Shown piece by piece: positions 1-64,000 of a stretch of 64,000 bases of DNA. The stretch's first letter is position 1. The number at the start of each line of letters is the position of its first letter. The notes beneath the pieces were generated by a model. That model did no database searches. It was given only the letters and a program-made list of their open reading frames with translations, and was not told the origin of the DNA. The position numbers and the translations under genes are program-made. The stretch comes from Reichenbachiella agarivorans (GTDB taxonomy: Bacteria > Bacteroidota > Bacteroidia > Cytophagales > Cyclobacteriaceae), in assembly GCF_025502585.1 (NCBI RefSeq), contig NZ_CP106679.1:1891501-1955500 (forward strand). Direction: 5' to 3'.

Positions 1-1029
1 ATGGTATCATACCTCCGACTGTTATTGATCGGAGGTATGATGTCATTCTTTATATCCTTGAGATCCTTTGCTCTTTCGGTTGATTCATATGTAGTTGAGA
101 TCAATTCAATGCGAGTCACGGATTCAGAATTCAGAATACACCTCAACCGCAACATAGCTGGCACATACAATTATTATTATCAGCAGTGGGGTGTACATCC
201 TCATGCGGCTTTTTGGGAGACTCAGTATGGGGAGAAGACCCCCCAATCCTACATCCTAGAGAAAACCCTGTCACAGCTCGTTGATATCAAATTGAAACAG
301 CAATTGGCTACTCAAATGGGATTAATAGTAGAGTTTACATTTGATTCATTACAAGGCTGGTGGGTGCAGGACAATAAGGACAGGAAACTAAAAAAATCAC
401 AGGGAGGAGTAGTGTATGGACCCGTAGAGAGAACTTTTGCTGATTTCTATGATTATTTTTATGACCGTCTGTTTATTAAACTACAAGAAGAGGTGAATCA
501 AAATCTACTCTCTGCTAGTACATCACAACTGGAAGCATATTATGAATTGAACAAGGAGAGATGGTTTCAGTATAGTCCTGATGCAGAAGTAGAGTATATC
601 GAGTTTCAATATGACGGATCATCCGACAGGGATCAAGTAGCTCATCTCGTAGAGCTAACCTATGACAAACTCTCGAAAGGAATGGAGATGAGTACGCTAT
701 TGTCAGCATTTCCTCAATACAGCTATCGTCATCAAACATACGTCAAAACGGACGATGTCTTGGGAGAAGAAGATGTGGAGGGTCAGCTTATAGCCTGGGC
801 ATTGGAGCTCGATGTTGACGAGTTGAAAATTTTTAATGGGAGATCGTCCATGTATATCATGCATTGTATAAAAAAATCACCCAAACAAACATACTCCTAT
901 GACGAGATCAAAAGAGATGTACAGTGGTATTATCAAAAGTATCGTTACCAAGAATTGTTGGACACATTGAAACAAAATGCCAAGATTAATGTCAACGATG
1001 AAGTTCTCGACAACATAGAGATTCAATAG
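1..1029 (+). CDS. SurA/PpiC-like exported protein, possible peptidyl-prolyl isomerase
   Basis: A 342-residue protein with a hydrophobic N-terminus (about residues 4-25) that looks like an export signal, then a helical, charged body. The layout (a helical N-terminal segment mentioning a conserved-looking LVDIKLKQQLA stretch near residue 90, a linker, then a region near 195-300 that could be a degenerate rotamase fold) resembles SurA/PpiC periplasmic chaperones, but I see no clear parvulin active-site motif. The reading frame starts at base 1, so an upstream start outside the window cannot be excluded; in-frame ATGs at 37 and 40 follow a 10-bp inverted repeat (9-18/29-38) and are alternatives. 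It converges on the regulator gene with only 22 bp between the stop codons. The function is tentative. Confidence 0.45.
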   Translation: MVSYLRLLLIGGMMSFFISLRSFALSVDSYVVEINSMRVTDSEFRIHLNRNIAGTYNYYYQQWGVHPHAAFWETQYGEKTPQSYILEKTLSQLVDIKLKQQLATQMGLIVEFTFDSLQGWWVQDNKDRKLKKSQGGVVYGPVERTFADFYDYFYDRLFIKLQEEVNQNLLSASTSQLEAYYELNKERWFQYSPDAEVEYIEFQYDGSSDRDQVAHLVELTYDKLSKGMEMSTLLSAFPQYSYRHQTYVKTDDVLGEEDVEGQLIAWALELDVDELKIFNGRSSMYIMHCIKKSPKQTYSYDEIKRDVQWYYQKYRYQELLDTLKQNAKINVNDEVLDNIEIQ

Positions 1030-1051
1030 CGGAGTAACTATCAGTCAAATA

Positions 1052-4000
1052 TTATTGCTCCACATTTTTCTTGTTGTATTCCGAAGGAGTCATTCCATAT
1101 TCTTTTTTGAAACAAGATCTAAAATAATCTGAATCATTGAATCCTACCATGTGTCGGATTTGATCAATATTTACCTTCTTCTGTGAGAGCAATTGACCTG
1201 CCTTCCTAATACGATAGGATCTAATAAACTCATTTGGGGACATGTTCATCAGTGATTTGATTTTTCGATAAAAATGCACCCTACTGATTCCGATTTCTTT
1301 GCTCAATCGATCTACGGACAGGTTGGTGTCTGAGATATTGTCATCGATGTATTTAATGGCATCTTTAATCAAATTTTCTTCATGAGATGAAATCTGCTCC
1401 GGCATCAACAATGATTTTTTCTCAAACTGTTTGCGTAGGTTTTCTCGACGTGAAATCAGCGTATCTACTCTGGTTTTAATCGTTTCCAGGCTTTTGCTTA
1501 TAATCAGATACTCCTCTGCATTGAGGTCATTGTGAAAACTATCATCCATCTTTTCTTTCATAAGGAAAATGATAGGGATATTCAAGGTACGCTCGTCAGA
1601 TTTTATCTTTTGACATAGTTCGAGTCCATCAATCACATCCAATTCTTCATTGATGATGATGAGTCTAGGGACAAGATCCAAGGCCACTTTCCAACCTTCC
1701 ATGCCATCTGTGGCAGAATAGATATGGTAATAATCCTGCAATTGATTTCGCAAAATCTCAGTGATGCTTTCGTCTTGTTGTATGATGAGAATGTTATGAT
1801 GGATTGCGACTTCATTGGTGATTTCCAACTTGTCTTTAGGATTGTAATTTTCTTTTGATACGATGGTATCCTCATATATTTTGTAGGTTTCGTCTACAAT
1901 GTCTGACGCATCAAAGTGTGCGTGTCCAGTCTTCAAGGTCACGCATATTTTTGTCAATCCAGCTTGCTTTTCATTGCCTTGGATACTCTCTACGTGAACT
2001 GAGCCATGATGCTGACCAATTATTTTTTTGGAATGATCCAAACCAATACCGTCACTCATCGAAATACGGCTTCCGTTGTTTGATAGGTGATAGAATCTAT
2101 CAAACATATGAGGAATATCTTCAGGTGAATATCCTTTGCCGTTGTCTTCAATGATCAAGTCAATGAGCTCATCCGACAATGAACCATTTTCGTTCACATG
2201 TTTTCTGATGTAGAGATTAAGAACACCGTTCTCATTGCTGTGTTTAAAGGCGTTTGACACAAGATTATTGATCACAAAGACAAACTTGTCAGGATCGATC
2301 CACACGGGGAATTCTTCTTCCTCTGATATAATGTTGAAATCTATGTTCTTAATTTTTGATAATTCATAAAAATCAACAGCAGTATGGTGAGCAAATGATA
2401 CAAGGTCAATATGCTGCACACGTAGGATGCTGTTTCCCGTTTCTAACCTCCTCACGTCGACGATTTGATTGATTAGACTCAATATACTTTCCGCATTTCT
2501 TTTCGCAATTTTGAGTCTTTTCTTTATTGCTGGTTCTACTTTTTGCGCCAGTATATCTTCTATGGGAGATAGAATCAGTGTCAATGGGAGCTTAAATTCA
2601 TGTGAGATATTGATGAAAAACTGTGACTTGAGTTGTGACAACTCTGCTTCTTTATTCTTCTCAAGCTCCTCTACCTTTAGTTTGTTTTTCATGGCTTGCC
2701 AAGACGCTGAAAAATGGTAGAACAAATACATGAGAACTAATATTACAATCGTGTAAATGAGAAAGGCAATGGTAGACTTATAAAACGGAGGGTTGACCCT
2801 TATTTCAATAGAAGTATATTGATCATCCCAGATTTGATTAGAACTACTAGCTTTTAGTTTGAGGGTGTAATTACCTGATGGTAAATAATTTAGATTCAAT
2901 GTGTTTTCGTCCAGGAGTTGCCATTCGGGAGACAAGTCTTCAAGAAGGTATGAATAATAGATATGATTCTGTTGGCTATAATTAATCGCTGAAAGGAATA
3001 ATTTAATGATCGTTTCATCATGATCAAACTCGATGGTTTGTAGGTACTGTACATTGCCATATTTGACCAATAGCTCGGGGTTTTTCATGATGCTTTGTTG
3101 ATTGATCGTTATGTCATTTACCCATATTTTAGGAAAGACATTTTTGGAGGTGATTTTGGATGGCTGGAACTTGATCAGTCCATTTCTAGTTCCAAAATAC
3201 ATTTCCTTACCCTGAGCATTTAATGAAGACCGAGGGAGGAATAATGGTTCAATACCGATGTTGTTCATCGTAAAATCCATGATGTTGAATTGCAACGATT
3301 GCATGTTGTCGGATTGGTAAGTCTCTATTTTTGACATCCCTTCAAAGGTTGTCGCCCAGAGATTTTGATTTTCATCAATCTCCATTGCTTTGATCCTGTT
3401 GCTATACAAGCCTTCATCTTTAGTCAATATCCGGTACTCATTGGTAGTTGGGTCATAATAGATCAATCCTGAGTTTTCAGTGCCTAGCCATAGCCTGCCT
3501 GATTTGTCTTGTTTGATGACTCGTATGTTGTGGGATTCAAAATTTAGGCTTTGACCATTGACAGATCGGGTTAGATGAGTTTTTGAATCAAATGCCGACA
3601 ATCCAGCATTTGACCCCATCCATATCGTATTGTCATCAGTAGCATAGAGCGCAAAGATGAAATTGGAGGATCTATTGAAGTGGTTGTAATACTGCGTGTA
3701 TTTTTCTTCGTCAGGGTCGAACCCAAAAAGGCCACTACCATTGGTTCCAATCCAGATTTGATTGTTTGCATATACGATGTTATTAATTTCTTTGAGGCTA
3801 CTGTCCAAATTGAAATCCAAGGGGTAATCTTCGATTTGATTAGTAGTTTTGTTGTATTTGATGATCCCATCGCTCGTACCTATCCATATGTTGTTTTTCC
3901 CATCATAGACCATACACCGCGCTCTGATGTCGTTTGCTTTCAGTACAGAGGTGACTTGTTCACTGTCATCTGAGTCGGGGTAAAGGGATAAATAATACAG

Positions 4001-5200
4001 TCCCTGATTGGTACCAAACCAAATCTTTTTGTCTTCTGTCTGTACCATCGCTGTGATCACATGGCTAGGATCGTAGTAGCTTTTTCTAGTAGCCGTTGTA
4101 GATTTATTGATCAACTCAAAGGTGCTACCATGACTCACAAACCGGTAGACCCCTCCATGATAAGTAGCGACCCAAAAATTCCCGTCTTCGGATATGAATA
4201 TGTCTTTGATTGATCTATTCAATAATAGCGTTTCTGTGGATTCCGTCTTCGTATTGAACATGAATAGGCCATTGCGTGTGCCTATTAATATTTCGTCTTT
4301 TTGGTAGGGTTGAATGACCCTAATCGAATTTGAGTTGACTTTGTCTGTCAATCTGAATTTGTCCTTTGTACCAGCTTTGATATCATATTTGGTAAGACCC
4401 TTGTATTCATTCTGTGTACCTATCCAAATCACACTGTCTTCTTTGTTGAGAGACAGAGATCTAGGGTTTTCCTTCTTCGTGTTTATCAACAACTGATCGG
4501 GGTATGGGCTGTTTGAATAGACGCCACCATTATACGAGATAATAGAAAAACCAAACTGTGACAAAACAATCAGGTTGCCATCATAATAATCTATGATGTC
4601 TTTTACATCTAATTCTTGCTTGTCGTTGAAATTATAGTTCCATTGAAACCTGCTAAACTTTCTACTGGCAATAGATCCCATGTACAATCCATTGTTGGTG
4701 CAGATCCAAAGGTTGTGATTTTGATCTTCATAGATTTTTCTTACCAAGGTGTACCTTTCCTCATTGTTGTCATTTAGGAGCGGAATATGTAGGAATGAAT
4801 TGTTTTCTTTCGACCAAATATTGAGCCCACGACTGGTACCAATCCATAGGTTGTTCTGACTATCGTTGAACAGGGACCATATCCAATTTGAAGTTAATGA
4901 GGTTGAGTCTTGATTTTCTGAAATGAAAGTTTCGGAGTATGAACCGTCGTATTTTATGAGCCCATATTGAGTGCCGAACCACATAAACCCATCCTTGTCC
5001 TGTGTGATCGCATATACAGGATTGTCGAGAGACTCTACATGTGCATCAATAATGGGCAAAGCCTGATCTGCCGATATTGCTGAGAAAGTATAAAAGTAAA
5101 GTATAAAAAGAAGTATTGGTAATTTGCCGTAGATATTGGAAGATAGGCGCCTACAAAGTATTCTTAGACTTATTACTAAGTTTTTTTCTTTTATAATCAT
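1052..5200 (-). CDS. Hybrid two-component regulator (HTCS) of the PUL, with degenerate receiver
   Basis: Single-chain sensor of about 1382 residues. After a signal/anchor segment there are about 13 Reg_prop propeller blades with W(I/F/L)GT-type motifs (about 40-690), a Y_Y_Y domain (about 705-800), one membrane segment (about 805-828), a histidine kinase with His867 in ISHEF, an ATPase domain with N box NNLVSNAFKH and DNGKG, a receiver-like domain (about 1138-1250) and an AraC-type HTH (about 1280-1375). Such proteins sense oligosaccharides in the periplasm and activate SusCD operons. The receiver has Asn1184 where the phospho-acceptor Asp is expected, QQD in place of the acidic pocket, and has also lost the Thr/Ser and Lys. 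The ATPase G2 box reads SDGIGL, so its first Gly is also replaced. I chose the ATG at 5200 over the TTG at 5257. It probably controls the adjacent PUL. Confidence 0.93.
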   Translation of the reverse strand: MIIKEKNLVISLRILCRRLSSNIYGKLPILLFILYFYTFSAISADQALPIIDAHVESLDNPVYAITQDKDGFMWFGTQYGLIKYDGSYSETFISENQDSTSLTSNWIWSLFNDSQNNLWIGTSRGLNIWSKENNSFLHIPLLNDNNEERYTLVRKIYEDQNHNLWICTNNGLYMGSIASRKFSRFQWNYNFNDKQELDVKDIIDYYDGNLIVLSQFGFSIISYNGGVYSNSPYPDQLLINTKKENPRSLSLNKEDSVIWIGTQNEYKGLTKYDIKAGTKDKFRLTDKVNSNSIRVIQPYQKDEILIGTRNGLFMFNTKTESTETLLLNRSIKDIFISEDGNFWVATYHGGVYRFVSHGSTFELINKSTTATRKSYYDPSHVITAMVQTEDKKIWFGTNQGLYYLSLYPDSDDSEQVTSVLKANDIRARCMVYDGKNNIWIGTSDGIIKYNKTTNQIEDYPLDFNLDSSLKEINNIVYANNQIWIGTNGSGLFGFDPDEEKYTQYYNHFNRSSNFIFALYATDDNTIWMGSNAGLSAFDSKTHLTRSVNGQSLNFESHNIRVIKQDKSGRLWLGTENSGLIYYDPTTNEYRILTKDEGLYSNRIKAMEIDENQNLWATTFEGMSKIETYQSDNMQSLQFNIMDFTMNNIGIEPLFLPRSSLNAQGKEMYFGTRNGLIKFQPSKITSKNVFPKIWVNDITINQQSIMKNPELLVKYGNVQYLQTIEFDHDETIIKLFLSAINYSQQNHIYYSYLLEDLSPEWQLLDENTLNLNYLPSGNYTLKLKASSSNQIWDDQYTSIEIRVNPPFYKSTIAFLIYTIVILVLMYLFYHFSASWQAMKNKLKVEELEKNKEAELSQLKSQFFINISHEFKLPLTLILSPIEDILAQKVEPAIKKRLKIAKRNAESILSLINQIVDVRRLETGNSILRVQHIDLVSFAHHTAVDFYELSKIKNIDFNIISEEEEFPVWIDPDKFVFVINNLVSNAFKHSNENGVLNLYIRKHVNENGSLSDELIDLIIEDNGKGYSPEDIPHMFDRFYHLSNNGSRISMSDGIGLDHSKKIIGQHHGSVHVESIQGNEKQAGLTKICVTLKTGHAHFDASDIVDETYKIYEDTIVSKENYNPKDKLEITNEVAIHHNILIIQQDESITEILRNQLQDYYHIYSATDGMEGWKVALDLVPRLIIINEELDVIDGLELCQKIKSDERTLNIPIIFLMKEKMDDSFHNDLNAEEYLIISKSLETIKTRVDTLISRRENLRKQFEKKSLLMPEQISSHEENLIKDAIKYIDDNISDTNLSVDRLSKEIGISRVHFYRKIKSLMNMSPNEFIRSYRIRKAGQLLSQKKVNIDQIRHMVGFNDSDYFRSCFKKEYGMTPSEYNKKNVEQ

Positions 5201-5656
5201 GCTGCTGCTAGTATCAATAGTTTCAATAATCAATGCTTTCGAGTCAATATGAATCAACTAAAAAGTAGGTGACCTAGGAGTCTATGAAAAACATGATCTG
5301 ACCAATTGGCCATTGGATCAATATCTATGTTTCATCACGTACAACTACGCCGTTTTAATATTTGGTTGGTTGGGTTTTTGATTACTTTGATAGTAAAAGA
5401 GTGCTTTAGGCATTTAGTCTTCATGAGCCTATCTTTTACCAGCTCGCTGTAATCTTAGTATTTAATTCAACTCTATTCATGGCCAATTTGTGAGAAAAAC
5501 TGGTTTAGTATTTAGGAATGGTGTTGAACGAAGGAGTTAAAAATACCACGCTGTAGCGAACGGTAAGTTTATTCCTTAAAATCAAAAAAATCAATATTTG
5601 ATTCTTAAAAGTTTTTTCGTCTAAGATACCAGAAATAATCAAACAAGGGGGGTTGA

Positions 5657-5726
5657 TGTAACATCTCTCTAGTATAAATGTAACCCCAAATGGGCAGAAG
5701 TATCCTCATATGGGCAAATATGATCA
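5657..5726 (+). promoter_or_regulatory. Degenerate member of the 22-20-22 TGYWAC operator family
   Basis: TGTAAC occurs at 5657 and again at 5679. The next two expected positions hold weaker matches, AGTATC (5699) and TGATCA (5721). The layout fits the same four-site spacing seen upstream of SusC and two other PUL genes, but only the first pair is convincing. It lies about 255 bp upstream of the lipoprotein start. Confidence 0.35.
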
Positions 5727-5866
5727 ATATGTCGGTTGTTGGTTTTTAGACATGGGTCTAATATAGCGTTACGAATATGTTTAATATGGTTAGTAGATAT
5801 CATTCACGCCGTTCAATCATCAACGTTCGAATCGAATATCCTAACCAGGAGCAAAACCATTGATAA

Positions 5867-5947
5867 ATGAAATTCCCCAAACGAATAATATTGACAGGAG
5901 TACTTTTAGTATCAGGCATACTATTAATCATTCATCTGTTTTTGTGA
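5867..5947 (+). CDS. Possible 26-residue hydrophobic peptide
   Basis: An ATG-to-TGA frame of 26 codons starting MKFPKR and continuing with an uninterrupted run of Ile, Leu, Val and Gly, i.e. a positively charged N-terminus plus one membrane-spanning segment. It ends 34 bp before the lipoprotein gene. It could be a genuine small membrane protein, a leader peptide, or the remnant of a signal sequence. No homology can be judged from the sequence alone. Confidence 0.25.
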   Translation: MKFPKRIILTGVLLVSGILLIIHLFL

Positions 5948-5981
5948 AGAATTTATTCATCAAATTGAAAACTGTATAATT

Positions 5982-7250
5982 ATGAAAGCAAAACAATTAC
6001 TTTATTCAACTATTACGCTATTGGTACTGACGATCTCGTCATGTGAAGTTGACGATTCGGCAGGTAGGATGTTTCCAGGGGATCCAGCCATCAATTCTGG
6101 AGTAGAGACTGTGGACTTTGGAGAAGTTGTAGCAGGGCAGACAGCTACTATATCTACCTATGTGATAGGCACTGGTATTGATGATGGACTGACACTCACT
6201 GTCGAAGGAGAGGGCTATCAGGTGAGTCGAGACAAATTTCGAATAGTGACAGATACCAGCTTTGTAAACATCATATTTGCTCCTGATATCGAAGCAGCCT
6301 TAGGCGCCACCAATGGGACAGTGACTCTTTCGGCAGGAGATATTACTAGTACCATTCAATTGTCATCAGTAGTACTCACCCCATCTATCATCACCGCAAG
6401 TGAAGAGGTAGTTAACATAGGGGATGTGGTGGTAGGTGCCAGTGATTCTAAGACCATTTCTGTGGAAGGTCAATTTATCCCTGGTGCAGTACAAATATCC
6501 GCTACGAGTGGATTTAGTGTCAATCCGACATCATTTGACGTAGGAAATGGAGAACATCAATTGACCGTGACCTATACAGCAGATGCTGCGGCATCAGAGG
6601 GGGCAGTTTCTGGAGAGGTGACATTTAGTTATGGTTCAGGATTGAGTTCTACTTTGCCTGTCACTGCCAATATTGTATTGACACCACCCTCAGCATTGCC
6701 TGATGGTACAGTTATTTATCAAAACGAGTTGGATTTCCCAAATAGCCCAGCTGATGATACTGAATTTGTATTGGCAGATTTGCAGGGACTATCTACTACC
6801 TTATATAGTGGTGTATCAGCGACTTATGATCTAGCGATAGGAGTAGGTGGAGCAACAGGAATGGAAGTACAGCATGCTATGTGTGTAGATGCCATCAATG
6901 GAAGTACAGCAGGCAAGAGTGATGCATGTAACACTTCGGCAACTTTGAAACAACTAGGGACTAAGGTCACTGTATCTCTGACGGGACTTCCAAAATTGGT
7001 AGCTGATTATACTGTGACTTTTTGGGCTAGACCCGCAGCAACTTCTGAGAGAGAATTGATTGTCAATTTTGGAGGGACGCTATTCACACATATTTTTAAT
7101 GGAGCAAGTAGCAATTCCTATTACAAATTTGAGGTTGAGGGCTCGTCTGACAAAGACGGCAATATTGTATTCGATTTTGGAAATAATACAGACAATACAT
7201 TTAGAGGAATCGACTTTGATCATATCGAAATCGTAGCTGGAGGGATCTAA
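5982..7250 (+). CDS. Surface/periplasmic lipoprotein with Ig-like repeats and C-terminal lectin-like domain
   Basis: A 422-residue lipoprotein with a signal peptide and lipobox ending ISSC at about residue 21. Two related beta-sandwich repeats follow, each containing a V(D/N)(F/I)G(E/D)VV module (about 43-133 and 140-233). A distinct C-terminal domain (about 240-420) ends with NIVFDFGNNTDNTFRGIDFDHIEI, written here only as its hallmark F-R-G-I-D-F-D segment, reminiscent of carbohydrate-binding jelly rolls. By position and architecture it could be a surface glycan-binding protein in the SusE/SusF sense, though it sits upstream of GH2 and SusC rather than after SusD. A strong terminator follows the stop codon, so it may be transcribed alone. 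The exact family is not recognised. Confidence 0.55.
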   Translation: MKAKQLLYSTITLLVLTISSCEVDDSAGRMFPGDPAINSGVETVDFGEVVAGQTATISTYVIGTGIDDGLTLTVEGEGYQVSRDKFRIVTDTSFVNIIFAPDIEAALGATNGTVTLSAGDITSTIQLSSVVLTPSIITASEEVVNIGDVVVGASDSKTISVEGQFIPGAVQISATSGFSVNPTSFDVGNGEHQLTVTYTADAAASEGAVSGEVTFSYGSGLSSTLPVTANIVLTPPSALPDGTVIYQNELDFPNSPADDTEFVLADLQGLSTTLYSGVSATYDLAIGVGGATGMEVQHAMCVDAINGSTAGKSDACNTSATLKQLGTKVTVSLTGLPKLVADYTVTFWARPAATSERELIVNFGGTLFTHIFNGASSNSYYKFEVEGSSDKDGNIVFDFGNNTDNTFRGIDFDHIEIVAGGI

Positions 7251-7285
7251 GCTCAGGTTTTTGTACCAATGATATAAATATTGAG

Positions 7286-7321
7286 ATGACTGTCTTCCTA
7301 TCGGGAGGCAGTCATTTTTTT
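7286..7321 (+). terminator. Rho-independent terminator after the lipoprotein gene
   Basis: Inverted repeat ATGACTGTCTTCC / GGGAGGCAGTCAT with a 4-nt loop, followed directly by a run of eight T. It separates the lipoprotein from the GH2 gene. Confidence 0.85.
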
Positions 7322-7373
7322 ACCATGTCAAGAAAATTGAAGAGGTTCTAATACATTTTAAACACATAATAAC

Positions 7374-9182
7374 ATGAGACAGATAAAGAATATTTTCATT
7401 TTGTTCCTCACTTTAAGGGCACTTGCGGTGAGTGCTGGTGATGCTCAGGATTTGTTGCAAAACGCATCCAATCGTGTACATCAATCTTTGGATGGTACAT
7501 GGCAAATCATCGTCGACCCAATGGAGACTGGTTATTATAACCATGGCTGGAAGCCTAAAAAGAATGGCTATTTTATGGACGAAAAACCAAAGAGTGTTTC
7601 GGATCGAGTCGAATATGATTTTGACACTAGCGACGAATTGTATGTACCTGGTGACTGGAACATGCAAGCTGATCGGCTCTACTACTACGAGGGTACAGTT
7701 TGGTACCGAAGAAAATTCCTAATTACAAAAGAGAGCGAAAAGAAATATCATTTGTATTTTGGAGCGGTCAATTACCGGTCAATCGTTTATTTAAATGGAG
7801 AACTTGTAGGCGAGCATATTGGAGGCTTTACTTCATTCAACTTTGATGTAACTGATTTGCTACAGGAGGGGCAAAATACCCTAATCGTAAAAGTAGACAA
7901 TACCAGAGACAAGGACGGTGTACCTACGATCAACACAGATTGGTGGAACTATGGTGGAATCACACGATCAGTGCTACTGGTAGAAACACCGCAGGTTTTT
8001 GTCCAAGATTATTCTATCCAACTCAGCAAAAACAACACAGTCGAAGGCTGGGTAAAACTCAACAACAATAATGCTGGAAAGGTAGAAATAGCAATTGAGG
8101 GAATAGGAAAACAGGTAGTACAAGTCAAAGCAGGGAAGGCCTCATTCGAGTTTGACAAGTCCCCCAAGCATTGGTCCTTGGATGATCCATACCTGTATCA
8201 GGTTACCTTGAGTTGCAATGGAGAAAATATCAAAGATGAAATTGGGTTTAAGTCCATTGCCGTACAGGGTCAGGATATAATGCTCAATGGAGAGTCTGTC
8301 TTTTTGAAAGGAATCAGTATTCATGAGGAAGCACCCTTTGGGACTGGACGGGTGACCACCCGTGAGCAGTGCAAAATCTTACTGGACTGGGCCAAGGAGT
8401 TGGGGTGTAATTATATCCGACTGGCACATTATCCTCACAGTGAGACAATGGTACGCATGGCAGAAAAAATGGGGTTCTTGATTTGGTCAGAAATCCCCGT
8501 GTATTGGACGATCAATTATGACAACCCATCAACCTATAGCAATGCTGAAAATCAACTGGTAGAAATGATAACTAGAGATAAAAACAGAGTCGGGATTGGT
8601 CTCTGGTCGGTAGCCAACGAAACACCCGTCATCGATTCAAGGAATGAATTTTTGAACAAACTGATCAAAAAGACGCGTGATTTGGATCCTACGAGACTGA
8701 TTTGTGCTGCATTGAATACCCAAAAGTCAAAGAATGGAAAGAACTTGATTGATGACCCATTGGGAGAATATGTGGACGTGATTGGTATCAACAGCTACTG
8801 TGGATGGTATGGCGGGACACCCGAATCATGCTCCTCATGGGAATGGGCTACCAAATTTAAGAAGCCGATGATTATGAGTGAAGTAGGTGCAGGTGCGCTA
8901 CAAGGCTATCATGGTGAAGAAAATGTCAGATGGACTGAAGAATATCAATCGGCAGTATTTCATAGCAATATTGAAATGTTGAAGAATATTGACTTCCTAA
9001 GAGGAGTATCACCATGGATACTGATGGATTTTAGATCACCGAGAAGGTCTCTTAAGAACATTCAAAATGATTTTAATAGAAAAGGATTGATTTCAGAACA
9101 AGGACTTAAAAAGGAATCCTTTTTTATACTTCAGAATTATTATAATTCATTGCCAAACCAAATGAAAAATACCGCAAAATAA
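7374..9182 (+). CDS. Secreted GH2 glycoside hydrolase, putative beta-glucuronidase
   Basis: 602 residues with an N-terminal signal peptide, then the GH2 order: sugar-binding jelly roll (about 30-200), Ig-like domain (about 205-300) and TIM barrel (about 300-600). The acid/base is Glu416 in SVANE and the nucleophile Glu503 in MSEVGAG, 87 residues apart as in the family. Near the C-terminus NRKG supplies Asn568-x-Lys570, the NxK motif that binds the glucuronate carboxylate in characterised beta-glucuronidases, and it follows a DFRSPRR segment typical of that GH2 group. It would remove terminal beta-linked uronic acid (glucuronate or possibly galacturonate) from oligosaccharides in the periplasm. 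It lies between the lipoprotein and SusC. Substrate assignment is inferred. Confidence 0.85.
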   Translation: MRQIKNIFILFLTLRALAVSAGDAQDLLQNASNRVHQSLDGTWQIIVDPMETGYYNHGWKPKKNGYFMDEKPKSVSDRVEYDFDTSDELYVPGDWNMQADRLYYYEGTVWYRRKFLITKESEKKYHLYFGAVNYRSIVYLNGELVGEHIGGFTSFNFDVTDLLQEGQNTLIVKVDNTRDKDGVPTINTDWWNYGGITRSVLLVETPQVFVQDYSIQLSKNNTVEGWVKLNNNNAGKVEIAIEGIGKQVVQVKAGKASFEFDKSPKHWSLDDPYLYQVTLSCNGENIKDEIGFKSIAVQGQDIMLNGESVFLKGISIHEEAPFGTGRVTTREQCKILLDWAKELGCNYIRLAHYPHSETMVRMAEKMGFLIWSEIPVYWTINYDNPSTYSNAENQLVEMITRDKNRVGIGLWSVANETPVIDSRNEFLNKLIKKTRDLDPTRLICAALNTQKSKNGKNLIDDPLGEYVDVIGINSYCGWYGGTPESCSSWEWATKFKKPMIMSEVGAGALQGYHGEENVRWTEEYQSAVFHSNIEMLKNIDFLRGVSPWILMDFRSPRRSLKNIQNDFNRKGLISEQGLKKESFFILQNYYNSLPNQMKNTAK

Positions 9183-9573
9183 ACCATGTTCCGTGCGGTG
9201 TAGTCGCGACCACAGTTGTTGGTTATAGAAAAGCAGGCTAACGAATGACCAGAGCAAATGAGTGTAGCTAAGTGAGAATTGGATGCTGTTACACCAATTT
9301 GGCTAACAATTGTAACGTGTACCCTGTTTTTCTGTAACTAACAATCAATTAATGTTACTTCTAGCCGGCTTAATAGCAACAATCAGTAGGCTGTTTTTGA
9401 GCAGACACGGACGATTATTACAACTTAAATATTGAAATGTGAAATGAAAATATTAAAGTTCATTTGAATTTAGTCGAGTCGAATAGAACATTGATATTGT
9501 CGGTTTGATAAACAGTCTAACGATTATTCAGGTTCATGTTTTTTTATTTTAACGTGATTTCTTACTAAAATAA
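9183..9573. promoter_or_regulatory. Intergenic region upstream of SusC
   Basis: 391 bp without a gene. It holds the best-placed copy of the PUL operator array (9311-9380) and one extra TGTTAC at 9287. The last 190 bp before the SusC start are AT-rich and should carry the promoter. Confidence 0.6.
9311..9380 (+). promoter_or_regulatory. Operator array TGYWAC x4 (22-20-22 bp) upstream of susC
   Basis: TGTAAC at 9311, TGTAAC at 9333, TGTTAC at 9353 and AGCAAC at 9375, all in the same orientation with start-to-start spacing of 22, 20 and 22 bp. The same layout occurs upstream of 28473 and 31403. Two-helical-turn direct repeats are what an AraC-type regulator dimer would bind; the HTCS is the obvious candidate. 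Confidence 0.65.
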
Positions 9574-12522
9574 ATGATTATGAAAAAGCTATTACTAGTT
9601 ATTAAACTTGGCTTGATATTACCCGGGCTGCTGCTGGCATTTCAGCTGCAAGCTCAACATACTGTGAGTGGGAAAGTAACAGGTCAAGAAGATGGAATGG
9701 GATTGCCGGGGGTGAGTGTATTGATCAAAGGATCAACGACTGGTACAGTTACCAACGTCGATGGAGCATTCAAAATAAGTGCAAAACCAGAAGAGGTATT
9801 GGTTTTCAGTTTTATTGGATACATCAGTCAGGAAGTTGTTGTAAGCAACAGCACTGAAATGAATGTAGCGCTGGAAATTGATGTAGAGCAGCTAGATGAA
9901 GTTGTCGTCGTAGGATATGGAACTCAAAAGAAATCCGATGTGACGGGTGCTGTAGCTACTATGTCACAGGATCGCTTGGAAATGGTACCCAATACCAACG
10001 TAGCACAAGCACTGCAGGGGTCAGTAGCTGGGGTGTCGGTGGTTACAGCATCTGGAGGTGCAGAAGGGAATGACGCCAATATCATGATTAGAGGTAGAAA
10101 CTCTATCAAGGCAAGTAACACTCCATTGATCGTACTGGATGGTATGCCTTATAGTGGTAGTCTCTCAGAGATCAACCCTACTGATATTGCGTCTGTCAAT
10201 GTTCTGAAAGATGCATCATCTACTGCTATCTATGGATCAAGAGGGGCCAATGGTGTCATCCTTATTACTTCTAAAAAGGGAGTTAAAGGTGCAGCCAGAA
10301 TTAGCTATGCGGGATTCTATGGTATTCAGCAAATGACGAATGTCCCTGACTTATTGACTTCAGAAGAATTCTATCAGTTTAAAAAGACAAGGAAAGCATC
10401 TGCAATTACTGCCTCCGAGGAAGATTTTTACCAAGACGGCAAAACGACCGATTGGATAGATATAGCTACTCAACAAGGAAACAAGCAACAGCATACTTTG
10501 ACAGTGTCTGGAGGAAGTGACAATATAAAGTATTATGTATCTGGTAGTTATCTTGATGTAGAGGGGATTGCTGTCAATGACCTGTTTAAGAGATACAGCA
10601 TGCGAATCAACCTAGAAGCTAAGATTACCAATTGGCTGACGTTTGGTACCAATACACAATTGTCTTTATCAGATAGAAGTGGACAGGATGCCAGCTGGAG
10701 TGGGGCTCAAGATGGAGCATACTATATGAATCCATTGACCGAACCATATGACGCTGATGGTAATCAGTTGGTTTACCCTTGGAAAGAATCTATTTATTGG
10801 GGCAATCCATTGTCTGGCTTGCTAGAAGAGGATAGTGACAAAAATTACAAGATAGTTACAAACAACTATTTGCAAGTAGATCTGCCATTCGTGCCAGGCT
10901 TATCTTACAAGTTGAACACAGGTATCGAGTATGATCATAGATATAGACAAAACTATGCCGGTAGAGATACAAAGTCAGGATTTGAGAACAGAGGCGTATC
11001 AGATACACGTACAGATTTAGATACCAACTTTCTGATTGAAAACATTCTGAACTATAAAAAGTCATTTGGCAACCACAACTTCTTTTTGACTGCACTTTAC
11101 AGTTATCAAAATGATGTTGAAAACATGGAAGGCCTTGATAGCAATGGTTTCCCCAACGACGTATTGACTACCTATCAGGGTTATTTAGCTGCGTTGAATG
11201 TACCTAAGTATGCTTACCAAGAATTTGTATTGTTGTCTACTATGTTGAGATTCAACTACAACTACAACGACAAATACTATGTGACATTTACAGGAAGAAG
11301 AGATTCTTACTCTGGTTTTGGTGCCAACACCAAGCACGGTATATTTCCTTCAGTAGCGTTGGGATGGAGCATACACAATGAGTCATTTATGTCTGCCATA
11401 CCTACGATCAGCACGTTGAAACTACGAGCGAGCTACGGTATCAACGGTAACCAAGCTGTAGACCCATACAGTTCGCTATCTAGATTAAATGACCGTTCAT
11501 ATTTGGATGGATCCACGCAGGCAGCAGGATATTACCCGAGCAAACTAGGTACGCCAGATCTGGGTTGGGAACAATCTGCTTCTGTCAATATTGGACTTGA
11601 TTTTGGCGTGTTTCGTGACAGAATACAGGGCAGCCTAGAGTTGTATGAGACACATACCACAGATCTGCTGCTGGACAGGGAGATATCACCAGTACATGGT
11701 ATCACTACTGTGACACAAAACTTGGGAGAAACTAAGAATAGCGGGATAGAACTGTCATTGAATGCCAATGTGGTGACAGCCGGAGATTTTTCATGGGATG
11801 TCTCTGCCAATGGCGCATTTATGAAAAATGAAATCGTAGACCTATACGGAAACGGAGTAGATGATGTGCTAAACCAATGGTTTATAGGAGAAGCAATCAA
11901 TGTAAACTATGGTTATCAATTTGACGGGGTGTACCAAGAGTCAGATTTTGAGGATCCTGCTTATGAGCCTGCTATTCCAGGTGCACAGCCAGGATGGGCT
12001 AAAATAGTTGATCAAAATGGAGATACACTTATTAGCACAGACAGCGATAGAGTGATCCAAGGACAGACAGATCCCAAGTTTATCACTGGTTTGCAGATGA
12101 ATTTCCGGTACAAAAACTTCGGGTTGTCTATTTTCTCTAGAAGTGCTCACGGTATGACAAGAAATAATACACTACTCAACGATGATGTTTGGGGAGATGT
12201 AGAAAGAAATACCACAATGAAGAACTGGTGGACGCCTGAAAATCCTACCAATGAATATTGGGCAAACGATGAGAACGCTAACACAAGAGGGGTAAACATC
12301 TATGAGGATGCCAGCTTCTGGAGATTGCAGGATGTTACTTTTTCTTATGACTTGCCTAAGAGCTTGCTAGAACGAGTGAGAATCAACAATGTCAAATTGT
12401 ATGTGACGGGTCGTAATTTGATCACGGTGACCAATTTTGGCGGGTTGGATCCTGAGCTGAGTAGCTCAAGAGAAATACCACTACAGAGAGAGTTTGTTTT
12501 TGGTCTTAATGTTGGATTGTAA
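9574..12522 (+). CDS. susC: SusC-family TonB-dependent outer-membrane transporter
   Basis: 982 residues. Signal peptide, then a CarboxypepD_reg-like domain (about 28-105) with the GVSVLIKGSTTGTVT signature, the SusC box around LDEVVVVGYG (about 110), a plug domain with ALQGSVAGV and GSRGANGVILITSKKG, and a 22-strand beta-barrel to the C-terminal FVFGLNVGL. It imports oligosaccharides across the outer membrane together with the SusD lipoprotein encoded next. It is at the short end for SusC proteins. An ATG two codons downstream (9580) is an equally good start. The upstream operator array suggests this is the main inducible promoter of the PUL. Confidence 0.97.
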   Translation: MIMKKLLLVIKLGLILPGLLLAFQLQAQHTVSGKVTGQEDGMGLPGVSVLIKGSTTGTVTNVDGAFKISAKPEEVLVFSFIGYISQEVVVSNSTEMNVALEIDVEQLDEVVVVGYGTQKKSDVTGAVATMSQDRLEMVPNTNVAQALQGSVAGVSVVTASGGAEGNDANIMIRGRNSIKASNTPLIVLDGMPYSGSLSEINPTDIASVNVLKDASSTAIYGSRGANGVILITSKKGVKGAARISYAGFYGIQQMTNVPDLLTSEEFYQFKKTRKASAITASEEDFYQDGKTTDWIDIATQQGNKQQHTLTVSGGSDNIKYYVSGSYLDVEGIAVNDLFKRYSMRINLEAKITNWLTFGTNTQLSLSDRSGQDASWSGAQDGAYYMNPLTEPYDADGNQLVYPWKESIYWGNPLSGLLEEDSDKNYKIVTNNYLQVDLPFVPGLSYKLNTGIEYDHRYRQNYAGRDTKSGFENRGVSDTRTDLDTNFLIENILNYKKSFGNHNFFLTALYSYQNDVENMEGLDSNGFPNDVLTTYQGYLAALNVPKYAYQEFVLLSTMLRFNYNYNDKYYVTFTGRRDSYSGFGANTKHGIFPSVALGWSIHNESFMSAIPTISTLKLRASYGINGNQAVDPYSSLSRLNDRSYLDGSTQAAGYYPSKLGTPDLGWEQSASVNIGLDFGVFRDRIQGSLELYETHTTDLLLDREISPVHGITTVTQNLGETKNSGIELSLNANVVTAGDFSWDVSANGAFMKNEIVDLYGNGVDDVLNQWFIGEAINVNYGYQFDGVYQESDFEDPAYEPAIPGAQPGWAKIVDQNGDTLISTDSDRVIQGQTDPKFITGLQMNFRYKNFGLSIFSRSAHGMTRNNTLLNDDVWGDVERNTTMKNWWTPENPTNEYWANDENANTRGVNIYEDASFWRLQDVTFSYDLPKSLLERVRINNVKLYVTGRNLITVTNFGGLDPELSSSREIPLQREFVFGLNVGL

Positions 12523-12561
12523 TTCAATTCCAGACCTTTTTAAAACTAAAAATACAGAACA

Positions 12562-14211
12562 ATGAAATATCTAAAATATAGCTTAATGATCAGCCTTTTT
12601 GCAAGCCTATTCTTGGCCTGCTCAGAGGACGTATTGATAGAAACTCCTCCACATACCATCGCAGCAGACAACCTGTATGTGGATTTGGCGGGGTTTGAAT
12701 ATGGACTGAATGGACTTTATGCCCAATTCAGAAGAGAACGCGGAGGGGAGACTTTTGGAGGACCAAATGACCTCATGATCGACCCTGCTGTTGCGGGTGT
12801 GGACAATTGCTATGGCAACCACGACAATGGCTGGAATTTGGTAGGCAATGATTTTTCTAGAAATGTGCCTAGTGAAACACACAATAGAAATTTTTTCGAA
12901 TGGATTTACCAAACTATTAATTCTGCAAATACTATCATAGATAGGGCGGAGAATCCAGATATAGAATGGTCTGATGCAGAGAAAAATGGCGTATTGGCTG
13001 AGGCTCGTTTATTCAGAGCTTGGGCATATAGACACGCCACTTATATGTGGGGAGATGTGCCTCTAGCGCTTCACGAATCTACCGGTACCAATATCAAGAC
13101 TGATTGGGTGCGATCACCTATAGAAGAGGTTAGAGTTCAAATGGAAGAGGATCTATTGTTCGCTGAAGAGCACATGAGAACACCTTCCAATGATGGTAAA
13201 GTTTCTAAATATGTAGCGTCACATTACCTAGCTGAGCTCTACTTGGCCATGGGAGAGAATGAAAAAGCAAGAGACAAAGCATTGGCAGTAATGGCTGGTC
13301 CATATAGTTTGATCACCAGCAGATATGGAAAAACGGCCAATGAAGGAGGAACTCCTTTCACTGACATGTTTATCCACGGAAATTCTAACCCATCAGAAGG
13401 AAATACTGAAGCCCTATGGGTGATGCAGCACGAGGTAGATGTCAATGGTGGTGGTGACAATATCATGAGGAGATGGCACAGAAACTCAGCTGAAGGTGTA
13501 AGAGTCGATGGTACTTCAGGAGCTATTAAGGTGGATATCGAAAATGGAGGAAGAGGTTTAGGTCGAGTAGGCCCTACTAGGTATGCACTGGAGCTATATG
13601 GCCCTACCGATGATCGGGGTGGTTATTATGCCTGGAGAAGCTATGAAATACTGAATAATCCTAATGTGATTCCAGTAGGCACCAACCCAGATACAGGCGA
13701 GGCTTGGGCGCTAGGTGATACCGTAAAATTTGATTGGCAAGGCCAAAATGAAAAAACTGAAAATGCTTACTGGCCGAGTACACGCAAGTGGGATTATGCC
13801 AATCCACTAGATACTGCTGGCTCAAGAAGCTACAACGATCAGGTGTATTTGAGGTTGGCTGAAACCAAGTTAATATTAGCAGAAGCACAATTTTTATTAG
13901 GTGATGCACCTGCAGCAGCAGCCACTATCAATGAACTGAGAAATCGTGCCAATGCTACGCCTATTACAGCTGGAGATGTCTCTCTTGATTTCATATTGGA
14001 TGAGCGTTCTAGGGAGCTTTATTCAGAGGAGCACCGTCGCTACACCCTTGTCCGAATGGACAAGTGGATGGACAGAACAATCCAATACAATCTCGTAGGA
14101 GGCCCGACTGTAACGGAAAAGGATAAATTATTACCGATTCCACAATCAGTGATTGACGCCAATTTGACCCTGCCTATGGCACAAAATCCAGGGTACTCAG
14201 GCGCTGAATAA
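12562..14211 (+). CDS. susD: SusD/RagB-family glycan-binding lipoprotein
   Basis: 549 residues with a lipobox ending FLAC around residue 20, the SusD-like N-terminal domain, and the RagB/SusD C-terminal region with the characteristic NDQVYLRLAETKLILAEA segment (about 422-440) and a DERSRELYSEEHRR-type motif near 490. It caps the SusC barrel and delivers glycan. It starts 39 bp after SusC and is followed by a terminator, so susC-susD form a compact unit. Confidence 0.96.
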   Translation: MKYLKYSLMISLFASLFLACSEDVLIETPPHTIAADNLYVDLAGFEYGLNGLYAQFRRERGGETFGGPNDLMIDPAVAGVDNCYGNHDNGWNLVGNDFSRNVPSETHNRNFFEWIYQTINSANTIIDRAENPDIEWSDAEKNGVLAEARLFRAWAYRHATYMWGDVPLALHESTGTNIKTDWVRSPIEEVRVQMEEDLLFAEEHMRTPSNDGKVSKYVASHYLAELYLAMGENEKARDKALAVMAGPYSLITSRYGKTANEGGTPFTDMFIHGNSNPSEGNTEALWVMQHEVDVNGGGDNIMRRWHRNSAEGVRVDGTSGAIKVDIENGGRGLGRVGPTRYALELYGPTDDRGGYYAWRSYEILNNPNVIPVGTNPDTGEAWALGDTVKFDWQGQNEKTENAYWPSTRKWDYANPLDTAGSRSYNDQVYLRLAETKLILAEAQFLLGDAPAAAATINELRNRANATPITAGDVSLDFILDERSRELYSEEHRRYTLVRMDKWMDRTIQYNLVGGPTVTEKDKLLPIPQSVIDANLTLPMAQNPGYSGAE

Positions 14212-14227
14212 TATCAACCACAACAAC

Positions 14228-14266
14228 AAGAGCTTCCCACCAAGTGTGGTGGTGAAGCTCTTTTTT
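14228..14266 (+). terminator. Terminator after susD
   Basis: GAGCTTC / GAAGCTC stem extended by CACCA / TGGTG around a 4-nt loop, followed by six T. It probably causes partial termination, lowering expression of the downstream enzymes relative to SusCD. Confidence 0.8.
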
Positions 14267-14319
14267 CTACTGCTCTACCCACTCTGTTTCGAATCTTCAT
14301 TCTCATCAAACTCTACAAA

Positions 14320-15759
14320 ATGAAAAAGAGTCTTTTTGCAATTTTAATCACCTTACTTTCTGGGTGTTCTGGCATCACTGATAAAAAAACAGATATACAA
14401 CAGCCTTATATCTATGTAGATGCTAAAGTCAAGGTCTATCATGCTGATGGTACGCGCAGCTACAAAGAGTACCAGCCTTTCGAGACACGTACTGTGCAAT
14501 TACTTAAGGATTACAAAACGCCACATGAAAAACCTGCCCTAAGCAAATATGGAGGTGTTTTGACAGGAAAAACTGAAGCCACAGGCTTCTATTATGTAAA
14601 AAGGATGGATGATCGGTGGTGGGGAGTAGATCCACTAGGTTACCGTCATTTTAGTATTGCACTCAATGGGGTGAAAAGAAATAGGTCAGAGCGCAATAAG
14701 AAGGCCCTGGTCGAAAAATTTGGTACTCATGAAAATTGGCTCAAAGAAACGATCGCTTTGTTGCAGAACAATGGATTCAACGGTACTGGCTCGTGGTCTG
14801 ACCATGAAGCCATAGTCGAACTAAACAAAACTTTGGATCAACCTATCGCTTACACGATCAATTGGGATTTTATGGGTGGATATGGTTCAAAACGAGGAGG
14901 GACCCATCAGCAATCAGGTCATAGAGGATACCCTAACAATGCCATTTTTGTGTTTGATCCAGAGTTTGAATCATTTTGTGATGAGCATGCCCAAAAATTG
15001 GAAAAATTCAAAGATGACCCCAATTTATACGGTCATTTTTCTGACAATGAAATGCCTTTCAAATTCACGGCCATTGACAACTACCTCGCTCTACCAGAGA
15101 CAGATTATGGCTACCTCGCGGCACGTGCTTGGTTGGACGACATGGGGATCACTCAAGAGCAAATAACAGACGAACACCGTCATTTATTTATGTCCTATGT
15201 CGCAGACAAGTATTTCTCGATAGTATCTAAGGCTATCAAAAAATATGATCCCAACCATCTGTATATCGGTTCGAGATTCTATAGTAGAGAAAAGGACAAT
15301 AAGATGTTTATGGAAACAGTAGGGAAGTACTTGGATGCTATCTCAATTAATTATTATAATTATTGGACTCCTGATTCTACGCAAATGTCCAATTGGGCCA
15401 AATGGTCTGGGAGACCCTTTATCGTGACGGAATACTATACCAAAGGCGAGGACTCGGGGATGGGAAACAAGAGTGGTGCGGGTTGGATAGTTCGCACACA
15501 AGAAGATAGAGGGCTTTTTTATCAAAACTTTAATTTGGCTCTTTTGGAATCCAAAAATTGCGTCGGGTGGCATTATTTCAAATATCAGGACAATGATCCC
15601 GAAGACAAAACCGTGGATCCTTCGAATGTGGATGCCAATAAGGGTGTCGTAACTAGTGAATATAAGGTATGGGAACCCATGCTAAAAAAGATGAATGAAT
15701 TGAATCAACAGGTGTACCCTGTGATAGAATATTTTGATCATCAACAATCGAATATTTAA
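14320..15759 (+). CDS. Lipoprotein glycoside hydrolase of the GH-A clan, GH50/agarase-like
   Basis: 479 residues, lipobox LLSGC near residue 16. The mature part begins with a segment containing FYYVKRMDDRWWGVDPLGYR, typical of agarase-type enzymes of the GH-A clan, then a TIM-barrel pattern. The likely acid/base is the Glu in HFSDNEMPF (about residue 244) and the likely nucleophile the Glu in FIVTEYYTKGEDSG (about 371). It probably attacks oligosaccharides at the cell surface or in the periplasm. The similarity to GH50 is my judgement from motif style; the bond cleaved in this locus, which otherwise points to a uronic-acid polymer, is unknown. It lies between susD and a sulfatase gene. Confidence 0.6.
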   Translation: MKKSLFAILITLLSGCSGITDKKTDIQQPYIYVDAKVKVYHADGTRSYKEYQPFETRTVQLLKDYKTPHEKPALSKYGGVLTGKTEATGFYYVKRMDDRWWGVDPLGYRHFSIALNGVKRNRSERNKKALVEKFGTHENWLKETIALLQNNGFNGTGSWSDHEAIVELNKTLDQPIAYTINWDFMGGYGSKRGGTHQQSGHRGYPNNAIFVFDPEFESFCDEHAQKLEKFKDDPNLYGHFSDNEMPFKFTAIDNYLALPETDYGYLAARAWLDDMGITQEQITDEHRHLFMSYVADKYFSIVSKAIKKYDPNHLYIGSRFYSREKDNKMFMETVGKYLDAISINYYNYWTPDSTQMSNWAKWSGRPFIVTEYYTKGEDSGMGNKSGAGWIVRTQEDRGLFYQNFNLALLESKNCVGWHYFKYQDNDPEDKTVDPSNVDANKGVVTSEYKVWEPMLKKMNELNQQVYPVIEYFDHQQSNI

Positions 15760-15822
15760 GGCTGAGTTTAATCTATTACTCACTCGATTATTGATTGGTC
15801 GAGATATTCAATCTCAAGAAAT

Positions 15823-15850
15823 AACAGGCTGCAATATTGCAGCCTGTTTT
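15823..15850 (+). terminator. Palindromic terminator-like hairpin
   Basis: AACAGGCTGCA / TGCAGCCTGTT around an ATAT loop, with a short T run after it. It lies between the GH-A hydrolase and the sulfatase gene. Confidence 0.65.
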
Positions 15851-15881
15851 GTAAACACCTCATTATAAAAAACATACACCT

Positions 15882-17477
15882 ATGAACAAAATATGCACTA
15901 TGCTATTGTTGTCAGCTGTGGCGAGTAGCTGCATGCCGACGAGCCAAACAAATGAGGTGGTTTCACCTAATGTACTTTTTATATCCATAGATGATCTCAA
16001 CGATTGGGAGGGATCAATGATGGGACACACGCAGGCCATCACACCCAACATGGATAGACTTTTTGAAAGCGGGGTGTTGTTTACCAACGCGCACTGCTCG
16101 CAAGCGGTCTGCACCGCTTCTCGAAACTCAGTCCTCAGTGGTATCCATCCTTCGTCTTCAGGCTGGTACACCAATGGAGCTGCCATGAAAAAGAACTATG
16201 ATGAGGTGATGGCTGATCACAAAATGTTGCCAGAGTACTTCAAAGATCAAGGCTACCATACCTATGCCACAGGGAAAGTCTTTCACAATGGAGAGTCCGA
16301 CTTTTCTGATAGGACGGGGGATTTCTGGACGGAATATGCTCCGCGTTTTTGGAATGATATGGATGAAAAAATAGAGAAGACAGGCTATGGCTATCGTGGC
16401 AAAATGTTCTTCCCTTTTCCAAAAGATGGAGGTCAGATGGTGCAGCTGTATGGCGAGGATACAATCAATAATTTCTATAGACAAAACAACCGATTTTATT
16501 CTTTGGCAGGTGGGCCATTGAGCGATGATGAAATACCTGAGAATGGCATGTACGATGAACAAATAGCTGACTGGGCCATTGAAAAAATCAGCAAAAAACA
16601 AGATAAGCCATTTTTTATGGCAGTAGGATTCATTCGACCACATGTGCCCTATACTGCACCTCAAAAATACTTTGACTTATATAACATCGACTCGGTACAT
16701 GTCCCAGTCGTACCAGACAATGAATTTGAAGACATTCCTATCATGGGAAAAGCTATCGCCTATGGATATACACCACGAGGAGGCTGGGGTGATGTGTCTC
16801 AAAGACAGGAAATATTGCCAGAATTGGTACATGCTTATTTGGCATGTGTTTCATTTGTCGATGACCAGGTGGGGAGAGTACTCGAAGCATTGGAAAATAG
16901 CCCTAATGCAGATAATACAATCATAGTACTGTGGTCTGATCACGGTCAGCATTTGGGTGAAAAGCGCCATTTTAGAAAGCAAGCACTTTGGGAAGAGGCT
17001 ACTAGAGTTCCTCTGTTTTTTCGTGTGCCTGGCAATCAACATGTGGGTCATCAAAGCAAACAGGTAGTGAGCTTGCTAGATATCTATCCGACTTTGGCCG
17101 AACTGTGTGGATTACCAGTACCTAAAAAACTAGAGGGAGAAAGCTTGGTTTCGTTGTTAGACAACCCAAAGCTGAATAAAGACAAGCCTGTTTTGACTAC
17201 TTGGCTGTATAAAAATCATGCAGTGAGAAGTAATGATTGGCGATACATCTTGTACCGAGATGGAGGTGAGGAGCTGTATCATCATGGGACAGACCCTGGT
17301 GAGCACACCAATCTAGCTTTTGATCCTCAGTATGCGCAGGTAATCGCTGAGCATAAGAAATGGCTCCCAGCCCACGATGCGTTGCCCGCTGGTGAAACAG
17401 AATGGAAGGGGGATAATTTGGATAGGTTAGTAGAAGAATGGACAGTCAATGATACCATGCCTGATTGGTTGAAGTAA
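15882..17477 (+). CDS. S1-family sulfatase, iduronate-2-sulfatase-like lipoprotein
   Basis: 531 residues with a lipobox-like SSC at about residue 17. The alkaline-phosphatase-fold sulfatase core has the metal-binding Asp37-Asp38 in ISIDDLND, the formylglycine site Cys77 in CTASR (the C-x-A-x-R form of the consensus), a distal metal site WSDHGQHLGE and the C-terminal AVRSNDWRYILYRDG stretch common to iduronate-2-sulfatase-like enzymes. It removes sulfate esters from oligosaccharides after maturation of the Cys by a formylglycine-generating enzyme encoded elsewhere. It is closely similar along its whole length to the sulfatase at 29673-31241. It converges on the beta-helix gene at 17551 with a shared terminator. 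Confidence 0.92.
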   Translation: MNKICTMLLLSAVASSCMPTSQTNEVVSPNVLFISIDDLNDWEGSMMGHTQAITPNMDRLFESGVLFTNAHCSQAVCTASRNSVLSGIHPSSSGWYTNGAAMKKNYDEVMADHKMLPEYFKDQGYHTYATGKVFHNGESDFSDRTGDFWTEYAPRFWNDMDEKIEKTGYGYRGKMFFPFPKDGGQMVQLYGEDTINNFYRQNNRFYSLAGGPLSDDEIPENGMYDEQIADWAIEKISKKQDKPFFMAVGFIRPHVPYTAPQKYFDLYNIDSVHVPVVPDNEFEDIPIMGKAIAYGYTPRGGWGDVSQRQEILPELVHAYLACVSFVDDQVGRVLEALENSPNADNTIIVLWSDHGQHLGEKRHFRKQALWEEATRVPLFFRVPGNQHVGHQSKQVVSLLDIYPTLAELCGLPVPKKLEGESLVSLLDNPKLNKDKPVLTTWLYKNHAVRSNDWRYILYRDGGEELYHHGTDPGEHTNLAFDPQYAQVIAEHKKWLPAHDALPAGETEWKGDNLDRLVEEWTVNDTMPDWLK

Positions 17478-17503
17478 TGACGTATTAGGTCAGTTTTGTT
17501 CAT

Positions 17504-17541
17504 AAAAAAGGGGTACTCACATGCTGAGTACCCCTTTTTTT
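17504..17541. terminator. Bidirectional terminator between convergent genes
   Basis: AAAAAAGGGGTACTC / GAGTACCCCTTTTTTT with a 7-nt loop. The A run on one side and the T run on the other suit termination from both directions. Confidence 0.9.
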
Positions 17542-17550
17542 ATAATTATT

Positions 17551-20500
17551 TTATCTTACTAGTAACTTGCTGTAATTCACAGTTTGTCCAGATGTTACAT
17601 GAACAATGTAGGTTGAGTTTCTTTGTAGATGATGCATATCCAATTCAATGGTGCTTTGGTTTTGAATAGTCGTTTTGTACATCATCTGACCTGTTAGATC
17701 ACTGATCATTATTTCAACTTGATTCACATCGGTGTAGCCTTTTAGATCAATGGTCAATACCCCATGACTGAGTGGGTTGGGGTAGATATTTAGTTGATTT
17801 GCATGAGCGACTACTTCGTCAACTGCTACTTTGAACAGACGAGCGGATGGATTGTCATATTCAAAAGCACCTATGTCAGTATAGCTGTCAGACAAAGTAT
17901 TGCCCCAAAAATCAAAGCCACCATTTCCCGTGATATTTGCCCCTGCATTGATCGCTGGCGAGCCTGACTGTAATTGATACCCATCCAAGGTACCGAAACC
18001 AAAGCCACCTGTGCCAGGATTGACAAACAAAGGATTTGCGGTGATCTTATTGGCATCTGTAGGCTCTGTGCTGTCATGGTTACCATAGAAAATATTGTGA
18101 TCGAAGAAATTGTTGGTACTTAGTTCAAAATCATAAACAGAGTTGGATCCTTCTATATAGAATATGTTGTTGCTATAGAAAGTACTGTCCGAATAGCCGC
18201 CCCAGTTTTTGTGCCACAGCACTTCCATGCCGTCTAAGTCTTCCCCTACATAGAATACATTGTTGTAAACGTGAGAGTTTGTAGGCGTACCTGATACTCT
18301 GATCATGTGATGCCCATCGTTTTCGAAGACGTTGTATCGCACGATGGTGCCGACATTAAAATTTCGAGCAGATTCTCCTCTGGATGTAATCAAAAGACTG
18401 CCGTAATCATTGTCATGACTGTAGTTGTATTGGATGATGGTGTTTTTACAGTAGTAATCACTATCAAATCCACTTGCGTCAGCATCACCTTCATTGTACA
18501 CCGTGTGGCTTGCTTCGTTGTATTGCCACAGGGCATTGTCGCAATTGAACGGGTAGGAAGCATTGCCAGTCGTGTATAGTCCGCACATGTAGAAGGTATT
18601 GTATTCTACGAGTGGGCCATCAGCGACACGCAGCACCATGCCATTGCCGCCCGTTCTTTCAAAGCGGTTGTTTCGTACTTCGATGTTGTAGCTAGGATAC
18701 CAATCATTGGTAGATCCATCCAACGTAGTTTGTCCAAAGCTGGTGAACTGATCTCGTGTATCCCATCTCGAATCGGTGAATACACCACAGTTGGATACAT
18801 CATGAATGTAGCAGTTTTCAATCTTGACACCATCAAAATTGGTCGGAACTGGCGTGCCATCGGTTCCTCTAATGAGGTAGGCAATTCCGCCGTTTGTTCT
18901 GGTGTCGAGTTTTCCATTTACTTCACTCACCTCTATGTTGCTAATGTTGATATCATGCAGGGTGCCAGCGTTGTTGCCTGTGATGGCAATGGCATTTTTC
19001 AACAGAGGGGATTCACCTTCGTGTGCTGCATAGTTTTTTACATGCACATTGGTGATTTCCCAATATTCCTGATTGTAAAGGATAAGAGAAGCTGAAGACG
19101 AAAATCCTGATAGTATCGCACCCTGAGCATCTATAATAGGCAGCGGGCCTACACCGTAGCTGGTCAGTACAATCGGGTTGCCAGACGTACCTGATCCCTT
19201 AGGGTAGAAAGGTTCGAACCAAGTATTGCCTGCTTTGAGCAGAATGGTGTCGTTGGCAGCAAAAGTAGTGGCATTCACATTCGTGAATGTTTTCCATGCT
19301 GTAGCTTCTGTCAACCCATCGTTCGCATCATTTCCATTGATGCCATCTACGAAATAACCCGTGATCCCCGAAGGATCTGCTGTGGTAGTGAACGTTTCGA
19401 TAACCAACTCTGGCCTGTTAGTAGCTGCATCGTTGCTGTTGAAGTTGACGATCTTGTTGGTTGCACTTGCATCCCATAAGCTGACAGACACCACACCGTC
19501 ACCTGAGATTTGCGATTGCACGTAGGCAGTTACGTCAAATTCGTAGTAGACATTTTCCGTGGATAGGGCCTCAGATGTAATGCTGCTTCCGTCAGAAGGT
19601 GCGCTATTCCACGTCACGGTATGCTCTGACCAAGCGTCGCTCAATTCGAAAGCAGTGATGGTCGTAGCGCTGACACTATTGGCATAGACTCGAACTGTGG
19701 CCTGACTGACTGTAGTCAAACCTTGGTTGCTCAAGTCGAATTTTAGGAAACTCTTACGGAAAAAATTAGCTGTGCTACCTTGTTTTACTTCAAGGTTTGA
19801 ATCGCTCCCATAATTGGTATCTGCATTGGTACCACCTTTTACGAAGGCATCTTCTGAAACATCATAGGTATAGGTGATGGGCGTACCAAGCGTAGTTTCG
19901 TTGGCTTCATTCGAGTAGGACGAGCCTCCCACATTATACGCCGAGACGCGGTAGGTATAATAGGTAAGACTAGACAATCCAGCATCGCTATACGAAGTGC
20001 TATTGGCTCCTAAACTGGCGATTTCGGCAAATGCTCCTGCACCAGCTTTTCTCTCTACCTTATAGCCTGTTTCGTTGTCTGCGTTGTCTGACCAGCTCAA
20101 ATCAATGGCACTAGAAGAAGCTACTGTTGCCGTCAGTGATGTGGGGTCAACAGGAGGTGAACAGTAGACAATCAATTTGGGGGCATTGGCACCTTCTTTA
20201 CTACTAAACTCAACAGTAGTATTGCTCGCAGAAGCATCATAAAATGCAAAACTGATGGTGGAGCCCAAATTGTCCTGAATGTAGGCAGAGACGTCCCAGT
20301 CATAGTACTGATTGGTAGATCCGATTACTGTAGTGGCGATGGCTGTGCCTAGTGCGGGTGCATTATCCCACGTAACTGTTGATTCATCCCAAGAATTGGA
20401 AGTTTTGTACACTACAATAGGTACTGATCCAGAAGAGTTGGTATATAGCCTGACCACAGCGCTATCTGCAGTCGTCAAACTACTTAAATCAAATTTTACA

Positions 20501-20763
20501 TACGATTTTCTGTAGTAGTTGGCAATTGAGCCTTGTTTGATTTCTAAAATAGATGCCGAACCGTAGTTGGTACTTGAATTGGCTCCTCCTTTGACATACG
20601 CATCGTCTATGGCAGTCAGAGAGACAGGATTTGAAATGTCTAATACAGCTCTTGTCATAAGATTGGCTGTACTCATGTAGGTAGTTGGTTCTGTTGCATA
20701 TCCAGGTCGGATGACTAGAAATATCAAAGCAATTAGAACCTTTGCTTGAAAAATTGGTTTCAT
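17551..20763 (-). CDS. T9SS-secreted beta-helix protein with DNRLRE and FN3 modules; candidate polysaccharide lyase
   Basis: 1070 residues: signal peptide, DNRLRE domain (about 45-200; hallmark DDAYVKGG and WDESTVTWDNAPA), FN3 (about 203-293), second DNRLRE (about 297-458), a right-handed parallel beta-helix (about 468-974) and a T9SS type A sorting domain starting at NIYPNP and ending YSKLLVR. The beta-helix part is strongly paralogous to the protein at 31403-32995, sharing NASYPFNCD/NASYPYNCD, the DASGFDSDY motif and the following KNTIIQYNYSH stretch. Beta-helices are the commonest polysaccharide-lyase fold, and this locus makes unsaturated-uronate processing enzymes without an obvious lyase, so lyase activity is a reasonable hypothesis. 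It is the third gene of the leftward operon. Confidence 0.8.
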   Translation of the reverse strand: MKPIFQAKVLIALIFLVIRPGYATEPTTYMSTANLMTRAVLDISNPVSLTAIDDAYVKGGANSSTNYGSASILEIKQGSIANYYRKSYVKFDLSSLTTADSAVVRLYTNSSGSVPIVVYKTSNSWDESTVTWDNAPALGTAIATTVIGSTNQYYDWDVSAYIQDNLGSTISFAFYDASASNTTVEFSSKEGANAPKLIVYCSPPVDPTSLTATVASSSAIDLSWSDNADNETGYKVERKAGAGAFAEIASLGANSTSYSDAGLSSLTYYTYRVSAYNVGGSSYSNEANETTLGTPITYTYDVSEDAFVKGGTNADTNYGSDSNLEVKQGSTANFFRKSFLKFDLSNQGLTTVSQATVRVYANSVSATTITAFELSDAWSEHTVTWNSAPSDGSSITSEALSTENVYYEFDVTAYVQSQISGDGVVSVSLWDASATNKIVNFNSNDAATNRPELVIETFTTTADPSGITGYFVDGINGNDANDGLTEATAWKTFTNVNATTFAANDTILLKAGNTWFEPFYPKGSGTSGNPIVLTSYGVGPLPIIDAQGAILSGFSSSASLILYNQEYWEITNVHVKNYAAHEGESPLLKNAIAITGNNAGTLHDINISNIEVSEVNGKLDTRTNGGIAYLIRGTDGTPVPTNFDGVKIENCYIHDVSNCGVFTDSRWDTRDQFTSFGQTTLDGSTNDWYPSYNIEVRNNRFERTGGNGMVLRVADGPLVEYNTFYMCGLYTTGNASYPFNCDNALWQYNEASHTVYNEGDADASGFDSDYYCKNTIIQYNYSHDNDYGSLLITSRGESARNFNVGTIVRYNVFENDGHHMIRVSGTPTNSHVYNNVFYVGEDLDGMEVLWHKNWGGYSDSTFYSNNIFYIEGSNSVYDFELSTNNFFDHNIFYGNHDSTEPTDANKITANPLFVNPGTGGFGFGTLDGYQLQSGSPAINAGANITGNGGFDFWGNTLSDSYTDIGAFEYDNPSARLFKVAVDEVVAHANQLNIYPNPLSHGVLTIDLKGYTDVNQVEIMISDLTGQMMYKTTIQNQSTIELDMHHLQRNSTYIVHVTSGQTVNYSKLLVR

Positions 20764-20905
20764 TTTGTATAAGTTTTAAATAGTAATTTATTTATGCTGT
20801 TGTGTGAATAAGACTGAATAATCCGGATTAGATTTTAAGTCTCTGCTGTAAGGTTTTTGATCAAGGTGTTGCATATATCGTAGCACCTTATGGGAGAGTA
20901 AAGAA

Positions 20906-20940
20906 TGGTATGTGGAGAACGAGTCGTTCTCCACATACCA
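20906..20940 (-). terminator. Intercistronic 15-bp perfect hairpin
   Basis: TGGTATGTGGAGAAC / GTTCTCCACATACCA around a GAGTC loop, 25 bp after the sulfatase stop. No T run follows on the minus strand, so an RNA-stability or partial-termination role is as likely as full termination. Confidence 0.6.
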
Positions 20941-20964
20941 GATAGCTAATTCTGATGAGTTAGA

Positions 20965-23433
20965 TTAGCGCACAATCAGTTTTGATATGGTTGTAGCCTT
21001 TTGCGTTTTGATTCCAATCACGTATAACCCCTTGGTCAACCACAGGTTTGTATCAATTTTGATCAAACCGATATTTTGTGTTTGATTTTGATAGATTACT
21101 TTGCCTTGCATATCAGTGATGGAGATATCTATTTTTGAGCCATCATGGTTGGGTAAATCTATATAGAGAATACCATCATGAATAGGGTTGGGATAGATGT
21201 TGATTTCTTGGGTGCCAGGTTCTACCTCCAGAAGGATGTCATTGATCTCATCATCATCTTCTTCATCATCATCATTTTCCTCATCTTCGTCATCGCCAGG
21301 TATGATAACAAGCTGTGGATGGTTTCCGAGAGCATCTTTACTGGTAAAGGTGATGTGAGAGTTGTCTGCTGATGGATCGTAGAATCCAAAACTGACCATG
21401 CTTCCTGCATTGTCATGAACATATGAAGTAACATCCCATTCGTAGTATTGCTTGATGTTGCCGATCTGTTGGGTAGATATCTCATTACCCAATGCTGGTG
21501 CATTGTTCCACGTTATGGTTGTTTCATCCCAGTTATTATCAGTTTCGTAGAGCGTAACTGGAGCGGCCTTGGTAGTGGTGGTGTGTACTTTTAGAATGGC
21601 GCTAGACACACTGGTGAAATCTCTCACGTCAAAGGTAAGGAAGGTTTTTCGATAAAAATCTGGATTTCCTCCTTGCTTGACATCCAGATCAGCTTCTAAT
21701 CCAAAATTGGTATCAGCGTATTCTCCACCTCGAATATACGCATCATGTGAGGGGACGAGTGCCGATTCGTCTGTGAACCCAACTACTATACTGTATGTAT
21801 TGGTAGAATTGGTGTCTTCGGAGACCACCACCACTGTGGTTGTTCGCGCTTGTTCATCTCCACTGAGATCAGTTGGAGGAGTAATAGTGACTGTCGAAGC
21901 TGAATTCATAGGGAAAGCTTCTACCGTGATAGTCTCTACTGGGTTGATGAATATACTGTAGTTTTTGAGACCGGGAGAAAAGCTCGTAATAGACTGGCCA
22001 TTGAGCTTGATGTTGTCGAGTTCTGCACTCGCTTCGAGCTCTGCTACGTAACTGTCTACGTCAAAATCATCTCCAGTTTCTGCAACCCAGTCCTTTAGTT
22101 TTTGGCGCATATCTGCTATGTCCGTTTGGTATGCAGGATCATCTGTGACTGGAGTGAGCTCGCCTGGATCGGTAGTGAGATCGTAGAGCTGCTCTCTGTT
22201 TACCCCTTTGTCGAATAGCATATATTTGAATTCGTTGGTTACGACCATTCGGCCGTTGAACTTTCCACCTGTACTGCCTGTGTAGACACTTTGTACATTT
22301 TCAGAAACCACATAGTCCCTCGGAGTAATGGTGCCAGTAGGGGTCGTCAAAGCAGCTGGTGATAGGTCTATGCCATGGAGCGATGCAGGGATGTCGATGC
22401 CTGCAAACTGGAGAATCGTAGGGTACAGATCCAAACCACTGGACACCAATGTAGTATTGTCAATTACACCAGCCTGTGTTTTTCCTTTCCATGAGATGAT
22501 GAAAGGGACATTGACTGATTCTTCATAGAATGACTTTTTTTGATTCCATTTGTGAGCAGCACGCCCGTCACCATGATCAGAGGTATAGATGATCACTGTA
22601 TTTTCTAGCAAGCCTCTACTATCCAGATCATCGACTAAGTCTTCTATTCGCTTGTCAACTTTTTCAAGGAGGCGGTCATACCCATACAAATATTGTCTCC
22701 ACTCTGTATCTGTCCAAGTTTTAGTTGGATGGGAGCTGTAATGTTGGTCATCGGGATCTTGATCTCTTCTAGAGTAGTGTCCTTCGGCTTCATTGAGTGG
22801 GATCTCATAGTTAAAAGGTAGCGGAGGGCATGAAGCCAGATCCATGGCTTCATCTACTTCGCCATCGTGATACTTGTCATTGCCTCCCGAGATATTACGT
22901 GCCAGTTCGCAGGCATCATGGGGGTTGTTGTATGACGTAATCATAAAGAATGGTGAGCTACGTGGTTGATCCAAGAAGGCTTTGCTCTCTTTGTATATGG
23001 TACTGTCATAGTAGTTTTCGTAGTAGGAGTCAAATCCATGCCAATCTTCGATTTCATCTAGTTTGGTGGTGCCTACGTGCCATTTGCCAAAGTAGCCAGT
23101 ATCATACCCAGCATCTTTTAGCGTTTTGCCTACAGAAGTGGCAACAGTTACATCATCGAGTTTGTGTGGCATTACACCTGTGATCATGGACTTGCGTGAA
23201 AATGTACATACCGGATAGGTGACATAACTTTTCGTAAAGAGGGTACCTTCGGCGGCAAGTTTGTCTATCCCTGGAGTGGAAATATGATTGTATCCACGCT
23301 GGGTCATGATTTTTCCAGTGTGCTGATCCGTGATGATTACGATGATATTGGGTAGTGGGTCTTGGGCTCTACTCTGTCGGTAGACAAAGCACAGCAGAAA
23401 TAATAAAAGACTTGTTTTTAAGAATACTTTCAT
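20965..23433 (-). CDS. T9SS-secreted multimodular S1 sulfatase with atypical CTFSR site
   Basis: 822 residues: signal peptide; S1 sulfatase (about 25-480) with Asp36 in ITDQH, Cys76 in PVCTFSRKS and SDHGDGRAAHKWNQKKS; a cadherin-like beta-sandwich (about 490-580); a DNRLRE domain (about 585-740); a highly acidic linker of Asp/Glu; and a T9SS sorting domain starting NIYPNP and ending ISKLIVR. The formylglycine motif has Phe where Pro or Ala is expected. The domain set suggests a large exported sulfatase that acts on polymer outside or on the cell surface. It is not a close paralog of the two CTASR sulfatases in this locus. It is the middle gene of the leftward T9SS operon, between the propeller hydrolase and the beta-helix protein. 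Confidence 0.88.
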   Translation of the reverse strand: MKVFLKTSLLLFLLCFVYRQSRAQDPLPNIIVIITDQHTGKIMTQRGYNHISTPGIDKLAAEGTLFTKSYVTYPVCTFSRKSMITGVMPHKLDDVTVATSVGKTLKDAGYDTGYFGKWHVGTTKLDEIEDWHGFDSYYENYYDSTIYKESKAFLDQPRSSPFFMITSYNNPHDACELARNISGGNDKYHDGEVDEAMDLASCPPLPFNYEIPLNEAEGHYSRRDQDPDDQHYSSHPTKTWTDTEWRQYLYGYDRLLEKVDKRIEDLVDDLDSRGLLENTVIIYTSDHGDGRAAHKWNQKKSFYEESVNVPFIISWKGKTQAGVIDNTTLVSSGLDLYPTILQFAGIDIPASLHGIDLSPAALTTPTGTITPRDYVVSENVQSVYTGSTGGKFNGRMVVTNEFKYMLFDKGVNREQLYDLTTDPGELTPVTDDPAYQTDIADMRQKLKDWVAETGDDFDVDSYVAELEASAELDNIKLNGQSITSFSPGLKNYSIFINPVETITVEAFPMNSASTVTITPPTDLSGDEQARTTTVVVVSEDTNSTNTYSIVVGFTDESALVPSHDAYIRGGEYADTNFGLEADLDVKQGGNPDFYRKTFLTFDVRDFTSVSSAILKVHTTTTKAAPVTLYETDNNWDETTITWNNAPALGNEISTQQIGNIKQYYEWDVTSYVHDNAGSMVSFGFYDPSADNSHITFTSKDALGNHPQLVIIPGDDEDEENDDDEEDDDEINDILLEVEPGTQEINIYPNPIHDGILYIDLPNHDGSKIDISITDMQGKVIYQNQTQNIGLIKIDTNLWLTKGLYVIGIKTQKATTISKLIVR

Positions 23434-23481
23434 AATGTTAAATATTTATTTGTTAATCAGTTGATTATCTCAGTTATATGG

Positions 23482-23508
23482 ATGTGGAGGACGTTTTGTC
23501 CTCCACAT
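23482..23508 (-). terminator. Intercistronic hairpin after the propeller hydrolase
   Basis: ATGTGGAGGAC / GTCCTCCACAT around a 5-nt loop, 29 bp downstream of the stop. It shares the GTGGAG core with the hairpin at 20906, suggesting a recurrent element at the ends of genes in this operon. Confidence 0.6.
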
Positions 23509-23536
23509 TTTTATCAAACCAATATTGAAGAATTTA

Positions 23537-26500
23537 TTATTGCACGATTAGTTTAGATCTTGTTGCGAAATCACTGCTTGTGACAGTTACTACATACATT
23601 CCCTTGGTCAGCCATGTGTTCGTGTTGAGCTGTAGGCTGCCTTGGTTTTGTGTCTGGTTTTGATAGATCATTTTGCCCTGCAAATCAGTAATGGCAATGT
23701 CAACCATGCCACTAGATAGTGGCATGTCAATTGTCAAGACGCTTTTGTTCAATGGATTAGGATAGATGGATACTGTATGCAGATTTGTATCACCGATGGT
23801 TGTGACTACCCCTTCACCTTCACCTTCGCTATCATTATCTTCTTCGTCGACGCTAGGCACAATTATCAGCTCTGGAGTGTTATTCTCAGCTTCTTTGCTG
23901 TTGAACTCGATGGTTTCGTTGCTCGCGTCCAAGTCCCAAAAACCAATCGAAACGATTCGGTCTCCTGCCAATTGCGCTGCTACATAGTCGGTAACATCCA
24001 ATTCGTAGTATGTTTCCTCTGCATCTAGTGCGATATGAGTAATGTAGGACCCATCTGATGGCGCATTGTTCCAGGTAACCATAGACTCTGTCCAAGTATC
24101 GTCCATTTCATAGGCTGTCAAGTTCATAGGCCCTGCTTTGATAGCATATAACCTAAGAGAAGCAGATGTTATATCGTTGAGGTCTTCACCACTCAAATCA
24201 AATTTGACTAAGACCTTGCGATAAAAATCTTCATTGGCGCCCTGCTTTAATTGCAGATCAGCATCAGCACCGTAGTTGATATCAGCATTTACACCTCCTC
24301 TGATGTAGGTATCTTCGGTAGGATTGAAAGAAAGCCTAACAATGACTGCTAGTGTAGTGACAGTTAGCTCGTTGGAGTAGTCAGAGCTTCCAGTACTATT
24401 GTAAGCCACTATTCTGTAAGTATAAGTGGTTTCGCTGCTTAGGCCTGAATCCGTGTAAGCAGAGGCATCAGCAGGCAGGTCGGCGATTTCAGTGAACTCT
24501 CCTTCACCTTCTTTTCTTTCTACTTTATAACCTATTTCATTGCTGGCATGATCTATCCAGGCCAATTCTATTTCATTGTCTATGACAATAGGTGCACTGA
24601 GTGTGCTAGGAGCTATTGGCGCAGACATCATAGTAACTGCACTACTAGTGTTGGAATAGTTGGAGCTTCCAGTACTGTTGTACGCTATTACTCTGTAGGT
24701 ATAGGTAGTTTCGCTGGTAAGCCCCGAATCCGTGTATGCAGATGCATCAGCAGGCACATTGGCGATTTCAGTGAACTCTCCTTCACCTTCTTTTCTTTCT
24801 ATTTTGTAGCCGTTTTCATCACTTGCGTTGTCTGTCCAAGTCAGTGCAATTTCAGTGTCACTTGCTACTACAGCACTGAGTGTTGTGGGGGCTACAGGCA
24901 CTGAAGCACCACTGGTCAATGTAGTGGCAGCAATCTCATGTGAGTAGTTGGAATTACCAATCATATTGTAGGCGATGACTCGGTAAGTGTACGCTGTGCT
25001 ACTGGTCAGCGATAGGTCACTGTACTGGGTTGTATTGGGATCTAAATCAGCTAGTTCTACAAATGATCCACTTCCTTCTTTTCTTTCTATTTTGTAACCC
25101 AACTCGTTGTTGGTATTGTCATTCCAACTCAATTGTATCTCAGTATCAGATGCTACGTGTGCGCTGAGTGCTGTAGGGTCAGCGGGTACTAATGGATCAC
25201 CAGGAATAAGGATTAGTTCTGGATGAAATTCTGCAGCTTCTTTGCTATTGACTCCCATAGTTGCGTTCGAGGCAGCTAGATCCCAAAATCCAATCGAAAT
25301 CAAACTGTCTAGACCTAATTGATCCATAACATAATCGGTAACGTCTACTTCGTAGTACACAAATCTGCCAGCGAGTGAAATTACGTTGATGAGATCACCT
25401 TCTGCTGGTCCGTTGTTCCAGGTGACGGTCGTCTCGTCCCAATTGTCTTGAGTACCATAGAACGAAAGATCCATAGATGCTGAATTGAGCACATATAACC
25501 TCAAAGTGGCCTTTTCTATATTGTTGCCTAAGTCTTCTCCGGTCAAATCAAATTTTACTAAGCCCTTGCGAAAAAAGTCTACATTGCCTCCTTGCTTTAT
25601 TTCTATGAGATCTTCAGTACCATAGTTTACATCACTGTTGCCACCATGAATGTATGCGTCATCAGTAGGCGCATAAGTGAAGCTAATCACAGTTTCCAAA
25701 GTACTAGCTGTTACCTCGCTTGAGTAGCTAGAGTTGCCAGTCGCATTGTAAGCGATTATTCTGTACGTATAGGTAGTTTCACTCGGTAGACCAGTGTCAT
25801 GGTAGTGAGACACATTGGCTCCTAGGTCTGCAATCTCTACAAATGCACCCGCACCTTCTTTTCTTTCTACTTTGTAGCCAGTTTCGTGGGTTGCATTGTC
25901 TGTCCAGCTCAGCTGGATGGCCTCATCCGAAGTAGCATAGGCACTCAATTGACTTGGGTCTGCAGGTACAGCTGCTGTAGTAGTGACCAATTCCAGCTGT
26001 GGTGCATTGACTCCTTCTTTACTACTCAATTTGAGTGTAATGCCATCTTCGGCAGGTAGATATATCACAAGACTGATTTCACCACCAACTTTACTTTTTG
26101 CATACTCTGAAATATTCCAGGAATAATAGGCATTGGCTTCACCTACTTGGGTAGTCGTGATGGCTTCACCTACAACTGGCGCAGTATTCCAGGTGATGGT
26201 GTTTTCGTTCCAGCTGTTGTCAGTGACATATGCAGTGACGGGCAGTGATTTGGTGGAGTTGGTGTATAACTTGACCGCCGCATGCTCTATTGCAGCTACG
26301 CTAGTCAAATCGAATTTTAAGTAAACTTTTCTCAGATTGCTTGTGACACTTGGAGTGTTTTTTACTTCCATTTCTGCTTCTGCTCCATAATTGGTGTCGG
26401 CATTGTTTCCAGCTCTTACATGGGCATCCATCGTAGCGACCACTGTCTGATTGGGTACTGGGGTTTCGTACAGTCGAGCGATACCGAGGGCATCTTCTCC

Positions 26501-27601
26501 CTCTCCAGCATAGACTATATATACTTTGCCATCCGTGTCCTCGAATATATCCGGATCGCGCAATTGGTTTACATCTTCTGGCGCATCCGAAGTTTCGGAG
26601 TTGAGTTTTTCGTGCTCTCCCCCTTCCCATCCAGGATTTGATACCATGATTTCGAAGGGAGGATATGAAGTGTCCCATGTGGTCCAGTCACCTGCACTCA
26701 TGTCTACGGTCGACATTTGTACTCGTTCATTGATCTCTCCTCTTCGGGTGTAAAAAACTTGTAGTTCATCACCTACTACTCTCACTCCTGTGTGTCTTAC
26801 GCGCAGTACATCTGAACCTAATCCATCAATATTTAGAATATCATCCTGAAAAGGGTGATCAGATCGTTTGTCCCAAAGACTATTGGTATAATCCCAGCCA
26901 TCTGGAGCAGTCCAAGGGTCAGCCGGATCCAGTGCTTGGTAAAACTTAGCACCATTGTCTAGGGCATACATTTCTCCCCCATACTCAAATACTCTGAAAT
27001 ATGAGCTACCTAGGAATACTGGCTGTATGTTGTCATAAAACTCCAAACCATAGGGGGAGTAAGAGACATAGGTCACTTGGTCGTTTAGTTCTACTCCATT
27101 TACAAACGTGGAGGAACCAGTGTGGAAATACATGATGATGCGCTGGTTGACATCATCTACATGCACATCTGGTGAGGCCAAGTGATTGTCTTCGATGGAG
27201 ATACCATTGTCTAGATTGATGAATTTGCCTCCATGATCTAGTACCCCTCGGTCTCCTACTGGTACCCCTATCCCTGTCTGGTACAAGTGGTATGGGCCCT
27301 CGATATTAGCAGCCCAGGCCATACGAATATAGTCGTCAGAGTGATGCGCAAAATAGACATAGTATTGGGCGCTCGGGTGTGCACGATTGGCAGGGTCTAT
27401 CCAGTCCGGTACATGGATAATAGATGGGCCATTGATGTTTTCACCCTCAGTGGCGGCACCTAGATCAGCAAACATCTGCTGTGTGATGATAGGTTGGTTG
27501 CTGTTCAACCTGACGACCTCATACGGGGAGCCAGATTGAGACATTGCAAAAGTGAATGATGCCATTAGCATCACAATCATAGTAATTGTTTTCATGTTCA
27601 T
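23537..27601 (-). CDS. T9SS-secreted giant beta-propeller glycosidase with three DNRLRE and four FN3 modules
   Basis: 1354 residues. Signal peptide; a five-bladed-propeller hydrolase-like domain (about 25-370; hallmark GENINGPSIIHVPDW, YYVYFAHHSDDYIRMAWA, HLASPDVHVDD, INERVQMSTVD, NQLRDPDIFED); DNRLRE (about 385-545); FN3; DNRLRE (about 645-800); three FN3 in tandem (about 808-1085); DNRLRE (about 1090-1250); an acidic linker; a T9SS sorting domain starting IYPNP and ending RSKLIVQ. The propeller resembles the GH43/GH117 superfamily, but I cannot name the family. The catalytic part is paralogous to the compact protein at 28473-29624. The binding modules would hold the enzyme on polymer or on the cell wall. 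First gene of the leftward operon. Confidence 0.85.
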   Translation of the reverse strand: MNMKTITMIVMLMASFTFAMSQSGSPYEVVRLNSNQPIITQQMFADLGAATEGENINGPSIIHVPDWIDPANRAHPSAQYYVYFAHHSDDYIRMAWAANIEGPYHLYQTGIGVPVGDRGVLDHGGKFINLDNGISIEDNHLASPDVHVDDVNQRIIMYFHTGSSTFVNGVELNDQVTYVSYSPYGLEFYDNIQPVFLGSSYFRVFEYGGEMYALDNGAKFYQALDPADPWTAPDGWDYTNSLWDKRSDHPFQDDILNIDGLGSDVLRVRHTGVRVVGDELQVFYTRRGEINERVQMSTVDMSAGDWTTWDTSYPPFEIMVSNPGWEGGEHEKLNSETSDAPEDVNQLRDPDIFEDTDGKVYIVYAGEGEDALGIARLYETPVPNQTVVATMDAHVRAGNNADTNYGAEAEMEVKNTPSVTSNLRKVYLKFDLTSVAAIEHAAVKLYTNSTKSLPVTAYVTDNSWNENTITWNTAPVVGEAITTTQVGEANAYYSWNISEYAKSKVGGEISLVIYLPAEDGITLKLSSKEGVNAPQLELVTTTAAVPADPSQLSAYATSDEAIQLSWTDNATHETGYKVERKEGAGAFVEIADLGANVSHYHDTGLPSETTYTYRIIAYNATGNSSYSSEVTASTLETVISFTYAPTDDAYIHGGNSDVNYGTEDLIEIKQGGNVDFFRKGLVKFDLTGEDLGNNIEKATLRLYVLNSASMDLSFYGTQDNWDETTVTWNNGPAEGDLINVISLAGRFVYYEVDVTDYVMDQLGLDSLISIGFWDLAASNATMGVNSKEAAEFHPELILIPGDPLVPADPTALSAHVASDTEIQLSWNDNTNNELGYKIERKEGSGSFVELADLDPNTTQYSDLSLTSSTAYTYRVIAYNMIGNSNYSHEIAATTLTSGASVPVAPTTLSAVVASDTEIALTWTDNASDENGYKIERKEGEGEFTEIANVPADASAYTDSGLTSETTYTYRVIAYNSTGSSNYSNTSSAVTMMSAPIAPSTLSAPIVIDNEIELAWIDHASNEIGYKVERKEGEGEFTEIADLPADASAYTDSGLSSETTYTYRIVAYNSTGSSDYSNELTVTTLAVIVRLSFNPTEDTYIRGGVNADINYGADADLQLKQGANEDFYRKVLVKFDLSGEDLNDITSASLRLYAIKAGPMNLTAYEMDDTWTESMVTWNNAPSDGSYITHIALDAEETYYELDVTDYVAAQLAGDRIVSIGFWDLDASNETIEFNSKEAENNTPELIIVPSVDEEDNDSEGEGEGVVTTIGDTNLHTVSIYPNPLNKSVLTIDMPLSSGMVDIAITDLQGKMIYQNQTQNQGSLQLNTNTWLTKGMYVVTVTSSDFATRSKLIVQ

Positions 27602-27807
27602 GCGTTTTAGAGTTTGTAATTATTGTGTTTTCATGGTCTTTGTCTATAAAGTACCTTCGTGTTGCTATCCGCTTTCGGAAAAACATATTTCATTGAATAA
27701 GAGGTGTTTAGTGCCTGAAATGGCAGCTTGATTCGATGTGTTTGTTATGATTTTCATTTCCATATTTGTATGTTAATAAGAGATAGTCTAACAGAAAGTA
27801 GGCTCAT

Positions 27808-27877
27808 GTTGTATATATGCCACACTGTCGATACAAGGTGCAGTTACATGTATCAATATGACCTGAGGGATGTTACT
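27808..27877 (-). promoter_or_regulatory. Left-facing degenerate operator array for the T9SS operon
   Basis: Read on the minus strand the sites are AGTAAC (27872), TGATAC (27850), TGTATC (27830) and TACAAC (27808), each one mismatch from TGYWAC, at the same 22-20-22 spacing as the perfect arrays. It lies about 205 bp upstream of the gene start at 27601. Confidence 0.45.
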
Positions 27878-28283
27878 TCTAATCAATTCAAATCGATCAA
27901 ATTTTAATGTGCAGCCAACTTTATATGTGTTTGGCGTATGTGCCACCACATATAATCCTGTGCTCAACCATGCCTTGTTTTCACAAAAGGGTTTTGATTG
28001 GAGACATGATATTGATAGATCAATTGTCGTTGTATTATGTGGTGGAATTATCGATTCAACATTGAAGGTGAAATGACGGAGGTTATGAATTTTGCTGTGA
28101 GCGTATGCGGTGATAGTCTATCTGTAACATGGCCTGAGATTATTCATATTCTAGATAGAAAGGAAGTAATTCTAAGTCATGTGAAGATGCTGGTAAACGA
28201 CCAACCGAGATTCTTAAACACTGCCACTTACTCTCGTAGCGTCTAGTTCATAATCACCCATAAAGTCTTTTGGATATTATAAT

Positions 28284-28353
28284 TGTAACATGAGCACGGT
28301 ATAAGTGTTACTTCATTTTGTTCTATGCAACTTGGCACGGGTGAGCTTGCAAC
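28284..28353 (+). promoter_or_regulatory. Right-facing operator array TGYWAC x4 (22-20-22 bp)
   Basis: TGTAAC 28284, TGTTAC 28306, TGCAAC 28326 and TGCAAC 28348; four perfect sites at 22, 20 and 22 bp. It lies about 120 bp upstream of the propeller hydrolase gene at 28473. Confidence 0.7.
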
Positions 28354-28472
28354 TTATCTATGGGATTTCTATTAGGAGAATGTGAGATATTTATGCCACA
28401 AAAGAATGTTGTCCAATAGAAACAGATTCTAAATTTAACTGGGTCAACAAAAGTAGATGTAGGGAATCAAAT

Positions 28473-29624
28473 ATGATGAAGACGAAATTACAAATAGCAA
28501 TAATACCCATGCTTTTGATGGGTTTTGGTTGGGCAAATGTTCATTCACAGGCTAAGTATACAGCCATACGCCAAGAGGCTAGTCAGCCCCTAATCACACA
28601 GCAGATGTTTGCCGAAGTAGGTGTGGAAGGAGAAGGGGAAAATATCAATGGCCCAAGTGTGATCAGAGTTCCTGATTGGATTCGAAAGAAGGATCGTGTC
28701 AACCCTAAGGCACAATACTATATGTATTTTGCACATCATGCGGGAGATTATATTCGTATGGCATGGGCTGCTAATATCGAGGGGCCATGGCATTTGTATC
28801 AAATCGGAGATCAGGTAGCGATGGGGGATCGTGGTGTTTTAGATTTGGGTGATACGGTTATCAGTCTAAACAATGGTGTGGTGATTCCCAACAATCATTT
28901 GGCCTCTCCAGATGTGCATGTAGATGATGTCAACCAGCGCATCATCATGTATTTTCATAGTGGTGCCTCTACCTACGTCAATGGTACCAGAGTGAAAAAA
29001 CAGCTCACTTATGTCTCTTACTCCCCCTATGGTTTGGAGTTTTATGACAACATCCAACCAGTGTTTTTTGGGCCATCTTATTTTAGAGTATTTTCATACA
29101 AAGACAAAATATATGCTCTTGATAACGGAGCTACTCCTTATCGTGCCTTGGATGCAGATGATCCATGGACAGCCCCAGATGGGTTTGATTATACGAACAA
29201 CTTGTGGGAGAAACATCCAGACAATCCATTTCAATTAGACATTTCAGAGCAAGAAGGAAAATCCTTCAACGAATTGAGAATCCGTCATACTGCTGTAAGA
29301 TTGGTAGGAGATGAATTGCATGTGTTCTATTCTAGGCGTGGTGAAATGCAGGAAAGAATACTCATGTCTACCATTGACTTGGGTGTAGGTGATTGGACTC
29401 AATGGGATGCGTCATACCCTCCCGTGGAGATTTTAGCGCCGAGTCCAGGCTGGGAGGGCGGTGACTTGGAACAAGTCCGTTCAAAAACCAGCTCCGCGCC
29501 AGAAAATGTCAATCAGCTCCGTGATCCTTATGTGTTCGAGGATCGAGACGGATCACTCTACCTGTTTTACTCGGGTAGAGGAGAGGATGCCATAGGTATG
29601 GTTGAGATGAAATACACGGAATGA
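28473..29624 (+). CDS. Compact exported beta-propeller glycosidase-like protein
   Basis: 383 residues with a cleavable signal peptide and a single propeller domain paralogous to the N-terminal domain of the 1354-residue protein at 23537. Shared blocks include QPLITQQMFA/QPIITQQMFA, GENINGPS, YFAHHAGDYIRMAWAANIEGP, NNHLASPDVHVDDVNQRI and NVNQLRDP. It has no DNRLRE, FN3 or T9SS domain, so it should act in the periplasm on imported oligosaccharides. The fold suggests the GH43/GH117 superfamily; a conserved His-rich and acidic set (HH in FAHH, D in SPDVH, E or D in RDP) could hold the active site. The bond cleaved is unknown. First gene of the rightward operon, followed 48 bp later by a sulfatase. 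Confidence 0.8.
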   Translation: MMKTKLQIAIIPMLLMGFGWANVHSQAKYTAIRQEASQPLITQQMFAEVGVEGEGENINGPSVIRVPDWIRKKDRVNPKAQYYMYFAHHAGDYIRMAWAANIEGPWHLYQIGDQVAMGDRGVLDLGDTVISLNNGVVIPNNHLASPDVHVDDVNQRIIMYFHSGASTYVNGTRVKKQLTYVSYSPYGLEFYDNIQPVFFGPSYFRVFSYKDKIYALDNGATPYRALDADDPWTAPDGFDYTNNLWEKHPDNPFQLDISEQEGKSFNELRIRHTAVRLVGDELHVFYSRRGEMQERILMSTIDLGVGDWTQWDASYPPVEILAPSPGWEGGDLEQVRSKTSSAPENVNQLRDPYVFEDRDGSLYLFYSGRGEDAIGMVEMKYTE

Positions 29625-29672
29625 GGTTTTGATGTTCGGTGAATTGAGATTTAAACGATTTAAAAGAAGAAA

Positions 29673-31241
29673 ATGAAAAATACAGTTGTAGGCTTATGGG
29701 TGTTGTGTTCGATTTTAGCCAATGACGTTTGCTTAGCGCAAAAACAACAGCCTCAGAAAAATGTTTTGTTTATATCCATAGATGACCTCAATGATTGGGA
29801 AGGGGCAATGGGGGGCAACTCTCTAGCCATCACACCCAATATGGATAAGTTATTTGCATCAGGAGTCTTGTTTGCCAACGCACACGCTTCTCAGGCCGTC
29901 TGTACTGCTTCGCGCAATTCTCTTTTGAGTGGGATACACCCATCTTCATCTGGCTGGTATAGTGGGACTGCTGATATGAGAAAAACGTATGATCAAGTGA
30001 TGAAAAATCATACCATGTTGCCTCAATATTTTAGAGAAAACGGATATAAAACGCTAGCCGCTGGTAAGGTCTTTCACAATGGGGTTAGTGATTACAAAGA
30101 TAAAACTGATCTGTTTTGGGATGTGATAGCTCCAGGATACCACGTGCCCCAAGAATTGAAAGAAAGAGGGGATGGCTATGGCGGATCACATTTTTATCCT
30201 TTTCCTAAAGAAGGGAGTCAAATCCTAAACCATTATGGAGAAGAATATAGAGACGGACATTCATTGTGCTATGGCAAACTGGAGCCCGAAGATATTCCTG
30301 GCGGTAAGATGTTTGATGAGCAAATCGCTGAATGGGCAGTAGGACAATTGGAAAAAGATCATGAAAAACCATTCTTTATGGCGGTAGGTTTTGTCAGACC
30401 TCATGTACCCTTTACAGCGCCCAAAAAGTATTTTGATTTATATGATTTCGATGACATTAGCTTGCCGGAGATGCCCGAAGACGAGATGTTCGATATTCCC
30501 AATCTAGGCAAATCTATGGCCTATGGTACAATCAAAACGGGAGATCATTATGCAGTAGTCAACCTTAGCGATACTTATTGGAAGGAATTAATTTATGGTT
30601 ATCTGGCCTGTGTTTCATTTGTGGATGATCAGGTAGGAAAGGTGATCGAAGCATTGGACAACAGTAAATATGCAGACAATACAATCGTCGTATTGTGGTC
30701 AGATCACGGACAGCACCTCGGAGAGAAAAAGACTTGGAGAAAACAAGATCTGTGGGAAGAGGCTACCAGAGTGCCTTTGTTTTTCAAGGTGCCTGGAATG
30801 ACCCAGCCTGGGCAAAAAAGCTTACAAGCTGTGAGCCTGCTAGATATATACCCTACCCTGGTAGAGTTGTGCGAAACCCCGACTGTACCTCAGCTCGAAG
30901 GCGAAAGTTTGGTCCCCATGCTACTCGATGTAGCTACTGAAAGAGAACAACCTGTGTTGACTACATGGAGGTACAAAAATCACGCAGTAAGAAGCAATGA
31001 CTGGCGCTACATCCGATACAGAGACGGATCAGAAGAACTCTATGATCATAAAAATGACCCCAGAGAGCACACCAATCTGGCATCAGATCCTCGCTATGCA
31101 GAGGTCATCGCTGCGCACAAAAAATGGCTCCCAAAAAATGACGCATTACCTGCAGGAGAGACACAGTGGAAGCCTGACGCCTTGGACAAAAGAGTAGAAG
31201 AGTGGTTGTCCAATGACGCCATCCCAGATTGGTTGGAATAA
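29673..31241 (+). CDS. S1-family sulfatase, iduronate-2-sulfatase-like (paralog of 15882 gene)
   Basis: 522 residues with a Sec signal peptide ending near CLAQ. Asp37-Asp38 and Cys77 in CTASR occupy the same positions as in the sulfatase at 15882-17477, and blocks such as HPSSSGWY, GKVFHNG, MAVGFVRPHVPFTAP, YLACVSFVDDQVG and VLWSDHGQHLGEK are shared, so the two arose by duplication. It removes sulfate groups in the periplasm. It is the second gene of the rightward operon, matching the position of the sulfatase in the leftward operon although that one belongs to a different subfamily. Confidence 0.93.
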   Translation: MKNTVVGLWVLCSILANDVCLAQKQQPQKNVLFISIDDLNDWEGAMGGNSLAITPNMDKLFASGVLFANAHASQAVCTASRNSLLSGIHPSSSGWYSGTADMRKTYDQVMKNHTMLPQYFRENGYKTLAAGKVFHNGVSDYKDKTDLFWDVIAPGYHVPQELKERGDGYGGSHFYPFPKEGSQILNHYGEEYRDGHSLCYGKLEPEDIPGGKMFDEQIAEWAVGQLEKDHEKPFFMAVGFVRPHVPFTAPKKYFDLYDFDDISLPEMPEDEMFDIPNLGKSMAYGTIKTGDHYAVVNLSDTYWKELIYGYLACVSFVDDQVGKVIEALDNSKYADNTIVVLWSDHGQHLGEKKTWRKQDLWEEATRVPLFFKVPGMTQPGQKSLQAVSLLDIYPTLVELCETPTVPQLEGESLVPMLLDVATEREQPVLTTWRYKNHAVRSNDWRYIRYRDGSEELYDHKNDPREHTNLASDPRYAEVIAAHKKWLPKNDALPAGETQWKPDALDKRVEEWLSNDAIPDWLE

Positions 31242-31261
31242 CCGCATGAAAACAACCAGGT

Positions 31262-31331
31262 TGTTACATCTGTCATGTTTATCTGTTACTCATTAGGGTT
31301 ATATGCAACATGCTTCAGGTGAAAATGCAAC
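31262..31331 (+). promoter_or_regulatory. Operator array TGYWAC x4 (22-20-22 bp) upstream of the beta-helix gene
   Basis: TGTTAC 31262, TGTTAC 31284, TGCAAC 31304 and TGCAAC 31326; four perfect sites at 22, 20 and 22 bp, starting 21 bp after the sulfatase stop. This implies a second regulated promoter inside the rightward gene series. Confidence 0.7.
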
Positions 31332-31402
31332 TTGCCAGAGGCTCATATATGGCTGGTAATAGCGAGAATTGTTAGGAAGTATAAAATGAATGAAGGATCA
31401 AA

Positions 31403-32995
31403 ATGATATTAATAAATAAATGTGAACGTATTAAGCGCATGATGACCCTATGGTTTTTCGTGCTTCTATCTGTGCCATCTGTGCTATTGTTGACTAGTTT
31501 GTCATCTCAAGTAGTAGAGGAAAGAGAGGCAGCCACTTACTACATCGACAACACCTCTGGCAATGATGCCAATAGTGGATTAGCCACAAATGCAGCGTGG
31601 CAAAACCTATCAAAAATTAATCAATTACAACTCCAACCTGGAGATTCAGTTCTATTCAAGAGAGGAAACAAATGGGCAGGTACACTCAGACCACAGGGCA
31701 GCGGTGCATTGAGTGCTCCTATCGTAATCGGTGCCTATGGTGAAGGAGAAATGCCCATCATCGATGGCGAAGGCAAAATGGCAGCAGATGACTTTATGTC
31801 GGCTGGTTTAGTACTTTACAATCAGGAATATTTCGAGATCCGAGATTTAGAAATTAGAAATTTTGAATCTGGAAATCCAGAAAAACTTTCTAAAAAGGCA
31901 GGGATTTTGGTTTTGGCTAAGGACATCGGTACGCTGCATGGTTTCAAGTTTGAGAACCTGAAGATTGCAGAGGTAAATGGCTCTTTGAAAACAAGAGAAA
32001 ATGGAGGAGTATTCTTTAGTGTGATCGCAGATGATGATCCTGAAAAGAGAGTTCCGACCAATTTTGACGGCATCCATATGACTGGTTGCTATATCTACAA
32101 CGTAGACAGAGGGGGTTTTCTGAATCAGTCGTTTTGGAAAAACCGAGATCTCGACTCCCGTTTTGGAGAAATCACAGAGAATGGCAAAGAGGACAACTGG
32201 TTCCCAACGCTCAATTTGCTGATAGAAAACTGCAAGTTTGAGAACATAGGAGGCAATGGCTTGGTCACACGTGTGGTTGCAGCTCCTGTGGTACAAAACA
32301 ATTTATTCATAAGAAACAGTACCAAGACAACAGGCAATGCTTCCTATCCATACAACTGTGATGATGCCCTATGGCAGTACAATGAAGCCTGCTACACTGT
32401 GTACAACGAAGGCGATGTAGACGCGAGCGGTTTTGATAGCGATTATTTATGCAAAAACACCATCATCCAGTACAACTACAGCCATCACAATGACTGGGGA
32501 GGTTTATTGGTCTGTTCGTGGGGGCAGGTCGACAATGCATTCAATGATGGTACCATTGTGAAGAACAATGTTTTTCAGGATGAGAAGCACCACATGATTC
32601 GTTTTTCGGGCAACATCACCAATACACAGATATCTGACAATCTATTCGTGACCACTGCTGACATCAATGATGTCATGTTTTGGTACAAGGAGTGGGGGCA
32701 AATATGGCCAGACAAGACTGTGGTGACGAACAATATTTTCTACAACGAAGGCACCAAACAACTCTTGAAATTGGGAGAGACTACCAATAATTCTATCCAA
32801 GGCAATGTACTAGTCGGAAGTGCTTTCGACGATTCTACTCAGTTTGAATCTTTGGGAAAGAAGAAAGAGAAAAGTGAACTAAAATCATCTGTACAGCAAA
32901 TCAGAGCAATAGGGGAGAGAAGGGATATCCAAACCTCTCAAGCATTTGAGGTTATCAAAATCATGTGGCCTGAGCAGGCAGAAATGAACCAGTAG
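31403..32995 (+). CDS. Compact right-handed beta-helix protein; candidate uronate polysaccharide lyase
   Basis: 530 residues. N-terminal hydrophobic segment (about 14-35) acts as signal or anchor; in-frame ATGs at 31439 and 31442 are alternative starts. The body is a right-handed parallel beta-helix starting YYIDNTSGNDANSGL and carrying DASGFDSDY and KNTIIQYNYSHHN, strongly paralogous to the helix domain of the T9SS protein at 17551 but without accessory domains. Because downstream genes encode KdgF and a GH105 unsaturated-uronyl hydrolase, a lyase that creates unsaturated ends is required, and this pair is the best candidate in the locus. No catalytic residues can be assigned. The C-terminal 45 residues are charged and probably outside the helix. 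Confidence 0.7.
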   Translation: MILINKCERIKRMMTLWFFVLLSVPSVLLLTSLSSQVVEEREAATYYIDNTSGNDANSGLATNAAWQNLSKINQLQLQPGDSVLFKRGNKWAGTLRPQGSGALSAPIVIGAYGEGEMPIIDGEGKMAADDFMSAGLVLYNQEYFEIRDLEIRNFESGNPEKLSKKAGILVLAKDIGTLHGFKFENLKIAEVNGSLKTRENGGVFFSVIADDDPEKRVPTNFDGIHMTGCYIYNVDRGGFLNQSFWKNRDLDSRFGEITENGKEDNWFPTLNLLIENCKFENIGGNGLVTRVVAAPVVQNNLFIRNSTKTTGNASYPYNCDDALWQYNEACYTVYNEGDVDASGFDSDYLCKNTIIQYNYSHHNDWGGLLVCSWGQVDNAFNDGTIVKNNVFQDEKHHMIRFSGNITNTQISDNLFVTTADINDVMFWYKEWGQIWPDKTVVTNNIFYNEGTKQLLKLGETTNNSIQGNVLVGSAFDDSTQFESLGKKKEKSELKSSVQQIRAIGERRDIQTSQAFEVIKIMWPEQAEMNQ

Positions 32996-33001
32996 AACTT
33001 T

Positions 33002-34369
33002 ATGTCTAAATATTTAATCCTTTGGTTGTTGAGTTTTGGGCATGTAGTAGCTCAGGCAAATGAGCTGTGGTACACTCAGGGTAATTTTAAACCAGAGATT
33101 CGCATCGAATTTACCATCACAAATAGTCTGGATTTTGATCGAGACAACTGCCCTGTTACCATTACCAGGGAGCAGTTTCCGATGATTGATCTGCATGAAA
33201 TGTGGGTAACTGTAGTAGATCCAGACATGCCTCCGTTCGATGGACCCTCTGAAGACTTGTTGAGACTGCAGGGTGGTCATCAACTACGTGCTGAGACCAA
33301 TGGACATGCCATCTATCATCAAATGGATGATCTAGACAAAGATGGGATTTGGGACGAATTATTCTTTCAGGTAGACATCCCTGCAAACTCCAAAAAGCGC
33401 ATTTTTATTTATTTAGGTGAAAATATTCGTGGATGGAACAAGCACTATACTCATGCCAACATAGGAAACTATTGCAGACATCAGATGCCATTTTGGGAGA
33501 GCGAAAATATAGGCTGGAAAATCTGGTTTGCCAACAGCATAGATGTGTACGCCAAAAGAAAACCAGTATTGATGTCCAATCAGTTGTATATGGAAAACCT
33601 AGATGGTTATGCTGTATCGGCACATAATCATGATTGGGGTTCGGACATCCAAAGTGTCGCCAATTCGTTCGGAGGAGGAGCCAACTGCCTGTTTGAATTC
33701 CCAGATCATCCAGACTCTGTGTCTATGCCTCGCTATACACCGACTAAACTCGCGACAGTTGCCAAGTCATACTGGAACGCTGGTCAGGTCAGTGATACCA
33801 GGTATGCATACGAAGTAGTCGTCAACGGTCCCATTCGATCCATCATTAAGATAAAGGCTTTTAACTGGGATACGGGAAACGGTTTTTATGAATATGAACA
33901 ATCCTACACGGTATATGCCAAGCAGAGCTATTGTACTTCGACAATCGTGTACAATACTTTGTTGCCACATGCTACTGAAGTCAAAATGGGATATGGGTTT
34001 AGAAAGAAAAAGGAAGAAGAGCTTTTTGTGCAAAAAGGAGGTATGGTGCTATCTGGAGGACCAGAGACGATCAAAGACCCAGAGAATATTGATGACAGAA
34101 AGGAGTACAAAGTTGATTTTGTAGGTACAGGACTCATCGTGAGAGACGAGTACAAGCCTGAGTACCAATATGTAGAGGATTATAAGGGCAATCATACTTT
34201 CAGGATTAAGAATTCTATCAACAATTCATTTGAATTGTTGTTGGCTTCTGCATGGAGCGAAGGAGTGGTGTACAACAATGCAGTAGATTTTGTGAAATAC
34301 ATGGAAAAGACAAAATTGGAATACAACAATCCACTGCATGTCAGATTTGATCAAGTCAACGAAAAGTGA
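33002..34369 (+). CDS. Exported DUF4861-like protein
   Basis: 455 residues with a signal peptide ending near VVAQA. It has an N-terminal beta-sandwich-like region with MDDLDKDGIWDELFFQVDIP (about 102-121), which parallels the DEDMDGIVDLVLFQ element of the DUF4861 protein at 36042, and a long C-terminal beta-rich half. I consider it a distant or divergent member of the DUF4861 group. The role is not established; position between the candidate lyase and KdgF suggests it handles uronic-acid oligosaccharides. It starts 6 bp after the beta-helix stop and probably shares its transcript. Confidence 0.55.
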   Translation: MSKYLILWLLSFGHVVAQANELWYTQGNFKPEIRIEFTITNSLDFDRDNCPVTITREQFPMIDLHEMWVTVVDPDMPPFDGPSEDLLRLQGGHQLRAETNGHAIYHQMDDLDKDGIWDELFFQVDIPANSKKRIFIYLGENIRGWNKHYTHANIGNYCRHQMPFWESENIGWKIWFANSIDVYAKRKPVLMSNQLYMENLDGYAVSAHNHDWGSDIQSVANSFGGGANCLFEFPDHPDSVSMPRYTPTKLATVAKSYWNAGQVSDTRYAYEVVVNGPIRSIIKIKAFNWDTGNGFYEYEQSYTVYAKQSYCTSTIVYNTLLPHATEVKMGYGFRKKKEEELFVQKGGMVLSGGPETIKDPENIDDRKEYKVDFVGTGLIVRDEYKPEYQYVEDYKGNHTFRIKNSINNSFELLLASAWSEGVVYNNAVDFVKYMEKTKLEYNNPLHVRFDQVNEK

Positions 34370-34382
34370 AATAGGAATAAAT

Positions 34383-34721
34383 ATGAAATACACAACAGAT
34401 ACATTGATAAAGAGCTCTGAACAAGAGTGGGAAGAGGTCGGACCTGGCATCAGGCGCAAAATTACTGGATACAATGATGACCTTATGATGGTATTGGTTC
34501 AGTTTGAGGAAGGAGGGATAGGAGAGGCTCACAGCCACGTGCATAGTCAATCGACTTATGTGGCGAGTGGTGTATTTGAGGTGACTATAGATGGAAAAAT
34601 GAAATTGCTACAGCAGGGGGATTGTTTTCTTGCACCTCCTAATCAGGTACATGGCGTTGTGTGTAAAGCTGCTGGCTTATTGATCGATGTGTTCAACCCA
34701 ATTCGTGAAGATTTTCTTTAA
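34383..34721 (+). CDS. kdgF: KdgF-like cupin, unsaturated uronate linearisation
   Basis: 112 residues, single cupin barrel, no signal peptide. Metal ligands appear as His50, His52, Gln56 and His90, and the C-terminal DVFNPIREDFL places Asp102, Phe104 and Arg108 where KdgF enzymes have their catalytic and substrate residues. KdgF converts 4,5-unsaturated monouronates, the products of polysaccharide lyases plus unsaturated-uronyl hydrolases, to linear ketouronates in the cytoplasm. I chose ATG 34383 because the longer frame from 34338 overlaps the previous gene and adds a non-cupin extension. It starts 13 bp after the DUF4861-like gene and directly precedes GH105, the enzyme that would supply its substrate. 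Confidence 0.88.
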   Translation: MKYTTDTLIKSSEQEWEEVGPGIRRKITGYNDDLMMVLVQFEEGGIGEAHSHVHSQSTYVASGVFEVTIDGKMKLLQQGDCFLAPPNQVHGVVCKAAGLLIDVFNPIREDFL

Positions 34722-34739
34722 AGTATAAAATAAGTGAAT

Positions 34740-35858
34740 ATGAAAGTATTAAGATTATTATTGATAGTAGCAGTCTTGGCCAATGTAGGCACAGTCCAAG
34801 CACAAGATGTTCAGCCTGAGGAAGTAAAGCAGGTAATGAAAAAAGTAGCCGATTGGCAAATCGCACACTTTAGAGACACCTTTAGTGGGCGCAAAAATCC
34901 CCACCATCCACTTGACTGGACTAATGGCGCCTTTTATGTAGGATTGACCAAATGGGCTGGCATGGCTGATGACGATAGGTATTACAACTGGCTCAAGAAT
35001 ATTGGTACTGAGTACGAATGGGAGCTTTTTAAACGCATATACCACGCTGATGATCATATTGTAGGTCAGATGTACATTGATTTGTATCGCAAATACAATG
35101 ATGAGAATATGATTAAACCTACAATCGATCAATTTGATTTTATCATGTACCACCCAGCTCAGACCAAGTTTGAATGGAAGAGTCCTTTTCATCAAAGTAG
35201 ATGGAATTGGTGCGACGCATTGTTTATGTCTCCACCTGTATGGGCAAAAATTTACAATATCACAGGAGAACAGAAGTATTTAGATTTTATGATGACGGAA
35301 TTCAAAGCATCAACCGACTTCCTGTTTGACAAAAATGAGAGCTTGTACTATCGTGATGAGAGATACATGTCCAAAGTAGACAACGGGACAAAGGTATTTT
35401 GGAGCCGAGGCAATGGATGGGTATTTGCTGGTCTTGTCAATGTCATGAATGAACTCAACCCAGAGAGCAAGGAATACAAATATTTTCTGAAAATCTATAA
35501 AGCAATGGCCGAACGCCTACTTCAACTCCAAACCCCACAAGGACACTGGGCCATGAGTCTTTTGGGTCAGGAATTTTACCCAACACCAGAAACAAGTGGA
35601 TCTTCATTTTACATATATGGTTTTGCATGGGGTATAAACAATGGAATCCTTGATAAATCTACTTATGGTCCAGCCGTAGAAAAAGGATGGAATGCTATGG
35701 TGGGATATGTCACTGACGAGGGCATGCTAGGATACGTGCAGCCAATAGGTGCCGCGCCAGGAAATGCCTCACCAGATAAAACCGAAGTATATGGTGCAGG
35801 TGCTTTCTTGAGTGCAGGAGCTGAAGTGTTCAAATTGTACGGAGGCAAAGTAGAGTAA
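34740..35858 (+). CDS. GH105-family unsaturated uronyl hydrolase
   Basis: 372 residues with a signal peptide ending near VQAQ. An (alpha/alpha)6 barrel with HADDHIVGQMY (about 102-112), WNWCDALFM containing the likely catalytic Asp159, WSRGNGWV and the C-terminal GAGAFLSAGAEVF, which together are characteristic of GH105/GH88. It hydrates and removes the 4,5-unsaturated uronic acid left at the non-reducing end by a polysaccharide lyase. The ATG at 34740 gives a better signal peptide than the GTG at 34734. It is coupled with KdgF (18 bp apart), forming a processing module for lyase products. Confidence 0.92.
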   Translation: MKVLRLLLIVAVLANVGTVQAQDVQPEEVKQVMKKVADWQIAHFRDTFSGRKNPHHPLDWTNGAFYVGLTKWAGMADDDRYYNWLKNIGTEYEWELFKRIYHADDHIVGQMYIDLYRKYNDENMIKPTIDQFDFIMYHPAQTKFEWKSPFHQSRWNWCDALFMSPPVWAKIYNITGEQKYLDFMMTEFKASTDFLFDKNESLYYRDERYMSKVDNGTKVFWSRGNGWVFAGLVNVMNELNPESKEYKYFLKIYKAMAERLLQLQTPQGHWAMSLLGQEFYPTPETSGSSFYIYGFAWGINNGILDKSTYGPAVEKGWNAMVGYVTDEGMLGYVQPIGAAPGNASPDKTEVYGAGAFLSAGAEVFKLYGGKVE

Positions 35859-35970
35859 GAATAATAACAGGTTATGAATAATCGAACAGGTGTACAGAGA
35901 TGTATGCTTGTTTTAAGAGGAGAATTTTACGATCTCCTTATCTACAATGAAACATAGTGGTTAGTTGTGG

Positions 35971-35998
35971 GGTGGTTGGGTTTTCGAACTCAACCACA
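35971..35998 (+). promoter_or_regulatory. UUCG-type tetraloop hairpin between GH105 and DUF4861
   Basis: GTGGTTGGGTT / AACTCAACCAC around TTCG, 11 pairs with one G-U. It lacks a T run and lies just upstream of the DUF4861 start, so it may protect or attenuate the transcript. Confidence 0.5.
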
Positions 35999-36041
35999 CT
36001 TATTCGATCCGAGCATACCCTATTTCAAAAATATTATACAC

Positions 36042-37223
36042 ATGAAAAATTACCCAGTAGTAATAATTGCCGCTTTCTATTTGGTGGGATGTTCACCTAC
36101 CGCTTTGGTCAAAAAGATCACTGTGTCAAACAACCAACCTTTTGATAGGTCTGGTGAAGTAATCTCTTTACCAGTTTCGTCCCTGAATGTACCAGCTGAT
36201 CAAGCCTTGAGCGACTATGGTATAGCCAATCAAAATGATGAATTAGAACTCATTCAATATGTGGACGAAGACATGGATGGAATAGTTGATCTCGTACTGT
36301 TCCAACCTTTAGTCCCTGCTCAGTCATCAGTGGACTATGCTTTTAGAAAACTAAAAACAGATGAGTCACTACCGACCAGCGAAAACGAGTGTTATTCAAG
36401 GTTTGTGCCTGAGCGCACGGATGACTATGCCTGGGAAAATGACAAGGTTGCTTTCCGGACTTATGGACCGACAGCACAGCAAATGGTAGAGGACAGCGTG
36501 AAAGGAGGAACATTGACCAGCGGCATAGATTGCTGGCTCAAAAAAGTAGAATACCCAGTTATCAACAAATGGTATAAAAAGTACACCGAAAAGACAGGAA
36601 CCTATCACCGAGATACTGGCGAGGGCTTGGACAACTTTCACGTAGGCGTCAGTCGGGGCTGTGGAGGTATCGCCATCAAGAATGGAGACGAGTACAAAAC
36701 GTCAAAAAATTTCATCTCTTACCAAACAATCAGCACGGGACCATTGTCCACCGCATTTGTGCTGGATTATGCTCCTTGGGAAATAGGGGAGAATAAAATG
36801 GTCAAAACTTCCAAACTTATCTCGTTGGACAAAGGCAGCAACCTCAGTAGAGTAGAGGTAAGTATAGAAGGTAGTGACGTACTCAGTGCAGGACTTACAC
36901 TACACGAAAACGATGGAGAAGTAAAAGTAGATTCTGTGGGAGGCTGGTTGACCTACTGGCAACCACATGGCAAGGGGAGTCACTTGGCTACCGCCATTGT
37001 AGCAAGTCCAGGGACATTTTTGGGTTATGACAAAGTAGAAACTGAGGTCAAGGATCTGAGTAATGTTTACGCACAGCTGGCAGTAAAGGAAGGCAAGGCG
37101 ACTTATTATACTGGGTTTTACTGGGAAAAGAGCAATCAATTCGAAAATGTAGATCAATGGTATGAATACTTGAGTCAATATGCACAACAGTTGGCCAATC
37201 CATTGACTGTATCGATCAATTGA
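36042..37223 (+). CDS. DUF4861 lipoprotein
   Basis: 393 residues with a lipobox LVGC near residue 17. The sequence has the marks I associate with DUF4861: NNQPFDRSGEVISLPV, PERTDDYAWENDKVAFRTYGP, GIDCWLKKVEYPVINKWY and GLDNFHVGVSRGCGGI. The family is found in algal- and plant-polysaccharide loci, and its reaction is not known to me. The strongly conserved charged and aromatic residues suggest an enzyme rather than a binding protein. I used ATG 36042, since the longer frame from 35967 has no signal sequence and runs through the upstream hairpin. Second DUF4861-type protein of the locus. Confidence 0.85.
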   Translation: MKNYPVVIIAAFYLVGCSPTALVKKITVSNNQPFDRSGEVISLPVSSLNVPADQALSDYGIANQNDELELIQYVDEDMDGIVDLVLFQPLVPAQSSVDYAFRKLKTDESLPTSENECYSRFVPERTDDYAWENDKVAFRTYGPTAQQMVEDSVKGGTLTSGIDCWLKKVEYPVINKWYKKYTEKTGTYHRDTGEGLDNFHVGVSRGCGGIAIKNGDEYKTSKNFISYQTISTGPLSTAFVLDYAPWEIGENKMVKTSKLISLDKGSNLSRVEVSIEGSDVLSAGLTLHENDGEVKVDSVGGWLTYWQPHGKGSHLATAIVASPGTFLGYDKVETEVKDLSNVYAQLAVKEGKATYYTGFYWEKSNQFENVDQWYEYLSQYAQQLANPLTVSIN

Positions 37224-37375
37224 AGTAAACAAATAGTGGTAGAGAAGGCTACTGCTTTTGAGAAAATAATCAAATACGCAACAACAGAAAGAGTTGAGCA
37301 TCAAGACCTGTATGGTTTTGATGCCATCTTTTAATACCTCTATGACCAATACTGTGCTAAAAATAAGATATCATC

Positions 37376-38275
37376 ATGCTACCGAGAATCCGAAGGTTTA
37401 GAAATGTAACACTCTTGTTATTTGCTTCTACGGCATTAATCTCCACCAATGGTATCAATCCAAAAGCAGATCAAGGGTATCCATTGTATGACAATGAACA
37501 AGAGTGGAAAGCCAATTTTCCTAAAAAAATTGATTACTGCGAGCAATTACCTAGTCCCGATAGTCTCTACATATTCTTGATGGCAGGTCAATCCAATATG
37601 GCAGGTAGAGGTTTTGTGGAGCCTGAGGATACCATCCCAAACAAAAGGATATTGACCATAGATCAATCCATGAATTGGATTTATGCCAAAGAGCCGTTGC
37701 ATTTTTATGAGCCCAAAATGACAGGTTTGGACTGTGGACTTTCCTTTGCTAGGGCATTGCTCGACTCTCTACCAGAGGGTATTTCTGTAGCGATGATTCC
37801 TTGTGCTGTAGGAGGAAGCTCTATCGAAAAATGGCTGTACAACCGAAATCACAGAGGGGTAGACTTGCTTGAGAATTATAAAAGTAAGGTAGCCTTTGCT
37901 CAAAAATATGGAAGGGTAAAAGGAATCCTCTGGCATCAAGGAGAAAGCAATGCCAAGATAGATCAAATACCTGCCTATGGACAGAAATTGGACTCATTAA
38001 TAGCAATATTCAGAGCAACCGTTGCTAACGATACCTTGCCTGTTTTTGTGGGGGAGCTGGGCCAATATACTCAGCCAGTAGATAAACAACAACGGTGGGA
38101 TGCTCTCAATGAGACTATTCGTGAGGTGGCTAATGGTGATTCAAATATCTACATAGTAGAGACTCAAGGATTGACACACAAAGGAGACTACACACATTTG
38201 GATTCTGAATCACTGCGAGAACTCGGCATACGATATGCGCAACGCTACCTTGGGATGAATGAGTCTCTCCAGTAA
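37376..38275 (+). CDS. Exported SASA/SGNH-type carbohydrate esterase (sialate O-acetylesterase-like)
   Basis: 299 residues with an N-terminal signal peptide. Block I is GQSNMAGRG with the nucleophile Ser73, block III is WHQGESNAK (about 186-194), and the catalytic His is His274 in THLD. This is the SASA (PF03629) pattern used by acetylxylan and related esterases. It would remove O-acetyl groups from PUL oligosaccharides. It is the last gene of the PUL; the first direct repeat of the accessory zone starts 57 bp after its stop. Confidence 0.88.
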   Translation: MLPRIRRFRNVTLLLFASTALISTNGINPKADQGYPLYDNEQEWKANFPKKIDYCEQLPSPDSLYIFLMAGQSNMAGRGFVEPEDTIPNKRILTIDQSMNWIYAKEPLHFYEPKMTGLDCGLSFARALLDSLPEGISVAMIPCAVGGSSIEKWLYNRNHRGVDLLENYKSKVAFAQKYGRVKGILWHQGESNAKIDQIPAYGQKLDSLIAIFRATVANDTLPVFVGELGQYTQPVDKQQRWDALNETIREVANGDSNIYIVETQGLTHKGDYTHLDSESLRELGIRYAQRYLGMNESLQ

Positions 38276-38670
38276 TGGATACAACCCAATGTTGTAGTTG
38301 GTATCAAATGCCGATTCTCCCATCTGAGCGTGGAATAAAAAATCACTAGTTATGGTATTTACTGCGCCTTCTTATCATTAGGGAGCAGGAAGCAACATTT
38401 AGTAAATGCCGTATTGATCAAAGACAGTAACCCCTTGTCGTACCATTAGCTAAGATCCAAAATGCAGAAGGGTGTCCGCCCGTTGTTGACATTTTACAGA
38501 GTGCATGGATCTTGTATTGTTTAGATCAGGGTCACTGTATTGCGCAAGAAAACTTCTTTGCTATTGCCCAAAAGATTAAGTCGCAATGCAATTGCGATCC
38601 AGCAGCTATGACACGATTGATCCGACTCAGGGGTAGCAGAATCAGTAACACTAGAAAACAAAAAAGCCAC

Positions 38671-38700
38671 CCCCGCTGGCGCAAGCTTGTAGCTTGTGCT
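38671..38700 (+). repeat. REP-like palindrome
   Basis: CCCCGCTGG head followed by a GCAAGCTTGTAGCTTGTGC hairpin. Its reverse complement, with few changes, occurs at 38901-38931, and both arms occur again in copy B (40595-40624 and 40828-40857). Confidence 0.7.
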
Positions 38701-38776
38701 TACGTTCCACAAATCACCTGCTGCCTTTTAATCCAGTTACTTATCTTTAGGAGATGAGTAGGAAATACAAGTTTCA

Positions 38777-38884
38777 AAACACCCTGTTGAATCAGGTTTT
38801 GTATTAGAGCCAGAGCATTGGAAATATAGTAGTGCTATAGATTATGCAGGAGGAAAAGGGTTATTGGATATCGACTATATTTGA
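38777..38884 (+). pseudogene. Tail of a REP-associated tyrosine transposase (copy A)
   Basis: 36 codons reading PVESGFVLEPEHWKYSSA then DYAGGKGLLDIDYI and a stop. This is the standard C-terminus of Y1/RAYT transposases (NPVxAGFV...WxYSSAxxYA). The rest of the gene is absent, and the sequence is flanked by inverted REP-like palindromes. Confidence 0.75.
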
Positions 38885-38900
38885 CTGTGGCATGACCAAG

Positions 38901-38931
38901 GTACGAGCTGCAAGCTCGCACCAGCAGGGGG
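38901..38931 (-). repeat. Inverted REP-like palindrome
   Basis: GTACGAGCTGCAAGCTCGC plus ACCAGCAGGGGG, an inverted match to the palindrome at 38671. With it, the element brackets the transposase tail. Confidence 0.7.
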
Positions 38932-39071
38932 ATATTAAGGTCAAGAATCTTTTTGAAAAGTTTGACGAAGATGTTGTAAAGGCTGGTTTCGATGCTGAGA
39001 CGGATGTTTTAGAAAAGTTCTTAAAAAGTGATGATACTTGGTTTAATACTATATTTAATAGCTCGTTTTGA
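38929..39071 (+). pseudogene. Truncated C-terminal ORF preceding the propeller-like gene
   Basis: After the repeat an open frame encodes about 46 acidic residues (around NLFEKFDEDVVKAGFDAETD) and ends with a TGA that overlaps the TTG start of the next gene in the sequence TTGA. The 5' part of this gene appears to have been replaced by repeat copy A; the frame can be read back into the repeat but that part is not homologous to protein. The original function is unknown. Confidence 0.4.
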
Positions 39072-40012
39072 AAGAAATAAGTACAATATCGACAGTTTTT
39101 GGTATAATACCAACCAGAGAAAATCTTGTGGCATTTGCTTCAGATGAGGAAAGCGGCTTACGACATGAAGCTTTTTTTGTAAATGTCAAAGACTTTTATA
39201 CAGCTAAATCCTCAGACGAATGTGTAATATTTCAAACTAGCGAATCGGGAGCAGTTTCTTTATTAACTTCAGATTTGCAAACCATGAAATTTGAAGGTGA
39301 TTATAGTATTTTAAAAGCTTTCAAGTTCATAAATGGTTTTATAATAATAGATAGAAAAAGTAAGTCTTATAATTATATTGAACCTCAAGTAGCATCCAGT
39401 ACAGATCTTGGTTTTTACTTTAAAAAGTCCGGGAATTTGGATGAGAGATACTTATTTAAAAGGCTGGGCGATGAAATCACATTATTCTCGTTATCGAAGA
39501 AAGAAGAAATAAGAATCTTTAACATTCCAAGAGATTTTGGCATTGATGCAAGTCCTGCAGAAGGTGTTTTTCATCTAGAGCCAACAATTTATATTCCCCT
39601 TTCCAATGGTCAACTCCTAGCCTTCGATATCTCTACAGACGAATTAAAATGGAAGCAAGAGCGTGTAGGCAGGACTGCTATTTTTGAAGACAAGATTTAC
39701 TGTATAGCGGATTACACCATTAAGGAACTGGATGCAAACACAGGAGAGATTCTGAGACAGGAAAGCATGCAGGGTTTAATAGACACTTACGGCTTTAGAC
39801 CCACTGGAGCACACAAAGTTTATGACGAATACATTTTCATAATGACTTCCGGCAAACCGGGAATGGTTGCTATTTATGATAGGAGAACCTTGAAGTTCCA
39901 GGAAATGCTCAAACTAGATGAGATGATTCCTTTAGGAACAGACCACCTTCACTGGCATAATGGTAAACTTTATATTCTAGATTTTGGGAAGACCCTCCAT
40001 GTTTATGAATGA
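39068..40012 (+). CDS. Hypothetical beta-propeller (PQQ/WD-like) protein
   Basis: 314 residues, TTG start coupled to the previous stop. There is no signal peptide. Repeating beta-strand units such as PLSNGQLLAFDISTDELKWK and KIYCIADYTIKELDANTGEIL resemble PQQ-type propeller blades. The gene is AT-rich and sits as a cassette between two direct repeats, which points to horizontal acquisition. Together with the truncated upstream frame it could be the surviving partner of a two-gene unit (for example an immunity-like protein), but nothing in the sequence proves this. Confidence 0.5.
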   Translation: MKEISTISTVFGIIPTRENLVAFASDEESGLRHEAFFVNVKDFYTAKSSDECVIFQTSESGAVSLLTSDLQTMKFEGDYSILKAFKFINGFIIIDRKSKSYNYIEPQVASSTDLGFYFKKSGNLDERYLFKRLGDEITLFSLSKKEEIRIFNIPRDFGIDASPAEGVFHLEPTIYIPLSNGQLLAFDISTDELKWKQERVGRTAIFEDKIYCIADYTIKELDANTGEILRQESMQGLIDTYGFRPTGAHKVYDEYIFIMTSGKPGMVAIYDRRTLKFQEMLKLDEMIPLGTDHLHWHNGKLYILDFGKTLHVYE

Positions 40013-40255
40013 GATTCCTCCTCCACTGGTCGTAGAATAGAAATCACTAGGCGTAGTATTCACTACGTCTTCTTATCATTGGGGCAGAAGGTAGGGTTCT
40101 CACCTTGTCACTCTGAGGTTCTCGAAGAGTGGACAAGCCGTGCCGAAGCATCAGCACTACCTGCCTATGGTTCGAGTTTACCCGCCGAGGCGTGTACCTC
40201 ACCATGACAGGGAGAGACTAGAGGAAAAGGGTACAGAACAGCAGCTCCACTGGTC
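40013..40255. repeat. Intergenic repeat fragments
   Basis: Contains a short partial copy of the repeat start (40031-40085, with ATCACTAGGCGTAGTATTC) and the 20-mer CCACTGGTCGTAGAATAGAA at 40024 that recurs at 40248. No gene is apparent. Confidence 0.6.
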
Positions 40256-40857
40256 GTAGAATAGAAAATCACTAGGTGTAGTATTCACTACGCCTTCTCA
40301 TCATTGAGAGGCAGGAAGCAACATTTAGTAAATGCCGTATTGATCAAAGACAGTAACCCCTTGTCGTACCATTAGCTAAGATACAAAATGCAGAAAGGTG
40401 TCCGCCCGTTGTTGACATTTTACAGAGTGCATGGATCTTGTATTGTTTAGATCAGGGTCACTGTATTGCGCAAGAAAACTTCTTTGCTATTGCCCAAAAG
40501 ATTAAGTCGCAATGCAATTGCGATCCAGCAGCTATGACACGATTGATCCGACTCAGGGGTAGCAGAATCAGTAACACTAGAAAACAAAAAAGCCACCCCC
40601 GCTGGCGCAAGCTTGTAGCTTGTGCTGTACATTCCACAAATCATCTGCTGCCTTTTAATCCAGTTACTTATCTTTAGGAGATGAGTAGGAAATACAAGTT
40701 TCAAAACGCCCTGTTGAATCAGGTTTTGTATTAGAGCCAGAGCATTGGAAATATAGTAGTGCGATAGATTATGCAGGAGGAAAAGGGCTACTAGAGATAG
40801 ACTATATTTGACTGTGGCATGACCAAGGTACGAGCTGCAAGCTCGCACCAGCGGGGG
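40256..40857 (+). repeat. Direct repeat copy B, with REP-like ends
   Basis: Same order as copy A: shared core, REP-like palindrome (40595-40624), filler, transposase tail (40704-40811) and inverted REP-like palindrome (40828-40857). It differs from A by scattered substitutions. Confidence 0.9.
40704..40811 (+). pseudogene. Tail of a REP-associated tyrosine transposase (copy B)
   Basis: 36 codons almost identical to the fragment at 38777, reading PVESGFVLEPEHWKYSSA and ending LEIDYI stop. It is part of repeat copy B. Confidence 0.75.
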
Positions 40858-41097
40858 GTGCTATGGATGTTTGAGCGAGCTGGAAAGAAAAATATAAGGA
40901 ATGGAGCTTTTCAGTTGTGGCAACAACACAATCATCCAGTAGAATTATCCACCAATGAAATAATAGATCAGCGGTTGGACTATGTGCACAACAATCCAGT
41001 AGAGGCAGGGTTTGTATATAAGCCAGAAGACTGGGTATGGAGTAGTGCCAGACAGTATGCAGGTGAAATCGGCGAACTAGATATCAGTTATGTGTAA
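40858..41097 (+). pseudogene. C-terminal third of a second RAYT transposase
   Basis: Open frame starting just after the REP-like palindrome with WMFERAGKKN, then FQLWQQHNHPVEL, DQRLDYVHNNPVEAGFV and WSSARQYAGE. These are the conserved last blocks of REP-associated tyrosine transposases (Y1_Tnp). The catalytic HUH and Tyr regions are missing, so it is inactive. It is a different, less decayed relative of the tails inside repeats A and B. Confidence 0.85.
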
Positions 41098-41319
41098 TCG
41101 AGCGGACGCTCTTCCGATAGATAGGGTATGGTGGACGAGAGGGTTTATACTAGACACAATAAACATTCGAACGAGAATAGTTAAAATCTGTAACATCTCG
41201 TTGACCAAATCAAACGTATACACGATTTTCTCTTTTACTAAGAAAATTTATTTCTATAACTCAAAGCAGAAATATACTAATCCAATTAAATATTATAGAA
41301 CCTTAAAAGGGTAAAACAA
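41098..41319. other. AT-rich intergenic stretch before the DHFR-family gene
   Basis: 222 bp, markedly richer in A/T than the flanking repeats, presumably the imported promoter region of the next gene. It includes an isolated TGTAAC at about 41190 without the four-site array. Confidence 0.4.
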
Positions 41320-41853
41320 ATGCGAAAATTATCACTCTTTATTGCAACAAGTTTAGACGGATACATAGCAAAACCAAATGATGACCTCAGCTTCTTAAAA
41401 TTAGTAGAAAAAGAAGGTGAAGATTATGGGTATGCAAAATTCACAGACACAATAGATACCTTAATTATCGGTAGGAAAACATATGATTATGTAGTCCGCG
41501 AAATCGGATCATCTCACTATGACAATGGAGAAAGAGATGTGTATATAATAACAAGAACTAAAAAACCAAATGCTGGTAAGACAAAGTTCTTCACAGGAAA
41601 TTTATCTGAGTTGGTGCTTCAACTAAAAAGCGAAAGCGGAAAAAATATCTATTGTGATGGAGGTGCAGAAATCGTCAACGAATTATTGAAGAATGATTTG
41701 ATTGATGAAATGATTATTTCAATTATCCCGATATTATTGGGTAATGGTACAAGACTTTTTAAAGATGGAAGGCCTGAACAAATGCTTGAATTTGTTACTT
41801 CGAAAACATTTGATACAGGATTGGTACAATTACAATACAAACGAAAAAGTTAA
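41320..41853 (+). CDS. Dihydrofolate reductase / RibD-C family protein
   Basis: 177 residues, no signal peptide. N-terminal LSLFIATSLDGYIAKPNDD and GRKTYD, a central KNIYCDGGAEIVNELLKNDLIDEM and IIPILLGNGTRLF are the hallmarks of the DHFR/RibD C-terminal family that reduces pteridine- or pyrimidine-type substrates with NADPH. The family includes many stand-alone accessory enzymes of unknown substrate, so a role in folate synthesis should not be assumed. Low G+C and position between direct repeats B and C mark it as a cassette. Confidence 0.88.
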   Translation: MRKLSLFIATSLDGYIAKPNDDLSFLKLVEKEGEDYGYAKFTDTIDTLIIGRKTYDYVVREIGSSHYDNGERDVYIITRTKKPNAGKTKFFTGNLSELVLQLKSESGKNIYCDGGAEIVNELLKNDLIDEMIISIIPILLGNGTRLFKDGRPEQMLEFVTSKTFDTGLVQLQYKRKS

Positions 41854-41860
41854 ACAGCAC

Positions 41861-41936
41861 ATCCTGCCCCACTCGGGGTAGGATGCTCAAAAGCAATGAC
41901 TAGGCGAGGTTTGTAACTTCACCTAGTCACTGAGCA
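41861..41936 (+). terminator. Two nested inverted repeats after the DHFR-family gene
   Basis: ATCCTGCCCC / GGGGTAGGAT with a 4-nt loop (41861-41884), then TGCTCA...GACTAGG / CCTAGTC...TGAGCA (41884-41936). No T run follows, so transcription termination is only one option; the second lies at the edge of repeat copy C. Confidence 0.45.
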
Positions 41937-42276
41937 TAGAGTAAAAAATCACTAGGCGTAGTATTCACTACGCCTTCTTATCATTGAGAGGCAGGAAGCA
42001 ACATTTAGTAAATGCGGTATTGATCAAAGACAGTAACCCCTTGTCGTACCATTAGCTAAGATCCAAAATGTAGAAGGGTGTCCGCCCGTTGTTGACATTT
42101 TACAGAGTGCATGGATCTTGTGTTGTTTAGATCAGGGTCACTGTATTGCGCAAGAAAACTTCTTTGCTATTGCCCAAAAGATTAAGTCGCAATGCAATTG
42201 CGATCCAGCAGCTATGACACGATTGATCCGACTCAGGGGTAGCAGAATCAGTAACACTAGAAAACAAAAAAGCCAC
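41937..42276 (+). repeat. Direct repeat copy C next to tRNA-Glu
   Basis: About 340 bp matching the first part of copies A and B. It runs straight into the tRNA-Glu terminator stem, where A and B instead continue into REP-like sequence. This suggests that C is the parental location and A and B are derived copies. Confidence 0.9.
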
Positions 42277-42295
42277 TCTATTGAGTGGCTTTTTG
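42266..42295 (-). terminator. Terminator of tRNA-Glu
   Basis: AGCCACTC / GAGTGGCT with a 4-nt loop, with A run on the plus-strand side giving a U run on the tRNA strand. Confidence 0.85.
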
Positions 42296-42298
42296 AAG

Positions 42299-42370
42299 TA
42301 GTCCGTAGGGGAATCGAACCCCTGTTACCAGGATGAAAACCTGGCGTCCTAACCCCTAGACGAACGGACC
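42299..42370 (-). tRNA. tRNA-Glu (anticodon TTC)
   Basis: 72-nt cloverleaf on the minus strand: acceptor GGTCCGT / ACGGACT, anticodon stem CCAGG / CCTGG enclosing the loop TTTTCAT (anticodon TTC), T arm with GTTCGATTC between GGGG and CCCC. The discriminator base is A and CCA is not encoded. It lies divergently to the DUF389 gene and is followed by its own terminator and repeat copy C. Confidence 0.96.
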
Positions 42371-42513
42371 ATTTCGTAATGGAGTGCAAAGATAATTTTC
42401 CTTTTTTCTTTTCCAAATATTGACCTCTTCTTTTTTTAATTTCTCTGGAAAATATTTTCTAAAATCATTACGTCGGTGATATTTTTTGATCCAAATCCAA
42501 TTATGTTTATAGC

Positions 42514-43890
42514 ATGGAAAACACACGTTTGAAATTTCTGGCGTCACTGAAATCATATCTCAATGAGTTGTTTGATCTCAAGCAAGACTCTGAAAGAGAG
42601 AGTACCACTGTTTCGGAGATTCGCAAGGGAATCGTCTTTAGAGGAGCCAATCTCTGGATTTTGATATTTGCCATTCTGATCGCTTCTATTGGGTTGAATG
42701 TCAACTCCACAGCGGTCATCATTGGTGCCATGTTGATCTCTCCACTCATGGGGCCTATTATGGGGATTGGTTTGGGAGCTGGAATCAATGATTTCGAGCT
42801 AATCAAACGAGCGTTTATGAACCTCAGCGTGGCAGTGCTGATCAGTGTGTCTACTTCTGCCTTGTATTTTGCCATTACGCCGCTGCACGAGGCACAGTCC
42901 GAATTGCTCGCACGTACGACACCTACACTTTGGGATGTGTTGATTGCCTTGTTTGGTGGACTGGCAGGTATCATTGCTGGCTCTCGCAAAGAGAAATCCA
43001 ATGCGATCCCAGGTGTGGCTATCGCCACGGCACTCATGCCTCCCTTGTGCACTGCAGGATATGGTTTGGCCAATGGCAACTGGTACTATTTTATTGGGGC
43101 TTTTTATTTGTTCTTTATCAATTCGGTTTTTATCAGTGTGTCTACTTTTTTGATCGTTCGTTTTCTCAAGTTTAGAAAGAACCAGTTTGAGTCTCCTGCG
43201 ATCGAAAAGCGAGTGAAAACCTCCATTTTGGTATTTGTGATTGTGACCATTATTCCTAGTGTGTACTTGGCGTACAATGTGGTGAGAGGGACGATTTTTG
43301 AACAGAATGCGAAGAATTTTATCAGCAGTAGTTTTAACATGGAGCAGACTCAGGTGATCAGTCAGAGGTATTTTCTCGATCAGGACAAGGAAGTGATCGA
43401 GGTGACCCTCTATGGTAAACCTCTCGATCAAACTGCCATCCAATACATCCGTGAAAAAATGCCGCTGCACGGACTGCACAATGGAGACCTCCGAATCAAA
43501 CAAGGCTATCAGGAGGATCTGCAAGAAAAGACCATGAAAGAATTTGAAAAAATGGGTGAAAACCTCAAATTCAAAATCATAGAGGATATGTATGCCAAAA
43601 GTGAGGAGGTAATCAAGACGAAAGATGAGAGGATTGCCTTCTTAGAAAACCAAGTAGCCAAAATGCACCTGCATACTTATCCGATTCAGGACATCGAAAA
43701 AGAGTTGTCGGTACAATATCCCGCATTGAAATCACTCGCTTTGGGTGAGTTGATCAATCACAACATGGATACGATCTGTTACGCTTTTGTAGACTACAAA
43801 ACCAAACTCTATCGATCAGACCGACAGAAAATAGAGAAATGGTTGCAAGTGCGAACCAAAGCTGATAGCCTCATCGTGGTGATACAATAG
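42514..43890 (+). CDS. DUF389 / TIGR00341 family membrane protein
   Basis: 458 residues. The N-terminal half has six hydrophobic segments (about residues 45-235) including IASIGLNVNSTAVIIGAMLISPLMGP and ALFGGLAGIIAG, quoted only as landmark blocks, which is the DUF389 signature. The C-terminal half (about 250-458) is soluble with a coiled-coil-like EKMGENLKFKIIEDMYAK region and a BON-like end. The function of the family is unsettled. It is divergent from tRNA-Glu with 143 bp between them. Confidence 0.88.
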   Translation: MENTRLKFLASLKSYLNELFDLKQDSERESTTVSEIRKGIVFRGANLWILIFAILIASIGLNVNSTAVIIGAMLISPLMGPIMGIGLGAGINDFELIKRAFMNLSVAVLISVSTSALYFAITPLHEAQSELLARTTPTLWDVLIALFGGLAGIIAGSRKEKSNAIPGVAIATALMPPLCTAGYGLANGNWYYFIGAFYLFFINSVFISVSTFLIVRFLKFRKNQFESPAIEKRVKTSILVFVIVTIIPSVYLAYNVVRGTIFEQNAKNFISSSFNMEQTQVISQRYFLDQDKEVIEVTLYGKPLDQTAIQYIREKMPLHGLHNGDLRIKQGYQEDLQEKTMKEFEKMGENLKFKIIEDMYAKSEEVIKTKDERIAFLENQVAKMHLHTYPIQDIEKELSVQYPALKSLALGELINHNMDTICYAFVDYKTKLYRSDRQKIEKWLQVRTKADSLIVVIQ

Positions 43891-44008
43891 AGTCAGATAG
43901 TGTCTGTTTGAATATGTACAGGGTGAATTCTCCCATGATTTTCTATTCCCCTCAGATTTGCCCTACCAAAATATGGATGGAACCGCTTTTTTGAGATAGG
44001 TTTGAATC

Positions 44009-45172
44009 ATGAAATTGATAGAAGTCATCTCTGCTGCCCAAAAGAAAGAATTTGTTCAAATGCCTGTCCGGTTGTACCGAGATGAAAAGCATTGGATTCG
44101 TCCGTTGGACAAGGACGTCAATTGGGTTTTTGATCCAGAGTTGAACAAAACCTACAACCACGGGACTTGTGTGAGGTGGTTGCTGGTCGATGGTGCCGAG
44201 ACAATCGGCCGAATAGCGGCTTTTGTCAATGAAAAAACAGCAAGCAAAGACAATGATCAACCAACAGGGGGGCTAGGTTTTTTTGAGTGTATCAATGACC
44301 AAAGGGCAGCCAATTTGCTTTTTGACCGAGCCAAAGACTGGTTAATAGAGCAGGGCATGGAAGCCATGGATGGCCCTATCAATTTCGGCGATCGTGACAA
44401 ATGGTGGGGGCTCCTTGTAGATGGGTTTGACATTGATCCCAATTACCAGTGCAATTATCACTTTCCCTATTACCAGACTCTCTTCGAAAACTATGGGTTC
44501 GAAGTTTACTTCAAGCAATTTACCTTCATTCGCTCTACCTTCGATCCTTTCCATCCCAGAATCCAACACAAGGCGGAAGTATTGAACCAAGATCCTAATT
44601 ACACCTTTGAGCACATGAAACTCAAGCAGCTGGATAAATATGCAGAGGACTTTAGGTTGGTGTATAATCAGGCTTGGGCACATCATGATGGCGTGGTAGA
44701 AATGACCAAAGAGCAGTCCACTGCTATCATGAAGCAGATGAAACCGATTTTGGATGAAAAGATTATTTGGTTTGCATATTACAAAGGAGAGCCGGTGGCA
44801 TTTTATGTCAATTTGCCTGAAGTGAATCAGATTTTTAAGCACGTCAATGGCAAATTGGATTTGATTGGCAAGTTGAAGTTCGTCTGGCACAAATGGAGAA
44901 AGACGAATAAGAAAATGCTAGGCTTGGTTTTTGGAGTGGTGCCAGCGCATCAAGGCAAGGGACTAGACGGTGCACTCGTGATGGCCACAGCCCAAATGGT
45001 ACAACAAGACTACAAGCGATACCCTATTCTAGAGATGAATTGGATCGGGGACTTTAACAGAAAGATGATTTTGGTTGTCAAACAAATAGGTGGAGAAATA
45101 GGCAAAACTCATCATACATACAGGTATCTTTTTGACAGGAACAAACCTTTTCAGCGCATGCCTATCAAGTGA
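44009..45172 (+). CDS. GNAT-like acyltransferase domain protein
   Basis: 387 residues, soluble. The C-terminal half contains GLVFGVVPAHQGKGLDGALVMATAQMV, broken here by family-typical residues, matching the acetyl-CoA-binding motif A (Q/R-x-x-G-x-G/A) of GNAT folds; the N-terminal half (about 1-190) with GPINFGDRDKWWGLLVDGFD is characteristic of a conserved Bacteroidota group usually annotated as GNAT family. Substrate unknown. It ends 62 bp before the ECF sigma gene. Confidence 0.7.
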   Translation: MKLIEVISAAQKKEFVQMPVRLYRDEKHWIRPLDKDVNWVFDPELNKTYNHGTCVRWLLVDGAETIGRIAAFVNEKTASKDNDQPTGGLGFFECINDQRAANLLFDRAKDWLIEQGMEAMDGPINFGDRDKWWGLLVDGFDIDPNYQCNYHFPYYQTLFENYGFEVYFKQFTFIRSTFDPFHPRIQHKAEVLNQDPNYTFEHMKLKQLDKYAEDFRLVYNQAWAHHDGVVEMTKEQSTAIMKQMKPILDEKIIWFAYYKGEPVAFYVNLPEVNQIFKHVNGKLDLIGKLKFVWHKWRKTNKKMLGLVFGVVPAHQGKGLDGALVMATAQMVQQDYKRYPILEMNWIGDFNRKMILVVKQIGGEIGKTHHTYRYLFDRNKPFQRMPIK

Positions 45173-45234
45173 TTTTGTTTCATTTGTAATAAGATGACCA
45201 TTTTTGCGACTAACCACCCGAACCCAAAAATTGA

Positions 45235-45720
45235 ATGAAGTCGGATTTCCAATTTTTCTTGAATGAACATCATCGGATCATCGCCAAAGTCTGTAGGATT
45301 TATACAGATACGGCTGAGGATTTCAATGATTATTATCAGGAATGTGTGATTCAACTTTGGCGCTCATTCGATACGTTCAGAGGAGCTTCCAAGCTGTCTA
45401 CATGGGTTTATCGGGTTTGTTTGAATGTGTGTTTGTCTCAGCTCAGGAGCAAAAAGAAGAACCTGACAGTGGCACGGGAAAATCTACCCGATACCATTGA
45501 TGATAATGATGGGATAGAAGAGGAACAGTTGACGATGCTATATACGGCCATCAAGGCTCTCAAAGAGTCCGATCGAGCAATCATACTGTTGTATTTGGAA
45601 GAGCGTAGTTACAAAGAAATGGCAGATATCTTGGGTATCACCGTGACCAATGTGGGAGCAAAGGTCAACCGTGTGAAAATCCAATTAAAGAAAATTATAG
45701 ATGGAAGAACTGGATATTAA
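45235..45720 (+). CDS. ECF-type RNA polymerase sigma factor
   Basis: 161 residues with sigma region 2 (about 5-75: DYYQECVIQLWRSFDTFRG, TWVYRVCLNVCLSQLR) and region 4 helix-turn-helix (about 100-155: RAIILLYLEERSYKEMADIL, GVTVTNVGAKVNRVKIQLKK-like). It directs RNA polymerase to a stress- or envelope-related regulon. Its 3' end overlaps by 20 bp the next gene, which encodes a membrane protein that could act as its regulator. Confidence 0.92.
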   Translation: MKSDFQFFLNEHHRIIAKVCRIYTDTAEDFNDYYQECVIQLWRSFDTFRGASKLSTWVYRVCLNVCLSQLRSKKKNLTVARENLPDTIDDNDGIEEEQLTMLYTAIKALKESDRAIILLYLEERSYKEMADILGITVTNVGAKVNRVKIQLKKIIDGRTGY

Positions 45721-46306
45721 GCAGATTTGGAAGCAGGGAGGAAAGGAGCAATCTTTTAGCTATTCGGATGAGGCAATCGAACGGATTGTCCGTCAGCAGC
45801 CGCAAAACATCGTTTCTCGTTTTGTGAGTGTACTCAGAAAGGAACGCTGGGCCAATTTGATCGTACTGTCTGCTCTGGCTATTTATTTATTGCTTGCTTC
45901 TTATTGGGGCTTTGCTGCACTGGTGATTTTGATGGATGCAGCTTTCTTTTTCTATTATTATTTTTTGATTCAAAAACTGGACAGAGAATTTATTGACAAC
46001 AATGTGGTCCAATATCTCAAGGATGTCCATCAGAGCATCTGTAGATTCAATCGGCATTTCAAGATCACCTTAGTTGTCATTGGTGCTGCTTCTGTAGGCT
46101 TCTGGTTTTACCTTGGCTATGGTAAGTATGACGATGTTTCCATCATGATGGAGCAAATATCCTGGGCACGCTGGAGTATGGCACTGGTGGTCACGTTGGG
46201 GTGCATCGTACTGGCTTTTTATATGTTTGGTCAGATGTATGGCAAAAAGGCCAAAATGATCAAAAGTATGGTTGAATCCCTCGACCAAGAAGAAACAGAC
46301 AGCTAA
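45701..46306 (+). CDS. Membrane protein, putative partner of the ECF sigma factor
   Basis: 201 residues with a soluble N-terminus (about 1-45), two membrane segments around 50-90 and two more around 125-180, then a charged tail. The start overlaps the sigma gene in a different frame, indicating translational coupling. It has no zinc-binding anti-sigma motif, so an anti-sigma function is only inferred from position. Confidence 0.65.
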   Translation: MEELDIKQIWKQGGKEQSFSYSDEAIERIVRQQPQNIVSRFVSVLRKERWANLIVLSALAIYLLLASYWGFAALVILMDAAFFFYYYFLIQKLDREFIDNNVVQYLKDVHQSICRFNRHFKITLVVIGAASVGFWFYLGYGKYDDVSIMMEQISWARWSMALVVTLGCIVLAFYMFGQMYGKKAKMIKSMVESLDQEETDS

Positions 46307-46656
46307 GCTGTCTGTAAATCATTGGCTATTTTTAAGATTTCATTGTAAGAGATGCCCATGTGCGAGTTGTCATAGATGGCTTTGCCATCGGACAAGATCA
46401 GTACCTGAGGTGACTGGTGCTCCACGCCGAGATCAGCAGCGATTTGATTAGAAACCTCACGGTAGGCAATCAAATCCAAATAATAGGGCTTTAGGGGATT
46501 GATTTCGTCTTGGTTCCAAGACCTCTCTAGTCGGTTGAGTGCCATGCTGCTGATGCTGCACCTGGTACTGTGTTTGAAAATCATCACGGGATGATCTGTT
46601 GACTCTGCGATGATGGCTTTAAGTTGGTTGGTGGTTGATAATGTTTCCCAATTCAT
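46303..46656 (-). CDS. ytxJ: YtxJ-like bacillithiol-system redox protein
   Basis: 117 residues, thioredoxin fold. FKHSTRCSISSMALNRLER contains the single active-site Cys33 and is the signature of the YtxJ/DUF2847 family, monothiol proteins proposed to remove bacillithiol from modified proteins. GVEHQSPQVLIL supplies the cis-Pro region. Cytoplasmic. It overlaps the end of the preceding plus-strand gene by 4 bp in convergent orientation and follows the repeat-protein gene by 2 bp. Confidence 0.9.
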   Translation of the reverse strand: MNWETLSTTNQLKAIIAESTDHPVMIFKHSTRCSISSMALNRLERSWNQDEINPLKPYYLDLIAYREVSNQIAADLGVEHQSPQVLILSDGKAIYDNSHMGISYNEILKIANDLQTA

Positions 46657-46658
46657 AA

Positions 46659-48299
46659 TTAATTATTCCAAATGTCTTTTTCGTCTTTGTCAAACTTTGC
46701 TTTGTTGACTTTTTCCTTAACTGCTTTGGGCTGGGTTTGGTTCCCGTACATTCTTACCCAAGCGACATTTACTTTTCTTTTGGTGTCTCTGACGGTACGG
46801 TTGTCATCATATTTGGCAGAGAGGTAGCTGGCACTTGGATGCATGTCTTTCTTTTTGCTCATCTTTTTGGTTTTGACCAAGAAGGTGGAGCTCTGATAAC
46901 TAGGGGAGTTTTTTAGCGTCTTGTTGCTAGTGTATCGTTTGTATTGCTTGATGCTTTTGTTGTGTCCAGCAAAATCATGAGGTTCCAGAGTAGTAGCCTT
47001 TACCTTTGGTCCCACAAAAGTTCTTTCTTTGCCTAGGTCGTACTTGGATTTGTCTATCGCTAGGTTGATGGTAGGGAGGAATCCTTTTCGTTGGTTGCTG
47101 GCTGGGAATTTTACATAGGATGGAGGTGTAGAGTATCGGGGTCTTGTAACGACGACTTTGTTGTGGTTGTTCCATCTGGTGTATCTCGGAGAGATCTTTT
47201 TGTGACCATAGTCACCCGCATGTTCTTGTGTGTAGCGTGGAGCAATATTCCATTTTTTGCTGTACTCTCCTGCCTTGTCCTGGGTGAAACGAGGATTGAC
47301 TTTCACTCCCACACCAGACAAGCCTGCATTTGCTTGAGAGAATCGTGGGTTGATATTCCATTTTTTGCTGTACTCTCCTGCCTTGTCCTGGGTGAAACGA
47401 GGGTTAACTTTCACTCCCACACCAGACAAGCCTGCATTTGCTTGAGAGAATCGTGGGTTGATATTCCATTTTTTGCTGTACTCTCCTGCTTTGTCCTGGG
47501 TGAAACGAGGGTTGACTTTCACTCCTACACCAGACAGACCTGCATTGTTTTGTGAGAAGCGGGGAGATACATTGTGCTTCTGTCCTGCATATCCAGCGTT
47601 GCTTTTGGAGAATCTTGGATTGACTTTCACCCCCTTGCCAGATTGTCCAGCATTATTTTGTGAGAAGCGTGGAGAAACATTGTATTTCTGACCAGCATAT
47701 CCTGCATTGTTCTGCGAAAATCGAGGGTTAACTTTTACTCCATTGCCGGATTGTCCAGCGTTGTGTTGCGAGAAACGTGGAGAAACATTGTGTTTTCTTC
47801 CTGATTGTCCCGCGTTATTTTGGGAGAATCTGGGGCTTACTTTTATTCCATGTCCCGATTGTCCTGCATTGTCACGACTAAATCTGGGGCTTACACTGTG
47901 TTTTTTACTGAACTGTCCAGCATTGTCTTGAGAGTAGCGGGGAGATACAGTGAATCGCTTGCCTGATTGTCCTGCATTTTCTTGGCTATACCGTGGTCTG
48001 GCTGCATATTTTGATTGTGCTTTTGGACTTTTGCTATATCGGATGTCAGATTTTCTTAGGGATTTGCTAGAGCCAGCTACTGATTGGCTGTAGCGAGGGC
48101 TTCTAGCACGTTCTACTGATGGCTTTCCTTGTCCCTTGGATTTTTTTACGTTTTTGTTATTTGGGAAAAATCCTTTTCTCTCTCTTTGGGCAGTTTTGAG
48201 CTTGTTTCGGTCTTGAAGTAATTGGGCATAACTCTCCTGCGTTGATAGCAATATGACTATCAATCCCATGATTATAAAGAGGAAATTCCGTTTGTTCAT
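46659..48299 (-). CDS. Exported basic protein made of 18-residue repeats
   Basis: 546 residues with a signal peptide (about 1-25). Residues 102-370 form fifteen tandem units of 18 residues (the last is 17) with consensus PRFSQ-x-NAG-x-SG-x-x-(V/I)-(S/N), often alternating in two types to give a 36-residue super-repeat; three super-repeats (PRFTQDKAGEYSKKWNIN followed by PRFSQANAGLSG-) are almost identical even at the DNA level (108 bp). The protein is rich in Lys, Arg, Asn and Gly; the C-terminal part is non-repetitive and basic. Segments RKGFFPNNK and RKGFLPTIN before and after the repeats are similar to each other. I do not recognise a family. It may be a surface or periplasmic structural or binding protein. 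It precedes ytxJ. Confidence 0.75.
   Translation of the reverse strand: MNKRNFLFIIMGLIVILLSTQESYAQLLQDRNKLKTAQRERKGFFPNNKNVKKSKGQGKPSVERARSPRYSQSVAGSSKSLRKSDIRYSKSPKAQSKYAARPRYSQENAGQSGKRFTVSPRYSQDNAGQFSKKHSVSPRFSRDNAGQSGHGIKVSPRFSQNNAGQSGRKHNVSPRFSQHNAGQSGNGVKVNPRFSQNNAGYAGQKYNVSPRFSQNNAGQSGKGVKVNPRFSKSNAGYAGQKHNVSPRFSQNNAGLSGVGVKVNPRFTQDKAGEYSKKWNINPRFSQANAGLSGVGVKVNPRFTQDKAGEYSKKWNINPRFSQANAGLSGVGVKVNPRFTQDKAGEYSKKWNIAPRYTQEHAGDYGHKKISPRYTRWNNHNKVVVTRPRYSTPPSYVKFPASNQRKGFLPTINLAIDKSKYDLGKERTFVGPKVKATTLEPHDFAGHNKSIKQYKRYTSNKTLKNSPSYQSSTFLVKTKKMSKKKDMHPSASYLSAKYDDNRTVRDTKRKVNVAWVRMYGNQTQPKAVKEKVNKAKFDKDEKDIWNN
47190..47996 (-). repeat. Tandem 54-bp coding repeats
   Basis: Fifteen 54-bp units (18 codons) within the repeat-protein gene, forming a 108-bp higher-order period in its 3' half (lower coordinates). 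The near identity of the last three 108-bp units suggests recent expansion by slippage or unequal recombination. Confidence 0.9.
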
Positions 48300-48501
48300 T
48301 TATTCTAACACACCCTGATAACAGAACGGAAAGTTAGTAAATAAATTTAACCGAGGCAGTGAAAAGTACGAAACCAGTCGATCATTTCGGCCTTTTGTCG
48401 GTTGATCGTCAACCTATTGGGTGTGAGGTTTTATAAGAACCCGTCTGTGTTGTTGCTTGAAGTGTGGTGATGTTACACGTGTTTTCGGTATCAATTTATC
48501 A

Positions 48502-50481
48502 CTAATAGGCTTGTAGTTCCTTCAAACGTTGCTTGAATCGTTCTTTGGGCAGGAAGTTGTCTTCTAGCGTTTTTGCGAAAGGTACTGGGGTGTCCAAGCT
48601 TGCCACCCGCATCACAGGAGCATCTAGGTATTGGAAACAATGCTCGCTGATCCAAGCGGCGATTTCTGCTCCTATCCCTCCAGTCAGGCTGTCTTCATGG
48701 AGTATGATGACTTTGTTGGTTTTTTTGACAGACGCTTCAACAGTCTCTTTATCCCAGGGGAGCAGTGTCCGCAGATCTATCAATTCTGCATCGAGGGAGC
48801 CCAATTCTTGGATGGCTTCTATCGCCCAATGTACGCCCATGCCATAGGTGATGATGGTCAGGTCGTCACCTTTATGTACATACTTGGCCTTGCCAACCTC
48901 GATGGTGTAATAATCCTGAGGCACGTTTTGACTCTGTGACCTGTAAAGTGCCTTGTGCTCAAAATACAAATAGGGATTCGGGTCTTCAATGGCCGAATTG
49001 AGGAGCCCTTTGGCATCATAAGGAGTCGAAGGATAGACAATTTTGAGCCCAGGAGTGTGAAAGAACCATGCTTCGTTGGACTGGGAGTGAAAGGGGCCAG
49101 CACCGACACCTGCTCCCGTGGGCATTCGGATCACGACATCTGCGTGTTGTTCCCAGCGGTAGTGACTCTTGGCTAGATTGTTGACGATTTGGTTGAAGCC
49201 ACAGGTGACAAAGTCTGCAAACTGCATCTCTACCACACTTTTCATTCCATGTATGGACAAGCCCAAAGCTGTGCCGATGATGGCAGACTCCGAAATTGGT
49301 GTATTGCGGATACGGTCTTTGCCAAACTCAGCGACCATGCCTTCTGTGACCTTGAAAACTCCCCCATATTCTGCGATGTCTTGGCCCATGATGATGAGTT
49401 CGGGGAATTTGTGCATAGACTGGCGCAGAGACTCAGAGATAGCATCCACAAACCTCAAGGTGTTTTTTCTTCGAGACTTAGGGATAGTAATTTTTTGTTT
49501 GAAAGGGGCATACACATCATGTGTCTCTACTGAAACATGCGCGTGGATGGCTTCTTCATTTTCTGCTATTTTTAGTCCTTCGTTGATTTGCTGATTGAGC
49601 TCACTGTGGATGTTTTCCCTCGTTTCGTCATCGAGTATTTTGTTTACCCTTAGGAAAGTTTCATAGCAGCTGATGGGGTCTTTCTTTTGCCACTCCTCGA
49701 TGATGCCTTCTGGATAATATTTGGTGCCGCTGGCTTCTTCATGCCCCCTGATTCTAAAAGTCATGCACTCGATCAGGATTGGTTGGTTTTCTTTTTTGAT
49801 GAGTTCAGAGGCCTTTTGTACGGCATGATAGACTTCTAGGATGTTGTTGCCATCGACTTGCATGGTTTGTATACCATAGCCAGGTCCCTTGAGTGTGAAG
49901 GAATCAAAATTGAATTGCTCATTGCTAGGTGTAGACAGTCCCCAACAATTGTTTTCAATCATAAAGATGACTGGCAATTTCCATACTGAGGCGACATTGA
50001 GCGCTTCATGAAAGTCCCCCTCACTGGCCCCACCGTCTCCAGTGAAAACCATCGTCACTTTGTTTTCTTTTTTTAGCTGATGGGCAAGAGCAATGCCGTC
50101 TGCTACCCCGAGTTGTGGGCCGAGATGAGAAATCATTCCCACGATGTGGTGCGCTTTGGATCCGAAATGAAAAGACCTGTCTCTGCCTTTGGTGAATCCC
50201 CCTGCTTTGCCTTGGAACTGTGCAAATAGGCGATGAAGCGGAATGCGCCGAGTAGTGAATATCCCTAAGTTGCGGTGCATGGGCAGGATGTATTCGTCAT
50301 CATCCATCGCAAGTGCGGCACCTACCGAAATAGCCTCCTGACCATAGCCCGAAAACCACTTGCTGATTTTACCTTGGCGCAGGAGGATGAGCATTTTGTC
50401 TTCTATGAGTCGTGGCAATAGCAGCCAAGTGTACATAGCAAGCAAATCGGATGGCTTTAGTTTTTTGATGTCAAATTTCAT
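48502..50481 (-). CDS. Fused 2-oxoacid dehydrogenase E1 (alpha+beta), branched-chain type
   Basis: 659 residues, cytoplasmic. The alpha half (about 1-320) carries the thiamine-diphosphate motif GDG (148-150) ... NN (177-178) with the phosphorylation-loop-like YHRHG-equivalent RDRSFHFGSK; the beta half (about 335-659) carries GQDIAEYGGVFKVTEG, RNTPISESAIIG and PFHSQSNEAWF. It is the E1 component of a 2-oxoacid (probably branched-chain 2-oxoisovalerate) dehydrogenase, producing acyl groups for the lipoyl E2. Alpha and beta are joined in one polypeptide, a common Bacteroidota arrangement. E2 and E3 are not in this window. Confidence 0.93.
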   Translation of the reverse strand: MKFDIKKLKPSDLLAMYTWLLLPRLIEDKMLILLRQGKISKWFSGYGQEAISVGAALAMDDDEYILPMHRNLGIFTTRRIPLHRLFAQFQGKAGGFTKGRDRSFHFGSKAHHIVGMISHLGPQLGVADGIALAHQLKKENKVTMVFTGDGGASEGDFHEALNVASVWKLPVIFMIENNCWGLSTPSNEQFNFDSFTLKGPGYGIQTMQVDGNNILEVYHAVQKASELIKKENQPILIECMTFRIRGHEEASGTKYYPEGIIEEWQKKDPISCYETFLRVNKILDDETRENIHSELNQQINEGLKIAENEEAIHAHVSVETHDVYAPFKQKITIPKSRRKNTLRFVDAISESLRQSMHKFPELIIMGQDIAEYGGVFKVTEGMVAEFGKDRIRNTPISESAIIGTALGLSIHGMKSVVEMQFADFVTCGFNQIVNNLAKSHYRWEQHADVVIRMPTGAGVGAGPFHSQSNEAWFFHTPGLKIVYPSTPYDAKGLLNSAIEDPNPYLYFEHKALYRSQSQNVPQDYYTIEVGKAKYVHKGDDLTIITYGMGVHWAIEAIQELGSLDAELIDLRTLLPWDKETVEASVKKTNKVIILHEDSLTGGIGAEIAAWISEHCFQYLDAPVMRVASLDTPVPFAKTLEDNFLPKERFKQRLKELQAY

Positions 50482-50730
50482 CAGAATCTTGTCGAAGCGG
50501 TTGGGGTGTCAGACAGCAAATCTAATGAGAGCATCTTGAAATATACGTTTTGCTCCCTGCATGTTGATCACCGTTTTTTCACAGAAGACGCTTTTTTGTG
50601 TGTAGTATTTAGCGTTTAGTTTGTATAATCATTCAAAAAGTTAGCTATTTCCAAGAGTTTTTATCATAAAATATAGAATGATGCCGATTACTCAAAATGG
50701 CTTCTATTTTTGTAGCTATAAGATTGATTT

Positions 50731-51972
50731 ATGGAATACCAGAGTTTTGTACTTGAGAATGGATTAAAGGTGATTGTGCATGAGGATCACGCGACGAAAA
50801 TTGCTGTGTTGAACCTGATGTATGATGTGGGATCGAGAGATGAGACTCCAGACAAAACTGGCTTTGCTCATTTGTTTGAACATTTGATGTTTGGCGGGTC
50901 AAAACATATCGGGTCTTTTGACGAGCCTTTGCAAAAAGTCGGTGGCACGAACAATGCCTTCACCAGTCCAGATATGACCAACTACTATATGACGGTACCA
51001 TCCAACAACCTGGAGACTGCGTTTTGGTTGGAGTCTGATCGCATGAATGCCCTGTCTTTTGATCCTCATGTCCTAGAAGTACAGCGCAAAGTCGTGATTG
51101 AGGAATTTAATCAGCGCTACCTCAATCAGCCCTATGGCGATGTGTGGTTGAAACTGAGACCTTTGGTCTATGAGCAGCATCCATACCGCTGGGCTACAAT
51201 TGGGAAAGAAATTTCTCACATCGAAAATGCTACCATGGAGGATGTAAAAGCCTTCTTTTATAAATATTACATCCCCAATAATGCGATTTTGGTGGTGGCT
51301 GGTGATGTGACACTACAGCAGGTTCGAGAACTCGCAGAAAAATGGTTTGGCCCTATTCCTGCAGGCAAGCCATACAGGAGAGACTTGCCATTGGAATCCC
51401 AGCAGAATACGGAAAAGACTTTACATGTCGAGGGGAATGTGCCTTTGGATGTTTTTTATCGCGCCTACCACATGGATGATCGTTTGGGGGCAGATTACTA
51501 CAGTACCGATCTGTTGGGGGATGTATTGAGTAGGGGCAAATCCTCACGCTTGTACAATTCCTTGGTGAAGGAAAAACAGCTGCTCAGCTCTGTGTCTGGT
51601 CATATCACAGGTTCAATAGATGCAGGATTGTTGGTGTTGTCGGGTAAATTGAAGGAGGGCGTGACCTTTGAAGAAGTAGATGCGCAATTGGATTTGGAAA
51701 TCGACAAAATACAGAAAGAAGGAGTGACAGAAGAGGAACTTATGAGAGTGAAAATGCACGCAGAGTCTTCGCATGTGTTTTCAGAGGTAGAGTTACTCAA
51801 TAGGGCAATTAATCTGGCGTTTTTTACGATGCTGGGAGACACCCGTCTCATGGATCAGGAACTGCCAAAGCTCAATGCAGTGACTAGAGAACATGTAATG
51901 GCTGTGTCAAAAAAAGTGTTGAACAAATCCAATTGCTCAACACTTTATTATCATGCGAAAGCTAAGAATTAG
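50731..51972 (+). CDS. M16-family zinc metallopeptidase
   Basis: 413 residues with no signal peptide. The inverted zinc motif HxxEH is His47-Leu-Phe-Glu50-His51 in AHLFEHLMF, with the distal Glu124/125 in VVIEEFNQR at the usual distance. N-terminal M16 domain about 5-150, C-terminal M16_C about 165-350. It is probably an active cytosolic or membrane-associated processing peptidase; inactive partner subunits that often accompany M16 proteins are not adjacent. Its 3' end overlaps the convergent redoxin gene by 4 bp. Confidence 0.92.
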   Translation: MEYQSFVLENGLKVIVHEDHATKIAVLNLMYDVGSRDETPDKTGFAHLFEHLMFGGSKHIGSFDEPLQKVGGTNNAFTSPDMTNYYMTVPSNNLETAFWLESDRMNALSFDPHVLEVQRKVVIEEFNQRYLNQPYGDVWLKLRPLVYEQHPYRWATIGKEISHIENATMEDVKAFFYKYYIPNNAILVVAGDVTLQQVRELAEKWFGPIPAGKPYRRDLPLESQQNTEKTLHVEGNVPLDVFYRAYHMDDRLGADYYSTDLLGDVLSRGKSSRLYNSLVKEKQLLSSVSGHITGSIDAGLLVLSGKLKEGVTFEEVDAQLDLEIDKIQKEGVTEEELMRVKMHAESSHVFSEVELLNRAINLAFFTMLGDTRLMDQELPKLNAVTREHVMAVSKKVLNKSNCSTLYYHAKAKN

Positions 51973-52604
51973 GCTTGTTTCCACTTGATGGTACAACCTA
52001 TTGCCTTGGTTGTGGTTGTTTTGACAGGTTTGCCCTCAAGCAAACTGTTGACCGCATCTTCGACATAGAACACGTCAGCACTTTTTGCTTCTCTGGGATT
52101 GTTGTCTATCGCACCGATGTAGGCCACTTTAAGATCCGCACCTTGCTTTTCTAATACATAGACGTGAGGAGTTTTTGTTGCGCCATAGCTTTTGGCAATC
52201 TCTTGCGAGGTGTCTTGCAGGTATGGAAATGAATACTTGCTGGACTTGGCCAGTTTGACCATTTCATCATAAGAGTCCCCAGGTTGTACCACAGGATCGT
52301 TGGAATTGATGGCAAGTACTGGATAACCTTTGTCAGCATACTTCAAATTCAATGCGTCAATTCTGCTTTCATACAATTTTGAATAAGGGCAAGTGTTGCA
52401 AGTAAATACCACAATGAAACCTTTTGCAGATTTGTAATCTGCGGGGCTTACAAATTTGCCGTCTACATTCTTGAGTTTAAACGAGGTGGCAGTATCGCCT
52501 ACTTTGTACCCCTCATCTGATGACTTGGGAGCAAAGGCTGTGCTGACCATAATCATGAAGAGCATGGTCAGCTCAATGGTGATGATTGATAGGATTTTTT
52601 TCAT
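51969..52604 (-). CDS. Exported AhpC/TSA-family thioredoxin-fold protein
   Basis: 211 residues. A hydrophobic N-terminal segment (about 5-24) is a signal peptide or anchor; the mature domain has GFIVVFTCNTCPYSK with the CxxC pair Cys69 and Cys72, and KTPHVYVL for the cis-Pro region. This resembles the AhpC/TSA-like group of exported redoxins. It likely reduces disulfides or peroxides in the periplasm. It starts just downstream of a second thioredoxin-like gene, with 14 bp between them. Confidence 0.82.
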   Translation of the reverse strand: MKKILSIITIELTMLFMIMVSTAFAPKSSDEGYKVGDTATSFKLKNVDGKFVSPADYKSAKGFIVVFTCNTCPYSKLYESRIDALNLKYADKGYPVLAINSNDPVVQPGDSYDEMVKLAKSSKYSFPYLQDTSQEIAKSYGATKTPHVYVLEKQGADLKVAYIGAIDNNPREAKSADVFYVEDAVNSLLEGKPVKTTTTKAIGCTIKWKQA

Positions 52605-52618
52605 GTTTACTGGTTTGA

Positions 52619-53131
52619 TTATTTAATAAAATTAAGGTAAGAATTTTCTAATTCACCTTCCTTAAACTCTTTCTCAAAAAATATTCTTTTGTTTTTGCGC
52701 GAGTCAACAATCAGTGTAGCTGGTATGGCACCACTCCAAGTGGGATCTATCTTGTCGATAAAGGAATTGTAGTCCGTTTCGTTGAGTAAATAGAGTTTGG
52801 ATTTTAGGGACTTTTTGAGGGCGAATTTCTTCACTTTATCGTCCAGATTCTCTACAAAATCCATACTGACCAAGATCACTTCCATATTTTGGCTTTTGTA
52901 CTTTTCGTATAATGCTTCAAACTGAGGGAGCTCTTTGATGCAGGGTGCACACCATGTTGCCCAAAAGTTGATCACTCGTATAGGTGCGTCCTTTTCGGTG
53001 ATGATGGTGTTGAGTTGATCGAATTGAATCACTTCAACCTTTTGAGCACTGACTGTGGATAACTTTGCTCCAAGAATCAAGAAGAGTGTTAAGGCTAAGG
53101 TTTTCTGATAGTTAAGGCTTGATACTTTCAT
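52619..53131 (-). CDS. TlpA-like periplasmic thioredoxin
   Basis: 170 residues from ATG 53131, which leaves a proper signal peptide ending VSAQ; the upstream in-frame start at 53170 adds 13 residues with no export logic. The active site is FWATWCAPCIKELP with Cys61-x-x-Cys64, and IPATLIVDSRKN carries the cis-Pro. It is a membrane-proximal thiol-disulfide protein of the TlpA/ResA type. The gene is probably cotranscribed with the AhpC-like gene. A DnaA-box-rich region lies immediately upstream, and one perfect DnaA box (53054) lies in its 5' coding part. Confidence 0.85.
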   Translation of the reverse strand: MKVSSLNYQKTLALTLFLILGAKLSTVSAQKVEVIQFDQLNTIITEKDAPIRVINFWATWCAPCIKELPQFEALYEKYKSQNMEVILVSMDFVENLDDKVKKFALKKSLKSKLYLLNETDYNSFIDKIDPTWSGAIPATLIVDSRKNKRIFFEKEFKEGELENSYLNFIK

Positions 53132-53399
53132 AGTAGCTATAAAGTTAATTCCTTTTGTGGATAATTCCATTTAGGGTTAAATCAATAAAGTGTAGTTATG
53201 GCATGTTTTATAGATATAGTACAATAAAAGTATTTCTATCTATTTGTCCACAATTTTGGAAGTTATCCACATGCTGAGATTTATTATGTTCCTATTTGAT
53301 TTTTTAGAGCTTGGAACAAAAAATATTTTTTTGAATTTGTGGATAAAATAATTCAATAATGATTTGCTCTAATTAATTTATTAGAAAAATCCTAAAACA
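53054..53399. other. DnaA-box cluster with AT-rich flank; candidate oriC
   Basis: Perfect 9-mer DnaA boxes lie at 53054 (reverse), 53156 (reverse), 53263 (forward TTATCCACA) and 53338 (reverse), plus a one-mismatch box TTGTCCACA at 53244. The space 53300-53395 is very AT-rich and contains long A and T runs suited to unwinding. The cluster sits in the intergenic region before tlpA-like and ClC genes; rpmH-rnpA, frequent neighbours of bacterial origins, are about 4 kb away. Confidence 0.6.
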
Positions 53400-55175
53400 C
53401 TACTCTTTGTCATGAGAGATAAGACGGGTGCGGTAGGCATTGAAAATCCTTGATTTGGACAAGAAACCAATGTATTTTCCGTCTTCAATGACTGGTAGAT
53501 TCCATGCTTGAGTGATTTCAAACTTGTTCATGACGTCTTCCATGGAGTCACTCGGCTTCACCTTGGCAGGAGGCATCTGCATTACTTGTTTGACGATGAT
53601 GTTTTTACGCTCCTCTTCGTCGAACATGCGCTCTCTGATATCGTCTAGTGTGACGATACCCTCTAGGCCACCTTCGTAGTTGAGTACGGGAAAAATATTC
53701 CGATTGGATTTTTTTACGAGGACGATGAGGTCTTCCAATGTTTCGTCATATTTAATAGTCAGCAAATCAGACTCAATGAGCTTACTCAAATTCATCTCGC
53801 TCAAGACCTGCCTGTCTTTGTCATGTTGGATGAGATCTCCTTTTTCTATCAGTGGCTTGGTGTACAAAGAGTACTCTTCAAAATAACTGATGGTGGTAAA
53901 GGCAATGGCTGATACGAGCATCAATGGCACAAAGAGTGCATAGCCTCCCGTGATCTCCGCAATCAAAAAGATGGCAGTCAGTGGTGCGTGCATCACGCCA
54001 CTCATCACCCCACACATGCCTACCAAAGTGAAATGACTGGTATTGATATGGACGGGTAAAATGTAGTTGATTGTGCGAGCAAATAAGTACCCACCGATAC
54101 CTCCCATAAAAAGTGAGGGAGCGAAGATACCGCCGCTTCCACCTGAACCAATCGTGAGCGCAGACGCAATCGGTTTGATCACCAGTATGGCAAATAGCAA
54201 AACGATGACGATCAATGTTTTGTCAGACTCACCATAGATCAGGCTTTGATCAAAAATGATAGAGTCGTTCCCATTCAATAATTGCAGGATCACATTGTAA
54301 CCCTCGCCATAGATAGGAGGAAAAGCAAAAATAATAATAGCCAGACCCAGTCCTCCCAAGAGTGCTCGATTGATGTCGTTTTTTACTTTCTCGATAGAGT
54401 CTTCTATCAGATAGGTCAGTCGGGTAAAATGAACCGAAATAATACCGCAAGCCACCCCTAGCAAAATATAGTAATGAATGTGCTCAGGTTTGAATGCGTC
54501 GGTAAGTTTGAAAGAGAAAAGCAACTCCCTACCCAGAAACACATAGGATACCATCGATCCTACGACCGAAGAAATCAAAATAGGGATGAACTTGTTGATA
54601 GTGACGTCTGTGAGGATGACCTCTATGGCAAAAATCACACCTGCTATAGGAGAGTTGAATATCGCTGAGATAGCGCCTGAAGCTCCACATGCGATCAATA
54701 ATGTCCGTTTCTTATAGTTGAGATGCGTGAGCCTGCCTAAGTTTGACCCAATGGCAGATCCAGTCACTACGATAGGTGCCTCTAGTCCTACAGATCCCCC
54801 AAATCCTACCGTGATCGCACTAGTAATCATGCGAGAGTAAGTGAGCGTTCGTTTGACCTTGCTCGAATGCTTGGATATATAGTAGAGAATCTGCGTGATA
54901 CCATGTCCTGGCTTGGATTTCAAGATGTATTTAGAAACGATCACTGTGATTAATATCCCAATGATCGGATAGATCATGTACAAGAAATTATATCCACTGG
55001 CTTCTTTGATGTGCAATAACTGATGCTGAATGAAATGAACAGTACTTTTTAGGGTTACCGCCGCAATGCCAGACACAAGGCCAACGATTCCACTCAGAAT
55101 AAGTATGAAATTGTTGCTACTGATGTGCTTTAGCCTCCAAACCAGAAACTTTACTAACAAGTTTCTAAAATTCAT
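53400..55175 (-). CDS. ClC-type chloride channel/transporter with two CBS domains
   Basis: 591 residues. A membrane part of about 400 residues carries the ClC motifs GSVGLEAP (Glu132 at the gating position), GSGGSGGIFAPSLF and GVMHAPLTAIFL; the C-terminal 150 residues form two CBS domains (LLTIKYDETLEDLIVL, PSDSMEDVMNKFEITQAWNLPV). It moves chloride, or exchanges it for protons, across the inner membrane. The start ATG 55175 is preceded by an AT-rich region and the gene ends close to the candidate origin. Confidence 0.93.
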   Translation of the reverse strand: MNFRNLLVKFLVWRLKHISSNNFILILSGIVGLVSGIAAVTLKSTVHFIQHQLLHIKEASGYNFLYMIYPIIGILITVIVSKYILKSKPGHGITQILYYISKHSSKVKRTLTYSRMITSAITVGFGGSVGLEAPIVVTGSAIGSNLGRLTHLNYKKRTLLIACGASGAISAIFNSPIAGVIFAIEVILTDVTINKFIPILISSVVGSMVSYVFLGRELLFSFKLTDAFKPEHIHYYILLGVACGIISVHFTRLTYLIEDSIEKVKNDINRALLGGLGLAIIIFAFPPIYGEGYNVILQLLNGNDSIIFDQSLIYGESDKTLIVIVLLFAILVIKPIASALTIGSGGSGGIFAPSLFMGGIGGYLFARTINYILPVHINTSHFTLVGMCGVMSGVMHAPLTAIFLIAEITGGYALFVPLMLVSAIAFTTISYFEEYSLYTKPLIEKGDLIQHDKDRQVLSEMNLSKLIESDLLTIKYDETLEDLIVLVKKSNRNIFPVLNYEGGLEGIVTLDDIRERMFDEEERKNIIVKQVMQMPPAKVKPSDSMEDVMNKFEITQAWNLPVIEDGKYIGFLSKSRIFNAYRTRLISHDKE

Positions 55176-55273
55176 TTCGCATCTTGTTTATTTTCAACAT
55201 GATTATTTCAGGAGGGGATCAAGTGTGCAAAGCTACTGTTTTAGATGTTTAGCAAGAAAGATAACATTCAAAA

Positions 55274-56956
55274 TTAACAATTGATCCATGCTTTTTTGAA
55301 TTTGTCTTGATCGGCATTTGTGTTTTGGACGGGTAGCACACGGTAGTAGGAATAATAAGTATGCTCTCCTTTTGAGATCAAGTGTTGTCTTTCTTTCCCG
55401 TTTCGGAGGAAAGAAATTTGGTAGGGAGAGGCTATTTCTTTTGTGGAATCATAGTCTTGCCCATTGATTTGTAGGATTTGATCTCCGATCGAAAAATATT
55501 GAGAACTGGGGCTATTGGGGGCTAGATCCATGATTTGGTTGCCATCTAGTAGCAATCCCGTGTCAGAGGTGAGTTGATTGCAATGCTCAGTTACTTCTAG
55601 TTGACAACCGACTATTGCTAGGGTTTCTTTCAATATTGGGTCTAGCGGAGCGGTTGTTTCTACCAACACCCGAGCCAGATCTACCATTTTGATTCCTCCG
55701 ATACTTTCTATGATGTGATAGATATCCTGAGTAGAATATCCACCTAGTGAGTAGGTATGTTTTTCATAGAGTTGTTTGATGACATCAATCAAGGCATGTT
55801 GATTGTTTGATTGTTTTCGCAATTGAATATCCAGAATCAGAGATACCAGAGCTCCCTTGATATAGATAGAGACTTTTTTGGAGGGCAAGCTGTTGTGGTA
55901 GCCATCCACCCATAGATTTAGGGACGATTGGATCAAACTGCTTTCGAATCGTCCATAGTTCTGAAAATGCCTCTGCAATAGCGTATTGATCTCATTGTAA
56001 TACTCTTGCTCGGACAATACGCCCGATGTTTTGAGAAACAAATCGCCATAGTAGGTGGTGAATCCCTCTGCTACAAAACCAGTTTCAAAAAGCGTTTCCT
56101 TAGCAAAATCATAGGGAGACATTTCATTGGGTCTGATTCTGCACACGTTCCAAGCGTGGAATAGTTCATGCGATGCTACGCCGAGCAGCATCTCTCTGTA
56201 TTTTTCTTGATTATCGGTATCGTTTGGGCCCAGCACTAGTACAGTTGAATTTTGGTGTTCTACACCATGGTAGTGTTTGTAATGCAACGATTGAATCAGG
56301 AAATAATAGTCTTTACAGGGAAAGGAGCCCATGGTATCTACTTGCGCACGGGTAAACTTTTCGAAATCTGCTAATATCAATTTTTCATCCAAGGGATGCT
56401 TGCCCATGAATACAAGATGAAAGTTGTGGTCACCTACTTGATAGGAGATGGTGTTCAATATTCCAGAGGCGATCAGCGGAGAATCGACTAATTGATAGTA
56501 ATCTTCGCTCTCAATACTGGAAGTATTGCCTAGCGCACAAGCTATGGTGTAATCGGAGGGGATATCAAGTTTGAGTTGATGTGGGCTGCCCAAAGAAGAA
56601 GAGTGGAAGAAAAGGCAATTGATAAAGTTGATGTAAATCTGCTCTTCATCCACCAGAGAATTGCCCGCATCCATTTTGTACGCATAGTACTCGTACCTCA
56701 GAGTGATGTCTTGTGTCTTGGGGTTATCGATGGACCAGACATTGGGCGCTGATTTTTTCCAGTTTATCTGTTGATCGTTGGAACTAAACGCTTGAAAATC
56801 ATAAATATTGTTAGCGAAAGGTGCAAGCTCGTAGCGTCCTGGTCTCCACGCTGGCAAAGTGAAATTTTGTGTCCCGACGGAGAGTGAGGAGAAGGTCATC
56901 GTGACATGGATTCGGTGGTTGAGTGGATTAGGGAATTGGAGTAGACAGGAAACCAT
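55274..56956 (-). CDS. M61-family glycyl-aminopeptidase-like protein with PDZ domain
   Basis: 560 residues from ATG 56956; the longer frame starts with TTG and adds no recognisable sequence. N-terminal domain beginning LQFPNPLNHRIHV is typical for M61. The zinc site is His263-Glu264-x-x-His267 in SHELFHAWN, with a downstream Glu in FVAEGFTTYYGD. A PDZ domain (about 430-530) includes DQILQINGQDYD. No signal peptide, so a cytosolic enzyme that trims small N-terminal residues is likely. Confidence 0.9.
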   Translation of the reverse strand: MVSCLLQFPNPLNHRIHVTMTFSSLSVGTQNFTLPAWRPGRYELAPFANNIYDFQAFSSNDQQINWKKSAPNVWSIDNPKTQDITLRYEYYAYKMDAGNSLVDEEQIYINFINCLFFHSSSLGSPHQLKLDIPSDYTIACALGNTSSIESEDYYQLVDSPLIASGILNTISYQVGDHNFHLVFMGKHPLDEKLILADFEKFTRAQVDTMGSFPCKDYYFLIQSLHYKHYHGVEHQNSTVLVLGPNDTDNQEKYREMLLGVASHELFHAWNVCRIRPNEMSPYDFAKETLFETGFVAEGFTTYYGDLFLKTSGVLSEQEYYNEINTLLQRHFQNYGRFESSLIQSSLNLWVDGYHNSLPSKKVSIYIKGALVSLILDIQLRKQSNNQHALIDVIKQLYEKHTYSLGGYSTQDIYHIIESIGGIKMVDLARVLVETTAPLDPILKETLAIVGCQLEVTEHCNQLTSDTGLLLDGNQIMDLAPNSPSSQYFSIGDQILQINGQDYDSTKEIASPYQISFLRNGKERQHLISKGEHTYYSYYRVLPVQNTNADQDKFKKAWINC

Positions 56957-57207
56957 AAGTGTTCGTTTGGGCAAATATTAGTTGAGAACAGGCAAATAAT
57001 CAATGAAATCAGCGTTAATCCTTTATTTTTAATGACTTGGAGCAATAAAGAATGAAATACTTATTTGCTTTTAGATAAAAGCTACTTATTTTTGCACTCC
57101 ATTTTTCAGAGAGGCTCTGCGTGAGCACTTTGGTGGAAATGAAGAAATTGCCAAAAGAAGGGACAGAATAGTTGTCTGATTCCTATTCAAGATAAAAAAG
57201 AAAAAAA

Positions 57208-57366
57208 ATGAAAAGAACGTTTCAACCTTCGCAGAGAAAAAGAAAAAACAAGCACGGTTTCAAAGCTAGAATGGCAGATGCTAATGGTAGAGCTGTACTT
57301 GCAAGAAGAAGAGCAAAAGGCAGAAAAAAATTGACTGTATCTGACGAAAGAGCAGGTAAGAAGTAA
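57208..57366 (+). CDS. rpmH: 50S ribosomal protein L34
   Basis: 52 residues starting [18 protein letters not shown] and continuing through [25 protein letters not shown]; that is the full, highly conserved L34. It is part of the large ribosomal subunit. It is too short to be found by length filters but clear by sequence. rnpA follows after 30 bp, the classical pair. Confidence 0.98.
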
Positions 57367-57396
57367 GATTCTGGCTAATTTTGTTCCTTCAAGTAT

Positions 57397-57795
57397 ATGA
57401 AGGAAGTTACAAACTCGCAGAAATTGCACGGTTTTTCCAAAGAGGAGAGACTTCATAGCAAAAAAGAAATTGATGCTCTTTTTACAAAGGGAGCATCTTT
57501 TTATTTATACCCGTTTAGTGTCAGGTTTCTACCTCGCGAATCTGCCCCTTCCTGTCACCAGGTGCTTATATCTGTGTCCAAGCGCAATTTCAAACGAGCT
57601 GTAGATAGAAACCGCATCAAGCGTCTCATCCGAGAATCATATCGACTCAACAAGCAACTACTCTCAGATGTCGATCCATATTTATCAATTGCTTATATTT
57701 ACACTGCAAAAGACATTCTTACCTTTGCCTTGATTGAGAAAAAACTAATTGCCTCCCTCAAGCGTTTATTGTCCGAGAAAGAAAAACTAGTGTAA
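57397..57795 (+). CDS. rnpA: Ribonuclease P protein component
   Basis: 132 residues, basic. The signature RNRIKRLIRESYR (about 69-82), matching the RNxxKRxxRE motif of RnpA, and LHSKKEIDALFTKG near the start identify the protein subunit that helps the catalytic RNA mature 5' ends of tRNAs. It directly follows rpmH and its stop abuts the start of the S41 protease gene. Confidence 0.95.
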   Translation: MKEVTNSQKLHGFSKEERLHSKKEIDALFTKGASFYLYPFSVRFLPRESAPSCHQVLISVSKRNFKRAVDRNRIKRLIRESYRLNKQLLSDVDPYLSIAYIYTAKDILTFALIEKKLIASLKRLLSEKEKLV

Positions 57796-59439
57796 ATGAA
57801 AAGATTCATCATAGGAATAGTAGGTGGCGCGGTGCTCGTTGGGATGTTTTCTTTTACGCTTCTCGATGACCACTACTTCGAGATCACCAGAAACCTCAAC
57901 ATCTTCGCGACTCTTTATAGAGAACTCAATACGCACTATGTGGACCAACTCCACGATGAAGAAATGGTGACCAAAGGCATAGATGCCATGCTAGAGTCTC
58001 TTGATCCATACACTGATTACATTCCAGAAAGTGAATTGGAGAGTTACCGCACCAGCACCACTGGTGAGTATGGCGGTATCGGTGCTATCGTTGGGAAAAG
58101 AAATGGAGTCAATACCGTACTCATGCCATATACAGGCTTCCCTGCCTACAAAGCTGGATTACAAATCGGTGATCAAATCACGCATATAGATGGCAAGCAA
58201 CTCAAGGATCTTCCTTCGGATGAAATCAGCGAAATGCTCAAAGGCCTACCCGGTACCGAGCTTCACCTCATTGTCAACCGATATGGCAAAACCGACCCAA
58301 TTCTCATCACCATCATTCGTGACAAAATTGTCATTAGCAATGTGGCTTATCATGGGATGATCCAAAAGGACATCGGTTACATCTTGTTGAGTGACTTTAC
58401 AACGCATGCTAGCGAGGAGACCAAACAGGCACTGAATGCATTGAAAGCCAAGGGGGCAAAAAAAATTGTACTGGATTTGCGCGACAATCCTGGGGGACTC
58501 CTAGACGAAGCAGTCAAAGTAGCCAACGTGTTTATTCCTAAAGGAAAAGAAGTAGTACATACCAAAGGAAAAAAGGAGTCTTGGAACAAAACCTATACAG
58601 CACCCAACCAGAGTACAGATGAGCAAATACCGCTTGTTGTATTGACTAGCAGTGGCACGGCCTCTGCGGCGGAGATTGTGTCTGGTGTGATCCAAGATTA
58701 TGACAGAGGGGTGTTGATTGGAAAGAAAACCTATGGAAAAGGATTGGTACAAGCGACACGACCTTTGCCCTACAATGCCCAATTGAAAATCACTACAGCC
58801 AAGTATTACATTCCAAGTGGACGTTGCATTCAGGCCATAGACTATTCTCACCGCAACGCTGATGGCAGTGTGGGCAAAATACCAGACTCTCTCAAGGTGG
58901 CTTTCAAAACCAGCAAAGGTAGAGTAGTCTATGACGGAGGAGGAATCGATCCTGATATAGATGTAGATGCCAAAAAATATTCACACCTACTGTTCAACAT
59001 TGTCAACAACAATTTTATGTTTGACTATGCGACCATGTACCATGCAGAGCATCCAGAGATCACAGCCCCCAGAGAGTTTGAACTCTCAGATGCGGAGTAC
59101 AACAAGTTTGTGAAATGGATCGAATCCAAAGATTTGAGTTTCTCATCACAAATAGATGAGGCGATAGAGGGATTAGTTGCCATGTCCAAAGAAGAAAAAT
59201 ACTATGAAGATCTCAAGCCGTTGATTCAAGAGTTGAAAAACAAAGTCTCTGCGATCAAAAAAAATTATCTCGTGGATTACAAATCAGAAGTGAGGTTTAT
59301 GTTGGAGGAAGAGATTATCAGTCGATATTATCTTCAGGACGGTATGATCGAAGCAGCTTTGGATCATGATCCAGTGATACTCAAAGCACAAGAGGTGCTC
59401 AACAACCCTACTCGATACAACAAAATTTTATCAAACTAA
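57796..59439 (+). CDS. S41 C-terminal processing peptidase (CtpA/Prc type)
   Basis: 547 residues. Signal or membrane anchor (about 5-25), PDZ domain (about 90-165: GYGGIGA then GLQIGDQITHIDGK) and the S41 catalytic domain with Ser290 in SSGTASAAE and Lys315 in KTYGKG, 25 residues apart as in Prc. It degrades or trims periplasmic proteins at their C-termini. It begins on the base after the rnpA stop, so these genes share a transcript. Confidence 0.93.
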   Translation: MKRFIIGIVGGAVLVGMFSFTLLDDHYFEITRNLNIFATLYRELNTHYVDQLHDEEMVTKGIDAMLESLDPYTDYIPESELESYRTSTTGEYGGIGAIVGKRNGVNTVLMPYTGFPAYKAGLQIGDQITHIDGKQLKDLPSDEISEMLKGLPGTELHLIVNRYGKTDPILITIIRDKIVISNVAYHGMIQKDIGYILLSDFTTHASEETKQALNALKAKGAKKIVLDLRDNPGGLLDEAVKVANVFIPKGKEVVHTKGKKESWNKTYTAPNQSTDEQIPLVVLTSSGTASAAEIVSGVIQDYDRGVLIGKKTYGKGLVQATRPLPYNAQLKITTAKYYIPSGRCIQAIDYSHRNADGSVGKIPDSLKVAFKTSKGRVVYDGGGIDPDIDVDAKKYSHLLFNIVNNNFMFDYATMYHAEHPEITAPREFELSDAEYNKFVKWIESKDLSFSSQIDEAIEGLVAMSKEEKYYEDLKPLIQELKNKVSAIKKNYLVDYKSEVRFMLEEEIISRYYLQDGMIEAALDHDPVILKAQEVLNNPTRYNKILSN

Positions 59440-59451
59440 ACGAATTGTAGT

Positions 59452-60129
59452 TTGGCTATTATCTTAAGCATAGACACATCGACCAAAAGTGGGTCGGTAG
59501 CGCTGGTGCAAAATCAGCAAGTCATAGGTTCACAACAATACAATATAGACAAGTCTCATTCATCTCTCTTGCATGTGATGATCGATCAATTGATGACCAA
59601 TACTGGCATCAGTCTCAAGGAAGTGGATGCGATTGCGATTTCAGAAGGACCCGGTTCCTATACGGGTTTGCGGATTGGTACATCAGCAGCCAAGGGGTTG
59701 TGCTATTCGTTGGATATTCCGCTGGTTGCAGTCAACACGCTGGAGGGCATGGCGTATCAGGTGCATAAGTATGCGCCACAAGTGGATATGTATGCGCCGA
59801 TGATAGATGCCAGACGGATGGAAGTCTACACCGCGCTGTTCAATGCGAAATTTGAATGCGTGAGTGAAACCGAACCCATGATCATCAATGAGACTTCTTT
59901 TGCCAAGGAATTGGAAGGAAATAAGATCTTGTTTTTTGGAGATGGGGCAGCCAAGTGTCAAGCGTCGATCCAGCATCCCAATGCACTATTTATTGGAGAT
60001 GTACATCCTTGTGCTGTGGATATGGGGATATTGGGAGAGCGAAAGTACGACCAATCTTTGTTTGAAAACGTAGTAAGTTTTGAGCCTTTTTATTTGAAGG
60101 AGTTTAGGTTGGCTACAGCTAAGAAATAA
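59452..60129 (+). CDS. tsaB: tRNA threonylcarbamoyladenosine biosynthesis protein TsaB
   Basis: 225 residues beginning AIILSIDTSTKSGSVAL with an ASKHA-fold nucleotide-binding start, then AISEGPGSYTGLRIGTSAAKGL and MIDARRMEVYTAL, characteristic of TsaB. It works with TsaD and TsaE in making t6A37 on tRNAs reading ANN codons. The start is TTG at 59452; no ATG is available nearby. It overlaps the next gene by 1 bp. Confidence 0.93.
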   Translation: MAIILSIDTSTKSGSVALVQNQQVIGSQQYNIDKSHSSLLHVMIDQLMTNTGISLKEVDAIAISEGPGSYTGLRIGTSAAKGLCYSLDIPLVAVNTLEGMAYQVHKYAPQVDMYAPMIDARRMEVYTALFNAKFECVSETEPMIINETSFAKELEGNKILFFGDGAAKCQASIQHPNALFIGDVHPCAVDMGILGERKYDQSLFENVVSFEPFYLKEFRLATAKK

Positions 60130-60647
60130 TGGAAGGAGAAATCATCAATAAGGTTGCGGAAAGTTCTTTGATCAATTTTGATCTAGAAAAGTACTACGAC
60201 CAATCACCACGGGTTCAGTTCGATATCAAAGACAACTTGTTCAACGAATTGGTCTTGAAGGAAAAGGATTTTAGGGAGTTTGTCAAGACCCATGACTGGG
60301 CGCAGTATGCGGGCAAGCATGTCGCAATATTTTGTAGTGTAGATGCCATTGTACCGACCTGGGCGTACATGTTGCTTTCTTCGGTGCTGGAGCCAGTTGC
60401 CAAGACGGTTGTCTTTGGCGACCTGAGTCATTTAGAAAATTATTTGTTCCAGTCTGCATTGAATCGCGTCAATTTGGAGGATTTCCGTGACGGCAAGGTA
60501 ATCATCAAAGGGTGCGGTAGATTTCCTGTGCCTGAGTTTGCATATGTAGAGATTACCAAATTGCTCAGACCAGTAGTGGCGAGCCTGATGTATGGCGAGG
60601 CATGCAGTGCTGTTCCTATCTACAAGCGACCAAAGGTGAATTCTTAA
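60129..60647 (+). CDS. DUF2480 family protein
   Basis: 172 residues, soluble. Segments FDLEKYYDQSPRVQFDIKD, DWAQYAGKHVAIFCSVDAIVP and VIIKGCGRFPVPEFAYVEI fit DUF2480, a conserved Bacteroidota family without assigned function. It is coupled to tsaB through a 1-bp overlap and lies upstream of scpA, suggesting a housekeeping role. Confidence 0.88.
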   Translation: MEGEIINKVAESSLINFDLEKYYDQSPRVQFDIKDNLFNELVLKEKDFREFVKTHDWAQYAGKHVAIFCSVDAIVPTWAYMLLSSVLEPVAKTVVFGDLSHLENYLFQSALNRVNLEDFRDGKVIIKGCGRFPVPEFAYVEITKLLRPVVASLMYGEACSAVPIYKRPKVNS

Positions 60648-60719
60648 AGAAACATATATGATTCTGATTTTGCCAAAAGCAGGAATCATATACCTTTGAG
60701 TGCTTAACACACAGACAAT

Positions 60720-61469
60720 TTGAAATTTGAAGTAAAACTTCCGCTTTTTGAAGGTCCTTTTGACCTTTTGCTCTTTTTCATCGAAAGAGACGAGTTGGAT
60801 ATTTACGACATTCCTATTTTTCAAATCACCGAAAACTTCTTAGAGTACGTTCATCAGCTCGAAAAGCTCAATATAGAGGTGGCAAGCGAGTTTATTTTGG
60901 TAGCTGCGACACTCATGCGGATCAAAGCAAAGATGCTGTTGCCAAGGCCTGTGATCGATGAGGAGGGCAATGAACTCGACCCGCGGGAGGAATTGATCCG
61001 TCACCTGCTAGAGTACAAGCGCTACAAGTCTGTGATTGCTGAACTTGTACAATTAGAAACGGACCGCCTGGATCGAGAGCGACGAGGCAACATAGCCAAG
61101 GAGATCAAGCATCTGGCCGAGACGACCAATGTAGAGGCCGAATTGCAAAACTTAGATTTATTCAAACTCCTAAAAGTCTATCAGAAAGTCATGAGCCGAT
61201 ATGAGCTCGAAAAAAATAAAGTAGTACATCAGGTAGTCCAATACCCATATACTATATCCAACCAAAAATCGTACATTCTTGATAGTCTACAGTCTACTGG
61301 CCGCATGGCTTTTACGGATTTGATTCAGGAAAAACCTGAGAAAATCTACGTCATATTCAATTTCTTGGCCATTTTGGAGCTTTTGCAGTTGCAGTTAATT
61401 AGACTACATCTAGGTGAGGGGTATAATAATTTTTGGATCGAAAGACAGGAGGAAGTAGCCGTAGATTGA
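60720..61469 (+). CDS. scpA: Segregation and condensation protein A
   Basis: 249 residues starting KFEVKLPLFEGPFDLLLFFI, the ScpA N-terminal signature, with the middle helical domain and C-terminal winged-helix part. It is the kleisin of the SMC-ScpAB complex that organises the chromosome. The start codon is TTG at 60720. Its TGA overlaps the ATG of the next gene. Placement about 7 kb from the DnaA-box cluster fits a role in origin segregation. Confidence 0.93.
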   Translation: MKFEVKLPLFEGPFDLLLFFIERDELDIYDIPIFQITENFLEYVHQLEKLNIEVASEFILVAATLMRIKAKMLLPRPVIDEEGNELDPREELIRHLLEYKRYKSVIAELVQLETDRLDRERRGNIAKEIKHLAETTNVEAELQNLDLFKLLKVYQKVMSRYELEKNKVVHQVVQYPYTISNQKSYILDSLQSTGRMAFTDLIQEKPEKIYVIFNFLAILELLQLQLIRLHLGEGYNNFWIERQEEVAVD

Positions 61470-62533
61470 TGGATATAGACAAGAAGAAAATTTTTAAAGT
61501 ACTAGACCCTAACAGGATATGGATTCCTATTTTGCTGGGGTTGGGAATAGTTTTTTACCTCTTTTATAGCGATCCCAACATTACTGCTGACAATCTCCAT
61601 CTCATTTTTGATGCCAAGCTTTCCTCTGTATTGGTGGCTTTTTTGGTGTTGCTGGCGAGAGACGCAGGCTATGCCTATCGGATCAGGGTGCTATCTGATC
61701 ATGAATTGAATTGGTCAAAAAGTATCGTTATCATCATTCTGTGGGAGTTCTCTTCGGCAGTGACGCCTTCTGTCGTGGGAGGTACTGCAGTGGCAGTGTT
61801 TATATTCATGGCGGAGGGAATCAATGTAGGCAAGTCCTTGGCATACGTGATGTTGACTGCCATCATGGACAATCTGTTTTTCGTGATAGCAGCGCCGCTG
61901 GTCATGTTGTTTACCCATGGGTTGATATTTCCTGAAGTCAGTGCCATGGATATTCAGTATGGCTCTAGTTTGCAATTTTTCTTCTTTCTGAGTTATGCCT
62001 TGATTGCGGTTTACACATTGATCATGTCTTATGCACTTTTTGTGAGGCCTAGGGCATTCAAGTGGTTTCTGCTCAAAATGACTAGTCTGAAGTATTTGAA
62101 AAAATGGAAGGAAAAGGCCAATCAATATGGAGATGAAATCATACTGGCGTCTAGCGGGCTGAAAGGAAAGGCCACATCCTATTGGGTGAAAATATCTGCT
62201 GCAACAGTATTTATTTGGAGCGCACGATACCTGATGCTCAACAGTCTCGTAGAGGCCTATCACACCTTGACAATATCAGAGCATATGGTCGTGTTCTCAC
62301 GGCAGGTGATCATGTGGATCGTGATGCTGATATCTCCCACTCCTGGTAGCTCAGGTACAGCAGAGTATTTCTTCAACCAGTTTTTTTATGAATATTTGGG
62401 AGACTACACCTTTGTGTCCAGTATCTTTTGGAGGTTGATGTCTTACTATCCCTATTTGATCTTGGGAGCGATTTTTCTTCCTCGTTGGGTGAGGAGCAAG
62501 TTCTTTAAGAAAGATAAAAAAGCCACTTCTTAA
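61469..62533 (+). CDS. LPG-synthase-TM (UPF0104) family membrane protein
   Basis: 354 residues from ATG 61469, overlapping the scpA stop. About eight hydrophobic segments; the motif with WEFSSAVTPSVVGGTAVAVF and SPTPGSSGTAEYFF is typical of the flippase-like part of lysylphosphatidylglycerol synthases. It lacks the catalytic transferase domain, so it is likely a lipid-handling membrane protein. Confidence 0.9.
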   Translation: MDIDKKKIFKVLDPNRIWIPILLGLGIVFYLFYSDPNITADNLHLIFDAKLSSVLVAFLVLLARDAGYAYRIRVLSDHELNWSKSIVIIILWEFSSAVTPSVVGGTAVAVFIFMAEGINVGKSLAYVMLTAIMDNLFFVIAAPLVMLFTHGLIFPEVSAMDIQYGSSLQFFFFLSYALIAVYTLIMSYALFVRPRAFKWFLLKMTSLKYLKKWKEKANQYGDEIILASSGLKGKATSYWVKISAATVFIWSARYLMLNSLVEAYHTLTISEHMVVFSRQVIMWIVMLISPTPGSSGTAEYFFNQFFYEYLGDYTFVSSIFWRLMSYYPYLILGAIFLPRWVRSKFFKKDKKATS

Positions 62534-62692
62534 AGAGAGTAGTCAGGGGTCATTTTTTACTTTCTCAGCTTCTTACTGGTTTTAGCGTCTGCTATTTGTA
62601 TTCGAACCGAGGTTTTTATCTACATGAATGGAGTCTAGCTGACTACACCATGATTGTTGAGGCAATTCTGTGAGATCTATTGTTACAAAAAG

Positions 62693-62746
62693 TACGGTCT
62701 ACTTTAAGAAACAGACCGTATTTTTTTGAGAAAAAGTACGGTCTGT
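62693..62746. terminator. Bidirectional terminator with three copies of one palindromic arm
   Basis: TACGGTCT (62693), ACAGACCGTA (62711) and TACGGTCTGT (62737) allow two mutually exclusive hairpins. The first is followed by seven T for plus-strand transcripts; the second serves the convergent ndk gene. Confidence 0.85.
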
Positions 62747-62752
62747 TTGTTA

Positions 62753-63172
62753 TTATATTTTTTCTAGCTCAGAGAAGTAAAAAGAGCCTTCGATGGCTGC
62801 ATTTTCATCAGAGTCTGATCCGTGTACTGCATTTGCTTCGAGAGATTTGGCAAACAATTTTCTGATTGTACCTTCAGCTGCGTCAGCAGGGTTGGTGGCG
62901 CCTATAAGCGTTCTGAAGTCCGCCACTGCATTGTCTTTTTCCAAAATCGCTGCGACGATAGGTCCTTTGGACATGTAGGCACACAATTCACCATAAAATG
63001 GCCTGGCACTGTGTACTGCATAAAACTTGCCTGCATCTTCTGCAGATAGTTTTACGGTCTTTATTGCTTTGATTTTGAATCCTGCTTCTTCGATCATTTT
63101 TAGGATTGCTCCTGTATGCCCATCTGCAAATGCATCTGGTTTTATCATTGTAAAGGTTTTATTGTTTGCCAT
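62753..63172 (-). CDS. ndk: Nucleoside diphosphate kinase
   Basis: 139 residues beginning [18 protein letters not shown]. The phosphorylated His117 is in [12 protein letters not shown]. It transfers the gamma phosphate from ATP to other nucleoside diphosphates. The longer open frame upstream to 63397 is not coding; ATG 63172 gives the exact family start. It is divergent to the DHH gene with 154 bp between them. Confidence 0.97.
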
Positions 63173-63326
63173 TACCGTTATTAATATTTGAAATTTTAAA
63201 AGTCCCGCAAAGCTACGTGTATTGGCTAGGATATAAAAGCAAACTTTTTGATTGATAAGGAGATATGCAGATGCTTTTGGTTTTAATCTAAAATTTGTCA
63301 ATTTTGCACACTCTTTATCAATGTAA

Positions 63327-64000
63327 ATGCAGAATCTAGCAGCTTTAAAAGAAAAACTAAACCTTCCTAAGCGCATAGTAATCACCACACACATCAAACC
63401 AGATGCCGATGCATTGGGTTCGTCGTTGGGTTTGGCGGGTTATCTGTTGAAGCTGGGTCACCAAGTATGTGTGATCACACCGACAGATTATCCTGATTTT
63501 CTTGCGTGGATGGATGGTAATGAAGATGTGATGGTTTTTGAGGGAAACGAAGAAAAGGCACAATATCTAGTAGAAAATGCAGATTTGGTCTTTTGTTTGG
63601 ATTTTTCAAGCCTGTCACGCATCGGCGAGCTAGGTGAAATGGTGAGAAAGTCAGAAGCTGAAAAGGTACTCATCGACCACCATTTGAATCCAGAGACATT
63701 TGCCCAGTATGTATTGTGGAGTACAGAAGCTGCTGCGACAGCAGAGTTAGTTTTTGACCTCATAGAGATGTTGGGTGATGTCGACAAAATCACCAAGGCA
63801 ATGGCTGAAGCCCTGTATGCGGGGCTCATGACTGATACCGGCAATTTCAAGCTACCCTCGACGACTCCTCATGTACACAACATCGTGGCGGCACTCATGG
63901 AGCTCGGAGCTGATGTATCCAAAGTGAGCCACTATGTATATGACGACAACTCATTGGATAGAATGAAAATGCTTGGGTTTGTCTTGTTGGAGAGGCTAGA
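63327..64000 (+). CDS. DHH-family phosphoesterase, NrnA-like (truncated by window end)
   Basis: The first 224 residues. [16 protein letters not shown] supplies His22, Asp26 and Asp28 of the metal site; LDFSS and LIDHH (Asp116-His117-His118) are the other DHH motifs. This is the bifunctional oligoribonuclease / pAp phosphatase family that removes nanoRNA and recycles pAp. The DHHA1 domain lies beyond the window. ATG 63327 is chosen because it begins right before the conserved N-terminal helix. Confidence 0.93.

Follow-up and report, generated by a model that had tools for sequence, protein, structure and literature searches.

In a canonical HTCS, a propeller sensor, a Y_Y_Y domain, HisKA and HATPase domains, a receiver and an AraC-type DNA-binding domain (DBD) are joined in one chain. 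HTCS binding sites are tandem direct repeats, for which the available text of PMC3878776 gives an average spacing of 21 bp. A receiver–DBD latch, S/CHIP-DK, has been reported for most, not all, HTCSs, and changing it gave phosphorylation-independent DNA binding in BT4124 (PMC11253607). BT4236 of B. thetaiotaomicron has no kinase His and a deviating latch (CSIP-EK), and its authors suggest phosphorylation-independent function (PMC11253607). Aspartate-less receivers have also been described, and in the accessible portions of PMC12632262 and PMC4395418 Asn ranks as the second most common replacement of the Asp. The available part of the 2025 review (PMC12632262) counts 20 bacterial atypical response regulators, 18 of them orphans and only two not, and describes as a mystery how bacterial pseudo-receivers are activated and inactivated.

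Here we describe an HTCS from Reichenbachiella agarivorans, encoded in the window (the whole stretch of 64,000 nucleotides that was analysed). Pseudo-receivers and an HTCS without the kinase His have already been published; what is new is a variant in which the His is kept and the receiver site is lost.

Domain order and receiver active site

The gene and the parts of its product map as follows:

1052..5257, minus strand: HTCS gene with pseudo-receiver; 1401 aa from a TTG start, with an alternative in-frame ATG at 5200
2993..5080, minus strand: Reg_prop beta-propeller sensor, residues about 60–755 (Pfam; PDB relatives 4a2l and 3v9f)
2795..2983, minus strand: Y_Y_Y domain, residues 759–821 (Pfam)
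2435..2629, minus strand: HisKA domain, residues 877–941, with His886; HEFKLP, with Leu890 for the H-box Thr (Pfam and alignment)
1934..2296, minus strand: HATPase_c domain, residues 988–1108; N box, G1, F box and the last two Gly of G2 retained
1484..1792, minus strand: pseudo-receiver, Response_reg, residues 1156–1258, with Q1160, Q1161, N1203, E1204, M1233, K1234 and I1253
1649..1651, minus strand: codon of Asn1203, at the phospho-acceptor Asp position (alignment)
1574..1585, minus strand: LNIP (1225–1228), replacing the S/CHIP receiver–DBD latch motif (motif from PMC11253607)
1379..1381, minus strand: Glu1293, replacing the latch Asp of helix alpha6, located by the published distance of 39 residues
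1070..1306, minus strand: AraC-type HTH_18 DBD, residues 1318–1396 (Pfam)

Pfam matched Reg_prop, Y_Y_Y, HisKA, HATPase_c, Response_reg and HTH_18 in one chain, with 37.1 bits for Response_reg (cutoff 30.2). A single hydrophobic stretch at about 823–852, after Y_Y_Y, is presumably transmembrane. With this one-chain order from propeller to AraC-type HTH, and with susC/susD PUL genes adjoining it, the protein belongs to the HTCS class. The first-pass annotation had placed the gene at 1052–5200; the reading frame is the same, with an in-frame ATG at 5200, 19 codons after the TTG at 5257. Its His867 and Asn1184 are His886 and Asn1203 when counted from the TTG.

The receiver was compared with those of other HTCSs in an alignment of 98 rows (the window protein, 68 rows spanning kinase to DBD and 29 of 30 later loci), in which merging of identical tails left 91 distinct HTCS tails: 87 comparison sequences and four of the clade described below. 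The comparison HTCSs were collected because they resemble the window protein and do not form a random HTCS sample. The phospho-acceptor position holds Asp in 87/87 of them versus N1203 in the window HTCS; DD1 is acidic in 87/87 (Q1160) and DD2 is Asp in 87/87 (Q1161); Thr/Ser is kept in 87/87 (M1233) and Lys in 87/87 (I1253). All five positions being replaced, the window protein falls outside the canonical phospho-accepting receivers. The annotation had proposed these same substitutions (Asn for the phospho-Asp, QQD for the acidic pocket, Met for Thr/Ser, Ile for Lys) and called for alignment with other HTCS receivers, which bears out the loss of every active-site element. Its further proposal, that signalling has to proceed without phosphoryl transfer to this domain, gains support: normal transfer to the window receiver is very unlikely, because the five active-site positions are non-canonical and Asp is absent from the acceptor position in all four clade members.

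Two residues come close to the lost sites. Asp1162 follows the acid pair and is Asp in 4/4 clade members and in 4/87 comparison rows, which mostly have Asn; Lys1255 lies two residues past the Lys site. An Asp in a shifted register was rejected, the alignment being gap-free from the acidic pocket to the Thr site and from a conserved Tyr to the Lys site. Sequencing error was rejected as well, since the 76%-identical orthologue in G196 (a single contig) shares N, M, I and LNIP with the window protein. The residue at D+1 is Glu (Glu1204) in 4/4 clade members and 0/87 comparison HTCSs, and T+1 in the window receiver is Lys (K1234).

As first annotated, the kinase retains its His and N box: His886, Glu887, N-box Asn1002, G1 and F box are all present. 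The G2 loop, described as altered (SDGIGL), does have Ser for its first Gly; the same Ser occurs in 4/87 comparison HTCSs and was dismissed as a special feature. The x position of this loop is Asp in all four clade members, a residue absent among those listed for 85 of the 87 comparison HTCSs. Regarding a partner receiver, a Pfam scan of 31 of the 43 window ORFs of at least 150 aa found no second receiver domain; other HTCSs (L002–L007) and separate receivers are present elsewhere in the same genome.

The window pseudo-receiver is predicted to keep the receiver (beta-alpha)5 fold: its AlphaFold2 model has the REC fold and superposes on 9dvt_R with Z 22.0 and an rmsd of 1.5 over 121 residues. 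Models of the receiver–DBD piece were made for the window protein and for an intact-receiver control, L054, from the same 31 sequences (window plus 30 of the 41 alignable rows from L052–L127). Both pieces fold, and neither model settles the domain arrangement (pTM 0.52 for the window, 0.53 for L054). The window model has the shorter helix alpha4 (97–102 versus 99–107). Among the best 50 matches listed, Foldseek (window model) and VIA-align (both models) confirmed the receiver part only, and the solved HTCS receiver–DBD entry 12aw, a sequence match, was absent from the best 50 structural matches listed.

Stepwise loss and conservation in an Asp-less clade

Four HTCSs from two genera lack the phospho-Asp, with N, N, A and A at the acceptor position. 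In a tree built without the receiver by a quick search, a branch with SH-aLRT 100 sets them apart from the rest; identities to the window HTCS are 76% (G196) and 44–45% (G284 and G289). The latter two, the g37 pair, have lost the Asp (now Ala) and the second acid and retain Thr, Lys, the latch and the H-box Thr, which were therefore not lost together with the Asp. The window's genus (window and G196) has additionally lost Thr and Lys, the H-box Thr of its kinase and most of the receiver–DBD latch. Judged from these sequences, receiver loss is stepwise.

The H-box Thr (His+4) is linked to the phosphatase activity of HisKA kinases. Leu replaces it in the window protein and in G196, whose g37 relatives keep Thr; 87/87 comparison HTCSs have T/S. 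The phospho-His and the ATP-binding motif residues are present in 4/4 clade members, and kinase activity is predicted. The latch reads LNIP-E-K in the window and G196 (Lys1332 kept) and CHIP-D-K in the g37 pair, so that the S/CHIP-DK consensus is found in the g37 relatives and not in the window HTCS. Of the 87 comparison HTCSs, 2 have no latch His (one of them, L046, reads LQIP yet has an intact Asp), 17 no alpha6 Asp (10 with Glu) and 20 no Ser/Cys; as aligned, latch changes are not exclusive to the Asp-less clade.

The clade sample comprises four sequences, two of them with full active-site loss. Under strict E-value limits, no further members were found in two overlapping samples (295 and 390 genomes) of the family, which is larger than either, nor in searches of the phylum (395 genomes), the genus (8) and g37 (15); a search of 390 genomes of the order gave no new member and one further match, G341, at 31% identity. 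Altogether 76 related loci were found, and the phospho-Asp is kept in all 41 rows alignable over kinase to DBD. At the thresholds used, the HTCS and the SusD of the PUL are both present in 2/8 genomes of the genus and both absent in 6/8.

The pseudo-receiver looks selected. Full-length open frames occur in all four genomes, and receiver dN/dS is 0.028 for G289–G284 (dS 0.93) and 0.058 for window–G196 (dS 2.7, saturated; NG86 dS is undefined for most other domains of this pair). Within the two pairs, HisKA is 94–98% and the DBD 99–100% identical. Between window and G196, HisKA is 94%, HATPase 82%, the receiver 75% and the propeller 72% identical, and window residues 1291–1395, the DBD region, are 99% identical. 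A receiver less conserved than the HATPase is seen in 1/11 comparison pairs; the g37 pair has 95% for the receiver and 93% for the HATPase.

The PUL and its predicted tandem operators

The HTCS gene is flanked by the following genes and predicted sites:

1..1029, plus strand: protein with a weak match to chaperone LnbY; adjoins this PUL in all four clade genomes
5657..5684, plus strand: predicted operator 1, TGTAAC-N16-TGTAAC, between the HTCS and the divergent PUL gene
5982..7250, plus strand: PUL gene for a probable lipoprotein, judged by a signal visible in the sequence; it matches no family and has homologues at the clade's other three PULs
7374..9182, plus strand: GH2 glycosidase
9311..9338, plus strand: predicted operator 2, TGTAAC-N16-TGTAAC, upstream of susC
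9574..12522, plus strand: SusC (TIGR04056)
12562..14211, plus strand: SusD
15882..17477, plus strand: sulfatase of the PUL

The tandem pattern TGWAAC-N16-TGWAAC, first spotted by eye in these same regions, lies beside the HTCS at the PUL in all four clade genomes, with 2 (G000), 2 (G196), 1 (G289) and 1 (G284) matches. Its 22-bp period fits the direct repeats of about 21 bp expected of a predicted HTCS site. Two of seven sister HTCSs, from two other genera and with receivers intact by sequence, flank SusC/SusD that are 62–72% identical to those of the window. Exact sites were present at 3/7 sister-HTCS loci (L034, L035 and L036) and not at L045, L048, L049 and L051; in the wider flanks of six sister loci (without L045), a one-mismatch site was found in L171, which belongs to L051, and none in L172 or L173. 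No exact match occurred across 1.67 Mb of other loci, nor in ten stretches encoding a 43–49% identical SusD and no full-length HTCS. These ten, each without a known HTCS, were drawn from 17 SusD places, leaving out G284:C254. Genome-wide counts against a reversed-pattern control were 5 versus 7 (G000), 6 versus 4 (G196), 6 versus 1 (G289) and 5 versus 4 (G284). Only the position of the site is special; its genome-wide count in G000 is not above the control.

Possible modes of signalling

Because the Asp-less regulator looks selected and adjoins probable DNA target sites, it probably signals in another way. On balance, we favour a working PUL regulator of HTCS architecture that has given up phosphoryl transfer to its receiver and uses a conformational relay instead. 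Once the propeller binds glycan, the dimeric kinase core would shift in its geometry or in its ATP/His-phosphate state. Docked there, and in the window's genus without the consensus latch, the pseudo-receiver would relay the shift as an altered placing of the two DBDs, whose targets would be the repeats of 22-bp period upstream of the PUL genes. Two evolutionary steps can be made out: the earlier removed the Asp and the second acid and came with Glu at D+1 and a bulky T+1; the later, in one genus, took away Thr and Lys, the H-box Thr of the kinase and the latch contacts. A bolder version, which we offer tentatively, is that the signal passes from sensor to DNA, via kinase core and pseudo-receiver, by conformation alone, that this relay replaced the phosphorelay in visible evolutionary steps, and that nature ran the swap experiment, because in two other genera a PUL with SusC/SusD 62–72% identical to the window's, and with a tandem site of this kind, has an intact-receiver HTCS beside it.

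Among the rival explanations, the one that survives best, though unlikely, is that a weakened latch leaves the operators always bound, with output set by the regulator's own level and sensor and kinase irrelevant. LNIP and Glu1293 in the window's genus, the effect of latch changes in BT4124 (PMC11253607) and the position of operator 1 between the regulator gene and the divergent gene are consistent with this; yet kinase and sensor are still conserved between window and G196, and the g37 pair lacks the Asp though its latch is intact. Less probable still is transfer in trans, whereby the kinase would phosphorylate the receiver of another HTCS or a separate response regulator, the window HTCS serving as a sensor branch or heterodimer partner. 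The conserved kinase, with His, Glu+1, N box, G1 and F box all retained, suits this, as do L002–L007 and the separate receivers of the genome, whereas the lack of another receiver among the 31 of 43 window ORFs scanned, and a 99% conserved DBD with sites at the linked PUL, point to direct action.

We give little credence to residual phosphorylation, by deamidation of the Asn to Asp or with Glu1204, Asp1207 or another residue as acceptor: the available text of PMC4395418 mentions an Asn-to-Asp reversion for one receiver, and Glu at D+1 (4/4 clade members, 0/87 comparison HTCSs) and Asp at DD+1 (4/4) would be in keeping with it, but the acid pair, Thr and Lys are gone too, T+1 is Lys in the window and in the g37 pair the acceptor is replaced by Ala. 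That the gene is decaying towards a pseudogene is least credible of all, the lower window–G196 identity of the receiver than of the HATPase being set against an unrelaxed g37 pair, full-length frames in four genomes, low dN/dS, near-identical DBDs and conserved sites.

Should the favoured conformational relay hold, an HTCS kinase core can signal by shape. Sensor, kinase, pseudo-receiver, DBD, probable target genes and predicted operators are united in one locus, with intermediates and intact-receiver counterparts known, which makes pseudo-receiver switching directly testable and provides a natural pair for comparison.

Like the canonical BT4124 and BT4663, the window HTCS adjoins susC/susD; unlike them, it lacks the receiver Asp, acid pair, Thr and Lys and the S/CH and alpha6-Asp latch contacts, and its H-box Thr has become Leu. 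BT4236 lost the kinase His (Q848), whereas the window HTCS keeps the His and lost the receiver active site. As with pseudo-receivers, its receiver is recognised by PF00072 without the phosphotransfer residues. Unlike the 18 of 20 orphans in the available part of PMC12632262, it is part of one chain with its own sensor, kinase and DBD. The same part of that review describes ShkA and CikA, which likewise carry a pseudo-receiver in cis with a histidine kinase; theirs inhibits kinase autophosphorylation, whereas in the window HTCS Pfam finds no receiver besides the pseudo-receiver, to which the DNA-binding output is joined.

Architecture and active site of the receiver

By its architecture, the protein is a hybrid two-component system (HTCS) with a pseudo-receiver and not a canonical phosphorelay HTCS. 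The window covers positions 1891501-1955500 of its source genome, which is one contig of 4.47 Mb.

1052-5257, minus: HTCS open reading frame, 1401 aa from a TTG start, from which residues are numbered here; the first-pass annotation was numbered from an in-frame ATG at 5200
Domains: Reg_prop propeller; Y_Y_Y; HisKA 877-941; HATPase 988-1108; receiver 1156-1258; HTH_18 1318-1396

With 37.1 bits, the receiver passes the PF00072 cutoff of 30.2. An AlphaFold2 model of the receiver with the DNA-binding domain (DBD), made from 31 sequences (mean pLDDT 85.6), has a clear receiver fold, matching 9dvt_R with a Z of 22.0 and an rmsd of 1.5 across 121 residues. The pTM of this model is 0.52, against 0.53 for a control, and the arrangement of the two domains is left undecided.

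The tails of 91 distinct HTCSs were aligned, comprising 87 comparison rows and a four-member Asp-less clade: the window protein, its orthologue in a second genome of the genus (G196) and the HTCSs of the g37 genome pair (G289 and G284). The comparison HTCSs were gathered by similarity to the window protein and are thus a non-random sample.

Receiver active-site residues (clade in the order window, G196, G289, G284)
Position; 87 comparison HTCSs; clade
Phospho-Asp; D in 87/87; N,N,A,A
First acid of pocket; E/D in 87/87; Q,D,D,D
Second acid of pocket; D in 87/87; Q,K,G,G
Thr site; T/S in 87/87; M,M,T,T
Lys site; K in 87/87; I,I,K,K
D+1 (residue after the phospho-Asp); V/I/L/W in 87/87; E,E,E,E
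T+1 (residue after the Thr); A/S in 87/87; K,K,P,P

Measured against these HTCSs, every active-site element is gone from the window protein, which bears out the first-pass claim that its receiver had lost all catalytic elements; intermediate states of this loss are visible in its relatives. An Asp directly follows the acid pair in all four clade members and in 4 of the 87 comparison rows. Glu1204 of the window protein (1646-1648, minus) occupies D+1, where Glu is found in 4/4 Asp-less receivers and 0/87 comparison HTCSs. This Glu could supply a permanent charge close to the former active site. In the G2 loop of the kinase (residues 1068-1070; 2048-2056, minus), 4/4 clade members have Asp at position x (SDG or GDG); the comparison HTCSs mostly have T/S/V/F, and Asp is absent from the residues listed, which cover 85 of the 87.

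Conservation and order of the losses

A sequencing error is ruled out by the G196 orthologue, from a single contig, which is 76% identical and also carries N, M, I and LNIP. In a quick tree of the kinase and DBD parts, with the receiver left out, the four Asp-less proteins form one side of a branch (SH-aLRT 100).

Judged from sequence conservation, plain decay does not describe the Asp-less HTCS. Receiver dN/dS (NG86) is 0.028 at a dS of 0.93 for the g37 pair; for the window–G196 pair it is 0.058, but at a saturated dS of 2.7. Residues 1291-1395, including the DBD, are 99% identical between the orthologues of the window's genus and 100% within the g37 pair, and HisKA 94% and 98%, respectively. 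The window–G196 receiver is somewhat relaxed (75% identity versus 82% for HATPase); among 11 comparison pairs, one has a receiver less conserved than HATPase. Within the g37 pair there is no such relaxation (95% versus 93%).

Gao, Wu and Stock describe a latch in which S/CHIP of the alpha3-beta4 loop contacts a D and a K of the DBD, keeping the DBD off DNA until phosphorylation (PMC11253607). Placing their D1344 and K1383 in the aligned HTCSs by the 39-residue spacing gives CHIP-D-K for the g37 pair and LNIP-E-K for the window protein and G196. Latch contacts also vary across the comparison set (His missing in 2, Ser/Cys in 20, alpha6 Asp in 17 of 87), so their loss carries less weight than the loss of the active site. 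The H-box Thr (His+4) of the kinase is important for phosphatase activity; it is Leu in the window protein and G196, Thr in the g37 pair and T/S in 87/87 comparison HTCSs. Since the g37 pair, without the Asp, still has the Thr, Lys, H-box Thr and latch, the aligned residues indicate that the Asp was lost first and the others later, in one genus. We infer that this is the order expected had phosphotransfer already gone.

The adjacent polysaccharide utilisation genes and candidate operators

The HTCS is divergent from a set of polysaccharide utilisation genes (PUL), which it probably controls.

5982, plus: start of probable lipoprotein gene
7374, plus: start of GH2
9574, plus: start of SusC
12562, plus: start of SusD
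14320, plus: start of an unassigned protein
15882, plus: start of sulfatase
5657-5684: predicted operator upstream of the lipoprotein gene
9311-9338: predicted operator upstream of susC

The repeat, TGWAAC-N16-TGWAAC, was seen on comparing intergenic regions by eye and occurs twice in the window against a shuffle expectation of 0.02. G196 has tandem sites at both corresponding positions, G289 and G284 have one each, in the HTCS–susC intergenic region, and those of all four genomes point toward a PUL gene. The HTCS sites predicted by Ravcheev et al. are direct repeats with a mean spacing of 21 bp (PMC3878776). Because the pattern was defined post hoc and shows no genome-wide excess in the window's genome (5 versus 7 for a reversed control), the case for it depends on where the sites lie and on their conservation. 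Exact tandem sites lie in intergenic DNA at 3 of 7 loci of sister HTCSs outside the clade (G159, G090 and G212); none occurs in 1.67 Mb of other loci compared, nor in ten stretches that encode a SusD of 43-49% identity and lack a full-length HTCS.

G196 repeats the PUL gene order, with identities of 55-86%. The HTCS genes of G289 and G284 are transcribed divergently from those for SusC (48%) and SusD (47%), with lipoprotein and LnbY-like homologues behind. At the thresholds used, HTCS and window-type SusD are both present in 2 of 8 genomes of the genus and both absent from the other 6.

Among the neighbours, protein 1-1029 (plus) gives a weak match (41 bits, cutoff 400) to LnbY, a chaperone of lacto-N-biosidase, and protein 17551-20763 (minus) a weak one (52 bits, cutoff 2500) to the lacto-N-biosidase LnbX. 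The second protein also matches CBM96/DNRLRE, beta-helix and T9SS-tail families, and a gene similar to it directly adjoins the LnbY-like gene beside the PUL in G196 and G289. Three plus-strand proteins in polysaccharide regions (14320-15759, 82% identical in G196; 28473-29624; 31403-32995) have no Pfam match at the thresholds used. A second polysaccharide run, 29673-38275 (plus), encodes a sulfatase, two DUF4861 proteins, GH88 and a SASA esterase; none of the proteins scanned in this run is a regulator.

G159 and G090 each have an intact-receiver HTCS directly upstream of a SusC and a SusD that share 62-63% and 72% identity, respectively, with those of the window; the tandem site precedes SusC. 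SusD at about this level occurs in 4 of 390 family genomes (the window's, G196, G159 and G090; next best 51%). The window PUL (5982-17477) was compared with loci L169, L170, L131 and L132. In the SusC tree, the window and G196 join G159/G090, with the g37 pair outside; in the HTCS tree they join the g37 pair, with G159/G090 outside (FastTree support 1.0 for each). The trees conflict, and regulator and transport genes therefore seem to have recombined between lineages on a shared type of site, and closely related PULs adjoin an intact-receiver HTCS in one lineage and a pseudo-receiver HTCS in another.

Possible signalling and known systems

Sequence comparison establishes a receiver without the canonical phospho-acceptor site, intact kinase motifs, and a conserved DBD and candidate operators. 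In the likeliest reading, ligand binding alters the kinase dimer, via ATP binding or the His-phosphate itself, and the pseudo-receiver relays this change to the pair of DBDs. Phosphoryl transfer in trans and alternative phosphorylation are rival explanations. Constitutive DNA binding by the window HTCS is a further rival; against simple constitutive release as the ancestral state, the g37 pair keeps the latch without the Asp.

No HTCS with a pseudo-receiver was reported among the matches listed (titles and abstract starts, open-licence literature), and a word search found neither 'Bacteroid' nor 'AraC' in the main text of a review of pseudo-receivers (PMC12632262). According to that review, pseudo-receivers make up about 6% of bacterial receivers, and PMC11253607 describes BT4236, an HTCS that differs in lacking the kinase His; neither pseudo-receivers nor a deviant HTCS is therefore new alone.
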